DNA from: an uncultured Ectothiorhodospiraceae bacterium
Lineage (GTDB): Bacteria > Pseudomonadota > Gammaproteobacteria > UBA6429 > Thiohalophilaceae
Reading direction: 5' to 3'
Length of the DNA: 64,000 nucleotides
NCBI GenBank assembly: GCA_947258695.1
Contig: CAMYJG010000002.1
Location: 118,179 to 182,178 of the forward strand
Part shown: positions 1 through 64,000 of the stretch, one piece after another
Position numbering within the stretch: the first letter of the stretch is position 1
How the letters are laid out: every line of letters begins with the position of its first letter
Made by a program: the position numbers and the translations under genes
The notes under the pieces: model-generated
Databases searched by the model: none
What the model was told of the DNA's origin: nothing
Seen by the model: the letters and a program-made list of their open reading frames with translations, nothing else

Positions 1-491
1 TCCGCACTCGATGATTCTGCTGTAGTACCAACAATTGAACCGACGACAACGCGTAAGGATTCAGGCTGGATTTTCTTTAACTCACCTGATGAGGCTTCTG
101 TAGATCGTCGTAGTCCTTCGTCTAACATCAGTGCTGCTAATACGTGGGCAGAAGTGGCCTGTGGATGACCATACTCAACTGAAGCTAACATCCAGGCATT
201 TTTTGCCAAGTCAACAATGGTAGGTGAAAGAGCGGGAGCCCTGGTATTTCCTGTTTTGATGATATCAAGTTCTCTATTTAAATCCTGTGTCAATTTTCCA
301 TAGTCAACTTCATACTTGTCTAATAGTGCTAAAAGATCGCTATCCGGGATTTCAAGTAGTTTAAGTATCCAGTGTTCTATTTCAACGTTGTAATGTGTTC
401 GTGATAAACATAAACCGGCTGCCCCTTCGAGAGCATTGCGAGTTGGCTCGTTTAATTTACCTACGAGTGATTTTAAATCGATAGTTATCAT
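1..491 (-). CDS. tssH: T6SS ATPase TssH (ClpV), N-terminal part only
   Basis: Reading the minus strand from the ATG at 491 gives an open frame of about 163 codons that leaves the window at base 1. It begins MITIDLKSLVGKLN and continues with the Clp N-domain pattern (N-E-P-T-R-N-A-L-E-G-A-A, then H-W-I-L-K-L-L, and later a second H-V-L-A-A-L-M repeat). This is the double Clp-N fold of ClpV, the hexameric AAA+ ATPase that disassembles the contracted TssB/TssC sheath. The AAA modules lie outside the window. It follows tssG by 23 bases on the same strand, which supports the T6SS assignment over ClpB. The family is certain; that the rest of the gene is intact cannot be seen. Confidence 0.9.
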   Translation of the reverse strand, partial: MITIDLKSLVGKLNEPTRNALEGAAGLCLSRTHYNVEIEHWILKLLEIPDSDLLALLDKYEVDYGKLTQDLNRELDIIKTGNTRAPALSPTIVDLAKNAWMLASVEYGHPQATSAHVLAALMLDEGLRRSTEASSGELKKIQPESLRVVVGSIVGTTAESSSA

Positions 492-514
492 GAATAATCC
501 CTTATAATCTTATA

Positions 515-1654
515 TTAATTTATACGACTGGCTGAAACTTTAATATCTAGCGTTTCATCATTGTTAAATGTTGAGCTTGAACGTGTGGAAAGCCACGTAT
601 TCCAGCCAATAATAGGTTTTTCTTTACTGCTTAGGTGTATCTTATTCGGTATGTCAGAGCGCTTAACTTTAATAATAAAGTCATAGCTGTATTCCATACC
701 CGCATATATCTGGACGATTTCGTTTAATGCTTTCAACGCTTTTGTGCCAGGTGAAAATATCTGTAATTGCTCTTTGTTTAACGGACCAAGGACAATATTA
801 ATCTTGCCTTGTGCAAACCAGCCTTTTTTACCTAGCATCACTGAACGTCCCAGGCAGTTATTTTGCCCGGATGGATTTTCTCTTCCAGGCAAACGTGTTC
901 TTACATCTTCAATTAATTCTTGCCATTGACCAACGAACTCGTTGATCTCGACAGGAATTTTAAAGTAGCTTTGTAATATTTGTTTTAAGCCAGATGTGGT
1001 TTTAACTTGTTGTGATAATAACCCACTATAGTAGAAAAGTGATTCATCGCGAACATAAAGTCGATCGTTGAGACCTTTTGTGCCTAAACCAAGCAAAGAA
1101 AGAATGACCTGTGAATGATCATCCCGGACTTTCGTTTTGGGTGGATTAAGCTTTTTTCGTTCATACTCAATCGGTAACTTATACTTACTTGACGCCTGGT
1201 AAAAAAGCGAGATTATTCTGTGGTTAAATAAATTAAGGAAATGAGAGAGTGATTCATCTTTTAATTTATGACGCTTTAAGAGCATCTCTGTGTAATGGTA
1301 TGGTAAAACCCCCTGGGCGCCCGTTAATCCCATAAAGTTAACAGATAAATCCCACTTGCTTTTGTTATCGTCAGATATTTTTTTAGATATTTTTGAAATT
1401 TCAGAAGACGAAAAGTTTAGAGCATGATTTGTATTAAAACGGATAGCTTCTGTTGTTGGCGGTATAAATAACCCAACAGGCTGTTTGTTAAAGGCGTATT
1501 TGTGGTTTTCCTTTTTCTCTGTTGCAGATGAATTATTTTCAAGCGCGGCAGAACGTTCCAGCAAGCGAACTGCTTGCAAGAAAGGGAATTCATAAGGGGC
1601 TTCTGCTAATTTATTTATTACAGAAGTATTTTTTCGCCGGCTCGCGGTGGGCAT
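515..1654 (-). CDS. tssG: T6SS baseplate protein TssG
   Basis: A protein of 379 residues of the TssG/ImpH/VasB family, a baseplate wedge component that works with TssE, TssF and TssK. The start is set by the family-typical opening: R-R-K-N-T-S-V-I-N-K-L, then P-Y-E-F, then F-L-Q-A-V-R-L-L-E-R. The conserved G-x-x-G-x-x-G-V-L-P-Y-H-Y-T-E segment follows at about residue 110. The first 37 bases overlap the end of tssF, as is common in these operons, so translation is probably coupled. Length is in the normal family range. No defect is seen. Confidence 0.95.
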   Translation of the reverse strand: MPTASRRKNTSVINKLAEAPYEFPFLQAVRLLERSAALENNSSATEKKENHKYAFNKQPVGLFIPPTTEAIRFNTNHALNFSSSEISKISKKISDDNKSKWDLSVNFMGLTGAQGVLPYHYTEMLLKRHKLKDESLSHFLNLFNHRIISLFYQASSKYKLPIEYERKKLNPPKTKVRDDHSQVILSLLGLGTKGLNDRLYVRDESLFYYSGLLSQQVKTTSGLKQILQSYFKIPVEINEFVGQWQELIEDVRTRLPGRENPSGQNNCLGRSVMLGKKGWFAQGKINIVLGPLNKEQLQIFSPGTKALKALNEIVQIYAGMEYSYDFIIKVKRSDIPNKIHLSSKEKPIIGWNTWLSTRSSSTFNNDETLDIKVSASRIN

Positions 1655-3453
1655 TTTTTAAGATAACCTTCTTTACTTTTTTGTTTAACTAATACACGGG
1701 TAAATGAGTTTATTGAACAGTAAAGTCCAAAAAAATGTTCAAGTACTGATGCGAATAAATATGCACTACTTCCTGTTAACTGGGTATCATCCAGTTCAAT
1801 CTCAATTTCAATACCTCTGCACATGGTGGCATGACCATCTATGGTTAAGGGTGAACTGATCGGTCTGGCCTTAACCTGTGTGATTGACTCGATTAAGGCA
1901 CGGGTTACGGATGATTCTTTAAAGTCATACAGTCTCAAAATTTCTTTCAGTGCCTGTGTTGCATCATCTCTTCCTGTTAATGACAGGTGATTTAAATTTA
2001 AATGCGAAATTAAACGCCAGCGCGCATGGTTGCGCAGAGGCGCCCTTACTGTTTGTGTAGGTTGAGTTAAGCAACGAATTTTCTCGCAAGGTGGCGCACT
2101 ATCAACGCACTGAAGTTTTGGTTGATCTGACGAGAAAGGCAATTTCGCTGGTAAATCACGGTTACTACAGGTTGTTTGAATTACCAGTGTTCGATCTTCC
2201 GGGATATTGGGGTTGAATTCCAGGTCAACCAGATTTAAGAAAACATCTGTCCCATCATCACGTTCATAGTTGCTCATTTTCGAATCACGACGATTTGCAA
2301 ACCAGAATGAATGCTTTTCTGTGTCCTGGTGTTCATGATTGAGACCATAAAATGGATGATAATTAATTTCTTCACCGCTGGAAGTTGATGCTGTCACGTT
2401 GTCGACAGAATAGACCTCATATCCTGTAGGTCGTCTTGCATCAGGAACAACCTGGTATTCGAGTTGCGTGTGATCCAATTTAATGGGATCTGCGCGGTGA
2501 TTAAATAAGTTAACAACAGGGCAGGCACCTAATACAAACGTATCTTTATTGATATTATGCTCAAGCTCAATATCTGATGAGTCCAGGTAAATATACAGAT
2601 CAAGATTATTTTCTGCATTTTCAGGAAGTCTTTGTTTTATACCCTTGAGATCGATAAACATAAACTTCTCTGGAAATACGAAATACTCAGTTAACAAGCG
2701 ATAGCCAATAAAGGATGAGTCAGGATAAGGTAATATTCCTTCTTCGTTATTAAATCCAACCGGCTTAATGCAGTCTTTACCCATAAAGATGGGTTTGTTA
2801 TCTGTTTCTGATAAGCTGGCTACGACATTTTTACAGTTGTTAAATAATAGCTGGTATAAAGGATTAATATGTTGTGGTTGACCTTTTAAGTAAAATCGTA
2901 TTTTGTCAAAATCAAGATCTGCAAACGTTATTTCTTCATTAAAGGTTTCAAGTGAAATTTTTAGTACGCCGCCGGCGCCTTTCACATCGGCTGAGCCGGG
3001 TGTACTGAAGGGAATCCCCATCAGTGAAGCGGAGGTAACTTTAATAGGGAGCATTTCTGTGTCATAGACGGTTGAAAAACGAACTGTTTCTCCCTGGAAC
3101 TGTTCAGTTTCTAACAAGGTATCTTTTTCGAGCTTGTACGGACTTTCTAGTTGTTCTTCATCGGCTTTAAAATTGACAATCGACATCGATGGAAGAGGGC
3201 GCTGATAATGTGGAAATAAAACATTTAGTAGCGCGTCAGACAGTTCCGGAAAATCGTCATCTATCTTATGTTGTATACGTGCATTTAAATAGGCGAAGCT
3301 TTCGATTAAACGTGAAACGTGCGGGTCATCAATGGTATCGGTGTTTATACCAAGGCGACCGGCAATTTTAGGATGCTCTTCAGCAAACTCAGCACCAAGC
3401 TGGCGGATAAACGCCAGCTCTTTTTCATAATAGGGTAGTAATTCATCAGCCAT
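1618..3453 (-). CDS. tssF: T6SS baseplate protein TssF
   Basis: This 611-residue protein is TssF/ImpG/VasA, the large baseplate wedge subunit. It opens with the family signature L-L-P-Y-Y-E-K-E-L-A-F-I-R, followed by F-A-E-x-H-P-K-I-A-G-R-L and D-P-H-V-x-R-L-I-E-S-F-A-Y-L. The C-terminal part has the L-x-G-R-D-D-A-x-x-A-L-K-E-I-L-R-L-Y-D block and the late L-F-A-S-V-L-E-H-F-F-G-L-Y segment. It lies between tssE (2-base gap) and tssG (37-base overlap). Family length is about 590-620 residues, so it appears complete. Confidence 0.96.
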   Translation of the reverse strand: MADELLPYYEKELAFIRQLGAEFAEEHPKIAGRLGINTDTIDDPHVSRLIESFAYLNARIQHKIDDDFPELSDALLNVLFPHYQRPLPSMSIVNFKADEEQLESPYKLEKDTLLETEQFQGETVRFSTVYDTEMLPIKVTSASLMGIPFSTPGSADVKGAGGVLKISLETFNEEITFADLDFDKIRFYLKGQPQHINPLYQLLFNNCKNVVASLSETDNKPIFMGKDCIKPVGFNNEEGILPYPDSSFIGYRLLTEYFVFPEKFMFIDLKGIKQRLPENAENNLDLYIYLDSSDIELEHNINKDTFVLGACPVVNLFNHRADPIKLDHTQLEYQVVPDARRPTGYEVYSVDNVTASTSSGEEINYHPFYGLNHEHQDTEKHSFWFANRRDSKMSNYERDDGTDVFLNLVDLEFNPNIPEDRTLVIQTTCSNRDLPAKLPFSSDQPKLQCVDSAPPCEKIRCLTQPTQTVRAPLRNHARWRLISHLNLNHLSLTGRDDATQALKEILRLYDFKESSVTRALIESITQVKARPISSPLTIDGHATMCRGIEIEIELDDTQLTGSSAYLFASVLEHFFGLYCSINSFTRVLVKQKSKEGYLKKCPPRAGEKILL

Positions 3454-3454
3454 T

Positions 3455-3943
3455 TTATGCGTCTTCTATACTTATACTTCGTGTAACTGGTTCGAGAACG
3501 GAATCAAAAATAACAACTTCAGGTGATGGATCGGCATATAATGTTGCATCAATTCTGAATCTTAGGGTCCGATCAGTGTTGTCATTATTATCAAGATAGG
3601 AAACGTTAACATCTTTAAATCGAGGTTCGAATTCCCTTAATATTTTTTCCATTCGTGATGTAAAATCTTTTCGTTTTTCTAAATCTGTTATGTTAATAGT
3701 AGCCAGATCTGGTAAACCATAATTTAATAATGAATTTTCAAGCTGTACGTATTCTTCAGCAGGTTCCATTATTCTGAAGCGGGCATTCATCAGGCTTTCA
3801 AGATCGCGCCTTACACTTCTGCGTAATTGTTTTAACTTTTGATGTTGTCCGGGATCTACTTCATTTTGATTATCTGGCTCATCATCAAATAGGCGATCGA
3901 GAATAGAAGGCCGAAGTTTTTTCTTTTTATCAACGCGTGCCAT
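3455..3943 (-). CDS. tssE: T6SS baseplate protein TssE (gp25-like)
   Basis: A protein of 162 residues of the TssE/gp25 lysozyme-like family, which links baseplate to sheath and is not an active lysozyme. The N-terminus has S-I-L-D-R-L-F-D-D, the usual start of TssE. The middle has S-V-R-R-D-L-E-S-L-M-N-A-R, matching the gp25 helix. The C-terminal half has I-L-R-E-F-E-P-R-F and a strand with L-R-F-R-I-D-A-T-L-Y. It sits between the tssC paralogue and tssF with only 1-2 base gaps. Confidence 0.94.
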   Translation of the reverse strand: MARVDKKKKLRPSILDRLFDDEPDNQNEVDPGQHQKLKQLRRSVRRDLESLMNARFRIMEPAEEYVQLENSLLNYGLPDLATINITDLEKRKDFTSRMEKILREFEPRFKDVNVSYLDNNDNTDRTLRFRIDATLYADPSPEVVIFDSVLEPVTRSISIEDA

Positions 3944-3944
3944 C

Positions 3945-5471
3945 TTAATTTCCTGATTGAGCTAATTCTGTCACCAGCTCAAGTTCTGATACCATCTGGT
4001 CTAGCTGGTAATGGGGTTTAAGGTGAATGACACAGAGGTAACTACCCGGTTTCGCTGGGTGTTCTTTAACCTGAACTGCCGCTTCTTTTAACGGATAACG
4101 TGCTTGTTCTTCCCATTCCAAATCATCCCGTCCAGTTGTATATTTGAACAGCCAGTCGCGTAAATAATCCTCACAATCATTTGCGGTAACAAATGAACCC
4201 ACTTTATCGCGAATAATTACTTTTATGTAATGAGCAATCCGTGAACCACAAAGTACGTGTTGTAACATCCCTGACAGTTTGGCGTTGATGTTTGCTTCTT
4301 TAGAGTCATGTACTTTAGGCGCTTGCACGGACTGGTTATTATAAAAGGCAGCAAACGGTGTATCGTAACATTGGCATAATGGTATTAAGCCAAGATCGCT
4401 TATTTCTCGTTCTCTAGTATCTGTAATTAATACATCGGTAACAGGTTTGTGAGCTATGTTTTCCGCATCTGTTTCAAAACAATCCACAGGAAGGTTTGTC
4501 AGTAAACCGCCAGCAATCTGGTCCCTTGGAACCCCTCTTATATGACCAAACCAGCCAACATTGGCATATTCTCGAATAAGAATGGCTGCCATGCCATAAC
4601 TTGCGTTTCCCCACAGGTAATTTTCATGACCATCAGTAGAGGATTTCTCATAAAAATAAATACCTTTATAAGAACCAGGCTTAGTGCGATAGGGCAGGCG
4701 CATCAATATACGTGGAACAGTTAAGCCCAAGAATCGTGAGTCGATCTTTTCTCTTAGAGAATTCCACTTGATATATTCTGCTTGTGAGAAAACCATGCGT
4801 AAATTCATGGGAGTACTTAATGCAGAAAAATTATCTAAACCAAATAACTCATACGATGCACCTGCAATAAACGGAGCAAATGCCGCCGCTGCAACCTGGG
4901 ATAGGCCATCGAGTGTTGCGATGTCGTCATGTGGGTGTCTTTTTGATACCCGGTGACTGATTTCATAATCGCCTATTAATACACCGTAAGGTTCACCACC
5001 CGGTGTACCATATTCTTCACTGTAAATTTTTTGAAATAGCTGGCTTTGATCAAATTCAAGTGAACGTGCCATGTCTTTTGCGACATCACTCCAGCTGACA
5101 TTAAGAACCTTGATCTTTATGTTAACAGCGCCTTCTGCCTGAACAGCTAAATACCACAGGCCACGCCAGGATGATTCAAGTTTTTGAAATTTTTCATGAT
5201 GAATTATTGCATTTAACTGATCATTAATTAATTCATCGATTGCGGCAATGCTTCTGTTAATTGCGTGAGTAATACTATTACAGGTTTTGAGTTGTGATGT
5301 AACCTCATGTTCCTGTAACCAAAATACAAGAGCTTGTATATAATCTTCTTCGTTAAGAAATTCGTCGAGGTTTGTGATGTAAGAAGCTGTTTCCAGAACT
5401 TCATCGAAATTGACAGTCGAAGTGGCTTTGTTTAACTCGAATGGTAATGTTTGACTGCTTGAGACTGACAC
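3945..5471 (-). CDS. tssC2: second TssC-like sheath protein (ImpD-type paralogue)
   Basis: A protein of 508 residues clearly related along its whole length to the TssC encoded just upstream. Shared segments include A-I-x-H-E-K-x-Q-K-L-E-x-S-W-R-G-L, E-F-D-Q-S-Q-x-F-x-K-I-Y, G-G-E-P-Y-x-x-L-I-G-D-Y-E and A-A-A-x-F-A-P-F-I. It keeps the C-terminal R-x-P-L-K-E-A-x-V-x-V-K-E-x-P-x-x-P-G block. The N-terminus is different and lacks the charged start of the canonical copy. Some T6SS loci carry such a second EvpB-family gene (ImpD beside ImpC in Rhizobium). Whether it enters the sheath, caps it, or replaces another part is not known from sequence. Confidence 0.85.
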   Translation of the reverse strand: MSVSSSQTLPFELNKATSTVNFDEVLETASYITNLDEFLNEEDYIQALVFWLQEHEVTSQLKTCNSITHAINRSIAAIDELINDQLNAIIHHEKFQKLESSWRGLWYLAVQAEGAVNIKIKVLNVSWSDVAKDMARSLEFDQSQLFQKIYSEEYGTPGGEPYGVLIGDYEISHRVSKRHPHDDIATLDGLSQVAAAAFAPFIAGASYELFGLDNFSALSTPMNLRMVFSQAEYIKWNSLREKIDSRFLGLTVPRILMRLPYRTKPGSYKGIYFYEKSSTDGHENYLWGNASYGMAAILIREYANVGWFGHIRGVPRDQIAGGLLTNLPVDCFETDAENIAHKPVTDVLITDTREREISDLGLIPLCQCYDTPFAAFYNNQSVQAPKVHDSKEANINAKLSGMLQHVLCGSRIAHYIKVIIRDKVGSFVTANDCEDYLRDWLFKYTTGRDDLEWEEQARYPLKEAAVQVKEHPAKPGSYLCVIHLKPHYQLDQMVSELELVTELAQSGN

Positions 5472-5491
5472 AAAAAATCCATTTTAAATAA

Positions 5492-5515
5492 ATGGGGATC
5501 TGGATAGATCCCCAT
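5492..5515 (-). repeat. perfect hairpin between the two tssC genes
   Basis: ATGGGGATCT (5492-5501) and its exact reverse complement AGATCCCCAT (5506-5515) are separated by four bases. The hairpin fills most of the 53-base gap between the two tssC genes. On the minus strand it is followed by T-rich sequence without a clean run of U. It could be a leaky terminator, an RNA stability element for the upstream tssABC message, or a processing site. The sequence does not choose between these. Confidence 0.6.
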
Positions 5516-5524
5516 ATAATTTAA

Positions 5525-7009
5525 TTATCCTGCTTTAGGAATATTCGCTACGAGGCGAAGTGAAGCAGTTAATTCTTCCATTTGTAACCATGGACGCATA
5601 TAAGCAATTGCACTATATACGCCTGGCTGGCCGGGTACTTCTTTAACTTCAACAGAAGCATCAGCTAATGGGAAGCGAGCTTTCATTTCTGCGCTTGCAC
5701 CTGGGCTACCGTTAACGTAGTTAGCAATCCAACGGTTTAACCATTCTTCAGCATCAGATGCTTCCATGAATGAACCGATTTTATCGCGTGCCATCACTTT
5801 TAAGAAATGTGCAATACGTGATGTTGCCATGATGTACGGTAAACGTGATGAAATTTCAGCATTTGAAGTTGCATCTGGATCGTCAAATTTCTTAGGTTTT
5901 TGTGTTGTTTGTGCACCGAAGAATACAGCGTGATCTGTATTTTTGTAATGACACAAAGGTAAGAAACCAAGTTTACTGAGTTCAGCTTCACGACGGTCTG
6001 TAATGCCTATTTCAGTCGGGCATTTTTGATCAATATCACCGTCATCACTAACGAATGTATGACTTGGTAAGCCTTCAACTTTACCACCACCTTCAGCACC
6101 ACGGATACTGGTACACCAGCCATATTCAGCAAATGATTTTGTCAGTGTGGTACCCATAGAGTAGGCTGCATTCATCCAGCAATAATCATCATGATCACTT
6201 TCAAGCTGACGACCATCTGAATCAATATTTGCTTCTTCAAAATTAAATGCTTCAATAGGTTTTGTCGCAGAACCATATGGCAGACGAGCCAATGTACGTG
6301 GCATGGTTAATGTAACAAAGCGAGCATCTTCGCTGTCACGGAAACTACGCCATTTAATGTATTCAGCTGAATCAAAGATTTTTTCTAAATCGCGCGGTTT
6401 AGATAATTCAGTGAAGCTATCAAAACCAAACATTTCTGGTGATGCTGCCGAGATAAATGGAGCGAAACCTGCTGCAGCGACATTCGACATGTTAGTTAAT
6501 AAATCAAGATCATCTGGGTAGCCAGAGAATTCATAATCACCAATAAGAGCAGCATAAGGTTCACCACCGGCAATACCAAATTCACTTTCGTAAATTTTCT
6601 TGAAAGTTTGGCTTTGGTCAAACTCAACCGCTTTTTCAAGGTCTTTAGCCAGTTCTTTCTTGCTTAAATTCATCATGCGAATCTTTAATTGCGAGCTCGT
6701 TTCAGAGTTCATAATTAAATGATTCAGTCCGCGCCATGAGCCTTCCAGTTTTTGCAGTTTTTCATGCTGCATAATGGCAGAAAGCTGTTTTGACATCACT
6801 TTATCAATAGCCGCGATTGCTGAGTTAATTGTAACTGTTAAGTTTTTATCCCACTTAACAGCACCACCCATCGCTTCTTTTGTTAATGTTTTTAATAACT
6901 CTTCAGTTTCATCGCGTGAAGTTTGTTTTGTCGCACCAATTGCTTGTTCTAAAAAACTGACTTCCGCCGCTTCTGCTTCTTGTACTTGAGCTTCTTCTTT
7001 CTTAGCCAT
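5525..7009 (-). CDS. tssC: T6SS contractile sheath large subunit TssC
   Basis: This 494-residue protein is the canonical TssC/VipB/EvpB subunit that polymerises with TssB into the contractile sheath. It has the charged N-terminus, T[14 protein letters not shown], [19 protein letters not shown] and [14 protein letters not shown]. The C-terminal [16 protein letters not shown] block is present. The start codon shares one base with the stop of tssB (TAATG), which suggests coupled translation that keeps the two sheath subunits in balance. Length fits the family. Confidence 0.97.
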
Positions 7010-7533
7010 TATTTGTCACCTTTATCATCATCAGCACCTTCCAGGCCAAGTTCACTGGAAAGTGAAGCAATAGCATCAGTGTTACTGAGTACTTCTTCAA
7101 GAATGGTTTCTAAATCATCTGAGCGATCTGCTTTAGTCAGCAAATCACGTAATTTATTACGCGTGTCGAGTAATTTTTTTAATGGCTCAACTTTGTCAAC
7201 AATTTTATGTGGTTCAAAGTCTTCCATGCTTTTAAATGCCAGGTCGACAGAAATCTCACTACCATCATCTTCAAGTGTGTTTTCAACTTTCATTGATAGT
7301 TCGGGAGCAATATTACTCATCACTTCATTAAAGTTGTCACGGTCAATTTGTGAGAACTTGCGATCTTTAAGTGGTTTTTTGTTATCTACATTATCACCTG
7401 AGTAGTCACCCATAACGCCCATTACAAAAGGGATTTCCTTTTCCGCAACTGCGCCATTGGTTTCAACGTCATATGTAATATGTACACGTGGTTTACGTAC
7501 ACGTTTTAGTTTGTCGTGAATGCTATCAGCCAT
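7009..7533 (-). CDS. tssB: T6SS contractile sheath small subunit TssB
   Basis: A protein of 174 residues of the TssB/VipA/ImpB family. Recognisable blocks are R[12 protein letters not shown], the [15 protein letters not shown] strand, K-x-L-K-D-R-K-F-x-x-I-D-R-D-N-F and the L-x-F-K-S-M-x-D-F-E-P segment. It forms the protofilament with TssC. The tail ends in an acidic stretch. It lies 31 bases after tssA and overlaps tssC by one base. Confidence 0.97.
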
Positions 7534-7564
7534 AATCCTTTACCTCATGTTATGTTGGTGGCTA

Positions 7565-8668
7565 TTAATCTTCATCTGTTTTAATACCTGTTAATGAACC
7601 GTAATAGTTCAGTGATGAAGAATCAGGGATAAGTTCGCGCATTAATTCACTCAAAGACATATCACCCCATTTAACTGCTTTGTCCAGGGCGTATGAGATA
7701 GGAGAGTGAGGTTCAGTTTTGCGAAAGAAGTCAGATATTTCATTTAGACGACGAAATGCATCATCGCGTGTTTGAATCGGGCCTGCGGTACCTTTTGCTC
7801 CAGCTTGTGGAGCGGCAGCTGTGCCGTCAGTATTAAATTCTTCTTCGTTTGAAGATTCATCGGGCAGCTTATATTTTGCCACGTGATTAATAACACCTAA
7901 AGTTGATTCAAGTGCATTAATAATATTACTGGTAGGAGGGGCGTCCATGTTGCCGCAGTGCTCATCCAGCATACGGCTTATCTCACGGTAGTCTTCAAGA
8001 CAACCCGCGACATCATTTTTTAAATTTAGGTAAAACTCTTCGCTAGAGCCGGCAACCACATTTTCAATGTCTTCCAGGTTAAAACCAATTTTACTGGCTT
8101 TTTCAGCACGGTCTTCTTCATCGTTAATTTTTTGAATATCCAGTGCCTGTGTGTATTGCCAGTAGTTAAACGGTCCAGGTTGAACATCTTCAGTAATATG
8201 AGCATTGCGAATGGGGGCTATCAGCACGCCTTCAGCACCTTCACCGTTTAAGCCAGTTAATGAGGAAACGCGTGTTTCGATGCCGTCTTCATCTGGCAAA
8301 GGATAAAGATTATCCCAGTATTTTTCGATCATTTGGCGGATAATAGAAAAGCCGGCTTTTAAACCCGGAAAACCATAGCGGCGGATTAAGGCTTCGGTAT
8401 ACCAGCTCGCAATTTCGAGATCTTTGGCATTGTTCTTCAGGATTTCAGGTGCTAGCTCTAATATTTTGCGCCAATTTTCGTCGGCTTCTGAGCTGCCCCC
8501 ATCAAACATGCTATTTCGTTCTGCAGCTCGTGCAGAATTTCGTGCATCTTTAATTGAATAGTAGGCTGACGATGGTGATGCATCTTCGCGGATATCGCTG
8601 CCAACCGGGTTATCTTCCGAGACAGGCTCAAGTAAACTGCTAATATCTATAATTGCTTCTGAAGACAT
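7565..8668 (-). CDS. tssA: T6SS assembly protein TssA
   Basis: A protein of 367 residues with the ImpA N-terminal domain: I-S-S-L-L-E-P-V-S-E-D-N-P-V-G-x-D-I-R-E-D, then W-R-K-I-L-E-L-A-P-E-I-L and a W-Y-T-E-A-L-I-R-R-Y-G-F-P-G-L segment. TssA primes baseplate and tail-tube assembly and coordinates sheath growth. The short C-terminal part has a R-x-x-A-F-R-R-L-N-E-I-S-D-F-F-R-K-x-E-P-H-S-P segment, as in the shorter TssA class. It is the first gene of the minus arm. An AGGA motif lies about eight bases before the ATG. Confidence 0.93.
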   Translation of the reverse strand: MSSEAIIDISSLLEPVSEDNPVGSDIREDASPSSAYYSIKDARNSARAAERNSMFDGGSSEADENWRKILELAPEILKNNAKDLEIASWYTEALIRRYGFPGLKAGFSIIRQMIEKYWDNLYPLPDEDGIETRVSSLTGLNGEGAEGVLIAPIRNAHITEDVQPGPFNYWQYTQALDIQKINDEEDRAEKASKIGFNLEDIENVVAGSSEEFYLNLKNDVAGCLEDYREISRMLDEHCGNMDAPPTSNIINALESTLGVINHVAKYKLPDESSNEEEFNTDGTAAAPQAGAKGTAGPIQTRDDAFRRLNEISDFFRKTEPHSPISYALDKAVKWGDMSLSELMRELIPDSSSLNYYGSLTGIKTDED

Positions 8669-9129
8669 TCTCTACATCCTTGTTATTTGGTATATCTGCA
8701 ATCAGATCCATACCAATAAAAACTTACTTCCTAGTAAACAGTGTTTGTGGGAACACTGAATGGTGTTATTTATAAGATATTGCAGGGCGCTTGTCAAAGC
8801 CAGTTTGTGAAATACTTCCGAAATGACACAAATATTTTGGTTTTATTATACCTTCTATATACATTTTACGATAATTAATTCGTGCATTGCCTCCAACATA
8901 TGTTATAAAAATGCCAACTGAAGCACATATAAATCATGTAAGTATTATCAAAAGTGACTTGGAACATATGGCATGTCATTGTATTATGTGCAACAAATAC
9001 AAGAACGCTGGATTGGCTAAAATGTTTAGTTCGTTTTAAATAGCCAGTTTTCAATAAGGATATTCGGTAGTAAAGATTCAGATACTCTCTGAATTAAGTG
9101 ACCGAGCTGTTTATCAGGATGATATTTGT
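8669..9129. promoter_or_regulatory. divergent intergenic region between the two T6SS arms
   Basis: These 461 bases carry no open frame worth calling. Both T6SS arms start here and point outwards, so promoters for both must lie inside or close by. The region is very AT-rich. A 10-base palindrome AACATATGTT sits at 8895-8904 and its half recurs near 8963, which could be an operator. I find no sigma-54 site with correct spacing and cannot place a sigma-70 promoter with confidence. Confidence 0.5.
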
Positions 9130-10722
9130 ATGTCGATAGTCATATCAATCGTAAAGCTACCCGAAGGCGCGGTAGATACAAAAGCTACTCATACTTTCGC
9201 TACCGAAGGCGGAACAATCGGGCGAAGCTCTGATAACACATGGGTACTTGAAGATCCTGAACGTTTTATTTCTTCACAGCATAGTCAAATTAGTTATGAA
9301 AATGGTCAGTACTACATTACTGATCTAAGTACTAACGGTACTTTTTCTAATGGTGCATCGGAGCCCATTGGGAAAGGGAATACAATTCAACTTAATGATG
9401 GTGACAAATTCGCATTAGGTGACTATGAATTCCAGGCAAGTGTATGGCAACCTAACAAACAATCGGCATCGCCAAACCAGGGCCCGTTTGCTGAGGCAGC
9501 TCCGGCTCCACCAATAGAAAATCAAGCAGTAGCCGCTCAGCCTGTTGATAACATGGCTGAACAGGATTATTTTGCCTCTGCCAACTCATCAAGTGTTGAT
9601 AATTTTGCCAGCTCAGTCTCGGGGCATGTGCCAGGTTCTGATTCTTTATTTAGCCCGGAGCCAATGGAAACCGATCCATTAGCCGTGTTAGATAACGCAC
9701 GCCAGGTACCGGGCTTTAATAATTCATTCGAGAGTAATTCTTTTGAGAGTAATTCATTTCCTGATACAAGCATGTCTGATCAGGCTGATCCCTTGCAACA
9801 ATCGGTTAGTTGGCCATCATCGACATTAGAAACCGGCGCTATACCAGAAGATTGGGACCTTAATGATACACCAGCTGCAGCGGTATCGAACAAAGCGAAT
9901 TTTATGACAAATGAAATTCCTGCAGATGCGCCTGTCATAACAAAATCAGAAGATGAAAAGAAAATTGATTTAGAAAAAGCCAATGAAAAGATTCTGGCTG
10001 AGATCGCTGTCTTGAAGAAGCAGGCTCAAAAACAGGCATTACAACAACAAATAGAGAAAAATACCCAGGCTCAGCAAACCCCGAAGGCTGAGCCACAACA
10101 GCAACAGGTCGGACGTACTTCAACTAATCAGGAACAATCATTAATTGCTGCTTTAGGTCTCTCTTCAAATAATTTATCAGATGAAAAAGTCATTGAAATT
10201 AACCAGGTTGTTGGGGAACTGGTACGTGAAACAATAACTGGCATGATGCAGGTGTTAAGTTCACGTAGCACAATTAAAAATGAATTCCGTATGAATGTAA
10301 CAACCATTCAGCCAGTTGAAAATAATCCTTTAAAATTTTCTGCAAACGTTGATGATGCGATTGAGAATATGTTTATTAAAGATGGTAATGCCTATAAAAA
10401 ACCAGTTGAAGCCATTAAAGAAGGTTTTGAAGGCATAGCGGAGCACCAGGTCGCGATTCTGGCTGGAATTCGCACTGCATTTAAAGGTGTTATTAACAGG
10501 TTCGATCCAGATACTTTAGAAAAACGGTTTGAACAATTCAATAAGCCTGGAATTATTCCTGGTATGACTAAGGGAAAAAATTGGGAGTCCTATAAGCATT
10601 ACTATCAGGAGCTTGTAGATGATATGGATAATTCATTTCAACATTTGTTTGGTTATGAGTTTGTTCAGGCATATGAAGAGCAGTTACAAAAACTCGCGAT
10701 TGCTCGCAAAACACAAAATTAA
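9130..10722 (+). CDS. tagH: T6SS-associated FHA-domain protein TagH
   Basis: A protein of 530 residues. Residues about 27-100 form an FHA phosphothreonine-binding domain with G-R-S-x-D-N-x-W, S-S-Q-H-S-Q-I-S-Y, and D-L-S-T-N-G-T-F. A long low-complexity linker (about 110-300) is rich in Ala, Pro, Gln and Ser and includes a tandem S-F-E-S-N repeat. A charged coiled-coil stretch follows at about 275-315. The C-terminal 200 residues match the T6SS FHA C-terminal domain, with S-R-S-T-I-K-N-E-F-R and N-P-L-K-F. In Pseudomonas and Agrobacterium this protein (Fha) relays the PpkA/PppA phosphorylation signal to the secretion apparatus. It is the first gene of the plus arm. Confidence 0.94.
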   Translation: MSIVISIVKLPEGAVDTKATHTFATEGGTIGRSSDNTWVLEDPERFISSQHSQISYENGQYYITDLSTNGTFSNGASEPIGKGNTIQLNDGDKFALGDYEFQASVWQPNKQSASPNQGPFAEAAPAPPIENQAVAAQPVDNMAEQDYFASANSSSVDNFASSVSGHVPGSDSLFSPEPMETDPLAVLDNARQVPGFNNSFESNSFESNSFPDTSMSDQADPLQQSVSWPSSTLETGAIPEDWDLNDTPAAAVSNKANFMTNEIPADAPVITKSEDEKKIDLEKANEKILAEIAVLKKQAQKQALQQQIEKNTQAQQTPKAEPQQQQVGRTSTNQEQSLIAALGLSSNNLSDEKVIEINQVVGELVRETITGMMQVLSSRSTIKNEFRMNVTTIQPVENNPLKFSANVDDAIENMFIKDGNAYKKPVEAIKEGFEGIAEHQVAILAGIRTAFKGVINRFDPDTLEKRFEQFNKPGIIPGMTKGKNWESYKHYYQELVDDMDNSFQHLFGYEFVQAYEEQLQKLAIARKTQN

Positions 10723-10744
10723 AAAATACAGTTAGGGAACAACA

Positions 10745-11323
10745 ATGAAAACTCCACTATTTTTAAAAGTTATACTGTTAGCTATTGCGTCTCTTTCATT
10801 GTCTGCATGTTCAACGATTAACACCTCAATTGGTGGTTTTTTTAATATGGACACTGACCTTGAAATTAAATTTAAAGTCGATGCAGATGTAAATCCGGAT
10901 GACGATAGAAAACCATCACCTCTGTTTGTCAGAATGTACCAGTTGAAGTCTACAAAAATGTTTAATAAAGCCAACTTTATTGACCTTTATGAAAAAGATA
11001 AAGAAGTACTGGGTGCCGATATGCTTTCAAAACAAGTATTAAGACGGATTAAACCAGGTGAAAGCAGGGATGAAAATTTTGTTTTAAATAAAAAAACTCG
11101 TTACATAGGTTTGTATGCAGAATTTTTACAATACAAAAAATCCGCTTATAAATTAATTATTCCTGTCGTACCGACAAATGTTATTGGTACAACTGAAGAA
11201 GTGTTGGTTGCAGGTAACCGATTAGTTCATTTGAATGGTGAAAATCAAAATTCGCAAAATTCATCTGCTGATATGAGTGCGGCAGGTGAAAAAGCAAGCA
11301 AGCTGAAAGGTTTGCTTAAATAA
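10745..11323 (+). CDS. tssJ: T6SS outer-membrane lipoprotein TssJ
   Basis: A protein of 192 residues with a lipoprotein signal peptide: a hydrophobic core, then the lipobox L-S-A-C with the lipidated Cys at residue 22. The mature part has the TssJ pattern P-L-F-V-R-M-Y-Q-L-K, F-x-x-A-x-F-x-D-L-Y and a L-x-P-G-E-type segment (I-K-P-G-E-S). TssJ anchors the TssJ-TssL-TssM membrane complex in the outer membrane by binding the periplasmic end of TssM. It lies 22 bases after tagH in the same operon. Confidence 0.93.
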   Translation: MKTPLFLKVILLAIASLSLSACSTINTSIGGFFNMDTDLEIKFKVDADVNPDDDRKPSPLFVRMYQLKSTKMFNKANFIDLYEKDKEVLGADMLSKQVLRRIKPGESRDENFVLNKKTRYIGLYAEFLQYKKSAYKLIIPVVPTNVIGTTEEVLVAGNRLVHLNGENQNSQNSSADMSAAGEKASKLKGLLK

Positions 11324-11350
11324 TTATTTAAGGGATACAGGCAAAATATT

Positions 11351-12685
11351 ATGTCTTTAAACAGTAAAGTTGTTTGGTCAGAAGGGATGTTTCTTAATCC
11401 GCAGCATTTTCAACAACAAGAACGTTATTTCGAACGTTATGTTGAAGGTAAATGCTCAGCATATGGAGCTTACGGTTGGGGTTTGCAGGAATTTGAAGTT
11501 GACCAGGAGCTTCTCAAGCTAGGGAAAATATCCATTTTAAGTGCGAAAGGTGTTTTTCCAGATGGGACACCGTTTAGTTTCCCAAACATTGATGACGCAC
11601 CGGCTGTTTTTGAAGTACCTGAGAATACGCACAACTGTATTGTTTACCTTGCAGTACCGGTCAAACGTGCAGGTGCAGTCGATGTTTTATCAGAGCAAGA
11701 TGCACAAGGATTAGCACGATACTACTCAAGTGAACAAGATATCCGTGATGTGACAATCGACGGCGGGGACAATGTTTCGATAAATGTTGGTAAGTTGCGT
11801 TTTAGATTGTTATTAAAAACTGATGATTTGAGTGGTTATGCATGTATCGGTATCTTGCGCATTGCCGAGTCGCGTGAAGACAAAAATGTGTTACTAGACG
11901 ATCAATATATACCAACGTGCCTGGATTGTAATGCATCTCCGAAACTTGCTGGATTTATCTCAGAACTTTCTGGTTTGTTACATCACCGTGGTGAATCTAT
12001 TGCGGGACGCATGGGTGATACAAACCGGGGCGGAACAGCTGAAATTGCAGATTACATGATGTTGCAATTAGTTAACCGTCTTGAGCCAATGGCTAATCAT
12101 TTATCACAAGTACAGGGATTACATCCGGAACAATTATTTTCTGAGTCAGTACAAATGATTGGCGAGTTATCTACCTTTGTTGCTAAAAATAAAAGACCGC
12201 CTGTTTTTCCTCAATATTTACATGACAGCTTGCAGGAAACCTTTGTCCCTGTCATGAGTTCGTTAAGACAGTGCCTGAGCATGGTCTATGAACAAACTGC
12301 AACTTCACTTGCTCTGGTTGAAAAAAATTATGGTATTCGTGTTGCACAAATTCCGGATCGTTCTTTTATTTCCAATGCATTGTTTGTTTTAGCAGTGAAA
12401 GCCGATGTGCCTGAAAATACGTTACGCACACATTTGCCTGCACAAATTAAAGTTGGCCCGGTTGAGCGAATTCGTCAACTAGTCAATGCAGCAATGCCAG
12501 GTATTCCATTAAAGGCCTTACCGGTTGCACCACGTCAGATTCCATATCACTCGGGTTATACCTACTTTGAACTGGAACAACAAAGTGAATTCTGGAAAGA
12601 ATTACAGAACTCAGGTGGTTTTGCCTTTCATGTAGGTGGCGATTTTCCAGGGCTAGAGCTTGAGCTTTGGGCTATTCGACAATAA
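11351..12685 (+). CDS. tssK: T6SS baseplate-to-membrane connector TssK
   Basis: A protein of 444 residues of the TssK/ImpJ/VasE family. It opens with the signature V-V-W-S-E-G-M-F-L-N-P-Q-H-F-Q-Q-Q-E-R-Y. The C-terminal domain has the V-G-P-V-E-R-I-R-Q-L-V-N and L-P-G-x-P-L type segments (M-P-G-I-P-L) and the Y-F-E-L-E-Q-Q-S-E-F-W motif. TssK trimers connect the baseplate wedges to TssL and TssM. Length is normal for the family and no defect is seen. Confidence 0.97.
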   Translation: MSLNSKVVWSEGMFLNPQHFQQQERYFERYVEGKCSAYGAYGWGLQEFEVDQELLKLGKISILSAKGVFPDGTPFSFPNIDDAPAVFEVPENTHNCIVYLAVPVKRAGAVDVLSEQDAQGLARYYSSEQDIRDVTIDGGDNVSINVGKLRFRLLLKTDDLSGYACIGILRIAESREDKNVLLDDQYIPTCLDCNASPKLAGFISELSGLLHHRGESIAGRMGDTNRGGTAEIADYMMLQLVNRLEPMANHLSQVQGLHPEQLFSESVQMIGELSTFVAKNKRPPVFPQYLHDSLQETFVPVMSSLRQCLSMVYEQTATSLALVEKNYGIRVAQIPDRSFISNALFVLAVKADVPENTLRTHLPAQIKVGPVERIRQLVNAAMPGIPLKALPVAPRQIPYHSGYTYFELEQQSEFWKELQNSGGFAFHVGGDFPGLELELWAIRQ

Positions 12686-12704
12686 TTAAATTTAGGTTAC
12701 GGCT

Positions 12705-13655
12705 ATGTCTACAGATAATTCTGATAAAACTGTTTTTCGGCAACCTGCGGGAGCAGCTGATCGTACTGTGATGCGTCCTCGCCCAGGCGGCAGAGGTAAT
12801 GCACCTCAGCAGGCACCGGCTCAGCAACAAGTGCCTAACCAACAAGGGCAGCAAGCCTATACTCCTCCACCAACTCAACAGGCGTCCTCTGCTGCATTTG
12901 AGACACAAGCTGCTTATTTCAGAACAGGCAACGGATTAAATCCCCTGGTTAATGCTGCCTCAACTTTAATAGCGGTATTTGAGAAAACACATAAGTCTAT
13001 GAGTCATCCAAATGTTGGTGGTCTTCATCAACGTTTAGTTAACGAGATAAAAGCATTTGAAACCAAAGCTAAAGAAAAAGGCATTAAACCTGAAATCGTA
13101 CTATCAGCACGTTACATCTTGTGCACCGTATTAGATGAAGCAGTATTAAACACGCCATGGGGTGCAGAAAGTGCATGGACTCAACGTACTTTACTTAGCA
13201 TGTTTCATAATGAAACGGCAGGTGGAGAAAAGTTTTTCCTTATTCTTGATCGCATGCGTGATATGCCTGCTGAAAATTTATACATCCTGGAAATGATATA
13301 TATCTTTTTAAGTTTAGGTTATGAAGGTAAATACCGTGTAATACATCGTGGCAAAGAAGCACTGGAACAAATTAGAGATGAGTTGTTCAGAATTATCAGA
13401 AATCATCGCGGTGAATATGAACGATCTTTATCACCTAGTTGGCATGGTTTAGGCCGAATAAAAAATTCCCTGGCTGAATATATTCCTATGTGGGTTGTTG
13501 CCAGCGTGGTAGGTGGCGTCCTGTTATTGAGTTACTCAGGCTTTCGTTACTGGTTATACCAGTCATCAGCTCCGGTTGCACAGCAGTTAACAAATATTGC
13601 TATTGATAAAGTTGATAAGACAAACAGGCGTTTTAGCCCGGGTAAGAAAATTTAA
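12705..13655 (+). CDS. tssL: T6SS inner-membrane protein TssL (DotU/IcmH)
   Basis: A protein of 316 residues. After a Gln/Pro-rich tail of about 65 residues comes the cytoplasmic DotU domain, with N-P-L-V-N-A-A, R-Y-I-L-C-T-V-L-D-E-A-V-L, P-W-G and L-L-S-M-F-H-N-E-T-A-G-G-E-K-F. A single C-terminal membrane segment lies at about residues 265-285. There is no OmpA-like peptidoglycan-binding domain. The tail carries two D-x-T-V motifs (Thr9 in D-K-T-V-F-R, Thr21 in D-R-T-V-M-R-P). In Agrobacterium, PpkA phosphorylates TssL on an N-terminal Thr (Thr14) that Fha then binds, so these are likely sites here. Confidence 0.94.
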   Translation: MSTDNSDKTVFRQPAGAADRTVMRPRPGGRGNAPQQAPAQQQVPNQQGQQAYTPPPTQQASSAAFETQAAYFRTGNGLNPLVNAASTLIAVFEKTHKSMSHPNVGGLHQRLVNEIKAFETKAKEKGIKPEIVLSARYILCTVLDEAVLNTPWGAESAWTQRTLLSMFHNETAGGEKFFLILDRMRDMPAENLYILEMIYIFLSLGYEGKYRVIHRGKEALEQIRDELFRIIRNHRGEYERSLSPSWHGLGRIKNSLAEYIPMWVVASVVGGVLLLSYSGFRYWLYQSSAPVAQQLTNIAIDKVDKTNRRFSPGKKI

Positions 13656-13668
13656 TTGAGTTTTTATT

Positions 13669-16600
13669 ATGTCTAAAGTTATTGAATTCTTTAAAAACAG
13701 GGTAGTGATATCAATCATTGGCTTGATTGCTCTTTCATTATTAATCTGGTTTGCTGGGCCAACGATTAAGTTTGGTGAAAGTAATACCGCACCACTAGGT
13801 AGCGATGTTGCACGTCTTGTATTAATCATGATCATACTTGTTGCATGGGGGTTAAATAACCTTCGTGTGCAAATGCAGGATAAAAAACATAATGAAGATT
13901 TGGTAGTAGATTTACAGGAAAACCAGTCTAATAATGCAACTTCTGAGCAAACCCAGGAAGAAATGCATTTGATGAATGATCGATTTACCCAGGCATTAGC
14001 AACATTAAAGAAACTAAAATTTAAAGGCCGCGGCAGTAAAAAAGCGTTATATGAATTACCCTGGTACATCATTATTGGACCACCCGGTTCTGGAAAAACA
14101 ACAGCTCTGATTAATTCAACCCTGGATTTTCCTTTAGCCGAGCAATTTGGTAAAGGAGCACTGCAAGGCGTGGGCGGTACACGTAATTGTGATTGGTGGT
14201 TTACCAATGAAGCAGTACTTATAGATACAGCAGGTCGATATACCACTCAGGATAGTCATAAAGTTGTCGATAGTTCGGCGTGGGAAGGTTTTTTAAGCTT
14301 ATTGAAACGTAATAGACGCAGACGCCCAATCAATGGTGCCATTGTTGCTATTAGCTTGCTGGATTTATTATCACAAACGGATGAAGAACGCATTATGCAT
14401 GCGAAAACCATCCGTTCACGCATCGATGAATTAATGGATAAGCTGGAGATTCGTTTTCCTATTTATTTAATGTTTACCAAAACCGATCTTGTTTCTGGTT
14501 TTTCCGAGTTTTTTGAAGACCTTGGTAAAGAAGATAGGGAACAGGTTTGGGGAATTAGTTTACCTAACGCGCCTAAAGTTTCTCAAAGCCCGGACTTTGA
14601 TTACCTCGACGGTGAATATAATAAACTTTTTGAAAGAATCTATGAACGCGTATTGTGGCGTATGCACCAGGAACGAGATGTAGCACGTCGTGGCGCGATA
14701 CAAGGCTTCCCGCAACAAATGGAAAACCTTAAAGGCATTATAGATAGCTTCATTAAACAAACATTTGTTAAAAACCGTTATCAATTCCAGCCTTATCTAC
14801 GTGGTATGTATTTCACCAGTGGTACGCAAGATGGAACGCCGATAGACAGAATGATGACATCAGTATCATCGAATTTTGGCTTTGCCCGTGAATCTGTGCA
14901 GCAAACCAACCAACAAGGTAAGAGTTTCTTTATTGGACAGCTTTTCCGAAATATTATTTTTCCAGAGTCAGAACTAGTAGGTTCTAACCGCAAATATGAA
15001 ACATTTATTCGCTGGCTACAACGTGCGAGCTATGCTGGTTTTGCAGGCATTGCGATTATTATGTTCGTGGTATGGGCAGGCAGTTTTACTCGTAATGAAA
15101 TGTTTATGCACGAAGTGCAAACCTATATTGCAGAATATAAAGCTGAGAAGAAGCGACAAAATAATTGGTCATCTGACATACGTACAGTCTTACCATCATT
15201 AAATGCATTAGCAAAAGCGAGTATTGTATATAACCAGGAAGAGCACCCGTGGTTATCTGGTTTAGGTTTGTATGATGGAAATGTTGATGCAGCAGCAGAT
15301 AAAGCATACGAAGCCCAGTTGAAGAAGATATTTTTACCGAAATTATTGAATTATTTAGAGACATACCTGCAGAAAGGACATCGTGGCGGCGATCTTTATA
15401 ATACGTTTAGAACTTACCTTATGTTTCAAAAAGTTGAACATATGGACAGGGACTTAATTACAGACTGGTTTACAACAAATTGGCAAGCTCAATACCATGG
15501 CCAGGCAACAAAACGTAAAGAACTAGAAAAACATTTACATGCCTTGTTAAACCTTGATATGGAACCTGTGACATTAAAACCCAGGTTAGTGAAAGCGACA
15601 CGTTCGCTTCTTTTGCGTGTGCCTGTTTCAAAACGCATATACAGCAGAATAAAGACAAATCCAAAGTACATTCAAAAGGTCAATTTGCTTAATGAATTTG
15701 GTGAAACGGTTCGCCGAAGTTATGTGAATAATGCAAGAGTGAATAATAATTTATCGACACCATTAATGTTTACTCTTGAAGGTTATGAAAATATTGATTT
15801 ATCACCTGAATCAGACGTGATATCTAATATTGTAAATGAGCGCTGGGTTTTATCTGATGATAAAACAGCAAAAGTCGACTTTATAAAAGATGATCTGGAT
15901 GAAATAAGTAAAAAGGTAAAGGACCATTATTTATCTGATTACAAACAGCACTGGGCCAAGGTATATAAAACATTAGAAGTTGATTCGTTCAAAAGTTTAA
16001 AGAATGCTAACGACGTGTTATCAAACTTTACCGATCCGGTGTACTCGCCACTTATTTCTATTTTGCAGGTTGGCGCAACAAACACGCAACTATCCAGTCA
16101 ACTTTTTGCTAACCTGGCAGATGATCATAAAGAAGGCGCGACAGGAAAATTAACTGGCTTTGCTGCTTCAAAAGCCAAGTGGACTAAAGTTGATAAAGAG
16201 TTCCGTAGCGTAAATGTCCTTATGCGTGAGTCAGGTAAACAACCTGCACCTATAAACGGGATTATTACAAAAGTTCAGCAGCTTTATGAATTTGTCAACG
16301 AAATATCGATATCACCTGATCCAGCGAAAATGTCGTTTGATATTGCTAAGGCACGTTATCAAAGTGGAGCGGGTAATGCGATTACTTCACTTTATGCTTA
16401 CGCCAAGAACACACCACAACCGGTCAAGCGTTGGTTAACTAAACTATCCAGTGAAACATGGAAGGTAGTATTACAGTCCGCACATCAACATGTGAATTCT
16501 GAATGGCGCACGCAAATTTATGAACCCTATATGCGTGGCTTAGCGGGTCGTTATCCTTTGAAACGTTCTTCACGTGACGAACTGGCATTGTTTGACTTTA

Positions 16601-17223
16601 CGGAATTCTTTAAACCTGAAGGAACAATGGATAAGTTTTATACGGCATATATGAAACCATTTATTAATACCCGCGGTGGTGCATGGTCTAGCCGGGTTAT
16701 TGATAAATATAGTCTGGGCTTATCTAAACGAACACTTAGACAGGTGCAAAGAGCACAATCTATAAAAAATATTTTCTTTAGAACAAACCCGGCGATGCCA
16801 AGTTTATCATTCCAGTTAAAGCCACATAAAATGGATAAAACCGATGCACGTTTTACGCTCGAGATTGGTAATAAGAGTATCGCTTACAGTCATGGTCCGA
16901 AATTTTGGAAAACATTACAGTGGGCGGGTGATGATGAGCATAACCGGGTAAGAATAATATTTGAAGATTTAGATGAACGTGAACATTCTAAAGATTATGA
17001 CGGTCCATGGGCATGGTTTAGATTACAGGATCATTCTGTACTAAAGAAAACCAGGAAATCGAATGTTTACTTAGTGACATATAATATCAACAAAACTAAT
17101 GATAGCTCGTTGAGCTCGAAGAAATATGCGCATGCAGTAACTTATAAGATTAAAGCGAAAAGTGTTAATAATCCATTTAGTAAAAATCTATTAGGTACAT
17201 TCAGAGTTCCTGAGAGAATTTAG
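13669..17223 (+). CDS. tssM: T6SS inner-membrane protein TssM (IcmF)
   Basis: This 1184-residue protein is TssM, the core of the membrane complex that spans the periplasm and meets TssJ. Two membrane segments lie near residues 10-33 and 46-66, and a third near 452-474. A cytoplasmic NTPase domain sits between them, with an intact Walker A motif G-P-P-G-S-G-K-T-T at 137-145 and a D-T-A-G-R-Y segment after it. The long periplasmic part ends in the IcmF C-terminal region. Some TssM proteins lack Walker A; this one keeps it. It lies 13 bases after tssL and 4 before tagF. Confidence 0.97.
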   Translation: MSKVIEFFKNRVVISIIGLIALSLLIWFAGPTIKFGESNTAPLGSDVARLVLIMIILVAWGLNNLRVQMQDKKHNEDLVVDLQENQSNNATSEQTQEEMHLMNDRFTQALATLKKLKFKGRGSKKALYELPWYIIIGPPGSGKTTALINSTLDFPLAEQFGKGALQGVGGTRNCDWWFTNEAVLIDTAGRYTTQDSHKVVDSSAWEGFLSLLKRNRRRRPINGAIVAISLLDLLSQTDEERIMHAKTIRSRIDELMDKLEIRFPIYLMFTKTDLVSGFSEFFEDLGKEDREQVWGISLPNAPKVSQSPDFDYLDGEYNKLFERIYERVLWRMHQERDVARRGAIQGFPQQMENLKGIIDSFIKQTFVKNRYQFQPYLRGMYFTSGTQDGTPIDRMMTSVSSNFGFARESVQQTNQQGKSFFIGQLFRNIIFPESELVGSNRKYETFIRWLQRASYAGFAGIAIIMFVVWAGSFTRNEMFMHEVQTYIAEYKAEKKRQNNWSSDIRTVLPSLNALAKASIVYNQEEHPWLSGLGLYDGNVDAAADKAYEAQLKKIFLPKLLNYLETYLQKGHRGGDLYNTFRTYLMFQKVEHMDRDLITDWFTTNWQAQYHGQATKRKELEKHLHALLNLDMEPVTLKPRLVKATRSLLLRVPVSKRIYSRIKTNPKYIQKVNLLNEFGETVRRSYVNNARVNNNLSTPLMFTLEGYENIDLSPESDVISNIVNERWVLSDDKTAKVDFIKDDLDEISKKVKDHYLSDYKQHWAKVYKTLEVDSFKSLKNANDVLSNFTDPVYSPLISILQVGATNTQLSSQLFANLADDHKEGATGKLTGFAASKAKWTKVDKEFRSVNVLMRESGKQPAPINGIITKVQQLYEFVNEISISPDPAKMSFDIAKARYQSGAGNAITSLYAYAKNTPQPVKRWLTKLSSETWKVVLQSAHQHVNSEWRTQIYEPYMRGLAGRYPLKRSSRDELALFDFTEFFKPEGTMDKFYTAYMKPFINTRGGAWSSRVIDKYSLGLSKRTLRQVQRAQSIKNIFFRTNPAMPSLSFQLKPHKMDKTDARFTLEIGNKSIAYSHGPKFWKTLQWAGDDEHNRVRIIFEDLDEREHSKDYDGPWAWFRLQDHSVLKKTRKSNVYLVTYNINKTNDSSLSSKKYAHAVTYKIKAKSVNNPFSKNLLGTFRVPERI

Positions 17224-17227
17224 TTAT

Positions 17228-17977
17228 ATGAATATGCAAGCTGACACAATTGGATTATTTGGTAAATTACCTGCGCATGGTGATTTTGTACAAAGAAATC
17301 TGTCTGCCGGATTTATAAATGCATGGGATGAATGGCTTCAGCATTTTATTTCCGGTACTCAGGAACAACTAGGCGAAGCATGGTTAGATATTTATTTAAC
17401 CAGTCCTTTATGGCGCTTTGTATTTTCATCGGGGATTATTGATGAAAATAACTGGACTGGAGTTATGATCCCAAGTGTTGATCGTGTTGGTCGTTATTAT
17501 CCTTTTTCAATTGTAAAACAATTACCACAAGATATTAACCCTTGCGAATTCATTCAGTTACAGACTGCCTGGTACAAAGAAATTGAGAATCTTGCATTAG
17601 CTGCGCTTGACGGTGAAATTTTAATTGATGATTTATTGCTGGAATTAGAAACCAGAACAGTTGAACATCAGAGTGACTATACTCGTTCAGGTTTTAATAT
17701 CGATAGCGATGGTTTTCAGTTTGATATGGAATTTGAAGAACAATCCATATCTACAGTTTATCCATTGCTGCTTGATTCTGTTATGACTAAATCATTTCAA
17801 AGTTACAGTGTTTGGCAAACATCAGGTTCAGATTGTATTCGCCCATGTTTATTTAGCACCCAGGGATTACCAAGTGTGCAAAAAATGCCAGCAATGCTTA
17901 ATGGAGATTGGCAGGGATGCGCCTGGCAACAACCTTATCTGATGAATCAATTACAAAGTTTCCGGGAAGACGTATGA
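17228..17977 (+). CDS. tagF: T6SS-associated protein TagF
   Basis: A protein of 249 residues of the TagF/ImpM family. The N-terminus has the hallmark G-L-F-G-K-L-P-A-H-G-D-F-V-Q-R, followed by W-D-E-W-L-Q and P-L-W-R-F-V. Further on, G-V-M-I-P-S-V-D-R-V-G-R-Y-Y-P-F is nearly invariant in the family. In Pseudomonas and Agrobacterium, TagF is a post-translational repressor of T6SS that acts through Fha. It overlaps pppA by four bases (ATGA). Confidence 0.95.
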   Translation: MNMQADTIGLFGKLPAHGDFVQRNLSAGFINAWDEWLQHFISGTQEQLGEAWLDIYLTSPLWRFVFSSGIIDENNWTGVMIPSVDRVGRYYPFSIVKQLPQDINPCEFIQLQTAWYKEIENLALAALDGEILIDDLLLELETRTVEHQSDYTRSGFNIDSDGFQFDMEFEEQSISTVYPLLLDSVMTKSFQSYSVWQTSGSDCIRPCLFSTQGLPSVQKMPAMLNGDWQGCAWQQPYLMNQLQSFREDV

Positions 17978-18765
17978 GTGATACAACAATAAGACGTCCG
18001 ATAAAGTGGAATTCATCAGCTGATACCAATGTGGGTATGGTAAGAGAAGTGAATGAAGATTCAATTATGTCAAATCCGGAAGCAGGGCTTTGGGCTGTAG
18101 CAGATGGTATGGGAGGTTATGAGGCCGGAGATGTTGCCAGTAATATGATTGTTTCATCTCTCGCAGAAATCTCAAAACATGAACACCTGGCTACGTTTAT
18201 CGATAATATTGAAGATAAAATTATCGATGCGAATCAACGTATTCTCGAGTACTCAAATATTATGCATGACGGTCGTATGCTAGGTAGCACGATCGTTAGC
18301 TTGTTAATTAAAGGCCAGGTAGGTGTTTGTTTATGGGCTGGCGATTCAAGACTTTATTTGTTGCGCAATAATCAACTACAACAACTCTCACGCGATCATA
18401 GTCATGTTCAGGAGCTTTTAGACCAGGGCGCAATAACTGAAGAAGAAGCGCTTAGTCACCCTGATGCAAATGTTATTACGCGTGCCGTTGGTACAAGTAA
18501 TGAATTATATATCGATGTAAACGCTTTTAATGTTCAGTTAGGTGATACTTTTTTGTTGTGTAGTGATGGTTTATACAATGCGGTTGATGAATTTGAAATA
18601 GAAGAACAAATGCGAAGTCATGATACTGATAATGCGGTAAAACAACTCATTGTGAAAGCGCTTGAAAATGGAGCGCCTGATAATGTTTCGATTGTGATGG
18701 TGAAAAGTGTTTCTGAAAATAACCGCAGCCAGTTAAATGCACTCAACCCGGTAACAAGTCATTAA
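17974..18765 (+). CDS. pppA: T6SS phosphoprotein phosphatase PppA (PP2C type)
   Basis: A protein of 263 residues. I place the start at the ATG at 17974, which overlaps the tagF stop, because the PP2C fold begins soon after it; an upstream in-frame ATG at 17908 lies wholly within tagF. Metal-binding motifs are intact: V-N-E-D-S near the start, A-D-G-M-G-G-Y, W-A-G-D-S-R, C-S-D-G-L-Y and P-D-N-V-S. PppA removes the phosphate placed by PpkA and so switches secretion off. No membrane segment is seen. Confidence 0.94.
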   Translation: MSDTTIRRPIKWNSSADTNVGMVREVNEDSIMSNPEAGLWAVADGMGGYEAGDVASNMIVSSLAEISKHEHLATFIDNIEDKIIDANQRILEYSNIMHDGRMLGSTIVSLLIKGQVGVCLWAGDSRLYLLRNNQLQQLSRDHSHVQELLDQGAITEEEALSHPDANVITRAVGTSNELYIDVNAFNVQLGDTFLLCSDGLYNAVDEFEIEEQMRSHDTDNAVKQLIVKALENGAPDNVSIVMVKSVSENNRSQLNALNPVTSH

Positions 18766-18790
18766 TTTGTTTTAGCGAGCTACTTAAACT

Positions 18791-21415
18791 ATGAACGATA
18801 AAGATAAAAGTAATCCAGCTAATCCATCAGCAAATAATGATGATAAAACAGTATTTCGCGGTATTGATGCGACTCGTGTTAAACAAAAAAAGCCAGAACA
18901 AAAAAATTCAGCTGATAATAAGCAGGATGCTACACAAATTAAATCTCGGACACAAAATACTGCACCGGATTCTACTAGGCAGGATGCAACCCAGTTTAGA
19001 CCTCGCACACAAACTCCTAAGCCAGATGCAACCCGTGTTGCACCAGCCAGGAGTCCTGCCCAGGTAACGCCTGCTGCAACTCCCGCATCAACAACTACTA
19101 CTGATACCCATCAACAAGGTGCGGTAGCACAACACCAGGTTCTAAAGGATCGTTTTTTATTAGAGAAAGTACTCGGCGTTGGGGGAATGGGAGTTGTTTA
19201 TAAAGCAAGAGACCGTTTGAAGGTAGAAGCGCAGGATAGAGACCCTTACGTCGCAATCAAAGTATTGAGTGAAGAGTTTAAGACTCATCCAGAAGCCTTT
19301 ATCTCTTTACAGCGAGAGTCAAGAAAATCACAGCGTATTGCACATCCCAATACTGTGAAAGTGTATGATTTTGATCGCGATGGCGATACTGTATTCATGA
19401 CGATGGAATACATGGATGGTAAACCGTTAGATCAATTGATTCGACAGTATAAAGCGACGGGCTTACCTCATGATGACGCCTGGGAAATTATCGATGGTAT
19501 GTGTTCAGCATTAATTCATGCTCATGCAGAAAATATCGTTCACTCAGATTTTAAGCCCGGTAATGTCTTTATTACAGGGAATAGCATGGCGAAAATATTT
19601 GATTTTGGTATCGCCAGGGCTGTAGCAAATGTTGACAGCCTTGAACCCAAGTCAGGTGACAGAACTGTATTTGATGCCGGCAATTTAGGTGCTTTAACCC
19701 CGGCTTATGCCAGTTATGAAATGTTGCAGGGTGAAACACCGGATGTTCGTGATGATATTTATGCCCTGGGTTGCGTTATTTACGAGATTCTCACTGGAGA
19801 ACATCCGTATAACAAGGTACCTGCTGATGAAGCCTATAATCGCGGCCTAAAAGTTAAAAAAATACAGGGTATAAAAAATCGCCAGTGGAAGGCAATAGAA
19901 AAATCACTGGCATTAAAACGTGAAGACAGATCGCCGTCGGTAGAACAGTTTTATAAAGATTTAACCTATACCTATAAGCCTGGCGCGAAAAGTGTTGCCG
20001 CGTTATTTTTATTTTTGGCTGTAAGTGTTACTGCCTATGTACAGACAATAGGAATACAAGGGCCTTCTTTTTCAGAATCTGATATCAGAAATGAGCTGGA
20101 ATATAAAATACGCCTGGACTTGTTTCAGTCTGAAATAGCAAAGCTTATTGAAAACCCAACTTTCTCGATTGATTGGGAAGAAAATATCTGGACTGAATAT
20201 AGCGGTATTTCTACGTTATTAAATAATTCGGATGATGAATGGCTTGCTAAAACAAAGAATACTATATATGGACTCTATATAAATCAGGTACATACCTTTA
20301 TTAAAGATAAACGTTTTGCCAGGGTGCAAATAGTTATTAACAACGGCTATCGATATGCTAATGATCGTGCAGAGTTGGATAACGCGCAAACTATGCTCGC
20401 CGCGGCAATTGAAAAAAACAATAAAAATAAAGCATTAGCGTTAAATAACCGACGCCAGCAAGAAAAAATACGTCAGGAAAATAAAAAGGAAGAAAAGAAG
20501 AGAATTGACAGTTTCAATCTGGCACTGAAAAACGTAAATCACCAGCTCAAATGTCAGGGACGTTTAAATATGCGTGATTTTGATGTCGCCGTTAAAAAGC
20601 TGCGTTCATTGGATCGTCCAAGATATAACGCTATAGAAAAGAAAATAGTCAATACGTTAGCAGCATGTATTACGCAAGTCGGTAAGTTACGTCCAGAGCG
20701 GGCAACCGAATCAAAAAAATACGCACAACGTATATTTAAACGTAACCGCACCATAGCCTCAATAAAAATTATGCCGCGTGATGCCTGTGACATTTCAATT
20801 GCAGGTTTGGGTTCACGAGGCAAAAGAACGATGTGTCGTGACAAGTTAACAGGCTTGAATTACGGGCCACCACTGGTTGTCATACCACCTAATCAGAATA
20901 TTAAAGCATTTGCATTAGGTAAGTATGAAGTTTCAGTTAAAGAAATTAACGAATTTTGTAAAAGTACTAATTCTTGCGCAGTAAAAAAAGTAGATAGTAA
21001 TTTACCTGCAACCGATATTTCAATTTCTACCGCCAAGGAATATCTGAAATGGTTAAGTAAAAAAACCAGGCAAAAATACCGCTTACCGACCAAGCATGAA
21101 TGGGTTTACGCAGCACGTTCAAAAAGGACAGTTCGTGATCCTAATCGTAATTGCCAAATGAGTACCCGTGGAATATCAAAAGGTAATGAGTTAGTTAAAG
21201 TTACAACCGGAAAACAAAATCCATGGGGTATCGTTAATTACCTGGGTAATGCCAGGGAATGGGTCTATGGGAATGGTAGAAATTTAATCGCAATGGGTGG
21301 TTCCTATAAGGATGCCATGGATAAATGTGACGTCACCTTATCTTTATCACATTCAGGTAATGCAGATAGTCTCAGTGGTTTTCGTGTGTTACGTGAAGTA
21401 AAAGAAAGAAATTAA
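18791..21415 (+). CDS. ppkA: T6SS Ser/Thr protein kinase PpkA with C-terminal FGE-like domain
   Basis: A protein of 874 residues. Residues 1-115 are a disordered tail with five repeats of the form D-[A/K]-T-x-x-[R/K] (Thr20, 28, 48, 67, 81). The kinase domain (about 120-385) has G-V-G-G-M-G-V-V-Y, catalytic Lys157, H-S-D in place of H-R-D with catalytic Asp253, and D-F-G at 271. A membrane segment follows at about 400-420, then a Lys-rich coiled-coil-like stretch. Residues about 690-872 form a periplasmic formylglycine-generating-enzyme-like domain (Y-E-V-S-V-K-E, R-L-P-T-K-H-E-W, G-N-A-R-E-W-V, S-G-F-R-V-L), a known sensor-like fusion in some PpkA proteins. It activates T6SS by phosphorylating Fha or TssL. 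Confidence 0.93.
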   Translation: MNDKDKSNPANPSANNDDKTVFRGIDATRVKQKKPEQKNSADNKQDATQIKSRTQNTAPDSTRQDATQFRPRTQTPKPDATRVAPARSPAQVTPAATPASTTTTDTHQQGAVAQHQVLKDRFLLEKVLGVGGMGVVYKARDRLKVEAQDRDPYVAIKVLSEEFKTHPEAFISLQRESRKSQRIAHPNTVKVYDFDRDGDTVFMTMEYMDGKPLDQLIRQYKATGLPHDDAWEIIDGMCSALIHAHAENIVHSDFKPGNVFITGNSMAKIFDFGIARAVANVDSLEPKSGDRTVFDAGNLGALTPAYASYEMLQGETPDVRDDIYALGCVIYEILTGEHPYNKVPADEAYNRGLKVKKIQGIKNRQWKAIEKSLALKREDRSPSVEQFYKDLTYTYKPGAKSVAALFLFLAVSVTAYVQTIGIQGPSFSESDIRNELEYKIRLDLFQSEIAKLIENPTFSIDWEENIWTEYSGISTLLNNSDDEWLAKTKNTIYGLYINQVHTFIKDKRFARVQIVINNGYRYANDRAELDNAQTMLAAAIEKNNKNKALALNNRRQQEKIRQENKKEEKKRIDSFNLALKNVNHQLKCQGRLNMRDFDVAVKKLRSLDRPRYNAIEKKIVNTLAACITQVGKLRPERATESKKYAQRIFKRNRTIASIKIMPRDACDISIAGLGSRGKRTMCRDKLTGLNYGPPLVVIPPNQNIKAFALGKYEVSVKEINEFCKSTNSCAVKKVDSNLPATDISISTAKEYLKWLSKKTRQKYRLPTKHEWVYAARSKRTVRDPNRNCQMSTRGISKGNELVKVTTGKQNPWGIVNYLGNAREWVYGNGRNLIAMGGSYKDAMDKCDVTLSLSHSGNADSLSGFRVLREVKERN

Positions 21416-21416
21416 T

Positions 21417-21662
21417 ATGAATTTTAGAGCAAATATGGCATCGCTGCGGTCATTATCAAATGACTATTACAATAACAGGATTTCATTTGCAGAGTATCGT
21501 AAGCAGAGAGGTCAGTTATTACAATTGATCGATGAAGAGTTAAATGGGGTTGAGATAGTTACTCCCCAGGAACTCGATGTTGAATTAGGCAGTGTTAATG
21601 AAAGCTTAATGGATAAAGCGTTATCTTTTTTAAAGATAGATAAGCAAAAAGAAACTAGTTAA
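21417..21662 (+). CDS. small protein of unknown function in the T6SS/Exb operon
   Basis: A protein of 81 residues whose ATG comes one base after the ppkA stop. No family is recognised with certainty. Residues 8-45 form a helix pair with the pattern L-R-S-L-S-N-D-Y-Y, R-I-S-F-A-E-Y-R-K-Q-R and L-L-Q-L-I-D-E-E-L, reminiscent of SHOCT-like short oligomerisation motifs. The tail is acidic, then basic, with no membrane segment or signal peptide. Codon use and tight spacing support a real gene. It may act as a small partner of PpkA or of the ExbB-like channel that follows, but this is inference. Confidence 0.65.
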   Translation: MNFRANMASLRSLSNDYYNNRISFAEYRKQRGQLLQLIDEELNGVEIVTPQELDVELGSVNESLMDKALSFLKIDKQKETS

Positions 21663-21694
21663 TTTTAAATATAGAAATATTGAAGAGGTAAGAT

Positions 21695-22312
21695 ATGGAA
21701 TTTGTAAAATTCTTTCAAACAGGTGGTCCTTTTATGTACCCGATTTTGATTGTGTTCGCTATTGGTATGGCTATCGCGCTTGAAAGGTTTTTGTTTTTAA
21801 CGCGAACTAATTCCCGTACTAAAAAAATCTGGGGTGAATTAGTACCAATGTTAAAAGCTAACGATTTTCAAAGAGCCGTTAGTTTAACCGAATCAATTAA
21901 ATCACCATTAGCTCTATTGTTGAATTATGGCTTTGCACGTCATCGCGCAAATAAAAAGCGTGAGTTAATTGAGTCTGCAATGGAAGAAGGTATGATGGAA
22001 GCATTGCCTACCTTAGAGGAACGTACGCATTACTTAGCTACCTTTGCAAATATTGCAACGCTTCTGGGGCTACTCGGTACAATTGTAGGCCTGATACAGG
22101 CATTTACTGCAGTTGCCGCAGCTGATCCGGCAGAAAAAGCTGATTTACTTTCGGCCAGTATCTCGGTAGCTATGAATACCACAGCATTTGGTTTGCTGGC
22201 AGCTATTCCTTTATTACTTTTCCATTCATACCTGGTGACAAAGACGGCTCGTTTAGTTGATAGCCTGGAAATGGCAGCAGTCAAATGCTTAAACTTAATG
22301 GATAGAGATTAA
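21695..22312 (+). CDS. MotA/TolQ/ExbB-type proton channel subunit
   Basis: A protein of 205 residues with the three-helix topology of ExbB/TolQ. The first membrane segment lies at about residues 12-33 (P-F-M-Y-P-I-L-I-V-F). The second and third lie at about 113-138 and 150-185, with L-L-G-L-L-G-T-I-V-G-L and V-A-M-N-T-T-A-F-G-L-L-A-A-I-P. The Thr residues in the third segment, which line the proton path in ExbB/MotA, are present. A good ribosome site (GAGG) precedes it. With the ExbD-like and TonB-like genes after it, it should form an inner-membrane motor driven by the proton or sodium gradient. Confidence 0.9.
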   Translation: MEFVKFFQTGGPFMYPILIVFAIGMAIALERFLFLTRTNSRTKKIWGELVPMLKANDFQRAVSLTESIKSPLALLLNYGFARHRANKKRELIESAMEEGMMEALPTLEERTHYLATFANIATLLGLLGTIVGLIQAFTAVAAADPAEKADLLSASISVAMNTTAFGLLAAIPLLLFHSYLVTKTARLVDSLEMAAVKCLNLMDRD

Positions 22313-22321
22313 AGCATTATT

Positions 22322-22858
22322 ATGAAACGTATTGGTAAAAAACGTGTTCAGGAAGCAGTTGAGTTAAATATCACTGCTTTTATGAATTTAATGGTAATAC
22401 TTGTCCCGTTTTTGTTAATCACGGCTGTGTTTTCACGTATTACAGTTTTAGAATTAAATCTACCTGGTCTCAACGCGAAAGAAAATCAACAACAAGACAT
22501 AAAGCTGCAACTTGAGCTGGTGCTACGTCAAGATAGTTTTGATATACAGGATGCAAATCTTGGTGTTATTAAACGCTTTGCGCGCAGTAATGAAGAAACT
22601 AACTGGAAACAATTTACAGATATTCTTGTAGAGATTAAAACACGTTTTCCGGAAGAGAAAAGCATTAGTTTACTGCTGGAACCGGGTATAAATTATAAAA
22701 CACTTATTGCAGTTATGGATCGTGTTCGAAGTGCTGAAATTGTGCAGGTGACCTCAGTTGAAACGGTCGAGTTATTTCCTAATATATCTATTGGAGATGC
22801 CCCCGGCTTTGAAGGTGGAGCTGCAAACAGTAGTACAGATTTAAAGGCAGGGACTTAA
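22322..22858 (+). CDS. ExbD/TolR-like protein, with Asn at the usual Asp site
   Basis: A protein of 178 residues of ExbD/TolR type: a short basic cytoplasmic start, one membrane helix (about 17-40), then a periplasmic domain. The helix reads N-I-T-A-F-M-N-L-M-V-I-L. ExbD, TolR and MotB normally have an Asp in this position, needed for ion flow; here it is Asn22. This subunit may be a structural partner, with the next gene providing the active Asp. The periplasmic part is longer than in ExbD. It lies 9 bases after the channel gene. Confidence 0.85.
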   Translation: MKRIGKKRVQEAVELNITAFMNLMVILVPFLLITAVFSRITVLELNLPGLNAKENQQQDIKLQLELVLRQDSFDIQDANLGVIKRFARSNEETNWKQFTDILVEIKTRFPEEKSISLLLEPGINYKTLIAVMDRVRSAEIVQVTSVETVELFPNISIGDAPGFEGGAANSSTDLKAGT

Positions 22859-22860
22859 TT

Positions 22861-23361
22861 ATGATGACAATGTCTCGTCGCGCCAGGAGAATGGAACGTA
22901 ATCATAAACGCAATAAGCAGGGAGCACTTAATCTTGTTTCATTGATGGATATTTTCACTATCCTGGTTTTCTTTTTATTGGTTAGCTCATCAAATGTACA
23001 GCAGTTACCGAACAGTAAAGATATCAGTCTTCCTACTTCCATAGCTGAAAAAGCACCGAAAGAAACACTGGTGATTGCGATTACCCAGGACAGTATTATT
23101 GTGCAGGGTAATAAGGTATCGACAATTTATGATGCTATCGCTCACGATAAAGCATTGATCCCTAGTCTGGAAGAAGAATTAAAATTTCAGTCATCTAAGT
23201 CAGCCGTAACTGCCAAGTCAGGCCAGGGGCGTTCTGTTACTATCATGGGTGATGAGAACATCTCTTACCAGTTATTAAGAAAGATCCTGGCAACGTGTCG
23301 ACAAACAAATTACACCCATATTGCTTTTGCAGCTGTACAAAAAGCTAAAGGAAAAGGGTAA
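22861..23361 (+). CDS. ExbD/TolR-like protein with conserved Asp
   Basis: A protein of 166 residues, the second ExbD-like gene in tandem. The membrane helix has L-N-L-V-S-L-M-D-I-F-T-I-L-V-F-F, with the ion-carrying Asp at residue 30 intact. The periplasmic part contains the typical late strand-helix Y-Q-L-L-R-K-I-L-A-T-C-R. It starts 2 bases after the first ExbD-like gene and its stop overlaps the start of the next gene by one base. Two unequal ExbD subunits are also found in gliding-motor (Agl) and related systems. Confidence 0.88.
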   Translation: MMTMSRRARRMERNHKRNKQGALNLVSLMDIFTILVFFLLVSSSNVQQLPNSKDISLPTSIAEKAPKETLVIAITQDSIIVQGNKVSTIYDAIAHDKALIPSLEEELKFQSSKSAVTAKSGQGRSVTIMGDENISYQLLRKILATCRQTNYTHIAFAAVQKAKGKG

Positions 23362-24290
23362 TGAGTGTAGCAACCTATGAAAACCTGGCCTTAGACTGGG
23401 CGCCAGTTCATAAACGCGATAGTTTTTTTAACCGTTTAACTATAGCTATTGTCGTTATAGCTTTGATTTTTGGTTTTGTTATGACCTCGATAACTTTACC
23501 TAAAGAAGAAAGAAAAGCGCGTACGGCAATACCAGAGCGGGTGGCCAAGTTTATTCTGCAAAAAGAAAAACCCAAGGTCATTAAACCAAAGCCCAAGCCT
23601 AAGCCAAAACCACCGCTTAAGAGTATTAAAAGAGTTAAGAAAGATCCTAAGTCAAATAAACCGCTGACTAAGCTACAGAAGAAAGCACGTAAAAAGGCTG
23701 AATCGAGTGGTTTGTTAGCGTTAAATAATGAATTATCTGATTTAATGGATACTTCATCAATTAACGCAATGGTAGGTAAGCGAGTCAAAAAGGGCTCATC
23801 CGCTTTAAAAGCATCTAAAGTAAATACCAGTGTATTAACGGCTAACTCAGCGAAAGGTAGTGGTGGTGTAAGTAAAGATAAATATGCGACCCGTGTTAGT
23901 AAAACGGTATTATCACAGGAAGAAAAAGTTGCTTTCAGGCAATCACTGTTATCAAATGGCAAGCTTAAAGGTAAGAGTCATAAAACACGACGTGGTGATA
24001 ATGTTCGTTCGGAAGAAGATGTTATCTACGTAATGGATCAGAATAAAAGTAAACTCCATTCTATCTATCGACGCGCACGTCGTGCACATCCGGGTTTAAA
24101 AGGTAAGATTGTTCTGGAGATTACTATTGCACCTTCAGGTAAAGTCACGAAAGTCCGTATTAAATCGAGCCAGTTAAATGCGCCTAAGCTTGAGCAACGA
24201 CTCATTGCACGTATTAAACGTTTTGATTTTGGCTCAAATAGTGTTGAAGAAGTGACAGTTACCTTCCCAATAGAATTTTTGCCATCCTGA
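23361..24290 (+). CDS. TonB-like energy transducer with AgmX/PglI-type C-terminus
   Basis: A protein of 309 residues. It has a short cytoplasmic start, a membrane helix at about 24-43, then a Lys/Pro-rich stretch (K-P-K-P-K-P-K-P-K-P-P, about 65-85), as in TonB. A long basic spacer leads to a C-terminal domain (about 215-309) with I-Y-R-R-A-R-R-A-H-P-G-L-K-G-K-I-V-L-E-I-T-I-A-P-S-G-K-V, the pattern of AgmX/PglI and TonB-type ends. It probably reaches across the periplasm and transmits force from the ExbB/ExbD-like channel. Its outer-membrane partner is not in the window. It is the last gene before a strong hairpin. Confidence 0.85.
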   Translation: MSVATYENLALDWAPVHKRDSFFNRLTIAIVVIALIFGFVMTSITLPKEERKARTAIPERVAKFILQKEKPKVIKPKPKPKPKPPLKSIKRVKKDPKSNKPLTKLQKKARKKAESSGLLALNNELSDLMDTSSINAMVGKRVKKGSSALKASKVNTSVLTANSAKGSGGVSKDKYATRVSKTVLSQEEKVAFRQSLLSNGKLKGKSHKTRRGDNVRSEEDVIYVMDQNKSKLHSIYRRARRAHPGLKGKIVLEITIAPSGKVTKVRIKSSQLNAPKLEQRLIARIKRFDFGSNSVEEVTVTFPIEFLPS

Positions 24291-24299
24291 TTGTATTTT

Positions 24300-24343
24300 A
24301 ACCCACCTTATAACAACCGGATTTGGTTATTGTAAGGTGGGTT
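24300..24343 (+). terminator. hairpin terminator of the T6SS/Exb plus-strand run
   Basis: AACCCACCTTA at 24300-24310 pairs with TAAGGTGGGTT at 24333-24343, and the inner arms AACAACC/GGTTATT extend the stem with a few mismatches. It begins ten bases after the last stop codon. A TTTTA stretch lies just upstream, so it could also serve transcripts from the convergent gene on the minus strand. The run of T after the stem is short. Confidence 0.75.
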
Positions 24344-24370
24344 TACATAATTAAGGTTAATGTGAGTAAT

Positions 24371-24883
24371 TTAAGGGAATGCTGGAATAGTGTGGTCAAC
24401 ACCCCGAATATTTGCGTCTGGATGTTTTGAATGCACTAGCTCAGTAATTTCATCAACCCGGGTTACAGGAACATCGACCATATAGAGTATCTGTCCAGAA
24501 TTAACATCTTTCATGAATTCCTTGAGACGTGTGTTTTGCACATTAATTGCAACCATACTGGAAGTCCATGAGCCTAAAAATGCGCCTCCAACGATTATTC
24601 CACTCATCGAGATAGTTTCCCAACCGGGAACAATCATATTCGACAGGTAGGCGATTGTTGCTAATACGACACCAGTAAAACCACCAACAATAAACCCTAG
24701 TTGCAAACCATGTATAAGGTCACTTTTTTCTAGCAGAGAAGCTTCAGGTAATCCAGCCAGCGAAATATCATCCCTCGCTAGCACGTGCATATGCCTTTCT
24801 TCAATACGAGAAAGAAGCAGCTCATTATGGACAACTTTTGCTTCATCAACGCTAGGTAATAGAAAATATAAACGACGTTTCAT
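24371..24883 (-). CDS. small integral membrane protein, DUF1269-like (170 residues)
   Basis: I place the start at the ATG at 24883 because it follows a good ribosome site (GGAGAG) and the protein then opens M-K-R-R-L-Y-F-L-L-P-S-V-D-E-A. An upstream in-frame ATG at 24967 would add an unlikely 28-residue tail. The N-terminal part is soluble, with I-E-E-R-H-M-H-V-L-A-R-D. Two membrane segments follow (G-F-I-V-G-G-F-T-G-V-V-L-A and I-I-V-G-G-A-F-L-G-S-W), then a soluble end with V-D-V-P-V-T-R-V. This resembles DUF1269/general-stress-type membrane proteins. No function is known. Confidence 0.75.
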   Translation of the reverse strand: MKRRLYFLLPSVDEAKVVHNELLLSRIEERHMHVLARDDISLAGLPEASLLEKSDLIHGLQLGFIVGGFTGVVLATIAYLSNMIVPGWETISMSGIIVGGAFLGSWTSSMVAINVQNTRLKEFMKDVNSGQILYMVDVPVTRVDEITELVHSKHPDANIRGVDHTIPAFP

Positions 24884-25074
24884 GAGGACTCTCCTTTCCA
24901 GAGATTTCTGGATATATGAGTTTCTGTGAATACTATATAAGTATAGTCGCTTACTATAATAGTTCAAAAATAACCTTATATATTAAATGGTTATACTGCT
25001 AAATTGCTAAAGACGTATGCGAAAAGGATAGGTATGATACGCGTCTTAAGTATTTGTAAATTAGAGGATAAACA

Positions 25075-26469
25075 GTGGATTTTTTACCTATTTTCATGAA
25101 TGTTAGAGGCGAGAATTGCCTGGTTGTTGGGGGCGGTAGTGTCGCTTCACGAAAGGTTTTCATGCTGCTGCGCGCTGGAGCCAATGTTACGATCGTGTCT
25201 CCTGAATTGTGCCAGGACCTGACCATACGCAAAAATGAAGGTGAAATCGTCCATATCGAACGAGGATTTGAGGAATCTGATCTTGGCAACAGTAAGGTCG
25301 TTATTGCGGCAACTAACAATGAACAAGTAAATGTTCATGTGTCAGAGCTTGCTAAGTCCATAGGTATACCGGTTAATGTTGTCGATGCACCAGAACTTGG
25401 TACATTTATCGTTCCATCAATCATAGATCGTAACCCCGTACAAATAGCGATTTCAACAGGTGGAGCATCGCCGGTATTAGCACGATTGCTTCGCTCTCGC
25501 TTAGAAACATTTATTCCTTCTGCCTATGGACGCTTAGCTAAACTGGTAGAGTCATACCGTGAAAAAGTTAAGGCGAAATTTACCAATACGGACGATATTC
25601 GTAGCTTCTGGGAACACATACTTGAAGGTCCCGTGGCTGATAATTTAATCGCAGGTAAAGATAAAATTGCCCGTGAATTATTAGAAACAGCGGTTGATAA
25701 TGCAGCAGCGCCAGCTGAACGTGGCGAAGTGTATTTGGTAGGAGCTGGGCCAGGAGATCCAGATCTTTTAACCTTCCGTGCATTACGTTTAATGCAACAA
25801 GCTGATGTTGTTGTTTATGACAGATTAGTGTCTCAAGGTGTATTGGATTTAGTTCGCCGTGATGCTGAAATGATTTATGCAGGTAAAGAGCGTAATAAAC
25901 ATACACTACCTCAAGAAAGTATTAACGCGTTATTAGTTCGCTTGGCACAGGAAGGTAAAAAAGTTTTACGTTTAAAAGGCGGTGATCCTTTCATCTTTGG
26001 TCGAGGTGGAGAAGAAATTGAAACACTAACTGAAGAAAACATTAGTTTCCAGGTAGTGCCGGGTATTACCGCTGCAGCAGGTTGTTCATCGTATGCCGGT
26101 ATTCCATTAACACACCGTGATTACGTACAGTCATGTATGTTTGTTACAGGTCACCTGAAAGATGGTACGACCGATCTAAACTGGGATGCAGTTGCTCAAC
26201 CTAATCAAACCGTCGTCTTTTATATGGGGCTGCAAACGGTAAAAGAACTTTGTGGTGAACTGATTAAGCATGGTTTATCAAGTAGTACACCCGCCGCTTT
26301 AGTCGAGAAGGGTACAACGCAAGATCAAAGAGTACATATTGGTGATTTAACCTCGTTACATGAAATAGTTGAAAAGAATAATGTAAAAGCACCAACACTG
26401 ATTATTGTCGGTGAGGTGGTTAAATTACATGACAAGTTAAACTGGTTTGTTCCGGAAGGAATAGAGTAA
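25075..26469 (+). CDS. cysG: siroheme synthase CysG (trifunctional)
   Basis: A protein of 464 residues joining two enzymes. The N-terminal half is precorrin-2 dehydrogenase/sirohydrochlorin ferrochelatase, with the NAD-binding V-V-G-G-G-S-V-A-S-R-K and the G-G-A-S-P-V-L-A-R segment. The C-terminal half is uroporphyrinogen-III C-methyltransferase, with G-A-G-P-G-D-P-D-L-L-T, V-Y-D-R-L-V-S and G-G-D-P-F-I-F-G-R-G-G-E-E. Together they turn uroporphyrinogen III into siroheme, the cofactor of sulfite and nitrite reductases. The start is GTG, set by an AGAGG ribosome site 8 bases before and by alignment of D-F-L-P-I-F with the family start. It seems to be a single-gene unit. Confidence 0.97.
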   Translation: MDFLPIFMNVRGENCLVVGGGSVASRKVFMLLRAGANVTIVSPELCQDLTIRKNEGEIVHIERGFEESDLGNSKVVIAATNNEQVNVHVSELAKSIGIPVNVVDAPELGTFIVPSIIDRNPVQIAISTGGASPVLARLLRSRLETFIPSAYGRLAKLVESYREKVKAKFTNTDDIRSFWEHILEGPVADNLIAGKDKIARELLETAVDNAAAPAERGEVYLVGAGPGDPDLLTFRALRLMQQADVVVYDRLVSQGVLDLVRRDAEMIYAGKERNKHTLPQESINALLVRLAQEGKKVLRLKGGDPFIFGRGGEEIETLTEENISFQVVPGITAAAGCSSYAGIPLTHRDYVQSCMFVTGHLKDGTTDLNWDAVAQPNQTVVFYMGLQTVKELCGELIKHGLSSSTPAALVEKGTTQDQRVHIGDLTSLHEIVEKNNVKAPTLIIVGEVVKLHDKLNWFVPEGIE

Positions 26470-26480
26470 ATCTAAATTAT

Positions 26481-26506
26481 TATTCTCAATTTTATTAGTG
26501 AGAATA
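26481..26506. terminator. weak AT-rich hairpin between convergent genes
   Basis: TATTCTCA (26481-26488) and TGAGAATA (26499-26506) form a perfect 8-base stem with a 10-base T-rich loop, 12 bases after the cysG stop. It lies between two convergent genes, where a terminator is expected. The stem has few G:C pairs and no long run of T, so the call is tentative. Confidence 0.35.
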
Positions 26507-26534
26507 TTGCATTAGCGGACATTCAACGATTGAG

Positions 26535-26900
26535 TTATACGCCATTATTATTAACCTTAAACTTAAAAAAAGAATAGCTTTTAAAGCCAAATAAATTAGT
26601 GTTTCGTTCTTTTAAAATTACAGCATCACCTTTTTTGAAAGATATTTCTCTAGCTACTTTTATTTTTAATATATTTCCAGACTTTAATTTAGCAATTATA
26701 AAGTAGACTTCACCAGTATCACTTGCTTGGCTATGAAATGAAACAACTTCAGCTTCTTTTTCTATAGTTTCACCGGTTGTGTAAGCAATTAACAACATAA
26801 ACAACAATATAACTACAGCTATGATTATTGAATTTATTCTAAAGACTTTATGCCAGTCTTTTTTTAGTTCTGCATCAAGCTGTTTATTAATATCGCTCAT
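26535..26900 (-). CDS. small membrane-anchored protein of unknown function
   Basis: A protein of 121 residues. It has a charged start (D-I-N-K-Q-L-D-A-E-L-K-K-D-W), one membrane helix at about residues 21-44 (I-I-A-V-V-I-L-L-F-M-L-L-I-A-Y) and a small beta-rich domain with hydrophobic strands alternating with Lys. The domain reads like an OB- or NfeD-like barrel (L-K-S-G-N-I-L-K-I-K-V, F-K-K-G-D-A-V-I-L-K-E), but I cannot name a family. No clear ribosome site is seen. It stands alone, facing cysG. Confidence 0.6.
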   Translation of the reverse strand: MSDINKQLDAELKKDWHKVFRINSIIIAVVILLFMLLIAYTTGETIEKEAEVVSFHSQASDTGEVYFIIAKLKSGNILKIKVAREISFKKGDAVILKERNTNLFGFKSYSFFKFKVNNNGV

Positions 26901-26922
26901 ATTTTATTGCGTATAAATGTTA

Positions 26923-26950
26923 CTATACGTACCCCTCTGGGTCAGTATAG
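26923..26950. repeat. interrupted palindrome upstream of the small membrane protein gene
   Basis: CTATAC (26923-26928) pairs with GTATAG (26945-26950), and inside it ACCC (26931-26934) pairs with GGGT (26939-26942) around a CTCT loop. The element lies 22 bases before the start of the minus-strand gene ending at 26535, so it would fall in its promoter or leader. It may be an operator or a leader hairpin. Nothing else supports a function. Confidence 0.3.
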
Positions 26951-27129
26951 ATACATTAATAAATCACTGATATAGTGATATAACATATTGTTTTTCATAG
27001 TAATTGTAGTCTACTTATCTCATTAACTACATAAGCACATCGGGACATCGTATTGCACTTTGCACGCCCCTTTTTTAAGCTATAAATTTCACAAACGATG
27101 TAACCTTATGGGGGCATGAAAGTGATAAT

Positions 27130-27306
27130 CATGCCAAAAAACCAAAACTACTCCAGCAAATATGGTTAGCCTGTCAACGGCGTCAATATAGCCCTAAAAC
27201 AGCGCCGAGTTATACTTATTGGTGACGCCAATACATCATCTTTCACAAAAAACAACATCCCAAAACACTCAATAAATCTGATATCGAAGCATTTCTTAAT
27301 CATTGA
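27130..27306 (+). pseudogene. integron-type tyrosine recombinase remnant (N-terminal domain only)
   Basis: One frame reads K-L-L-Q-Q-I-W-L-A-C-Q-R-R-Q-Y-S-P-K-T, then Y-T-Y-W, a TGA stop at 27223-27225, then R-Q-Y-I-I-F-H-K-K-Q-H-P-K-T-L and D-I-E-A-F-L-N-H, ending at TGA 27304-27306. This is the SAM-like N-terminal arm of integron integrases and related recombinases, where the order is L-L-x-Q-V, R-H-Y-S-x-R-T, Y-x-x-W-I-x-R-F-I-x-F-H, R-H-P and F-L. The catalytic domain is absent and no start codon is in place. It is a dead fragment, with no attC-like array seen nearby. Confidence 0.75.
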
Positions 27307-27383
27307 GCTTCAAATAAGTAATTAACCAGATAATTCTTTTACCCCATTAAAACCGAATCAATTCCAAGGGATTCAATGGTTAA

Positions 27384-27400
27384 AGCACTATCTTAGTGCA
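27384..27400 (+). promoter_or_regulatory. NtrC-type enhancer site 1
   Basis: AGCACTATCTTAGTGCA is a 17-base palindrome with arms GCACTA and TAGTGC around a 3-base centre. This is the layout of the NtrC site (TGCACCA-N3-TGGTGCA), with one base changed symmetrically in each arm. Its centre is about 140 bases upstream of the start point predicted from the sigma-54 promoter at 27506, like the upstream NtrC site of the glnA promoter in enteric bacteria. Confidence 0.6.
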
Positions 27401-27423
27401 ACGCATTTCGGATTGTCTATCAA

Positions 27424-27440
27424 TGCACTATATGTGATCA
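27424..27440 (+). promoter_or_regulatory. NtrC-type enhancer site 2 (weaker)
   Basis: TGCACTATATGTGATCA has a strong left arm (TGCACTA) and a degraded right arm. It lies 40 bases after the first site, about 100 bases before the predicted start point. Paired strong and weak sites are usual for NtrC, which binds cooperatively. On its own this site would not be convincing. Confidence 0.4.
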
Positions 27441-27505
27441 CGACTAAGCAGACTCACCTATTTATTATCGTAATAAATCATAGAGTTAGGGATTATTTTT
27501 TGTCA

Positions 27506-27521
27506 TGGCATATTCATTGCT
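27506..27521 (+). promoter_or_regulatory. sigma-54 (-24/-12) promoter for the ATP-grasp/gltB operon
   Basis: TGGCATATTCATTGCT matches the sigma-54 consensus TGGCAC-N5-TTGCW. The GG (27507-27508) and GC (27519-27520) are exactly ten bases apart, and TGGCA and TTGCT are both intact. Transcription would start near 27532, about 96 bases before the ATG at 27628. The two NtrC-like sites upstream give this match strong context. Confidence 0.7.
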
Positions 27522-27627
27522 TCGTTGTAAATCATACATCCTTTATGTAGTGGATATGTGGAATTGCTATTAACGAGGAAGCACCACGCTGACCTGATTT
27601 TAGCCATGAATTTGATATTAATTGCCA

Positions 27628-29067
27628 ATGAAAATAAAATGGAAAGAATATAAAACCGGTGAATATTTTGACGAATTGATCGGTTCCTCTGGTCGCGCTC
27701 GTAAATCAGCTAGATCCATTAGTAAGTATCTTTCCTCACTTCGTGACAGTGAACTTCTAGATCGAAGCCAGGCAGCTGAACTTGCCATGCATGTTATGGG
27801 AATCACATTTACTGTTTACAATGAAGGGACTGGGATCGATCGGACCTGGCCCTTTGACATTATTCCACGTGTCATTTCGGCTCGCGAATGGACACGTACT
27901 GAAGCAGGGCTTAAACAACGCGTTAAAGCATTGAATTGTTTTATTAATGATATCTACCATGAACAGAACATTATTAAAGACAAAATTTTTCCTGCTGAAG
28001 TTTTAGCGGAGTCTTCAAATTTTCGTCAACAATGTGTAGGTATAACACCAGCCTTTGGAATATGGGCACACGTTTGTGGTTCTGATCTGGTTCGCGATAA
28101 GGATGGGACTTTATATGTCCTTGAAGACAACCTGCGTGTACCTTCAGGTGTGTCTTATATGATGGAAAATCGCATGGTGATGAAACGTGTCTTTCCCGAA
28201 TTATTCGAAGACTACAATATTCAACCTGTCGATGATTATACAGCTCGGTTATTCGATACACTGGCTTCAATATCTCCTCGTCCCGCAGATTATCCAACTA
28301 TCGTTGTACTCACACCTGGAATTTATAATTCAGCATATTTTGAACACTCTTATCTAGCACAACAAATGGGGGTGGAACTTGTTGAAGGCAAAGATCTCGT
28401 TGTTGCGGAAGACGATTGTGTATACATGAAAACCATACAAGGCCTTGAAAGGGTAGATGTAATCTATCGAAGAGTTGATGATTTATATTTAGATCCTGAA
28501 GTATTCAATCCAGAATCTACAATAGGTGTGCCAGGTCTTATCAAAGCTTGGCGAAAAGGTAATGTTGGAATTGCCAATGCACCGGGTGCAGGTGTTGCTG
28601 ATGACAAGGTTGTCTATGCATTCGTTCCTAAGATGATTGAATACTATCTTGGTGAAAAAGCAATTATCCCAAATGTACTGACTTATCTTTGCATGGAAGA
28701 AGAAGAGCGTCACTATGTATTAGATAATCTTGATAAGCTGGTTATTAAACCTGCAAATGAATCGGGTGGTTATGGGATGTTAATCGGCCCTAATTCAACT
28801 AAGAAAGAGCAGGCTAAATTTGCCAAGTTAATTAATAAGAATCCTAGAAATTATATTGCTCAACCGACATTAAGTCTTTCGACAGCACCAACTTTATGTG
28901 ATGGGAAATTAGAACCGCGACATCTTGATTTACGTCCTTTTATTTTGTCAGGTGAAGATAGTTATGTAACACGCGGTGGTTTGACTAGGGTTGCCTTAAA
29001 AAAGGGCTCGCTGGTTGTCAATTCATCACAAGGTGGTGGAAGTAAAGACACATGGATAGTTGAATAA
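27628..29067 (+). CDS. circularly permuted ATP-grasp protein
   Basis: A protein of 479 residues of the circularly permuted ATP-grasp family. Diagnostic segments are P-F-D-I-I-P-R-V-I, L-K-Q-R-V-K-A-L-N, V-L-E-D-N-L-R-V-P-S-G-V-S-Y, A-Y-F-E-H-S-Y-L-A-Q-Q-M-G-V-E-L-V-E-G, V-I-Y-R-R-V-D-D and the end V-N-S-S-Q-G-G-G-S-K-D-T-W. ATP-grasp enzymes join a carboxylate to an amine or thiol using ATP; the substrate of this family is not established. Start: ATG at 27628; a TTG at 27622 is possible and no strong ribosome site decides. It is followed at once by an alpha-E gene, its usual partner. Confidence 0.9.
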   Translation: MKIKWKEYKTGEYFDELIGSSGRARKSARSISKYLSSLRDSELLDRSQAAELAMHVMGITFTVYNEGTGIDRTWPFDIIPRVISAREWTRTEAGLKQRVKALNCFINDIYHEQNIIKDKIFPAEVLAESSNFRQQCVGITPAFGIWAHVCGSDLVRDKDGTLYVLEDNLRVPSGVSYMMENRMVMKRVFPELFEDYNIQPVDDYTARLFDTLASISPRPADYPTIVVLTPGIYNSAYFEHSYLAQQMGVELVEGKDLVVAEDDCVYMKTIQGLERVDVIYRRVDDLYLDPEVFNPESTIGVPGLIKAWRKGNVGIANAPGAGVADDKVVYAFVPKMIEYYLGEKAIIPNVLTYLCMEEEERHYVLDNLDKLVIKPANESGGYGMLIGPNSTKKEQAKFAKLINKNPRNYIAQPTLSLSTAPTLCDGKLEPRHLDLRPFILSGEDSYVTRGGLTRVALKKGSLVVNSSQGGGSKDTWIVE

Positions 29068-29082
29068 GAGGCCAAATATAAT

Positions 29083-30072
29083 ATGATTATTCTTTCACGA
29101 GTTGCAGAAACAATTTACTGGATAGCTCGTTATATCGAGCGAACTGAAAATACTGCACGTATCATTATGGTGAATGCCAATCTTCTAATGGACTTGCCTA
29201 AAGGTATTGCGCCGGGCTGGGAACCAATACTAGCTATAACAAGCTCAACTGATCTATTTTATGAAAAATATGAGGAATTAAATGAACGCAATGTCGTTAA
29301 ATTCATGACGATAGATAAAACAAATCCGGGTTGTATTTTAAATTCCCTAGAAAAAGCAAGAGAAAACCTCAGAACAACACGTGCCATTATGCCACGTGGA
29401 TTGTGGGAAGTAGTCAATGATCTGCATTATTATGCTGAAGAAAACAAAGCAAAAGGTTTGTCTCGTAAAGGTAGACATGAATACCTTATTCACATTATTA
29501 GATCCTGCCAACTCGCTACCGGAACTATCAGTAGTTCTATGAGCCATGATTTGACATATGAATTTGTAAGACTTGGAAGAAACCTTGAAAGAGCAGATAA
29601 TATTACTCGCGTAGCGGATGTGCGAGCTGGTAATCTATTACCTGATGTTGATGAGGAATTAAAACCTTTCGATGATATTCAATGGAAAAGTATTCTTGAA
29701 ACACTAGCTGCGTATCAAATGTATCGTCGCCATATTAACCATAGAGTAAAAGGTACAGCTGTTCTAGCTTATCTACTACAGGACAAACAATTCCCACGTT
29801 CTTTTACACACTGTCTCAACGAATTAGAAAACTGCTTAAAGCAACTCCCTGAAAACGATGCGCCACTTCGTACTCTTGGTCGGTTGCAACGCCTGGTAAA
29901 TGAAACTAATGTAAGTGATATCAGAGGAACTAAACTTAATCAACACATGAACGAATTACAAATTGTACTTGCACAGTTACATAATCAATTGACTATTGCT
30001 TATTTTGATGTGGAACATATAAATGCAAAAACAACAGATATTAATGATCTTAATCAGGTTATAACACTATAA
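29083..30072 (+). CDS. alpha-E domain protein (DUF403)
   Basis: A protein of 329 residues, mostly helical, of the alpha-E family. The start L-S-R-V-A-E-T-I-Y-W-I-A-R-Y-I-E-R-T-E-N-T-A-R is nearly invariant. Later blocks are A-R-E-N-L-R-T-T-R, F-x-x-L-G-R-N-L-E-R-A-D-N-I-T-R and Y-Q-M-Y-R-R. The gene pair is widespread and often lies beside a transglutaminase-like or Anbu-type peptidase gene, none of which is present here. It probably works with the ATP-grasp protein to make or handle a small peptide-like product. Its stop is one base before the gltB start. Confidence 0.9.
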   Translation: MIILSRVAETIYWIARYIERTENTARIIMVNANLLMDLPKGIAPGWEPILAITSSTDLFYEKYEELNERNVVKFMTIDKTNPGCILNSLEKARENLRTTRAIMPRGLWEVVNDLHYYAEENKAKGLSRKGRHEYLIHIIRSCQLATGTISSSMSHDLTYEFVRLGRNLERADNITRVADVRAGNLLPDVDEELKPFDDIQWKSILETLAAYQMYRRHINHRVKGTAVLAYLLQDKQFPRSFTHCLNELENCLKQLPENDAPLRTLGRLQRLVNETNVSDIRGTKLNQHMNELQIVLAQLHNQLTIAYFDVEHINAKTTDINDLNQVITL

Positions 30073-30073
30073 C

Positions 30074-33000
30074 ATGACCTCATCGCTATACGATAAAAAC
30101 TTTGACAAGGATAACTGCGGTTTTGGGCTTATTGCGCAAATGGATGGCGAGCCTAGCCATTGGTTAGTTCATACTGCTATCAAAGCCTTATCACGCCTAA
30201 CACACCGTGGTGCCATTGCCGCTGATGGTAAAACAGGCGACGGCTGTGGCATTTTAATGAAAAAACCTGACGATTTTTTTCGTGCGATATGCCCGGAACA
30301 AGCTATTAAACTTGGTAATCTATATGGCGTTGGGATGGTATTTCTCAATCAGGATGACACATTAGCAGACCGCGCAAGACATCGACTTGAAACGGAATTA
30401 AAGGCAGAAGGATTCGACGTTGCAGGTTGGCGCTCCGTGCCTGTTAACAATGAAGTTTGTGGTGAATATGCATTGTCAATTTTGCCAAAGATCGAGCAAA
30501 TTTTTGTCAACGCTCCCACTGGTCTTGATGCAAAATCCTTTGATCGGCATTTATATATCGCTCGGCGTCGGGCAAAAAAGAATATTAAACAAAAAGACAG
30601 TACATTTCATGTTGTAAGCTTGTCATCCACGGTTATTTGTTACAAGGGACTGGTTTTACCGCATAATCTTCCCCTTTTTTATACTGATTTAAATGACGAG
30701 CGACTGACGTCTTCCCTTTGTGTCTTCCACCAACGTTTTTCAACAAACACATGGCCCGAATGGCGTTTGGCGCAACCTTTTCGCTATCTTGCACATAATG
30801 GTGAAATCAATACTATACAGGGAAACCGCAACTGGGCGCAGGCAAGAAGTTACAAGTTTGATACTGATTTAATACCAGATATGGAAGACATCCGCCCATG
30901 GGTGTCCATGTCGGGTTCAGATTCCTATAGCTTGGATAACATGTTAGAAGCTTTACTCGCTGGTGGTATGGACTTGTTTCTGGCGATGCGCATGCTTATC
31001 CCTAGAGCATGGCAAAACATGAAATCTATGGAACCAGACATCCGCGCATTTTATGAATATTATTCTATGCATATGGAGCCATGGGATGGCCCGGCTGGAA
31101 TCGTATTAACAGATGGACGTTATGCAGCATGTGTCATGGATCGGAATGGATTACGTCCAGCACGGTATGTCATCACCAAAGATCGACATATTACACTTGC
31201 TTCAGAAATTGGTGTTTACGATTATTTGCCTGAAGAAGTCGAAAGAAAAGGGCGTTTACGCCCAGGCGATATGTTTGCAGTTGATACCCTGAATGGCAAA
31301 TTATTATTACCGGAATACATTGATGATGAATTAAAATCCCGTTTTCCCTATAAAAAATGGCTCGAGGAAAACGTTACCTATTTAGAATCATCACTTGATG
31401 AAGAAGATGCCTGTAACATCGCAATGGATCCTGCACACCTGGAGGTATATCGAAAGTTATATCTCCTTAGCAATGAAGAAATGGAACAAATCATTAAGGT
31501 ATTAGCCGAAGGGGGGCAGGAAGCCATCGGCTCAATGGGGGATGATACACCATTCCCTGTTTTTTCAAGAAAAAGTCGCAACCTTTATGATTACTTTCGA
31601 CAACAATTTGCACAAGTAACAAACCCTCCAATTGATCCTTTGCGCGAAAGTATCGTTATGTCTTTGGAAACCTGTTTTGGTAATGAACAAAATCTGTTTC
31701 AACATAATGCCGAACACGCGGTTAGGATCGTCGTAAATAGTCCGGTTTTATCTGTTAGTAAATTCAATCAATTACTATCTAATAAAGATCATCGTTTCAC
31801 ACATGCTTTTTTAGATCTTTATTATGAGGATAGTGTTGAATTGAAAACTGCCATTCAACAGATTTGTGATGCTGCAGTAACGTCTGTAAATGATGGCGCA
31901 AAAATTCTAATTTTAAGTGACAAAAACATAAAACAGGGTTTTACACCCATACATGCTTTAATGGCCACAGGTGCAATTCATCACCATTTAATAAATGAAG
32001 GTTTACGTTGTGATGTAAATATTGTTGTTGAAACAGCAACAGCAAGAGATCCCCATCATTTTGCTGTTTTAATTGGTTACGGGGCTTCAGCTGTCTTTCC
32101 ATATCTGGCATATGACTGTGTTTGTCACATGATTGATAATGATGAGTTCAACGAAACAACTGCAAGCCATGCAGTTCAGACATATCGTAAAGGAATTAAT
32201 AAAGGTTTATATAAAATACTCTCTAAAATGGGAATATCAACAATAACCAGTTACCGTGGTGCACAGTTATATGAAGCTGTTGGTTTAAATAGTGAAGTCA
32301 TTGATTTATGTTTTACAGGAACAGTTAGTCGTATTGAAGGTACTGGATTCGCCGAAATTGAGAATGAGCAGAATACTTTATCCAGAAAAGCATGGTTAAA
32401 CAGAAGCAAAGTAGAACAAGGCGGTTTACTTAAATACTTACATAATAGTGAATATCATGCATACAATCCCGATATTATTAGCACCCTCCATCAGGCCGTT
32501 AACTCTGGTAGTTATGATGATTATTTAGTTTATTCAAACCTGGTAAATACCAGACCTGTCACCGTGATACGCGATCTACTTGGTATAAAGGAAAATACTA
32601 AAGCAATACCGGTTGATACAATAGAACCTGCTGAAAACATATATAAACGTTTTGAAACGGGAGCCATGTCGCTTGGAGCGCTGTCACCAGAGGCACATGA
32701 AACATTAGCAATGGCAATGAATAGACTCGGCGGTCGCTCCAATTCAGGTGAGGGTGGGGAAGATCCAGAACGCTACAATACTGATCGAAATTCTAAAATC
32801 AAGCAGGTTGCATCAGGTCGTTTCGGAGTTACACCACACTATCTGGTAAATGCCGAAGTAATACAGATTAAGGTCGCGCAAGGCGCCAAACCGGGTGAAG
32901 GGGGACAACTTGCGGGGCAAAAAGTTGACAAGTTAATCGCCAGATTGCGCTTCGCAACCTTGGGAACACCACTAATCTCGCCACCACCGCACCACGATAT

Positions 33001-34525
33001 TTATTCAATTGAAGATTTGGCACAACTTATTTTTGACTTGAAACAGGTGAACCCTGATGCCCTGATATCAGTAAAACTGGTTTCAGAGCCTGGAGTTGGA
33101 ACAATCGCAGCTGGTGTAACCAAGGCATATGCAGATCTAATTACTATATCCGGTTACGATGGTGGCACAGGTGCAAGTCCCATCACATCTGTTAAATATG
33201 CCGGAAGTCCGTGGGAATTAGGTTTAAGTGAAACACAGCAAACACTACGTGCAAATGATTTACGTGACAAGGTGCGCATCCAGATTGATGGTGGATTAAA
33301 AACAGGTCTTGATGTAGTAAAAGCAGCAATTCTCGGTGCAGAAAGTTTTGGCTTTGGTACACCTGCCTTGCTTGCAATGGGTTGTAAATATCTACGAATA
33401 TGCCATTTGAATAATTGCGCTACGGGTGTTGCGACTCAAAACGATTATTTACGTATTCATCATTTCAAAGGTGATGTCGAAAAAGTGATGAATTATTTTA
33501 AATTTTTAGCCAGAGAAATTCGTGAATGCATGGCATTGCTTGGAGTACAACAATTTACAGATTTGATTGGACGTTATGATTTACTGGAAATTCTTCAGGG
33601 AGAAACAGCAAAACAATTACGACTAGATTTGACACCATTGTTGTATGAATCTGAGGATTGTACGTCCAAACCCCGTTACTGTACTACAAAGAGAAATGTT
33701 CCCTATGACAAAGCTGAGCTGGCAGAAAAAATACTTACTGATGCACTGCCTGCAATAGAAAATCGTTTGACAATGCATCTGTCATACAACATACGGAATG
33801 ATAACCGTTCTATTGGCGCGCGATTATCTGGAGAAATTGCAAAACGATATGGTAACCAGGGTTTTGCAAGTACACCATTGATCGTTCGATTTAATGGCAC
33901 TGCCGGGCAGAGTTTTGGTGTATGGAATTGTGGAGGCTTACATCTGTATCTTGAAGGCGATGCAAATGATTACGTTGGCAAGGGAATGACAGGTGGCAAG
34001 ATTATTATTAAACCGCCAGCATCTTCATGTTTTAACAGCCAGGAGAATACGATTATCGGCAATACCTGTATTTACGGCGCAACAGGTGGATCACTTTACG
34101 CTGCCGGAGTGGCCGGTGAACGTTTAGCGGTAAGAAACTCAGGAGCAACGGTAGTAGTAGAAGGGACGGGTGACCATTGTTGTGAATATATGACGGGTGG
34201 TGTAGTAACAATATTAGGAAATGCAGGCATAAATTTCGGTGCCGGTATGACAGGTGGGTTTGCATTCGTACTTGATTTGGACAATACGTTTGTTGATCAT
34301 TATAACCACAATATCGTCGATATACACCGGATTGATACTGAACAAACCGAAGCTCATCGAAACTATCTTAGAAAAACAATTGAAGACTTTATCAACGAAA
34401 CGAACAGTATCTGGGCCAAACAGATTCATGCTGATTTTAAATCGTATGTAGGAAAATTCTGGTTAATTAAACCGATTACTGCAAGTCTGGATAGTATCAT
34501 TGAATCAATGGAACAAGCAGCATAA
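30074..34525 (+). CDS. gltB: glutamate synthase (NADPH) large subunit
   Basis: A protein of 1483 residues that makes two glutamates from glutamine and 2-oxoglutarate. The N-terminal glutaminase domain has its nucleophile Cys17 in D-N-C-G-F-G after a short propeptide. The synthase domain has L-G-A-L-S-P-E-A-H and the FMN-binding G-G-T-G-A-S-P. The 3Fe-4S cysteines lie in G-C-K-Y-L-R-I-C-H-L-N-N-C. The C-terminal GXGXG beta-helix domain is present (repeats such as G-x-T-G-G and G-N-T-C-I-Y-G-A-T-G-G). Length and domain order are normal. Its partner gltD is not downstream but about 6 kb away on the other strand. Confidence 0.98.
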   Translation: MTSSLYDKNFDKDNCGFGLIAQMDGEPSHWLVHTAIKALSRLTHRGAIAADGKTGDGCGILMKKPDDFFRAICPEQAIKLGNLYGVGMVFLNQDDTLADRARHRLETELKAEGFDVAGWRSVPVNNEVCGEYALSILPKIEQIFVNAPTGLDAKSFDRHLYIARRRAKKNIKQKDSTFHVVSLSSTVICYKGLVLPHNLPLFYTDLNDERLTSSLCVFHQRFSTNTWPEWRLAQPFRYLAHNGEINTIQGNRNWAQARSYKFDTDLIPDMEDIRPWVSMSGSDSYSLDNMLEALLAGGMDLFLAMRMLIPRAWQNMKSMEPDIRAFYEYYSMHMEPWDGPAGIVLTDGRYAACVMDRNGLRPARYVITKDRHITLASEIGVYDYLPEEVERKGRLRPGDMFAVDTLNGKLLLPEYIDDELKSRFPYKKWLEENVTYLESSLDEEDACNIAMDPAHLEVYRKLYLLSNEEMEQIIKVLAEGGQEAIGSMGDDTPFPVFSRKSRNLYDYFRQQFAQVTNPPIDPLRESIVMSLETCFGNEQNLFQHNAEHAVRIVVNSPVLSVSKFNQLLSNKDHRFTHAFLDLYYEDSVELKTAIQQICDAAVTSVNDGAKILILSDKNIKQGFTPIHALMATGAIHHHLINEGLRCDVNIVVETATARDPHHFAVLIGYGASAVFPYLAYDCVCHMIDNDEFNETTASHAVQTYRKGINKGLYKILSKMGISTITSYRGAQLYEAVGLNSEVIDLCFTGTVSRIEGTGFAEIENEQNTLSRKAWLNRSKVEQGGLLKYLHNSEYHAYNPDIISTLHQAVNSGSYDDYLVYSNLVNTRPVTVIRDLLGIKENTKAIPVDTIEPAENIYKRFETGAMSLGALSPEAHETLAMAMNRLGGRSNSGEGGEDPERYNTDRNSKIKQVASGRFGVTPHYLVNAEVIQIKVAQGAKPGEGGQLAGQKVDKLIARLRFATLGTPLISPPPHHDIYSIEDLAQLIFDLKQVNPDALISVKLVSEPGVGTIAAGVTKAYADLITISGYDGGTGASPITSVKYAGSPWELGLSETQQTLRANDLRDKVRIQIDGGLKTGLDVVKAAILGAESFGFGTPALLAMGCKYLRICHLNNCATGVATQNDYLRIHHFKGDVEKVMNYFKFLAREIRECMALLGVQQFTDLIGRYDLLEILQGETAKQLRLDLTPLLYESEDCTSKPRYCTTKRNVPYDKAELAEKILTDALPAIENRLTMHLSYNIRNDNRSIGARLSGEIAKRYGNQGFASTPLIVRFNGTAGQSFGVWNCGGLHLYLEGDANDYVGKGMTGGKIIIKPPASSCFNSQENTIIGNTCIYGATGGSLYAAGVAGERLAVRNSGATVVVEGTGDHCCEYMTGGVVTILGNAGINFGAGMTGGFAFVLDLDNTFVDHYNHNIVDIHRIDTEQTEAHRNYLRKTIEDFINETNSIWAKQIHADFKSYVGKFWLIKPITASLDSIIESMEQAA

Positions 34526-34543
34526 TAATAATTGGATTATAAT

Positions 34544-37099
34544 ATGAATGGTACAAGTTACACTTTAGAAGTCCAGCCAAAAATACCGCACCAGCTTAAC
34601 CGACTTGAAGAACTGGCGAATGATCTTTATTACAGTTGGTCAACACAAGTTCGTGCGCTTTTTTATTATATGCATCCTGATTTATGGCTTGACTGTACGC
34701 ATAGTCCAAAACTTTTTCTTCGTCGCATTTCTCAACACAGACTGAATAAAGCTGCAAATGACCAAACATTTCTGAAAAGTTATCGATTAGCATTAGCTGA
34801 TTATGATAATTATCTTAATGAACCCGGCTATCTACAGCAAAAAGGCTTGATTGAGAATGATAGTGATCTCATAGCCTACTTTTCGATGGAATTTGGTTTT
34901 CACGAAAGTGTACCCATTTATTCAGGTGGACTGGGTATTCTGGCGAGTGATCACTGTAAAGCCGCGAGTGACTTATCGCTACCTTTAGTAGCAATTGGTT
35001 TGCTCTATCGGCAGGGTTATTTTAACCAGACAATTGATGGATATGGTAATCAGTTGGCCGAATTTAAAGATACGGATTTTTCCAGCTTACCGATATCGCC
35101 AGCAAAAGACGTTCATGGTCATGATATTTATGTAACAATAGATGAAGTACCTGATCCGATTAATCTGCGTGTATGGAAAGCTAAAGCGGGAAGAATAACA
35201 TTATACCTGCTAGATAGTGATGTGGCAGATAATAGCGAAACCAATCGTACAATTACCCATCAGTTGTATGGTGGCGATGATAGTACTCGTATATTACAGG
35301 AAATCGTTCTTGGTATAGGCGGTGTTCGAGCAATCCGCGCATTAGGGTTTACTCCGACGGTTTGGCATATTAACGAAGGACATGGTGCTTTTCAAATTAT
35401 CGAGCGGTGTCGCGAATTAACAAACGATAGACTTCAGTTTGATACGGCAATTGAGGCCGTTGCTGCAGCAACTGTGTTCACTACACATACTCCTGTACAA
35501 GCGGGCCATGATATTTTTAGTGCTGACCTTGTACGTTCAAAACTTGAAAAATTTTCCTCTGATATAGGCCTTACATTTGACGAATTTTTTAACATGGGTT
35601 CAAGTCCATCTGCACAAGGTGGATTTAATATGACATCACTGGCACTTCGTGGTTCGCGTTCGCATAATGGTGTTAGTCGAATACATGGTAATGTCGCATC
35701 TGCCATGGAAGCGTACATATGGCCACAAGTTCCCACCAGTGAAAATCCGATTGGTTACGTAACAAACGGTGTTCATTTTTATAGTTTTATTGCACTCGAA
35801 TGGCGAAATTTGTTTGATATGGAATTTGGCCACGAATGGCGAAATCAACTTAGTAATAGTGAATACTGGAATTGTATTGATAACATTCCGGATTACAGTT
35901 ACTGGAGTACGCGACAAATACTCAAGTCCTATCTTTTTAAAGATACAGCGAATCGAATCACCACGCAATTTCAACGTAATGGGAGTAGTCCTGTTGACCT
36001 TGAACGAACAATACGTTATTTAAATCCAGCGAACACAAATACACTTGTCATTGGTTTTGCACGTCGATTTGCGACATATAAGCGTGCTGCCCTGATATTT
36101 CGTGACCCAGATCGTCTTGCTCGCCTGCTTAACGATCCAGACAAACCTGCCATCTTTCTATTCGCCGGAAAAGCACACCCTAGTGATATACCGGGGCAAC
36201 AATTAATTCACTTAATCTATTCACTTTCACAAGAGGAAAGATTCCAGGGTAAAATAATTTTACTGGAAGGTTATAACATGGCGATGGCCAGACGACTCGT
36301 TACAGGTGTTGATGTCTGGTTAAACACGCCGGAATACCCTCTGGAAGCAAGTGGTACATCAGGACAAAAGGCAGGACTCAATGGTGTTGTTAATCTCAGT
36401 GTGCTCGATGGCTGGTGGGATGAAGGATTCAATGGTGAAAATGGTTGGGCTATCAATCCACATCCTGCCAGTCACCATGATGAAAGAGATCATATTGAAT
36501 CACAGACTCTTTTTGATATATTAGAACATCATGTTATACCGACATATTATGATAAAGAGGGCATGGGTTACTCACAAAATTGGATAAAACTCTCCAAGGC
36601 ATCGATGAAATCAATACTACCTAATTATAATTCGCAACGAATGTTAATGGATTATATTAAAAATTATTATACACCGGCCAATAAACAAGGAAAGATTCTC
36701 AGTGGAGATGACTATAAACCTGCAATTGATCTTGCTGCCTGGAAACACAAAATCCACCATCATTGGTCCGATGTAATAATACGTCGTTTAGACGAGCCCA
36801 CTTTGGAAATTGAAACAGGGGACTCGGTTCCTATCCTGGTAGGAGTTGATCTAGGTGAACTACAGGCAAGTGATATTATTGTTGAGTGCCTTGTTGGTCG
36901 TGAATCATCTACAGGAGAACTGCAGATCGATGAAACATTAGTGCTAGAACCACATAATATGATTGAAAGCGATGAGATGTTATTCAGGCTTGACCTGACA
37001 CCGAAACTGGCGGGTTTGCAACACTATAAACTCAGGGCATACCCTTATCATGAATTACTCACTCACCGATTTGAGTTGGGTTATATGATTTGGTTATAA
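34544..37099 (+). CDS. glgP: alpha-glucan (glycogen) phosphorylase, GT35 family
   Basis: A protein of 851 residues. It belongs to the shorter archaeal/bacterial phosphorylase type with an N-terminal DUF3417 segment (L-x-x-L-A-N-D-L-Y-Y-S-W). Other blocks are Y-F-S-M-E-F-G-F-H-E-S, I-Y-S-G-G-L-G-I-L-A-S-D-H, W-H-I-N-E-G-H, F-A-R-R-F-A-T-Y-K-R-A and the PLP-lysine region E-A-S-G-T-S-G-Q-K-A-G-L-N-G. It releases glucose 1-phosphate from glycogen or maltodextrin. I choose the ATG at 34544 with a GGA ribosome site 7 bases before it; a TTG at 34532 is an alternative. It lies 18 bases after gltB. Confidence 0.93.
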   Translation: MNGTSYTLEVQPKIPHQLNRLEELANDLYYSWSTQVRALFYYMHPDLWLDCTHSPKLFLRRISQHRLNKAANDQTFLKSYRLALADYDNYLNEPGYLQQKGLIENDSDLIAYFSMEFGFHESVPIYSGGLGILASDHCKAASDLSLPLVAIGLLYRQGYFNQTIDGYGNQLAEFKDTDFSSLPISPAKDVHGHDIYVTIDEVPDPINLRVWKAKAGRITLYLLDSDVADNSETNRTITHQLYGGDDSTRILQEIVLGIGGVRAIRALGFTPTVWHINEGHGAFQIIERCRELTNDRLQFDTAIEAVAAATVFTTHTPVQAGHDIFSADLVRSKLEKFSSDIGLTFDEFFNMGSSPSAQGGFNMTSLALRGSRSHNGVSRIHGNVASAMEAYIWPQVPTSENPIGYVTNGVHFYSFIALEWRNLFDMEFGHEWRNQLSNSEYWNCIDNIPDYSYWSTRQILKSYLFKDTANRITTQFQRNGSSPVDLERTIRYLNPANTNTLVIGFARRFATYKRAALIFRDPDRLARLLNDPDKPAIFLFAGKAHPSDIPGQQLIHLIYSLSQEERFQGKIILLEGYNMAMARRLVTGVDVWLNTPEYPLEASGTSGQKAGLNGVVNLSVLDGWWDEGFNGENGWAINPHPASHHDERDHIESQTLFDILEHHVIPTYYDKEGMGYSQNWIKLSKASMKSILPNYNSQRMLMDYIKNYYTPANKQGKILSGDDYKPAIDLAAWKHKIHHHWSDVIIRRLDEPTLEIETGDSVPILVGVDLGELQASDIIVECLVGRESSTGELQIDETLVLEPHNMIESDEMLFRLDLTPKLAGLQHYKLRAYPYHELLTHRFELGYMIWL

Positions 37100-37133
37100 A
37101 TATAATTTCACTATTAAAGTTAATTCAAAGATT

Positions 37134-40100
37134 ATGTCACAAACAGAAAAAGCAATAGAAGCTAAAACCTTGTTATCTGAAGAACGTGTGCGATTAATAA
37201 AGCATATAAACCTTCAACTAGCTGCACTTGATCAACCTTTTTTTAAAGATAATGAAGAACATGAATATCTTGGTATTGCGGATGATTTATTACGCAATTA
37301 CAGACAACAGAAAAAACTTCTAGTAAACTATCGCTGTCCTGTTGATAAACGAATCCAGAGTTTTCTAAACGACTATTTGAAGAAAAACGGGATAAATGCA
37401 AACATCTCGTTGCCGAGCTCAACGTTCGTCTTAGATAAACCTCATCTTGCTCGTGAACTATCATTGCCACCAGATGGCAATCACTATTCATCAAAATATG
37501 TTAACTCCTACCGCTTAGTGCAGGGAATTCTAAATAATCCTGTTAAAGACCGCCGTACTACTAAAGGCGTATTTCATATTGTTGAAGGTGGTTTACCTAT
37601 TCCTGCTGGTAAAAAGTCGGTTCCAGTAAATGTCTATCATAAACTCCTGCAACATGCTTTTAATCCACCTGATGAAATCATGAACCTTCCCTATACAGGT
37701 TCACAGAACGAACACGCAAAATTATGGGTGTCTCTATTAATGAGACCAATGGTCTACCCGGAAGTACCAGGAATTTTATCGGACAAAAGCCTGGAAACAC
37801 GATTTTTTGCTCCAGGTAGCCTGGTATCCAATCTTGACTTTGTCGAAAGGATCTTTGGGAATGCGGGCGATCCATGCTTGCCCGAAAATGATGCTGCCCT
37901 GGATTTTGATTCCTGGACTGGTCACACTGGCTGTGTGATTCTTGCACCGCACCTTATCGATCTTCGTGCTAAAGATCTTGGATTGCCATATTATGACGAT
38001 GCCACAGAAACGCAACGATCTGATGGTATGTATTGGAAAGATGAAAATGATTTATATAATGGTGGCCAGGCATTTAAAATAGTATGCCGTGACATGAGTG
38101 GCATTATTGTTACGATAATTGCAGATAATTATTTTGGCTACAGCAAAAAAGAAATCAAATCACAGATCAGCTATTCTGCTAACCTTTATGGTGGAAGTGA
38201 AGAAGAACATTCCGGTGGTGCAATCGCTTTTCCATGTTATAACCTCGGTGATACATTTCAACCGGACGATCGTATAATTAGAGACGTCCACACATTCGAT
38301 GAAATTGCTAATTGTTATAGTGATTCTATTGAGATAAAGGATGAGGGTTATGGCATAGATAAAAACTATCCCGATATTATTTATATCCCTGAAGATACTC
38401 GAATCAATCTACTTAAACAATCAATACGATGGGTTAAGAATGGTAAGACACATCAACTAAAATTGCTGGCAAAACATACCTACATGTATCCATTTGGATA
38501 TAAAATAAGAATGGAAAAACATCCTCGTTCCCCGACATGGCGTTTGATCGGAACCGATGCTGAGGGTACTTTCTGTCACAAGCCCTGTACTGTTTCAGGT
38601 GGAGGGAAGTCCGAAATATCAAAGTCTATATCAGGATCGTTACTATCAGGATCCTTCTTTGTTGCTGATATTGAGGAAGACCTGGATTATGTTGAAGAAA
38701 TATTTAGTAAAGACTATTCACAAAGATTTCAAGACTCGAACTTAAATGTAGATAAACGATCTTTTTTGACTGAAGAGAGATCGCTGGGTTCAAGTATAAA
38801 ATTACTTACACCTTCAGTTGAAGAATATACAGATGAATATAACAAGTGGTTAGAAACTATTCCGCAGCATATTCGAGCACTTGCCTTTATTATCAAGCGG
38901 TTTTACCGGACTGAATGGAAAACTAACTGGCGCAAATATTTCACCGTAGATGTTGTTAATGGTTACCCTGATCACGAATTAAAATTTGATAATAGAAAAC
39001 TAATTGCGAATTATCTTCGAATTGGTAAAGAACAAAATGGCTCATGGAGAATTTACAAATTGCGTCAGGATTTTGTTGGTGCTGATAAAGTACAAATGGA
39101 AGACGATATTACTGTCTCTGCTACCGTTTCTAGCAAGCAATTAAAACATTTGAATCCAGACTATACTAATCCATGCGTCAAACTTGCCATTAATTGTGAA
39201 GCGAAACTATTTCAAAGGCCGGATGATGCAATCCATCGCGGTCTGGATATACAAGCAGAAGCCGATCTTGCTGGTGATGATAATTTTATTTCCAATTTTG
39301 AACCACTTGATAAGGACTTTGCCAAGGAACTATTTGAAGATGCAATCGGATTTGGTAAATTTACCTATTCGATGAGAGATCTCATCAAGACAGCATCACA
39401 AATAGATGAAAAACGATTTTTTGTATCTTCAGCACATCCACGACTTGTAAATGGTAAACCAACACCTAACGTGCGATATCTACAAAAACGCCCAGATATC
39501 GTCAATGCGCGTGATAAATACATTGCTGAGATAGGCGTACGATTTTATCGACGCATAGCCGCTAATGAATCAGTTGTACTGCCGGTCAACGCTGTGTTGC
39601 CAGGCAGACGTAATAATGCGGGCGATCGAAAAAAGAAAATTAGACCACTAGCAGTCTACAACCCGATTCATTACCAGGAATTACCAGAATTGTTTATGGA
39701 CTATGTAAGTAGTCTCACCGGAAAATCGCCATCAACGACAGGAGCGGGATCTGAAGGCGCACTTACAAAAGGACCATTTAATGCTTTATCACCAACAGCA
39801 GATCTTAACAATGCATTAGTTTCTTATATCCTTTGTGGTTACGACGGGTTCAGTTCTGCAGCGGGCTATGTTGGTCCAAACTGCCCGGTTGAGCATGATG
39901 TTAGTTTATTAATACCAGAAATATGGTGCAGGATTCCAGTCGCACAACGCGATGCAGATTACATGATAGAAAAGGGCTACCTGGAAAAATTAAGCGACTT
40001 TGACCATGAGGGTGAAAATATACTGGCAAGTCGGCTAGGTTATCGAATCACAACAAAATTTGTACACGCTTACATGGGTAAAATCTTTGATAACCCGAAT

Positions 40101-40595
40101 GTCGTATTTGATGAAGAAATGCTAAAACCTGAAATTCAGGATATGGATGCATATATTGATGGTATTTGTAATATTGTTGAAGCTCAACAACTAGTTGCAA
40201 GCGAGTATATTACAGATGGTTCAATAGAAAATGCCTGTCCACCTCTAAAGGCTCTCCTCTATATCATGGCGACGGGTGAATACCAGGGAAAAGGTATTGA
40301 ACATCCTGACATTAGAAAAATGTTCACTTTCGATTATTTGACAAACAGTGATTGGTATATTGAACGTTTAAATATCAAACAACAACGTGATATACAGTTA
40401 TGCCAGCGACATATCGACTATATTAATGAATTACTTACATCATCTGTTGAGATTCTGGATGATGCTGAAAAACAAGAATACAGGAATAAACGTTCCGAAT
40501 TAGAAAGTCGACTTATATTTTTAAGTAGTAATGATTATCTATCAAGCCTACATGGGACAATCGGTGCAGACTGGATAGATCACAATATTGAATAA
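37134..40595 (+). CDS. probable pyrophosphate-type PEP carboxykinase (1153 residues)
   Basis: A protein of 1153 residues. Two segments recall PEP carboxykinases: D-N-Y-F-G-Y-S-K-K-E at 331-340, like the metal-binding Y-x-G-x-x-K-K of ATP-type enzymes, and a P-loop S-G-G-G-K-S at 488-493, like S-G-T-G-K-T. Between them is a strongly patterned region (G-H-T-G-C-V-I-L-A-P-H, D-D-A-T, G-G-Q-A-F-K, E-E-E-H-S-G-G-A). The length, nearly twice a normal PEP carboxykinase, fits the PPi-dependent type known from Entamoeba and Propionibacterium. That enzyme interconverts oxaloacetate plus PPi with PEP, CO2 and phosphate. The family call is by motif and size; the role of the C-terminal 500 residues is unknown. 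Confidence 0.62.
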   Translation: MSQTEKAIEAKTLLSEERVRLIKHINLQLAALDQPFFKDNEEHEYLGIADDLLRNYRQQKKLLVNYRCPVDKRIQSFLNDYLKKNGINANISLPSSTFVLDKPHLARELSLPPDGNHYSSKYVNSYRLVQGILNNPVKDRRTTKGVFHIVEGGLPIPAGKKSVPVNVYHKLLQHAFNPPDEIMNLPYTGSQNEHAKLWVSLLMRPMVYPEVPGILSDKSLETRFFAPGSLVSNLDFVERIFGNAGDPCLPENDAALDFDSWTGHTGCVILAPHLIDLRAKDLGLPYYDDATETQRSDGMYWKDENDLYNGGQAFKIVCRDMSGIIVTIIADNYFGYSKKEIKSQISYSANLYGGSEEEHSGGAIAFPCYNLGDTFQPDDRIIRDVHTFDEIANCYSDSIEIKDEGYGIDKNYPDIIYIPEDTRINLLKQSIRWVKNGKTHQLKLLAKHTYMYPFGYKIRMEKHPRSPTWRLIGTDAEGTFCHKPCTVSGGGKSEISKSISGSLLSGSFFVADIEEDLDYVEEIFSKDYSQRFQDSNLNVDKRSFLTEERSLGSSIKLLTPSVEEYTDEYNKWLETIPQHIRALAFIIKRFYRTEWKTNWRKYFTVDVVNGYPDHELKFDNRKLIANYLRIGKEQNGSWRIYKLRQDFVGADKVQMEDDITVSATVSSKQLKHLNPDYTNPCVKLAINCEAKLFQRPDDAIHRGLDIQAEADLAGDDNFISNFEPLDKDFAKELFEDAIGFGKFTYSMRDLIKTASQIDEKRFFVSSAHPRLVNGKPTPNVRYLQKRPDIVNARDKYIAEIGVRFYRRIAANESVVLPVNAVLPGRRNNAGDRKKKIRPLAVYNPIHYQELPELFMDYVSSLTGKSPSTTGAGSEGALTKGPFNALSPTADLNNALVSYILCGYDGFSSAAGYVGPNCPVEHDVSLLIPEIWCRIPVAQRDADYMIEKGYLEKLSDFDHEGENILASRLGYRITTKFVHAYMGKIFDNPNVVFDEEMLKPEIQDMDAYIDGICNIVEAQQLVASEYITDGSIENACPPLKALLYIMATGEYQGKGIEHPDIRKMFTFDYLTNSDWYIERLNIKQQRDIQLCQRHIDYINELLTSSVEILDDAEKQEYRNKRSELESRLIFLSSNDYLSSLHGTIGADWIDHNIE

Positions 40596-40618
40596 ATAAT
40601 AGTTTTTGTTATATTAAT

Positions 40619-42037
<1,419 letters not shown>

Positions 42038-42051
42038 CTATGTTTACTTAT

Positions 42052-42510
42052 TTATATGTCGGAAAAAAGATTGGTATCGCTAACAAGCGTATGCCATTGT
42101 GTTTCTGCCTGATCATGTAAGTTCTTAAATACTTCACTTACACGTTGTGATTCAGAATCCAAAATAATTTCTTTAAATGTTAATGTCAGGTATTCATGAG
42201 CTTGTTGAGCAAGTGAAATAATTTCATATATTTCTAAATCAGCATTAGAGTTAATCACAGGACAGTAAAAGGTTAGTTTTTTATCTTCATCGGCAAACTG
42301 AAACCAAGTATCGAGAATTTCATGATCTGCTTCTTTAACGAATTCTTCAAGAGCATGCGCCAGTTCCTTTTCACGATTTGACAAATAATCCAGTAACAAG
42401 CGGGTGCGCTCACGATCAGACTTGTTTTCTAATTTATGATAACAATTGGATAATGAAGAATGAAATTCTTGTATGTGTTTTAATATCTCACTTGTTTGTT
42501 CAAATCTCAT
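42052..42510 (-). CDS. small helical protein of unknown function, possibly ferritin-like
   Basis: A protein of 152 residues, almost all predicted helix, with no membrane segment. It contains several Glu and His in helical register (H-I-Q-E-F-H, R-E-K-E-L-A-H-A-L-E-E-F-V-K-E-A-D-H-E, and Q-Q-A-H-E-Y-L at about 110). This looks like a four-helix ferritin- or rubrerythrin-type bundle, but the ligand pattern is not clean enough to claim a metal site. It lies between a CBS-domain gene and gltD on the nqr strand, so a role in redox or stress handling is possible. No family is recognised. Confidence 0.6.
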   Translation of the reverse strand: MRFEQTSEILKHIQEFHSSLSNCYHKLENKSDRERTRLLLDYLSNREKELAHALEEFVKEADHEILDTWFQFADEDKKLTFYCPVINSNADLEIYEIISLAQQAHEYLTLTFKEIILDSESQRVSEVFKNLHDQAETQWHTLVSDTNLFSDI

Positions 42511-42539
42511 GGCGCATATGCTCGTCAGGTAATAATTTT

Positions 42540-42935
42540 TTAAAATATTGATTGCAGCGCTTTTACAATATCCCGGCGGCTTATTTGCCCAACAAGGACA
42601 TTCTCTTTCATTACTGGATAACGACGATAATTACTTTCTACAAACATGCGGGCTGCATCAATAATATTTGATTCAGCATCGATCGTACTAACATTCGAAT
42701 GCATATATTCTTCGACATGACCACCCCATTCACCATGGTAACCCGCCTTAAGTACAATCTTCAGGCAATCCTTTTCAGACAGCATACCCACCAGGTTACC
42801 GCATAGATCTACTACTGGAGCACCGGAAATTCTGTTTTCAATCAACATACGACTGGCTTCAATAATGTCCATGTCAGGAAGAAACGTCACCAGACTGGTT
42901 GACATAAAATCCTTCACTGCAAAAGGCTTATCCAT
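42540..42935 (-). CDS. two-CBS-domain protein
   Basis: A protein of 131 residues made of a single pair of CBS domains, which bind adenosyl nucleotides such as AMP or ATP. Motifs are V-K-D-F-M-S-T-S-L-V-T-F, R-I-S-G-A-P-V-V-D, L-V-G-M-L-S-E-K-D-C and R-R-Y-P-V-M, L-V-G-Q-I-S-R-R-D-I. I choose the ATG at 42935 because an AGGAG ribosome site precedes it; a longer reading to 43061 would overlap nqrM deeply. It overlaps the end of nqrM by 8 bases. It probably signals energy state to a partner. Confidence 0.85.
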   Translation of the reverse strand: MDKPFAVKDFMSTSLVTFLPDMDIIEASRMLIENRISGAPVVDLCGNLVGMLSEKDCLKIVLKAGYHGEWGGHVEEYMHSNVSTIDAESNIIDAARMFVESNYRRYPVMKENVLVGQISRRDIVKALQSIF

Positions 42936-43185
42936 TTTGACTCCTGATAGACTTAGATCCGGAAACCATAATAGAGTTGCTTTTATTGGTTTTCTCACGC
43001 ATATATTTATTCTTTTTCTTCTTGCAACGTTTATTTGCACATACGCCACAAGAACTTTCAAGACCTGGAATGCGATTTAAACCACCACAGCTGCCACTAA
43101 CACCTTGACGACCAAATAAAACGCCCAACATCAAGGCGATCGACATAAAAAGAAATACGAAAAATGTGATTAAGAATAAAGTCAT
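42928..43185 (-). CDS. nqrM: Na+-NQR maturation protein NqrM
   Basis: A protein of 85 residues of the NqrM (DUF539) type. It has one membrane helix at the N-terminus (M-T-L-F-L-I-T-F-F-V-F-L), then G-S-C-G-G-L and a second Cys group C-G-V-C-A-N-K-R-C. These cysteines are thought to deliver iron to the NqrD/NqrE centre. The ATG at 43185 fits the family start and lies 7 bases after the nqrF stop. A basic tail after residue 55 is longer than in the textbook protein. No apbE (flavin transferase) gene is present in the window. Confidence 0.88.
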   Translation of the reverse strand: MTLFLITFFVFLFMSIALMLGVLFGRQGVSGSCGGLNRIPGLESSCGVCANKRCKKKKNKYMREKTNKSNSIMVSGSKSIRSQNG

Positions 43186-43192
43186 ATCCTCG

Positions 43193-44413
43193 TTATCCAC
43201 CAAAATCGTCCATTAAGATGTTGTCACGTTCAACACCAATATTTTCTAACATTTTTATTACGGCTGCCGTCATCATAGGTGGGCCACATAAATAATACTC
43301 ACAATCCTCAGGAGCTGAATGTGAACCCAAGTATTCGTTAAACAACACATCATGTACAAAACCTGTGGATCCTTGCCAATTATCTTCTACCTGAGGATCT
43401 GACAAAGCGACATGCCATGTAAAATTCTCATGTGTTTCCTGTAAACTATCAAAGTCTTGTTTATAAAATAATTCCTTTAGACTACGGGCACCATACCAGA
43501 ATGTTATTTTACGTTTTGAATTTAACCGTTTTAGTTGATCGAAAATATGCGCGCGCATCGGTGCCATACCGGCACCACCGCCAACAAATATCATTTCTGC
43601 ATCAGAGTCACGCGCAAAAAATTCACCATAAGGACCAGATATTGTTACCGTATCACCCTGCTGTAGATTAAAAATATAAGATGACATTATCCCCGGAGGA
43701 ACATCCGGATTGCTTGGTGGTGGTGTTGCGACTCGCACATTTAACATGATAATCCCTTTTTCACCGGGATAACTGGCCATAGAATAGGCGCGTGTTATGT
43801 TTTCAGTAGTCTCAGATACATATCGCCATAAGTTGTGTCGATCCCAATCCTGTCTAAATTGTTCTGGAATATCAAAATTTTTATACTCCAGGCGATGGGG
43901 TGGGCATTCAATTTGCACATAACCACCTGCACGAAAATCAACGTTCTCACCGTCCGGTAAAACCAGAATGAGTTCCTTTATATAAGTAGAAACACTCTTG
44001 TTAGATTTTACCTTGCAGTTCCACTTTTTTATACCAAAAACTTCTCGAGGTACTTCGACAACCAGATTTTGTTTTACAGTTACCTGGCAGGCAAGTCTTG
44101 CTCCTTCAGCTGCTTCTCGTTTTGTAATGAGTGAAGTCTCAGTGGGTAGTATTGCACCGCCACCTTCAAATATTTTTACCCTGCATTGACCGCAAGTCCC
44201 GCCACCTCCACAGGCTGAAGGAAGAAATAATTCAGCGTTTGATAAGGCTGAGACAAGTTTGAGTCCAACCGGTGAACTTACCGTACGTTCCTTATTCACT
44301 TCAATTATCACCTGACCAGCAGGAACGAGCTGTGCACGTGCAAATAAAATAACTGCTACCAGTAACAAAACAATGCCGGTAAACATTAATACGCCAAGAG
44401 TAATTTCAAGCAT
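43193..44413 (-). CDS. nqrF: Na+-NQR subunit F (NADH dehydrogenase)
   Basis: A protein of 406 residues, the entry point for electrons from NADH. It has an N-terminal membrane helix (about 3-25), then a 2Fe-2S ferredoxin domain with Cys68, Cys74, Cys77 and Cys109 ([11 protein letters not shown]). The FAD-binding part has R-A-Y-S-M-A-S-Y, and the NADH-binding part has [12 protein letters not shown] and Y-L-C-G-P-P-M-M. All cofactor motifs are intact. It ends in the normal D-D-F-G-G. Confidence 0.98.
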
Positions 44414-44422
44414 GGTATATCC

Positions 44423-45031
44423 TCATAGCTGTATACCTGAAAATCCCATGAACGCTAATGACATCAGGCCAACAATAATAAAAGTTGAACCTAAACCTTG
44501 CAGGCCATTAGGAATATCACTGTATTTTAGTTTTTCTCGAATACCAGCGAGAGCAACCAGTGCTAACGCCCAACCAAAACCACTACCTAATCCATAAACA
44601 ATACTTTCAGTAAAATTAAAATTACGTTCAACCATAAACAAAGAACCGCCTAAAATGGCACAGTTCACTGTTATCAAGGGTAAAAATATTCCCAGAGCGT
44701 TATATAAAATTGGGAAATAACGATCGAGTGTCATTTCCAGTATTTGAACTAATGCAGCGATAACACCGATATAGGTTACAAGGCCAAGAAAGCTCAAATC
44801 GACTTGTTCAAGCCCCATCCAGGCAAGGGCATTTTCTTCTAATAGGTAATGATAAATCAGGTTATTAATTGCAACCGTAATTGTTTGTACGACAATAACC
44901 GCCGCGCCAAGTCCCAATGCTGTATCAACGCGTTTTGACACGGCAAGAAAAGTACACATACCAAGAAAAAACGACAAGGCAAGATTTTCAACAAATGCTG
45001 CCTGGATAAATAATTGTAAATGCGCAGTCAT
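44423..45031 (-). CDS. nqrE: Na+-NQR subunit E
   Basis: A protein of 202 residues, a six-helix membrane subunit that with NqrD forms the Na+ path and holds an iron centre. The family pattern is clear: [21 protein letters not shown], and [11 protein letters not shown] with the conserved Cys. It ends with [11 protein letters not shown]. The gap to nqrF is 9 bases. Confidence 0.98.
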
Positions 45032-45049
45032 ATTAATTAAAACCTGTTA

Positions 45050-45715
45050 TCATAAAAATTCAGTACGATGCACGATCTGGATGCGATAATCTGGTTTTTC
45101 CTGCTGCTTTGGTTTCCAGGAGCGGATTAGCCAGATAAATAATCCAATAATGAAAAAAGCACTGGGTGCTAATAACATGAGTCCATTTGTAACATACCAT
45201 CCTCCATCAGTACTCAAAGGCAATATAGCTATTCCAAATAAACTACCTGAACCAAACAGTTCCCTGACTATTGCGACCATAACAAGAATCAAACTATAAC
45301 CAAGGCTATGACCAGCAGCATCGAGTACACTTGGCCACACTGGATTTTGCGTGGCATAGGCTTCCGCTCTGCCGAGAACTATACAGTTCGTTATAATGAG
45401 ACCAACGAATACAGAAAGTTGTTTACTAAGTTCATAAGCAAAGGCCCTTAAAAATTGATCAACGACGATAACCAACGAGGCGATGATAGTCATAAAAACA
45501 ATAATACGTATATTGGTTGGTATATGATGACGGATGGCACTGATAATGGCGCTCGAACTAATCAAGACGAAAGTCAAAGCAATGCACATAATTAATGCAG
45601 GAGCAAGTTGTGTCGTCACAGCAAGGGCAGAACAGATCCCCAGTATTTGCAATGTAATGGGGTTGTTATCAACGACAGGTTCCAATAACACTTTTCGGCT
45701 TTCATTTTTCATCAA
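45050..45715 (-). CDS. nqrD: Na+-NQR subunit D
   Basis: A protein of 221 residues, a six-helix membrane subunit related to NqrE. It shows [34 protein letters not shown] and [15 protein letters not shown], with the iron-ligand Cys. Its start overlaps the nqrC stop by four bases (ATGA). Length is normal. Confidence 0.98.
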
Positions 45716-46509
45716 TGATTTTCCTGTGTGTTGTTTTTTCGTAAGCGTGCGAGTAACGGAGAAAATCCCGTTTCACCTAACCAGAAATGCATTATGTTCG
45801 TTATACCGTTTGCAGTAAGGGTGGCACCTGATAATCCATCAATTTCATGTAACGCATTATTTGAAGAAGAGGAGACCTTACCTTTTATTACCCTGATAAA
45901 TGCATCGCCCTGTTTGTTATAAATATGTTTACCTTTCCACTTAGCTAACCAGACAGGATTACTAATTTCACCACCGAGTCCCGGGGTCTCAGCATGATCA
46001 TAGAAAGTAATCGCTTTCACCGTATTTGCATCGGCCGACAAGGCGACAAAGCCGTGAATTGTTGACCATAGTCCCTTACCAAGTAAAGGCAAAACAATTG
46101 TTTGTAATTTTTCATCAATACGTACAAGGTAAACAGGTTGATACTGCATAATTTCGCTAATTCCTGTAATATTCTTGTCGTCCGGAATTGTAAGAGGATT
46201 TTGTTTATTTTTTTTATTAATTGCGACAAATTCACCACTTCGTAAGTCAACATAATGTGTTTCAATTAATTTATATGTGCTTGCGATATCTTTGTCGACC
46301 TGATATAAACCTGCTACTTTAAGAATTTCTTTCTGTCGCGCCAACATCTCATTTTGTTTCTGAATTGGCCTGAGTAATACTGCGGCACTTGCCACCATTA
46401 TTGAACATATCAAACAGATAGCAACTGCAACAATTATTATCTTGGCAGTACTGTCGTTAGATAGGGATAACAACCGTGACCAGATTGAGGCATGTTGTTG
46501 TTTATTCAT
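45712..46509 (-). CDS. nqrC: Na+-NQR subunit C (covalent FMN)
   Basis: A protein of 265 residues. I choose the ATG at 46509, with ribosome site GGGAGAG seven bases before it, since an upstream in-frame reading to 46632 lies inside nqrB. One N-terminal membrane helix lies at about 24-48. The FMN-attachment motif S-G-A-T is present at about residue 230 ([11 protein letters not shown]), where Thr carries the flavin through a phosphoester bond made by ApbE. It overlaps nqrB by 8 bases. Confidence 0.97.
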
Positions 46510-47548
46510 TGCTCTCCCTTGTTTTACGTCTGCGTATATTTGATTGCACCACAAAGTGATCAATGACAGGCGCGAATACATTACCAAACAAGATAGCAAG
46601 CATGACACCTTCCGCAAAAGCGGGATTAACAACGCGTATTAGTATGGCAATAAAACCAATCAAGCCACCATAAATCCACATACCTGTACGTGTCATGGAA
46701 GCTGAAACGGGATCGGTAGCCATGAACATGGCGCCAAAAGCAAAACCACCAAGTACAAAATGCCAATACCATGGCATGTCATACATCCCCTGAGATGCTG
46801 GCCCAACAAAGTTAAACACTAAAGTCGTAACAATCATGCCCAGCATTACACCACTGACAATACGCCATGATGCAATCCCGGTAAGCATAAGAAAGGCACC
46901 ACCCAACAAGCATGCAAGTGCAGATACTTCACCTATGGATCCTTGCATAGTCCCAATAAATGCATCACTCCAGCTAATACCGTTAGAGGTTATTGCATTA
47001 ACGCCACCTTCAGCAGCAAGTGCCAAAGGGGTGGCTCCACTATAAGCATCAACAGGTACCCATACTTCATTACCTGATATTTGTGCAGGATATGCAAAAA
47101 ACAAAAAGGCACGGCCAACCAGTGCAGGATTTAAAAAGTTTTTACCCGTACCACCAAACACTTCTTTACCAATGACAACGCCAAAGGAAATACCGAGGGC
47201 AACTTGCCATAGTGGAATAGATGCAGGTAAGGTTGCTGCGAATAGCCACGAGGTTACGAGGAAACCTTCGTTCACTTCATGGTTTCTTACCAGCGCAAAT
47301 AACACTTCCCATACACCACCGGCAGCCAGAGTAACCAGATATATAGGCAAAAAATATAAAAGACCATGTACCAGACATGCCCACTTATCAGTTGGATCGT
47401 AACCAATATCTAGAAGTTCAATTATTGCACCGCGCCAACCATCAACTGAGACAAGACCAAGTTGCTGGATAGCGAGATTACTTTGCAAGCCAGTATTATA
47501 GATACCAATCAGGACGGCAGGCATACTTGCCAGCAGGACGTATATCAT
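46502..47548 (-). CDS. nqrB: Na+-NQR subunit B, main part (N-terminus displaced by a frameshift)
   Basis: This frame encodes 348 residues with all membrane segments of NqrB. It has the covalent-FMN motif Y-S-G-A-T, F-G-G-T-G-K-N-F-L-N-P-A-L and F-M-A-T-D-P-V-S-A-S. The family usually has about 400-415 residues. The missing start is found just upstream in another frame (47550-47685). In the present frame the codons before 47548 read G-A-P-H-I-R-D-A-I-D-L-K-R-V, the conserved NqrB sequence, but no start codon precedes them. Translation could restart at ATG 47548, which overlaps the upstream stop (TAATG). A sequencing or assembly error, or real damage, is possible. Confidence 0.85.
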   Translation of the reverse strand: MIYVLLASMPAVLIGIYNTGLQSNLAIQQLGLVSVDGWRGAIIELLDIGYDPTDKWACLVHGLLYFLPIYLVTLAAGGVWEVLFALVRNHEVNEGFLVTSWLFAATLPASIPLWQVALGISFGVVIGKEVFGGTGKNFLNPALVGRAFLFFAYPAQISGNEVWVPVDAYSGATPLALAAEGGVNAITSNGISWSDAFIGTMQGSIGEVSALACLLGGAFLMLTGIASWRIVSGVMLGMIVTTLVFNFVGPASQGMYDMPWYWHFVLGGFAFGAMFMATDPVSASMTRTGMWIYGGLIGFIAILIRVVNPAFAEGVMLAILFGNVFAPVIDHFVVQSNIRRRKTRESNE

Positions 47549-47685
47549 TACGCGCTTGAGATCGATGGCATCACGGATATGAGGGGCGCCGCAACCATTT
47601 CATATAGAGCGCTGTATTGTTCAAGGCGTCCTCCCTTAACAAACAAAGGTTGAATTCGGTCTAGGCTTTTTCTAATAAATCGCAT
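47548..47685 (-). pseudogene. nqrB: NqrB N-terminal fragment in a different frame
   Basis: Starting at ATG 47685, which overlaps the nqrA stop, this 45-codon frame reads R-K-S-L-D-R-I-Q-P-L-F-V-K-G-G-R-L-E-Q-Y-S-A-L-Y-E, split here as the conserved NqrB start: L-D-x-I-x-P-x-F, K-G-G and L-Y-E. After M-V-A it runs out of frame and stops at TAA 47548-47550. By comparison with Vibrio NqrB as I recall it, some 30-35 bases between L-Y-E and H-I-R-D are missing, which accounts for the shift. The lost piece includes the conserved F-x-Y-T-P segment. Confidence 0.8.
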
Positions 47686-49055
47686 TAGCCTTCCTTCTCT
47701 ATCTGATCAAGGTTGGCGCGTAATACCGGACCAAAGTCATATTTGCTTGGGCAGACATAGGAACATAAAGCAAGATCTTCCTCATCCATTTCAAGAGCAC
47801 CAAGACCTTGAGCAGACTCCGTATCATGCACTAGCAGAGCACGAAGTAACTGCGTTGGTAAAGTATCAATTGGCATGACTCGTTCATAGGTACCTATTGG
47901 CACCATGGCACGTGGGCTACCATTCTGTAATGTCGTCATCCAGTATGATCGTCGTTTAAATATGCTGGATAATAAAACCTTACTGGCTGAATATTTATCA
48001 GTACCGGGTGATAACCAACCGAGAAAGTCACGGCGCTGTGAATCAGGTAAAACGGATAACTGGTTGTGATAACGTCCTAAATATGCAGCCCAACCCGCAG
48101 CATGATGACCTGATAAAATTGAACCTGATATGACACGGCATGCAACTGGATCGAGTTCTTTGTTAATCAAATCATTGGTATTTGCACCAAGGCGTGTTTT
48201 TATCAGACGAGGATTCATTACTACAGGGCCAGCTAAAGAAATGATGCGTTCAACATCAAGTCTACCGTTTGTAAAAAGCCGTCCGATAGCAATAACGTCC
48301 TGGTAACCAAGGTGCCAGACTGTACGTTTTGCATTAACCGGGGCAAGGTAGTGAATGTGTGTTCCAACCAATCCAGCGGGATGCGGTCCATCGAATTCAA
48401 CATGTTTAATATTTTCAATTTCAGGTAAGTCAAGTTCTGATTCTATTGCGGTACAAATAAATATTTTTACATTGCATAAACGCGACAGTATTTTAATTCC
48501 ATCGGTGAAAGCCTGTTTTGCCTGATTGATGATGATATTGGGATTTGCAGCTAACGGGTTCGTATCAATTGCAGTAATAAATAAAGCATAAGGTGCTTCT
48601 TCCGGCACAGGAATTTTATTGTAAGGGCGGGTCCTAAAGGCAGACCATAAGCCTGATGTTAACAATGCGTCTCGTATTGTCTCAGCAGTAAGTGAATCTA
48701 TCTCAGTGGTTTTATAATGTTGAAAATTTTCTTGTTCATCTCCTTCAAGATTAATCTCTATTGTGTGTAAAACACGTTTTACACCGCGTTCAATTTTGCT
48801 GACGATTCCACTTCCAGGAGAAGTAAAACGTATTGCGGGATGTGTCTTTGAAACAAATAATGGTTGTCCCAGTTTTACATGATCACCCTCGGCAATCATT
48901 AGTTTTGGTATTATTCCAGGGTAATCACTGCCAAGCAATGCGACAGTTTTTACTTGTTTGACAGTTTCAATGCGCTGTTGCGGCTGACCCATAATAGGAA
49001 TAGTGAGTCCTTTCTTTATATGTATTTTTTTAATTGTATTTGCCATTTTTGTCAT
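47685..49055 (-). CDS. nqrA: Na+-NQR subunit A
   Basis: A protein of 456 residues, the peripheral quinone-associated subunit. It shows [11 protein letters not shown], the G-D-x-V-K-x-G-Q-P-L-F biotinyl-like loop, and F-T-S-P-G-S-G. Later come [26 protein letters not shown] and [18 protein letters not shown]. It is the first gene of the nqr run. Two ATG codons (49055, 49046) are possible; no strong ribosome site picks between them. The stop overlaps the nqrB start by one base. Confidence 0.97.
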
Positions 49056-49522
49056 TGAAGCTAATAAAAACCAAGTTAATTGTTCAACATTACAATGTGA
49101 TTAAAATAAACCTAAATTGGTGCATAGATGCTGTTACTTGCTCCAATATGGTTCATTTATTTATGCTCTGATGTAATTGGTCAATGTGCTTTATTCGCAT
49201 AAATATGTAATACAGCCAGTAAATTCCTGCAGTTATAATGACTTTCCACCTTAATCTACTTCTAATCATGGTAATTATTTATCAAGTACCGTGCCAAGCA
49301 TGAAAATATACAGATATAAAAGATTAATTACAGTAATTTTGTGATGGGCATATATCTTGCAGAAATATCAGGACAAACATGATGAATGACATCATTTTGT
49401 ATTAATTAAGCGATATATTACTTATTACCATTTTCATCTGTAGTTGGTGCAGTACATGGCGTTTCAGAAAAAAATAGATTACTACTGGCAACTCTCGATA
49501 ATTATAAAATGGAGTACGTGAC
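49056..49522. promoter_or_regulatory. divergent intergenic region between nqrA and the sulfide:quinone reductase gene
   Basis: These 467 bases hold no credible open frame. They must carry the promoters of the nqr run (minus) and of the sqr group (plus). The region is AT-rich with many possible -10 boxes and no clear choice. No sigma-54 match with correct spacing was found. A GGAG ribosome site lies about ten bases before the plus-strand gene. Confidence 0.5.
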
Positions 49523-50812
49523 ATGAAGAATATAGTCATACTCGGTGCGGGTACCGGTGGGACATTGGTAGCAAATTTGCTACGCAGTCAACTCGATTTG
49601 AAAGAATGGCAAATCACAATTATTGATAAGTCCAGCGTTCATGTTTACCAACCGGGTATGTTGTTCATTCCATTCAAGCTTTATGGCTATAGTGATGTCT
49701 CGGATATATCACGCTCTATCAAAAAACCTATCCCAGATGAAGTACGTTTAGTTATTGCCACGATTAACCTTATCGATCATGCGAAGCAAATTATTGAAAC
49801 ATCTGAGGGTAACTTTTCATATGACTGGTTAGTTGCTTCCATGGGCTGCTATGCTGATGCAAATGAAGTTGATGGCCTGGCTGATGCAATGGGAAAGAAT
49901 GTACATACATTTTATAATCCCAAGTCTGCCGTTGAAATGCAACAGTCACTTGAGAACATGAAAGAAGGGCGTCTTCTCGTGAATATCGCCGAGATGCCAA
50001 TTAAATGCCCTGTTGCACCCCTCGAATTTGCTTTTTTAGCAGACTATTATTTCAGTAAAAGAGGAGTGCGAGATAATATTGATATTTCTCTGGTGACTCC
50101 ATATAGTGGTGCATTCACAAAACCAGTTGCAAACGAAATTCTTAGTAAGGTTGCACGTGAAAAACGCATTAATGTTATACCTAATTTTTCTCTTGAAAGT
50201 GTCAATTCTGACAGTAAACAAATTAAATCTTTTGAAGGCAGTACGCTTGACTATGATTTAGTAAGTTCAATACCACCGAATGTCGGTCCTGCAGTATCTG
50301 ATGATTCTGATTTGGGCGATGGTGGCGGCTTCTTTATGACTGATGCCCGAACATTAAAATCACTTAAAGCAGAACGTATATTCATACTGGGAGATAATTC
50401 AAATGTCACAACTTCGAAGGCAGGTTCCGTTGCGCATTTTGAAGCTGAAACAGTTGTAGACAATATACTTCGTGAAATTCGCGGTGAAAAAGCTCAACAA
50501 ACATTTGACGGGCACGCAAATTGTTTCATTGAAACAGGTTATCACAAAGCAATGTTGCTTGATTTTAATTATGATATTGAGCCTATCCCAGGCGCATTTC
50601 CTACACCGGGTATTGGTCCATTCAGCTTGTTGAAAGAATCCTATTTGAACCACATGGGCAAAATGACGTTTGACTGGGTCTATTGGAATATGTTGTTACC
50701 TGGTTATCTTGGCAATATGCCTTTACTAACAGCACACATGAACCTGGTGGGCAAAGACCTTCGTAGGCTGCTCCGGTTAAACGTGCAAAAGCAATGTCTG
50801 TTAAGGATTTAA
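49523..50812 (+). CDS. sqr: sulfide:quinone oxidoreductase-like flavoprotein
   Basis: A protein of 429 residues of the SQR/FCSD family. The FAD motif is G-A-G-T-G-G-T-L at 8-15. Family features are H-V-Y-Q-P-G-M-L-F-I-P-F, the M-P-I-K-C-P-V-A-P box with Cys162, G-A-F-T-K-P and G-D-N-S-N-V. Cys334 is in H-A-N-C-F-I-E and Cys109 in M-G-C-Y. SQR oxidises sulfide to polysulfide with a Cys pair (probably Cys162 and Cys334) and passes electrons to the quinone pool at the inner membrane. The last 19 bases overlap the next gene. Confidence 0.85.
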   Translation: MKNIVILGAGTGGTLVANLLRSQLDLKEWQITIIDKSSVHVYQPGMLFIPFKLYGYSDVSDISRSIKKPIPDEVRLVIATINLIDHAKQIIETSEGNFSYDWLVASMGCYADANEVDGLADAMGKNVHTFYNPKSAVEMQQSLENMKEGRLLVNIAEMPIKCPVAPLEFAFLADYYFSKRGVRDNIDISLVTPYSGAFTKPVANEILSKVAREKRINVIPNFSLESVNSDSKQIKSFEGSTLDYDLVSSIPPNVGPAVSDDSDLGDGGGFFMTDARTLKSLKAERIFILGDNSNVTTSKAGSVAHFEAETVVDNILREIRGEKAQQTFDGHANCFIETGYHKAMLLDFNYDIEPIPGAFPTPGIGPFSLLKESYLNHMGKMTFDWVYWNMLLPGYLGNMPLLTAHMNLVGKDLRRLLRLNVQKQCLLRI

Positions 50813-51225
50813 TGTCTACAAATATTATTACAATAGAGCAGGGCAGGCCGCTTTCAGAAGCGGCGGCTTTAATGGGAGAGCATAATATTAGTGGTCTACC
50901 CGTACTGGACAGCGAGAAAAAACTTATTGGCATTATCACTGAAGCTGATTTTATCTCGGCGATGAACGTGGATGCCCACCCTCATATACAGGATTTTTTT
51001 CACAGTATCATAAGACGTCGTCGTAGTAAAAAGTCTATGGGTACGATTGTTGATGATCTAATGACAACTAAACCTTTAACTCTTAAAGCAGATGACACAT
51101 TACAGCGTGCTATAGAAATTATGGATCGAAATAAAATAAAACGTATTGTTATTGTCAACGAAGAAAACCATGTGCAAGGCATTATTTCTCGCGGCGATCT
51201 ACCTAAATTATTTCTAATGAAATAA
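50794..51225 (+). CDS. two-CBS-domain protein downstream of sqr
   Basis: A protein of 143 residues consisting of two CBS domains: V-K-D-L-M-S-T-N-I-I-T-I, N-I-S-G-L-P-V-L-D, L-I-G-I-I-T-E-A-D-F and V-D-D-L-M-T-T-K-P-L, K-R-I-V-I-V-N, V-Q-G-I-I-S-R-G-D. The ATG lies inside the end of sqr, and no separate ribosome site is seen, so translation is probably coupled. It may sense adenylate charge and control a neighbour. No partner domain is fused. Confidence 0.85.
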   Translation: MSVKDLMSTNIITIEQGRPLSEAAALMGEHNISGLPVLDSEKKLIGIITEADFISAMNVDAHPHIQDFFHSIIRRRRSKKSMGTIVDDLMTTKPLTLKADDTLQRAIEIMDRNKIKRIVIVNEENHVQGIISRGDLPKLFLMK

Positions 51226-51266
51226 TCATGCTTTCGGTTTATCTGTATTAATGATGGTAAGGAAAA

Positions 51267-51728
51267 ATGATTCAATATAATGAGGCGAAGGAAATACAAT
51301 GTTCAGCTGACGAAATATTTGACATTATTATGGATATTAAATCTTACCCCGACTATATCCCCGGATGGAATACTACGGAAATATTTGAAAATAATAATGA
51401 TATAATGGTTGTTAATCAGCAGATAGCATTTGGCCCGATACAATGGAGATTCAAATCATATATAACCAATCACAAGCCTGATGTCATAATTATAAATTCA
51501 GATGATAAACTCTTCACAAATTTCAAGTTGAGCTGGAAAATAACTCCGGCAGGAATTAATAAAAGTAAAGTCGACATGCATATTAATTTGTTGTTTTCAT
51601 CGGGTTTACTTGAAAAACTGGCAGAAAAAATAGTTTCTAAAAAACAGGGGAATATTATTTCATTATTTGAAAACCGTGCAGAGTTTATACGCGCACAATA
51701 TGCGAAAAATACAACATTAGGTATGTAG
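51267..51728 (+). CDS. SRPBCC/START-like protein (COQ10/RatA type)
   Basis: A protein of 153 residues with the polyketide-cyclase/START fold pattern of COQ10 and RatA proteins: C-S-A-D-E-I-F-D-I-I-M-D-I-K-S-Y-P-D-Y-I-P-G-W near the start, then a beta sheet with F-G-P-I-Q-W-R-F and W-K-I-T-P-A-G. The final long helix has L-F-E-N-R-A-E. Relatives bind quinones or other lipids. In a cluster with a quinone reductase and a prenyltransferase, a quinone-binding role is plausible but unproved. Confidence 0.7.
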   Translation: MIQYNEAKEIQCSADEIFDIIMDIKSYPDYIPGWNTTEIFENNNDIMVVNQQIAFGPIQWRFKSYITNHKPDVIIINSDDKLFTNFKLSWKITPAGINKSKVDMHINLLFSSGLLEKLAEKIVSKKQGNIISLFENRAEFIRAQYAKNTTLGM

Positions 51729-51826
51729 AAATACAATTTCATACACTATAACGATAAAACATAATTAGCAATGAACGACTTTACAGAATTAAATACATTT
51801 AACACACAGAACTTAAGGAGAAAGCC

Positions 51827-52396
51827 ATGAGTAAACCTGAAATTACTGAAGATATGATTTTTGAATGCTTTGCTGCTGCTAATATGAGCTCAGACTTAAA
51901 CCAAACAGCGTCATCATTTGTTGACGTTGAAGAATATGAGAATGCCGTAATGTACCCGGAATTTGCACGTTGGGCGACTAAAGCAGGGTATCCTGAATTA
52001 GCTACACTGTTTCGCAAGGTGGCGGGAGAAGAAAAATTACATGCTATTTGGTTACGTGAACTATATAGTGATATTGGTATACCAGAATGTGGTCAGGATA
52101 CTCGTCGTGCAATTAATGCACTAGAAACCATACGAGCTAATTGTGATGAGCTCATTGCAATGAACCCTGATGCAGTTATAGAAAAAGCACTTATGGTCGC
52201 AGTTCGTGTTGAAGAACGTGAATACATTGATATCTATCCGAGTTTCCGTGATCAAGCGCTTGCTAAAGATGAACATGAAACAGCTGCGGTATACCAACGC
52301 GTCATCGATTCGGAACAACAGCATGCGGAATGGTTTCGTGAAGCGCTGAGTAACTACCAGGTATCACAGCTCCAGTCTCAAGCGGTCATACATTAG
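51827..52396 (+). CDS. rubrerythrin-type diiron protein without rubredoxin domain
   Basis: A protein of 189 residues, all in a ferritin-like four-helix bundle. The diiron ligands are seen as V-E-E-Y-E-N-A and E-E-K-L-H in the first half, and E-E-R-E-Y and E-Q-Q-H in the second. The rubredoxin Cys4 domain of classical rubrerythrin is absent, so it is closest to erythrin/symerythrin-like proteins. It likely reduces peroxide. It has a strong ribosome site (AAGGAGA) and ends 6 bases before the prenyltransferase gene. Confidence 0.85.
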   Translation: MSKPEITEDMIFECFAAANMSSDLNQTASSFVDVEEYENAVMYPEFARWATKAGYPELATLFRKVAGEEKLHAIWLRELYSDIGIPECGQDTRRAINALETIRANCDELIAMNPDAVIEKALMVAVRVEEREYIDIYPSFRDQALAKDEHETAAVYQRVIDSEQQHAEWFREALSNYQVSQLQSQAVIH

Positions 52397-52402
52397 TAAT
52401 AC

Positions 52403-53269
52403 ATGGAAAAAACGTTGACCATGCCAGAATCAACCAAATGGTGGCAGGTGCTTAATCCTGCCATCTATCTGGTTTCAATTCTTCCAGCTATTGCAGTATG
52501 GTTAATTACGGATTTAAACCATAGTGAAACCATGAGTTTGATTGTATCAACTTGTGGAGTTGTTCTGTTGCAACATGCGATTAATCTTTTTAATGATGCC
52601 AAAGACTGGCAACTGGGAGCTGACCTGGAAAAGCTTGATTCATGGGTGCGTGTCCATAATTACAATACCTCGAAAACTAACCGACATGGTGTACTAAGTT
52701 TATTTGCAGGCTGTATTATTGGTGTCTCATCTTTAATAATATATGAACATCAATCGGTGATATTTTATGCGTTTCCATTTGTTGTGCTTGGGCTGTTATA
52801 TAATTATGGAAAGTATCCACTATCGTATACGACAGTAGGGGAATGGGTAACAGGAATCTGTTATGGACCAGGTGTGTTTGGTTCATTATGGTTTGTTGCC
52901 GGCCAACAATTTTCTTTAACGATGATCCTGGGTATGGTGGCTTTTTCAGCTTTCTCCATATCATTATTACTATCACATCAGCCACCACAAATATCAACCG
53001 ATCGTACAGCCGGAAAAAAATCGTTTGCGGTACGTCATGGAGAAAAGATAACCTACCGTGTATCGACTTTAATGTTTTCACTTGCTCTTGTATCAGTATC
53101 TTTCGCTATGTTTCTTGTAGAAAAATTACCAACAGTATTGTTTTTATTTGTTTTTCTTTCGATATTCACTATATTTCGTTTCATTAGTTTACGCCCTAAT
53201 CCTAAAAGTTTATTGCTAAATGCTAGCTTTGTATTCGTTATGCCGACTTTACTAACTATATTTATATAA
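52403..53269 (+). CDS. UbiA-family prenyltransferase (MenA-like)
   Basis: A protein of 288 residues with about eight membrane segments. The first Asp motif is N-L-F-N-D-A-K-D-W, like N-x-x-N-D-x-x-D of MenA. The second is D-R-T-A-G-K-K-S-F-A-V-R-H-G, like D-x-x-x-G-K-x-T-L. Such enzymes join a polyprenyl chain to an aromatic ring at the membrane. The MenA-like motifs hint at naphthoquinone chemistry, but no other men genes are in the window. Its placement after sqr and rubrerythrin suggests a special quinone or a lipid for this locus. Confidence 0.8.
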   Translation: MEKTLTMPESTKWWQVLNPAIYLVSILPAIAVWLITDLNHSETMSLIVSTCGVVLLQHAINLFNDAKDWQLGADLEKLDSWVRVHNYNTSKTNRHGVLSLFAGCIIGVSSLIIYEHQSVIFYAFPFVVLGLLYNYGKYPLSYTTVGEWVTGICYGPGVFGSLWFVAGQQFSLTMILGMVAFSAFSISLLLSHQPPQISTDRTAGKKSFAVRHGEKITYRVSTLMFSLALVSVSFAMFLVEKLPTVLFLFVFLSIFTIFRFISLRPNPKSLLLNASFVFVMPTLLTIFI

Positions 53270-53361
53270 CGGACATTTAAAATATATTATATGCTTACTA
53301 TTGGTAGAGCCTCGAAAGAAATCAAAAAAATTAATTAAATTATCATAAAGGTGTTTTGACT

Positions 53362-53820
53362 ATGACAGCGAGTCAGGTAATGGATCCACATCCATCTGTG
53401 CTTCATAAAGATGAACTGATCCATAAAGGTTTAGAACTAATCATGGATCATCGCTATCGGAATATTCCTGTTGTCGATGATAATGGTTGTTTTGAGGGGA
53501 TATTTGGTGTCAATTGTCTGTTACGACTGGTTTTACCAAAAGCATTATTTGTAGAGAGAGGCTTAAAAACTGTCCCTTTTATAAAACATACTTTGCGTGA
53601 TCTAAAAATCCGTCTAAAAGAAGTCGAGGATATGCCTGTAACATATTGCATGAATCAGGACATAGAAGTCGTCACGCCCGATACACCCCTAGTCGAAACG
53701 TTACTTATCTTATACCGCACTCGAAATAGTATACCTGTTGTGGATCCAAAAAATGGAAATCTTGTTGGCATGATTTCTTACTGGGATGTAGGATCTAAAA
53801 TACTCGAGCAAAATATTTAA
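53362..53820 (+). CDS. CBS-domain protein upstream of the transporter gene
   Basis: A protein of 152 residues with two CBS domains: A-S-Q-V-M-D-P, R-Y-R-N-I-P-V-V-D-D, G-I-F-G-V-N-C-L-L-R and a second repeat V-T-Y-C-M-N-Q-D, N-S-I-P-V-V-D, L-V-G-M-I-S-Y-W-D-V. I choose ATG 53362, preceded by AAAGGTG. Its stop is immediately followed by the transporter start, so the two are probably co-translated. It may regulate that transporter by adenylate binding. Confidence 0.82.
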   Translation: MTASQVMDPHPSVLHKDELIHKGLELIMDHRYRNIPVVDDNGCFEGIFGVNCLLRLVLPKALFVERGLKTVPFIKHTLRDLKIRLKEVEDMPVTYCMNQDIEVVTPDTPLVETLLILYRTRNSIPVVDPKNGNLVGMISYWDVGSKILEQNI

Positions 53821-55158
53821 ATGCAGCATACTACCATATCAGAAATTATATTTGGTTGGGATCCAGTATGGTTCGCTGGCATACTTTTCCTCCTGACCTA
53901 CTTAATGATCGTCACTGAAAAAATTAATCGTGCCATTGTCGCTCTGTTATCTGCTGGGCTAATGATTTTGGGTGGTGTGTTAAGTCAGGAAGCTGCGATG
54001 CGTGGTGTTGATTTTAATACGCTCGGTTTGTTAACTGGCATGATGGTGATTGTGGCGGTAACGCGACGCACCGGAGTGTTCCAGTTTCTTGCTGTATGGT
54101 CTGCGAAAAAGGTGAATGCTGATCCATGGGGTATTCTGGTTATGCTGTCACTAATCACAGCCGTTTTGTCCGCTTTGCTTGATAATGTCACTACTGTGTT
54201 ACTGGTCGTACCTGTGACGCTTCTTATAGCAGAAGAACTTAATATAAAACCTTATCCATTTTTATTCGCAGAAATTTTCGCCTCAAATATTGGTGGAGCA
54301 GCTACTTTGATTGGAGATCCGCCGAATATAATGATTGGCTCTGCTGCTAATCTTAGTTTCACCGATTTTTTGTTTAATCTCGCACCAATAGTACTCATTA
54401 TTCTACTCGTCATGTTTATTCCATTTTACTTTTTATGGGGGCGTTCATTAACTGCAACTGAATATAATCGACAGAAAATTATGAATTACAACGAGTGTCA
54501 GTCAATTACTGACATTGTATTACTGAAAAAATCATTATTTGTATTAACACTAGTACTCACAGGATTTACTGTAGCACATCATCTTCATTTGCAACCAGCC
54601 TCGATAGCAATGCTTGGTGCAGCATTATTATTATTATTGGATAATTTAAATCGGCGTTCAGATAATCAAAGTCGTAGTGTGCATGCATCTTTTGCTGAAG
54701 TTGAATGGGTGACTATTTTCTTCTTTCTGGGTTTGTTTATTATTGTACATGGGGTAGAAAGTACTGGTTTGTTGAAAACCTCTGCAGAATATATTCTTAA
54801 ATTAACCGATGGTGACATGACAATCACTTCTATGACTATTCTATGGGGTTCTGCCATTGCTTCTGCCCTGGTCGATAATATTCCTTTTGTTGCTGCCACC
54901 ATTCCATTAATCAAATCTATGGCACCAACTTTTGGTGGAACAGAGGCGCTCATGCCACTATGGTGGTCACTTGCCCTCGGCGCTTGTTTAGGCGGTAACG
55001 GATCTTTGATTGGCACATGCGCAAATATTATCGTTGCAGGATTTGCCGAGCGTTCTGGTAATCCTATTAGCTTTGTTCGCTTCATGCTTGGCGCATTCCC
55101 GCTTATGCTAGCCAGCATAGCCATTAGCAGTGTTTATATTTATCTACGATATCTATAA
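53821..55158 (+). CDS. ArsB/NhaD-type ion transporter (P-protein family)
   Basis: A protein of 445 residues with about eleven membrane segments. The conserved loop D-N-V-T-T-V-L-L-V-V-P-V-T and the motif N-I-G-G-A-A-T-L-I-G-D-P-P-N-I-M-I-G mark the ion-transporter superfamily close to P-protein and ArsB/NhaD. A second half repeat has S-A-L-V-D-N-I-P-F-V-A-A and G-A-C-L-G-G-N-G-S-L-I-G-T-C-A-N. Substrates could be Na+/H+, arsenite or an organic anion. No ars genes are nearby, and the Na+-NQR next door makes sodium attractive but unproved. Confidence 0.82.
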   Translation: MQHTTISEIIFGWDPVWFAGILFLLTYLMIVTEKINRAIVALLSAGLMILGGVLSQEAAMRGVDFNTLGLLTGMMVIVAVTRRTGVFQFLAVWSAKKVNADPWGILVMLSLITAVLSALLDNVTTVLLVVPVTLLIAEELNIKPYPFLFAEIFASNIGGAATLIGDPPNIMIGSAANLSFTDFLFNLAPIVLIILLVMFIPFYFLWGRSLTATEYNRQKIMNYNECQSITDIVLLKKSLFVLTLVLTGFTVAHHLHLQPASIAMLGAALLLLLDNLNRRSDNQSRSVHASFAEVEWVTIFFFLGLFIIVHGVESTGLLKTSAEYILKLTDGDMTITSMTILWGSAIASALVDNIPFVAATIPLIKSMAPTFGGTEALMPLWWSLALGACLGGNGSLIGTCANIIVAGFAERSGNPISFVRFMLGAFPLMLASIAISSVYIYLRYL

Positions 55159-55494
55159 ATAAAATTGTAATACAGCTGGTATTTTCATTATTCTGTCAAA
55201 AGTAATGCAGATAATTAAAGCATGCACTAAATGAGTGCGCGAGTGTTTTTCAAAGTATTTATTATGTAAAGAAATATATCTATTTTACAAACACTTATAA
55301 TAATACGTTAAATAATCCACTTCGGTATGATTCTTGAATAGGAACTTAGATAAGAATTTAACTCTGATAGTCAACTGCTAAATCGGTATTATTCGATAAA
55401 AACAGACTATCGTAATGTAATTTTAAAATCATATGATTTTTTATAGTGTTTACAAATATGTTTACTAACCTTTTTGTAAAGGGAGCCAGGGATT
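55159..55494. promoter_or_regulatory. intergenic region upstream of ppdK with an NtrC-like palindrome
   Basis: These 336 bases hold no gene. TGCACTAAATGAGTGCG at 55223-55239 resembles the NtrC layout (arms GCACTA and GAGTGC around three bases). A poor sigma-54-like match (CGGTA-N7-TTGA) begins at 55323, with GG and GA ten bases apart. Together they hint at nitrogen control of ppdK but are weak. A ribosome site GGGAG lies about twelve bases before the ATG. Confidence 0.3.
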
Positions 55495-58290
55495 ATGACC
55501 ATGTTAGCAAGCGCTGTGTCTAACCAATACGTTTTTTCATTTAACGATGGAGATGGACATAATAAAAAATTACTAGGCGGAAAAGGTGCAAATCTGTGTG
55601 AAATGACACAGATCGGTATAAACGTCCCACCGGGTTTTGTTATTAGTACCGACGCCTGTCTTGCATATCTTGAAACAGATGATGATCTTTTACCTGTCAC
55701 CTTAATGGATGAAGTGAAATCACAAATTGATTTATTAGAGCAGGCGACAGGAAAGGGTTTTGGTGATTCAGCTAATCCTTTACTGGTCTCAGTACGTTCC
55801 GGCTCGGCGCTTTCGATGCCCGGTATGATGGATACAATTCTTAATCTTGGACTCAATGAAACTACCTTGCCGGGACTAATTAAGCAAACAGGTAATGAGC
55901 GTTTTGCATATGATGCCTATCGCCGCTTCATACAGCTGTTTGGCAAGGTTGCACTGGGCATTGCCGACGAAGTTTTCGATGAACCCTTTGAGGAATTAAA
56001 ACGACAGGCAGGTGTGAATGCCGATATTGGTCTGACTGCTGAACATCTTAAAGAAATCAGTAATGTGTTTCTTACTGTTGTTCACCAGGCAACGGGACGT
56101 CCATTCCCTCAAGATGTTTATGAACAATTAGAAATTGCGATCAAAGCCGTTTTCAAATCCTGGATGGGTAAACGAGCAATTGATTATCGTCGTGAGTTTA
56201 ATATCACACGGGACATGGCGAATGGTACTGCTGTCAATATTGTCACAATGGTATTTGGTAATATGGGCATGGATAGTGCTACCGGCGTGGGCTTTACTCG
56301 TAACCCAGCAACCGGTGAAAATATTATGTATGGTGAATACCTGGTCAATGCACAGGGTGAAGATGTTGTTGCAGGTATACGTACCCCCAAACCTGTTCTG
56401 GAACTGGAACAGGAAATGACGGACATGTACCGCCAACTCGTTGAGCTACGTAATCGACTTGAAAGCCATTACAAAGAAATTCAAGATTTCGAATACACCA
56501 TAGAGAAGGGTGTTTTATATTGTTTACAAACACGTAATGGTAAAATGAACGCTGCGGCAAAAGTTCGTACATCTGTCGAAATGGTTAAAGAAAAACTACT
56601 TAACAAAGAACAAGCTTTGTTACGTGTAGACCCTGAAGAACTTGAACAATTACTTCATCCGGGACTTGATCCCTCATCACAGGCAATAGCAGTTGCTCAA
56701 GGCTTACCTGCCTCACCTGGTGCAGCATCAGGTGTTGTGGTTTTTGATGCAGATAGAGCTGAGTTACTGGGAAAAGCTGGTGAGAAAGTTATCCTTGTTC
56801 GCGAAGAAACTAAACCGGAAGATATTCATGGATTTTTTGCAGCAGAAGGTATTCTTACCAGCCGAGGCGGTAAAACTTCACATGCAGCGGTTGTTGCTCG
56901 AGGCATGGGTAAACCATGTGTCGCTGGTGCGGAAGGTATTAAAGTCAACACGCATAAACGACAGGCTGTGGTCGGTGGAACAGTATTGTTTGAAGGTGAT
57001 GTCATCACTATTGATGGTGGCAATGGTAGTGTCTATCTTGGTGAGATTGAAACCGTACCCCCCGAGTTTTCTGATGATCTTCACACCTTGTTGAAATGGG
57101 CCGATGAAATTGCAGTCCTTTCTGTTATGGCAAATGCAGACACTGTTGAGGCAACAAAAAAAGCCGCAGAATATGGCGCAAAAGGAATAGGTTTATGTCG
57201 CACTGAACGAATGTTTAATGCTCAAGATCGCTTACCTATTGTAGTAGACATGATTCTTGCTAATACAACAGAGGAACGACAACAGGCACTGGATCGATTG
57301 CGACCAATACAACGTGCTGATTTTAAATCTCTGTTTGAAGTGATGTCACCGCATGCGGTAACTATTCGTTTACTTGATCCTCCGATTCACGAATTTCTTC
57401 CTACTGAAAAACAATTGGAAAGAGAACTTGCTCATCTTGAGCAGCTTAAAAATACGGTAGAAGGTGTAGGTGATTTAATGGGTACTCTATGGTTATTGAA
57501 AGGGCAAGAAAACCACGCCATCGATGTTGCGAAACCCTTTGGTGAAGGAGGGCGTGAACTTGTTGAAGCAGCTATAGCAAAAAAAGAATTGATGCTCATG
57601 AAAGTTCGCGAGTTGTTTGAGGTTAATCCTATGCTTGGTCATCGTGGTGTACGCCTCGGAATTACCTATCCTGAAATATATGCAATGCAAATAAGAGCGG
57701 TATTAGAAGCGGCTGCTGAGTGTAAAAAAGAAGGGATAAAAACACATCCAGAAATCATGGTGCCTCAGGTATGTACAGTCCAGGAATTATTAAAGGTCAA
57801 AGACATTGTTGATCAGGTCCGTGTTGAGGTTGAAAAAGAATATAACGTTGAGTTGGAATTCGAATTTGGCAGCATGATTGAAGTGGTACGTTCCTGTATG
57901 CGTGCAGAAAGTTTAGCCGAAGTTGCAGAATTTTTCTCGTTTGGCACCAATGATTTGACTCAGGCAAGTTTTTCTTTTTCCAGAGAAGATGCTGAGAATA
58001 AGTTTTTACCCATGTACACAGAAAAGGAAATATTACAGGACAATCCGTTCGAAGTTCTTGATATCAAGGGAGTGGGTAAACTTATGCAAATCAGTGTTGA
58101 ATGGGGCCGAAAAACAAATCCTGGTTTACGTGTCGGAATCTGTGGAGAACAGGGAGGGCATCCCGAATCGATACACTTTTATCACCACATTGGTTTAAAT
58201 TATGTTTCATGTTCTGCACCACGTGTACCCATTGCAAAACTCGCAGCCGCACAAGCAAAACTTATGGAAGATTCTTATCATTTAAACTAG
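55495..58290 (+). CDS. ppdK: pyruvate, phosphate dikinase
   Basis: A protein of 931 residues that interconverts pyruvate, ATP and phosphate with PEP, AMP and PPi. The ATP-grasp domain has G-G-K-G-A-N-L-C-E-M and S-V-R-S-G-S-A-L-S-M-P-G-M-M-D. The phosphohistidine is His463 in G-G-K-T-S-H-A-A-V-V-A-R. The C-terminal PEP barrel has F-G-T-N-D-L-T-Q and the catalytic Cys883 in G-I-C-G-E-Q-G-G-H-P. These features separate it from PEP synthase. It stands as a single gene in its own transcription unit. Confidence 0.98.
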   Translation: MTMLASAVSNQYVFSFNDGDGHNKKLLGGKGANLCEMTQIGINVPPGFVISTDACLAYLETDDDLLPVTLMDEVKSQIDLLEQATGKGFGDSANPLLVSVRSGSALSMPGMMDTILNLGLNETTLPGLIKQTGNERFAYDAYRRFIQLFGKVALGIADEVFDEPFEELKRQAGVNADIGLTAEHLKEISNVFLTVVHQATGRPFPQDVYEQLEIAIKAVFKSWMGKRAIDYRREFNITRDMANGTAVNIVTMVFGNMGMDSATGVGFTRNPATGENIMYGEYLVNAQGEDVVAGIRTPKPVLELEQEMTDMYRQLVELRNRLESHYKEIQDFEYTIEKGVLYCLQTRNGKMNAAAKVRTSVEMVKEKLLNKEQALLRVDPEELEQLLHPGLDPSSQAIAVAQGLPASPGAASGVVVFDADRAELLGKAGEKVILVREETKPEDIHGFFAAEGILTSRGGKTSHAAVVARGMGKPCVAGAEGIKVNTHKRQAVVGGTVLFEGDVITIDGGNGSVYLGEIETVPPEFSDDLHTLLKWADEIAVLSVMANADTVEATKKAAEYGAKGIGLCRTERMFNAQDRLPIVVDMILANTTEERQQALDRLRPIQRADFKSLFEVMSPHAVTIRLLDPPIHEFLPTEKQLERELAHLEQLKNTVEGVGDLMGTLWLLKGQENHAIDVAKPFGEGGRELVEAAIAKKELMLMKVRELFEVNPMLGHRGVRLGITYPEIYAMQIRAVLEAAAECKKEGIKTHPEIMVPQVCTVQELLKVKDIVDQVRVEVEKEYNVELEFEFGSMIEVVRSCMRAESLAEVAEFFSFGTNDLTQASFSFSREDAENKFLPMYTEKEILQDNPFEVLDIKGVGKLMQISVEWGRKTNPGLRVGICGEQGGHPESIHFYHHIGLNYVSCSAPRVPIAKLAAAQAKLMEDSYHLN

Positions 58291-58904
58291 GCAAATATTT
58301 ATATCTCTACATACTGAAGCTCTAGTTGAAATACTACTTGGTGCTTTAATTTATCATATTCACCTTTTAACTATAAATGATATTTTGAGTAGTCGCCAGA
58401 TATTTTTATCAATGATACTTCTTTTATAATCCAGTTATAATAACTGCGTTAAGTGTAAGATACCGTTGCGAGTCTTTTCTGGGGCGCTGAGAAATCAATA
58501 ATGCATTTTAAAACGCTAGCACGAGCCAGGTTAGAAAGTGAGTTTGAATATTTTATGACATGGTTTAATTATCCTAGAAAACTTTGATAATTTATTACTG
58601 TCATGCAATGTTCTATAGCTTAACTTTATAAATAAATAATCACTTTTTGAGTTTCCGAGAAAAGTAAAAATAAATTGTATATGTCACAATAGTAAAATAT
58701 TTTATGCACTATTATTAAGTGTAAGTTAATATTTTAACTTAAGCGCTTACAGTCGGCTGTCAAACATTATTTTTAAATAGTTAATCTTATTTTTACATTG
58801 TAACTGGAGAAATTCAGTGTGTATTCTAAATAATATTATTTAAATTATGTGAGTAAAAGTACGTATTACAAGTATACCGATCACTAACTATTATTTTTAA
58901 CATT
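58291..58904. other. gene-free AT-rich stretch
   Basis: No open frame, ribosome site or clear terminator is seen after ppdK. An AT-rich hairpin AAGTTAA-TATT-TTAACTT lies at 58723-58740. The composition is more AT-rich than the flanking genes. Together with the tRNA relic that follows, it looks like decayed sequence. Confidence 0.5.
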
Positions 58905-58966
58905 GTTAGACGCAAGAGACTTAAAAAATCCTCGGTGGCAACACCGTGCCGGTTCGATTCCTGGAC
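58905..58966 (+). pseudogene. tRNA-Leu (UAA-like) relic
   Basis: The stretch reads like the 3' two thirds of a leucine tRNA. It has a D-loop-like GTTAGACGCAAGAGACTTAAAA, a perfect variable arm CGGTG-GCAA-CACCG (58932-58945) and a T-loop GGTTCGATTCC. The 5' acceptor strand and D-stem are missing, the T-stem has mismatches (GCCGG against CCTGG), and two extra A distort the anticodon loop. No CCA end follows. It is not a working tRNA but a remnant, perhaps of an integration or recombination event. Confidence 0.7.
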
Positions 58967-59001
58967 AATAGCTGAAGTCGCAGTCGTTTGAAGTCATTAG
59001 T

Positions 59002-62000
59002 TTAAGTTCTAATCCTTTTGTGTGTTGCTGAATAAATAATCGGGATAAGTACTAAACTAACCAAAATAGAAAAACTCAAACCAAATACAATAACAATGGC
59101 TAATGGCTGTAACATTTCTGAGCCTTCGCCAAGTCCAATTGCGAGTGGCAACATGCCTATTACAGTTGTTAGTGTAGTCATTAGAATAGGGCGGAGTCGT
59201 AATTTTGCAGCCATGACAATAGCATCCTGAATTGAATGATTGTTAGATTCTGCCAGTTTCTGTCGGGATAACTCAATTTGCTCGACGAGTACGATGGCGT
59301 TATTCACTACGATACCTGATAGCATAATAATACCTAACCATACAGGCATGGTTACTGTTAAAGAAAACAAACTCAGTCCAATGGTGGTACCGATAAACAT
59401 GAAGGGGACACCCATCATAATAACAAGCGGGTTAGTGAGCGACTCGTATTGAATCGCCATCACAACAAAAACAAGAAACAAAGCCAGTCCAATCAGAATC
59501 AGGGTTTTATTTTCGCTTTCATGCTTGGCTTTGAATGTATCACTTTCATATAAGGTATAACCCGCTGGCATCTCTAGCTGTTCTAATTGTGTATTTACCT
59601 TTTCTTCTATATCCGAGAGCGAGGTATTTGGGTTGATTGATGCACTGATTTCAACAATTCGACGCTGGTTATCTCGTTTAATTCTTGAGGGGGTTCGTTG
59701 AACTTTTAATGTCGCAACATCTTTTAAACGAATAATTTTATCATTAATTACACTCACAATAAGATTATTCAAATGATTGCGACTATTTGTGGTATTTTTA
59801 GGGAGTTTTAAAAATATATTGTATTCTTTATCATCTTGCAGAATAGCAGAGATGTTTAAACCACTCATGGCTAGTCTTACAGCTTGCCCAATTTTGTCGA
59901 CACTAACCCCAAGGCTGGCCGCTCTTAAGCGATTAATTTTAACAGCTAACTCATCTGAAAAGTCTTCGTAATTATGTGAGATATTTCTGAACTCTTTAAT
60001 CGGTTTGAGTTGATTAACAACGGCAGTACCGAGATTTTTTAGCACCTTAACATCAGGACCCTGGATACGCAGACTAAAATCATCATCTCCACGGCCAATA
60101 CGAATACCTCTGACGCCTTGTACTCGTAACCATACCTTAACACCAACAAAGTTAAGTTTTTTAATTTGCTTACGCATTTTTCGTACAAAATCTTCTGTTG
60201 AAACATTTCTTGCAGAAGAAGTGTGTAACTGAACTTTCAGGCTGCTGTAACGACTTGATTCCCGTTGGAACCGACCAAAAACAAAACCACCAGCTGTGGT
60301 AAAGACTTTATCGACTTCTTTTTGTTTAATAAAAAAGTTTTCCAGCTTTTTAACAGTGGCGTCCATGTCTTCAAGTTGAGTACCAGCATCACTGCGAACA
60401 GTAACACGTATCAGACCTTCATCGACTTTGGGTAAAAAGCTGTCTTTTAACGTGGTAAATAGAAAGAGAGAAGCAATAAACATAGTTAAAAGAATCAATA
60501 AAAATGTTTTCGGTTTTTTAAGTATGCGTTCAAGAATCGATATATATTTAATGCGAACTTTAGCTACAAAGTTATCAGTCATTAATTGCACTTTTGATGG
60601 GGATGATATACCAATACGTGTGCTTAACGCCGGAACAATCGTGGTAGCAACAAGTAAAGAAGTTAGCATGGCGGCAGATAAGGTATAGATAAGCTCATTA
60701 AATAATAAGCCAACCAGGCCACCAATAAACAAAAAGGGGAGAATCGCGGCAAGGTTAGTACTGGTAGAAGCAAACATGGCGCTGGTTATTTCTGCCGCGG
60801 CGTCAGTTGCCGCTTTAACTTTGTTAGTCTCAGTGGTTTGATGGCGGTTAATGTTTTCCATCATAATAATCGTATTATCTACTAACAGGCCTACACCTAG
60901 GGCGATACCACCCAGCGTCATAATATTGAGTGAAAGGTTACCTAAAGCCATAATGATAAAGGTTGAAAATATCGCAAGTGGTATGGCTGTACCAATGACT
61001 AATGTTCGACCCAGATGCCCTAAAAACAAATAAACGACAAGCATTGCAAGCACTGCGCCTGAAATAACGGCCAGGGTTGCATTGTTAATGGCATGTTTTA
61101 CAAATATAGATTGATCATCGACAACACTGACGGTGATGTCTTCTGGAATAATGTTTTGTGAGTTTAGTTTGGTTATATGGGCCTTAACGGTTTCAACGAC
61201 CTGAACGGTGTTAGCTTGAGGCTGTTTTTGGATAGAAAGTTTAATGCCCGGTTCTTTGTTTAATCGAATGCGTAATCGTTCTTCAGCATTGCTATCAATA
61301 ATTCGCGCGACATCCGATAGCTTAATTAACTGAATGGGCTGATTTTTATTTTGCACGCGTTTAATAATTAGCTGTTCTAAGTCGGAGAGAGTGTTAAATC
61401 GACCTTCTGTACGAACACTGATTTCTTTTTTATTAGCTAATAATCGACCACCCGCGATATCCTGGTTTTCATTTTGAATTTGTGCAATGACATCATCATA
61501 ATTCATTCCAAGTCGGGCAAGTTTTTCCTGGTCCAGTATGACTTGGAATTCTCTAACCGTACCACCACCAACTTCAGCAGAAGCGACGCCAGGTAAATTA
61601 ATTAACCAATTACGAAATTCATAATCTACCCAGTCTCGTAATTCTACGGTGTTTCGTTTGTTTGAGCTGACCGCATATTCCATGACGGGGATTTGCATAG
61701 GGTCACGTTTATATATAACAGGAGGATCGATGGTCTCTGGTAAAAAGCGTTTTGCACGATCAAGCCGGGTACTGGCATCTCTTAATGCGACATCAATGTC
61801 GGTACCATAGGGAAAGCCAAGATCTAATGACATTCTTCCTTCGCTGGTACTGGATTGAACTGAAATGGCGCCATCTGTTATTGCTAGTTGTTCTTCTACC
61901 TGGCGAGTAATTTTGTCTTCCATTATTACGGTAGGTACATTCGCATCGAAAATTCTAACACGAACTTCAGGGTAAATTAGCTGCGGTAACAGGTTGATAC

Positions 62001-62121
62001 GGAGTTCATCTAAGGAAAAAAAACCGAGTAGTAGCACGGTTAATGAAAGCATGAGTACACTAACAGGTCTGCGAGAAGACCAGGAGGCTAAACCACCTGT
62101 ACGATAATTTTTTGTGTCCAT
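59002..62121 (-). CDS. RND-family efflux permease (AcrB/HAE1-like)
   Basis: A protein of 1039 residues with the RND plan: a helix at the start (P-V-S-V-L-M-L-S), a large periplasmic loop, helices 2-6, a second loop and helices 8-12. The fourth helix reads G-G-I-A-L-G-V-G-L-L-V-D-N-T-I-I-M-M-E-N, with one Asp where AcrB has D-D. Late helices include I-V-V-N-N-A-I-V-L-V-E-Q and L-R-P-I-L-M-T-T-L-T-T-V-I-G. It pumps substrates out by proton exchange with the adaptor encoded just upstream. No TolC-like gene is seen. Confidence 0.92.
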   Translation of the reverse strand: MDTKNYRTGGLASWSSRRPVSVLMLSLTVLLLGFFSLDELRINLLPQLIYPEVRVRIFDANVPTVIMEDKITRQVEEQLAITDGAISVQSSTSEGRMSLDLGFPYGTDIDVALRDASTRLDRAKRFLPETIDPPVIYKRDPMQIPVMEYAVSSNKRNTVELRDWVDYEFRNWLINLPGVASAEVGGGTVREFQVILDQEKLARLGMNYDDVIAQIQNENQDIAGGRLLANKKEISVRTEGRFNTLSDLEQLIIKRVQNKNQPIQLIKLSDVARIIDSNAEERLRIRLNKEPGIKLSIQKQPQANTVQVVETVKAHITKLNSQNIIPEDITVSVVDDQSIFVKHAINNATLAVISGAVLAMLVVYLFLGHLGRTLVIGTAIPLAIFSTFIIMALGNLSLNIMTLGGIALGVGLLVDNTIIMMENINRHQTTETNKVKAATDAAAEITSAMFASTSTNLAAILPFLFIGGLVGLLFNELIYTLSAAMLTSLLVATTIVPALSTRIGISSPSKVQLMTDNFVAKVRIKYISILERILKKPKTFLLILLTMFIASLFLFTTLKDSFLPKVDEGLIRVTVRSDAGTQLEDMDATVKKLENFFIKQKEVDKVFTTAGGFVFGRFQRESSRYSSLKVQLHTSSARNVSTEDFVRKMRKQIKKLNFVGVKVWLRVQGVRGIRIGRGDDDFSLRIQGPDVKVLKNLGTAVVNQLKPIKEFRNISHNYEDFSDELAVKINRLRAASLGVSVDKIGQAVRLAMSGLNISAILQDDKEYNIFLKLPKNTTNSRNHLNNLIVSVINDKIIRLKDVATLKVQRTPSRIKRDNQRRIVEISASINPNTSLSDIEEKVNTQLEQLEMPAGYTLYESDTFKAKHESENKTLILIGLALFLVFVVMAIQYESLTNPLVIMMGVPFMFIGTTIGLSLFSLTVTMPVWLGIIMLSGIVVNNAIVLVEQIELSRQKLAESNNHSIQDAIVMAAKLRLRPILMTTLTTVIGMLPLAIGLGEGSEMLQPLAIVIVFGLSFSILVSLVLIPIIYSATHKRIRT

Positions 62122-63210
62122 TTATTTTTTTGTTACGCTTTTCTTACTTTTTTCTGCTTTATCACTAATGATGTTTACTTTTTTATTTTTAGCTAAACTT
62201 TGAAATCCTTTGGTAACCACTTTTTCATCTAGCTTAAGTCCTGAAAGAATCTCAACCCAGTTATTTATTTGAATACCAGTGTTTATACGGACGATTTCAG
62301 TTTTATTTTCTTGATTGATCCTAAAAACATATTCGCCAATGCTATCGTTTCTAATTGCAGCTATTGGTACGACTAAACGGGGAGCGGTCGTAGTGTTTAT
62401 TTCTATTCGGCATAACTGACCAGGTAAGGCACCTTGTGGAATGTTATCAAATATAATTTCTATGGTTCCCTGTCGTGAAATATTGTCAATGGTAGGATGA
62501 ATTCGTAAAATTTTGCCATTAAATTTTTCATCACCTAATGCATCTACCCGGATAGCGACTGCCATGTTTTCTTTGAGCTGACTAATCGACAACTCTGAAA
62601 GCGATAAGGTGATTTTTAAGCGACTGACATCAGCTAATGTGAGGATATGACTGTGTAACGGGACCACGTCTCCCGTTTCTTGTAAGCGTTCTGTAATAAT
62701 GCCTGTCATTGGCGCATTAATTTTTGAGTAAGATAAACGCGTTTTAACCAGATTTTCTTCGGCACCCGCTTCTTCAACCTGGGTTTGTGCCCGGGCTAGC
62801 TGTTCTTCAGAAGCTAGTTTACGAGGAATGAGTCGTTTTAGTCGTTTTAAGTCAAGTTTTGCCTGGCGATGCTGAGCGCGTGCTTTTTCAAACTCACGAA
62901 TTAAAATGGCGTCGTCGAGAACGGCTATCAGCTGGCCTTTTTCTACCTTGTCACCGGGATAAAAAGGTAAACTTTTTATTCTGCCAGATTCCTGGTTATG
63001 GATTCGCACGGTACTGAAAGCTTCAATAGAACCGGTAACAAGTTGTTGCTCGGTTAAGCCCTGGCGTTTAACAGTGGCAACATGCACATTGACGGCTTTA
63101 CCTTTATGGGAACGTGAGCCGGCTTTGTCATTACAGGCCGCAAGTAGCCCTATCATCGTTATGGATAATAAGGTTATAGTTATTTTATTTAAAAATCTGA
63201 GCATGTTCAT
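62122..63210 (-). CDS. RND efflux periplasmic adaptor lipoprotein
   Basis: A protein of 362 residues with a lipoprotein signal ending in L-L-A-A-C (Cys26). The mature part is a membrane-fusion (HlyD/AcrA) adaptor: barrel and lipoyl motifs V-T-G-S-I-E-A, G-R-I-K-S-L-P-F-Y-P-G-D-K-V-E-K-G-Q-L, split by a helical hairpin (A-R-A-Q-H-R-Q-A-K-L-D-L-K-R), then I-N-A-P-M-T-G-I-I-T-E-R and a C-terminal domain ending in a Lys-rich tail. Its stop abuts the permease start. Start may be either of two ATG codons (63210, 63204). Confidence 0.92.
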   Translation of the reverse strand: MNMLRFLNKITITLLSITMIGLLAACNDKAGSRSHKGKAVNVHVATVKRQGLTEQQLVTGSIEAFSTVRIHNQESGRIKSLPFYPGDKVEKGQLIAVLDDAILIREFEKARAQHRQAKLDLKRLKRLIPRKLASEEQLARAQTQVEEAGAEENLVKTRLSYSKINAPMTGIITERLQETGDVVPLHSHILTLADVSRLKITLSLSELSISQLKENMAVAIRVDALGDEKFNGKILRIHPTIDNISRQGTIEIIFDNIPQGALPGQLCRIEINTTTAPRLVVPIAAIRNDSIGEYVFRINQENKTEIVRINTGIQINNWVEILSGLKLDEKVVTKGFQSLAKNKKVNIISDKAEKSKKSVTKK

Positions 63211-63315
63211 GTTTTCGTCTAAGTAACTAGGACAACCATTTTTTAGAATAATTTAGTTTAACATGTAATAATAACTATAGAATATAGTTAAAGTTTCTAT
63301 AATTTAGAGGTAATA

Positions 63316-64000
63316 ATGCTCCACAGTCGTTATACCAGTGCGCCAGAAGGCGGAAGAAAGGATATTCGCAACCTCAAGCGGATATTCCCCTATATCTGGG
63401 AGTATAAGGGGCGTGTTTTAATCGCGTTACTGAGCCTTATTTTATCGAAAGTCGCGATCGTTGGTATTCCGCTGGTATTTAAAGAAATTATCGATATTTT
63501 AGATACACCCGATAAAGCTGCCGTCGCGATACCGATTGCTCTATTCTTGCTTTATGGTGCCGCCAGGATGGCGGGTTCATTGTTTAATGAAGTGCGTGAT
63601 GCTGTTTTTGCCAGGGTACGCTATCGCGCTATGCGTCGACTTTCTAATAAAGTCTTGTCTCACCTTCATAACCTTTCTTTACGTTATCACCTGGAGCGGC
63701 GTACCGGTAATGTTGTTCGTGATCTTGAAAGAGGCACCAACAGTATCAGCCAGATTTTGAATTACCTGGTATTTAATATTATTCCTACCTTTGCAGAATT
63801 TGCTTTAGTGGCTTTTATTTTACTTGGGCAGTATGAAGCCAAGTTTGCATTAATCACATTTTCAACTGTCGCGATTTATATTATTTTTACTTTAATGGTG
63901 ACTGAATGGCGTATGCATTACCGTCATAAAATGAATGCCTTAGATTCAGAATCAAATGGTCAGGCAGTTGATAGCTTAATTAATTACGAAACGGTTAAAT
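63316..64000 (+). CDS. Atm1-like ABC exporter, N-terminal part only
   Basis: Open from ATG 63316 (ribosome site AGAGG five bases before) to the window edge, 228 codons. It begins with a short tail, then K-R-I-F-P-Y-I-W-E-Y-K-G-R-V and the first membrane helices, with E-V-R-D-A-V-F-A-R-V-R-Y-R-A-M-R-R, L-H-N-L-S-L-R-Y-H-L-E-R-R-T-G and N-Y-L-V-F-N-I-I-P-T. This is the pattern of Atm1/ABCB7/HMT1-type half transporters, which export glutathione- or persulfide-linked compounds. The nucleotide-binding domain lies outside the window. Confidence 0.88.
   Translation, partial: MLHSRYTSAPEGGRKDIRNLKRIFPYIWEYKGRVLIALLSLILSKVAIVGIPLVFKEIIDILDTPDKAAVAIPIALFLLYGAARMAGSLFNEVRDAVFARVRYRAMRRLSNKVLSHLHNLSLRYHLERRTGNVVRDLERGTNSISQILNYLVFNIIPTFAEFALVAFILLGQYEAKFALITFSTVAIYIIFTLMVTEWRMHYRHKMNALDSESNGQAVDSLINYETVK

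Follow-up and report, generated by a model that had tools for sequence, protein, structure and literature searches.

A predicted NtrC-activated sigma-54 promoter in front of a cpATP-grasp/alpha-E operon that includes a second glutamate synthase, an alpha-glucan phosphorylase and a PPi-type PEP carboxykinase

In the enteric glnA p2 promoter, two NtrC sites lie upstream of a sigma-54 element with GG-N10-GC spacing, the far one at -140 and the near one at about -108. Genes for a circularly permuted ATP-grasp (cpATP-grasp) protein and an alpha-E protein have previously been linked to the same kind of control. In Burkholderia cenocepacia H111, I35_5080-5083 encode the cpATP-grasp and alpha-E proteins together with two transglutaminase-like proteins under NtrC and sigma-54, and in the ntrC mutant the DUF404/407 gene was lowered 8.2 fold and the DUF403 gene 9.4 fold (PMC5491218). 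The Anbu peptidase usually shares an operon with the same pair (cpATP-grasp, alpha-E, transglutaminase, Anbu) and, as these citing papers recount the original work, is raised in nitrogen-starved Pseudomonas putida (PMC5666114, PMC6376114). A cpATP-grasp homolog from Yersinia frees phosphate from ATP (PMC6376114), and in the methanotroph Methylotuvimicrobium alcaliphilum a PPi-dependent PEP carboxykinase (PEPCK) has been assigned an anaplerotic role (PMC6860931).

The locus described here lies in a stretch of 64,000 nucleotides (the window) from a genome of 3.2 Mb in 164 contigs. It is very probable that an NtrC-activated sigma-54 promoter here drives a five-gene operon under nitrogen limitation. 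As in glnA p2, there are two upstream NtrC-type sites with the far one at -140, the spacing is GG-N10-GC and the palindrome is of the same class; it differs from glnA p2 in having a degenerate near site, placed at -100, and a target other than glnA. The first two gene families are common to the B. cenocepacia genes, the Anbu operon and the window, but none of the five genes here encodes an Anbu peptidase or a transglutaminase, and gltB, an alpha-glucan phosphorylase and a PPi-type PEPCK are found instead (Table 1).

Table 1. Predicted features of the promoter region and the operon (positions in the window; site centres counted from the predicted start at 27532)
Feature	Position	Strand	Description
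NtrC-type enhancer site 1, AGCACTATCTTAGTGCA	27384-27400	+	Centre -140; exact match to GCACYANNNTRGTGC
NtrC-like site 2, TGCACTATATGTGATCA	27424-27440	+	Centre -100; weaker, one good half-site only
Possible IHF site, AATCATAGAGTTA	27476-27488	+	8/9 specified positions of WATCARNNNNTTR; between enhancers and promoter
Sigma-54 -24/-12 element, TGGCATATTCATTGCT	27506-27521	+	11/11 specified consensus positions
cpATP-grasp, COG2308 type	27628-29067	+	First gene; Pfam PF14403, 562 bits
Alpha-E protein	29083-30072	+	Pfam PF04168, 281 bits
GltB, glutamate synthase large subunit	30074-34525	+	NF008730, 2530 bits (cut-off 1047); second genome copy
Alpha-glucan (glycogen/maltodextrin) phosphorylase, DUF3417 type	34532-37099	+	TIGR02094, 775 bits; PF11897
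PPi-type PEP carboxykinase (by homology)	37134-40595	+	Last gene; phmmer 1128 (8e1u) and 1096 (6k31) bits
GltD, glutamate synthase small subunit	40619-42028	-	Convergent neighbour; TIGR01318, 723 bits

Gene content and conservation of the operon

An earlier note on this DNA had placed gltB and a PEP carboxykinase-like gene in the operon. Both assignments hold and can be refined, as gltB is a second copy and the last gene encodes, judged by homology, specifically a PPi-type PEPCK. This protein of 1153 residues matched the solved PPi-dependent enzymes of Propionibacterium and Actinomyces, 8e1u and 6k31 (AiPEPCK), over nearly the full length. It had no Pfam match and hence none to the ATP- or GTP-dependent PEPCK families, and NCBIfam did not name it either. 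In contrast to the two solved enzymes it sits in an NtrC-type operon together with glutamate synthase (GOGAT), and its dependence on PPi is a prediction. The first gene probably encodes an amide-bond-forming enzyme, in line with the phosphate release from ATP by the Yersinia homolog. The convergent gltD is likely the partner gene, outside the transcript. Contamination or a very recent arrival is unlikely because the base composition of the operon equals that of its surroundings and of other contigs. In the upstream neighbourhood, the product of 18791-21412 carries a protein kinase domain and, at its C-terminus, a domain of the FGE-sulfatase type.

Elsewhere in the genome, the housekeeping gltBD on contig C36 (GltB 65% identical to that of the operon, own gltD adjoining) shows neither a sigma-54 nor an NtrC site within the preceding 500 bp. 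A second cpATP-grasp/alpha-E pair, with a cpATP-grasp 67% identical to that of the operon, lies on C3 in a cluster of the Anbu/transglutaminase type and has no sigma-54 site before the cpATP-grasp gene; an ordinary PEP carboxylase is also encoded. The operon is a set of extra isozymes, probably under nitrogen control. The C3 cluster (L088) also holds two Anbu-like genes, 7916-8752 and 9859-10677, with near-identical N-termini and a minus-strand transglutaminase-like gene between them.

A PPi-type PEPCK is present in 31 of 369 genomes of the class. Among the loci examined, the whole operon was found only in G061 and G201, two genomes of another family, and there too gltD is convergent; some of the other PEPCK loci stopped at contig ends, and absence of the operon from those is unproven. 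The cpATP-grasp proteins of G061 and G201 are 85% identical to that of the window and the GltB proteins 76-79%. The 85% identity is firmer than the cpATP-grasp tree, in which the window gene joins L137 and L138 weakly (87/58). As only one of the seven same-genus genomes searched has any cpATP-grasp gene, and that 68% identical, the evidence for a conserved operon comes from three genomes. A cpATP-grasp fragment beside a PEPCK gene (L135) was set aside for its nearly equal likeness to both paralogs.

The five genes lie on a single strand with gaps of 15, 1, 6 and 34 nt, and their order and orientation are kept in both genomes of the other family, which argues against a unit in which NtrC acts on the first two genes only and gltB, the phosphorylase and PEPCK genes are transcribed separately. 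Such a division has some appeal since gltB elsewhere in the genome belongs to an independent operon and the 34 nt gap precedes PEPCK, but we consider it unlikely, and a single transcript of five genes is the reading followed below.

Promoter elements and the NtrC regulon

The motif TGGCAT-N5-TTGCT with exact GG-N10-GC spacing, on which the earlier note had built its promoter, was confirmed when the coordinates were checked directly (GG at 27507-27508, GC at 27519-27520). The exact pattern occurs once in the 64 kb window against 0.22 expected, and nine times against 5.7 expected when one mismatch is allowed; taken alone, it is weak evidence. The 17-base palindrome of NtrC layout is also where it had been proposed, about 140 bases before the start, and is a near-perfect predicted NtrC site: the strict palindrome is found once where 0.01 matches are expected per window. 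The weaker copy proposed at about -100 is present, but it scores 10/14, a value reached by about 23% of 350-bp control windows, and by itself it is not significant. The arrangement is significant because of the combination of elements, their spacing, their recurrence at nitrogen genes of the same genome and their conservation at the loci L122 and L123. For the first gene, the ATG at 27628 is the most probable start codon, and the leader would then be about 96 nt long. The IHF site is speculative, and its match is not distinctive because an equally good second match overlaps NtrC-like site 2. The window contains a second palindrome, GCACTAAATGAGTGC at 55224-55238, with no sense-side sigma-54 site of at least 8/11.

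In G061 and G201 the sigma-54 elements read TGGCATATTCATTGCA and TGGCATAGTCATTGCA. Between the window, L122 and L123, 14 of the 16 columns of the element are identical (the best of 60 shuffles gave 10), and the rest of the upstream DNA is unalignable. L122 has a clean TGCAC/GTGCA palindrome, TGCACATTTACCGTGCA, at -99 and a half site at -139, and in L123 an NtrC-like site at -98 is the only recognisable one; the ATGCAC of site 2 is kept in all three. The elements are conserved in the orthologous operons, a check that the earlier note had proposed. The stronger of the two enhancer sites seems to have changed place among these genomes, which is what paired enhancers would lead one to expect.

The regulators are encoded in the genome. 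RpoN (sigma-54) is found on C22 by its PF04552 match, and a glnA-ntrB-ntrC region on C7 has NtrB and NtrC equivalogs exceeding the curated cut-offs. According to genome-wide statistics, which comprise pattern searches and a subset of loci, the palindrome GCACYN5RGTGC occurs 17 times, compared to five for the reversed control pattern. Seven of the 17 are paired with a sigma-54 site of at least 10/11, with centres 85-178 bp before the start, and the pairing is far from chance because such sites occur in only about 0.7% of 120-nt stretches of sampled genome DNA. The seven loci are the window, glnA, ntrBC, glnK-amtB, the urease region and two on C4, one preceding a NirB-like protein and the other in a region whose sequence suggests nitrate transport. 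The likeness to glnA can be seen within the genome itself, where the sigma-54 site of glnA is preceded by a palindrome at -138, with another copy lying 31 bp closer to the promoter. Judged by sequence, the window promoter is part of a coherent NtrC regulon.

The genome encodes seven further strongly scoring PF00158 activators that could use the promoter, and in many relatives a sigma-54 site comes without any NtrC-like site that reaches a score of 10. Both would suit a true sigma-54 promoter driven mainly by another activator, with the palindrome incidental or secondary. However, so rare a palindrome sits at the glnA distance, the identical class marks the classical NtrC targets of this genome, and the B. 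cenocepacia data name NtrC (PMC5491218), so that another main activator seems very improbable. It is scarcely credible that the motif is due to chance and a sigma-70 promoter drives transcription: a lone sigma-54 match is not rare and sigma-70-like matches exist, but the latter are at chance level (5 against 4.7 expected), the one at 27612-27640 overlaps the gene start, and it is the sigma-54 element that stands out as conserved across the three genomes.

Under NtrC-activated sigma-54 control, NtrB would phosphorylate NtrC at low nitrogen, and phosphorylated NtrC dimers would bind the strong -140 site and, cooperatively, the weak -100 site to form a higher oligomer. The oligomer would loop to the sigma-54 RNA polymerase at the -24/-12 element and open the promoter, with transcription starting near the predicted position. 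For the products we infer that the phosphorylase and the PPi-type PEPCK would turn stored glucan carbon into PEP, oxaloacetate and then 2-oxoglutarate, which would feed the second glutamate synthase; the PEPCK reaction is reversible and the opposite flux is possible. The promoter is ordinary in kind, and the interest lies in the operon under its control.

cpATP-grasp loci and nitrogen limitation

Among 40 cpATP-grasp loci scanned in other species, several of them from Marinomonas and hence not all independent, 24 have a sense-strand sigma-54 site of at least 10/11 within 300 nt upstream, compared to 36 of 4488 control windows (0.8%). An NtrC score of at least 11 was reached by 11 of the 40 and by 3.9% of control windows. 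Most relatives within the family have no sigma-54 site of at least 8/11 before cpATP-grasp, and G011 has only one, at 8/11. Five family loci (L072, L073, L074, L075 and L077) have NtrC-like palindromes 74-115 bp before cpATP-grasp without a convincing sigma-54 site, which possibly points to a different regulator or to NtrC working together with sigma-70.

In Neptuniibacter and some Marinomonas (L047, L067, L053, L054, L055 and L061), the best NtrC-like palindromes are paired 42-43 bp apart and lie in the leader, at +32 to +94, downstream of the sigma-54 element. This arrangement is kept among several Marinomonas, and downstream NtrC enhancers would be unusual. L047 and L067 have, in addition, a second, divergent sigma-54 element on the minus strand (TGGCTTGAAGCTTGCT and TGGCTTAAAGCTTGCT), about 260 bp upstream of cpATP-grasp, which faces a transglutaminase-like gene and suggests a shared enhancer region.

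The tie of the operon to nitrogen limitation, also drawn in the earlier note, is supported by the regulators, the regulon, the conserved promoter and the published data, and dependence on NtrC at this locus is predicted from them. The promoter is of a known kind, and NtrC control of the gene pair has been described in B. cenocepacia; what is new is how the operon is composed and how widely the sigma-54 link extends. A literature search gave no relevant hit on NtrC in combination with gltB and glycogen phosphorylase. More tentatively, and with considerable doubt, the operon could be a dedicated nitrogen-starvation module in which the cpATP-grasp/alpha-E pair works directly with the second glutamate synthase, for example to make a peptide or amide that contains glutamate, with glucan breakdown and the PPi-type PEPCK providing the fuel, and proteobacterial cpATP-grasp/alpha-E systems could generally serve a sigma-54/NtrC nitrogen economy, of which the Anbu form would be one version.

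The operon illustrates how genes for carbon stores and anaplerosis can stand directly behind a predicted NtrC promoter. Together with the sigma-54 sites at the majority of the scanned loci, the GOGAT-linked version suggests that the product of the widespread cpATP-grasp/alpha-E pair should be sought under nitrogen limitation, and a gene set under a nitrogen switch may help to explain these peptide-ligase-type enzymes.
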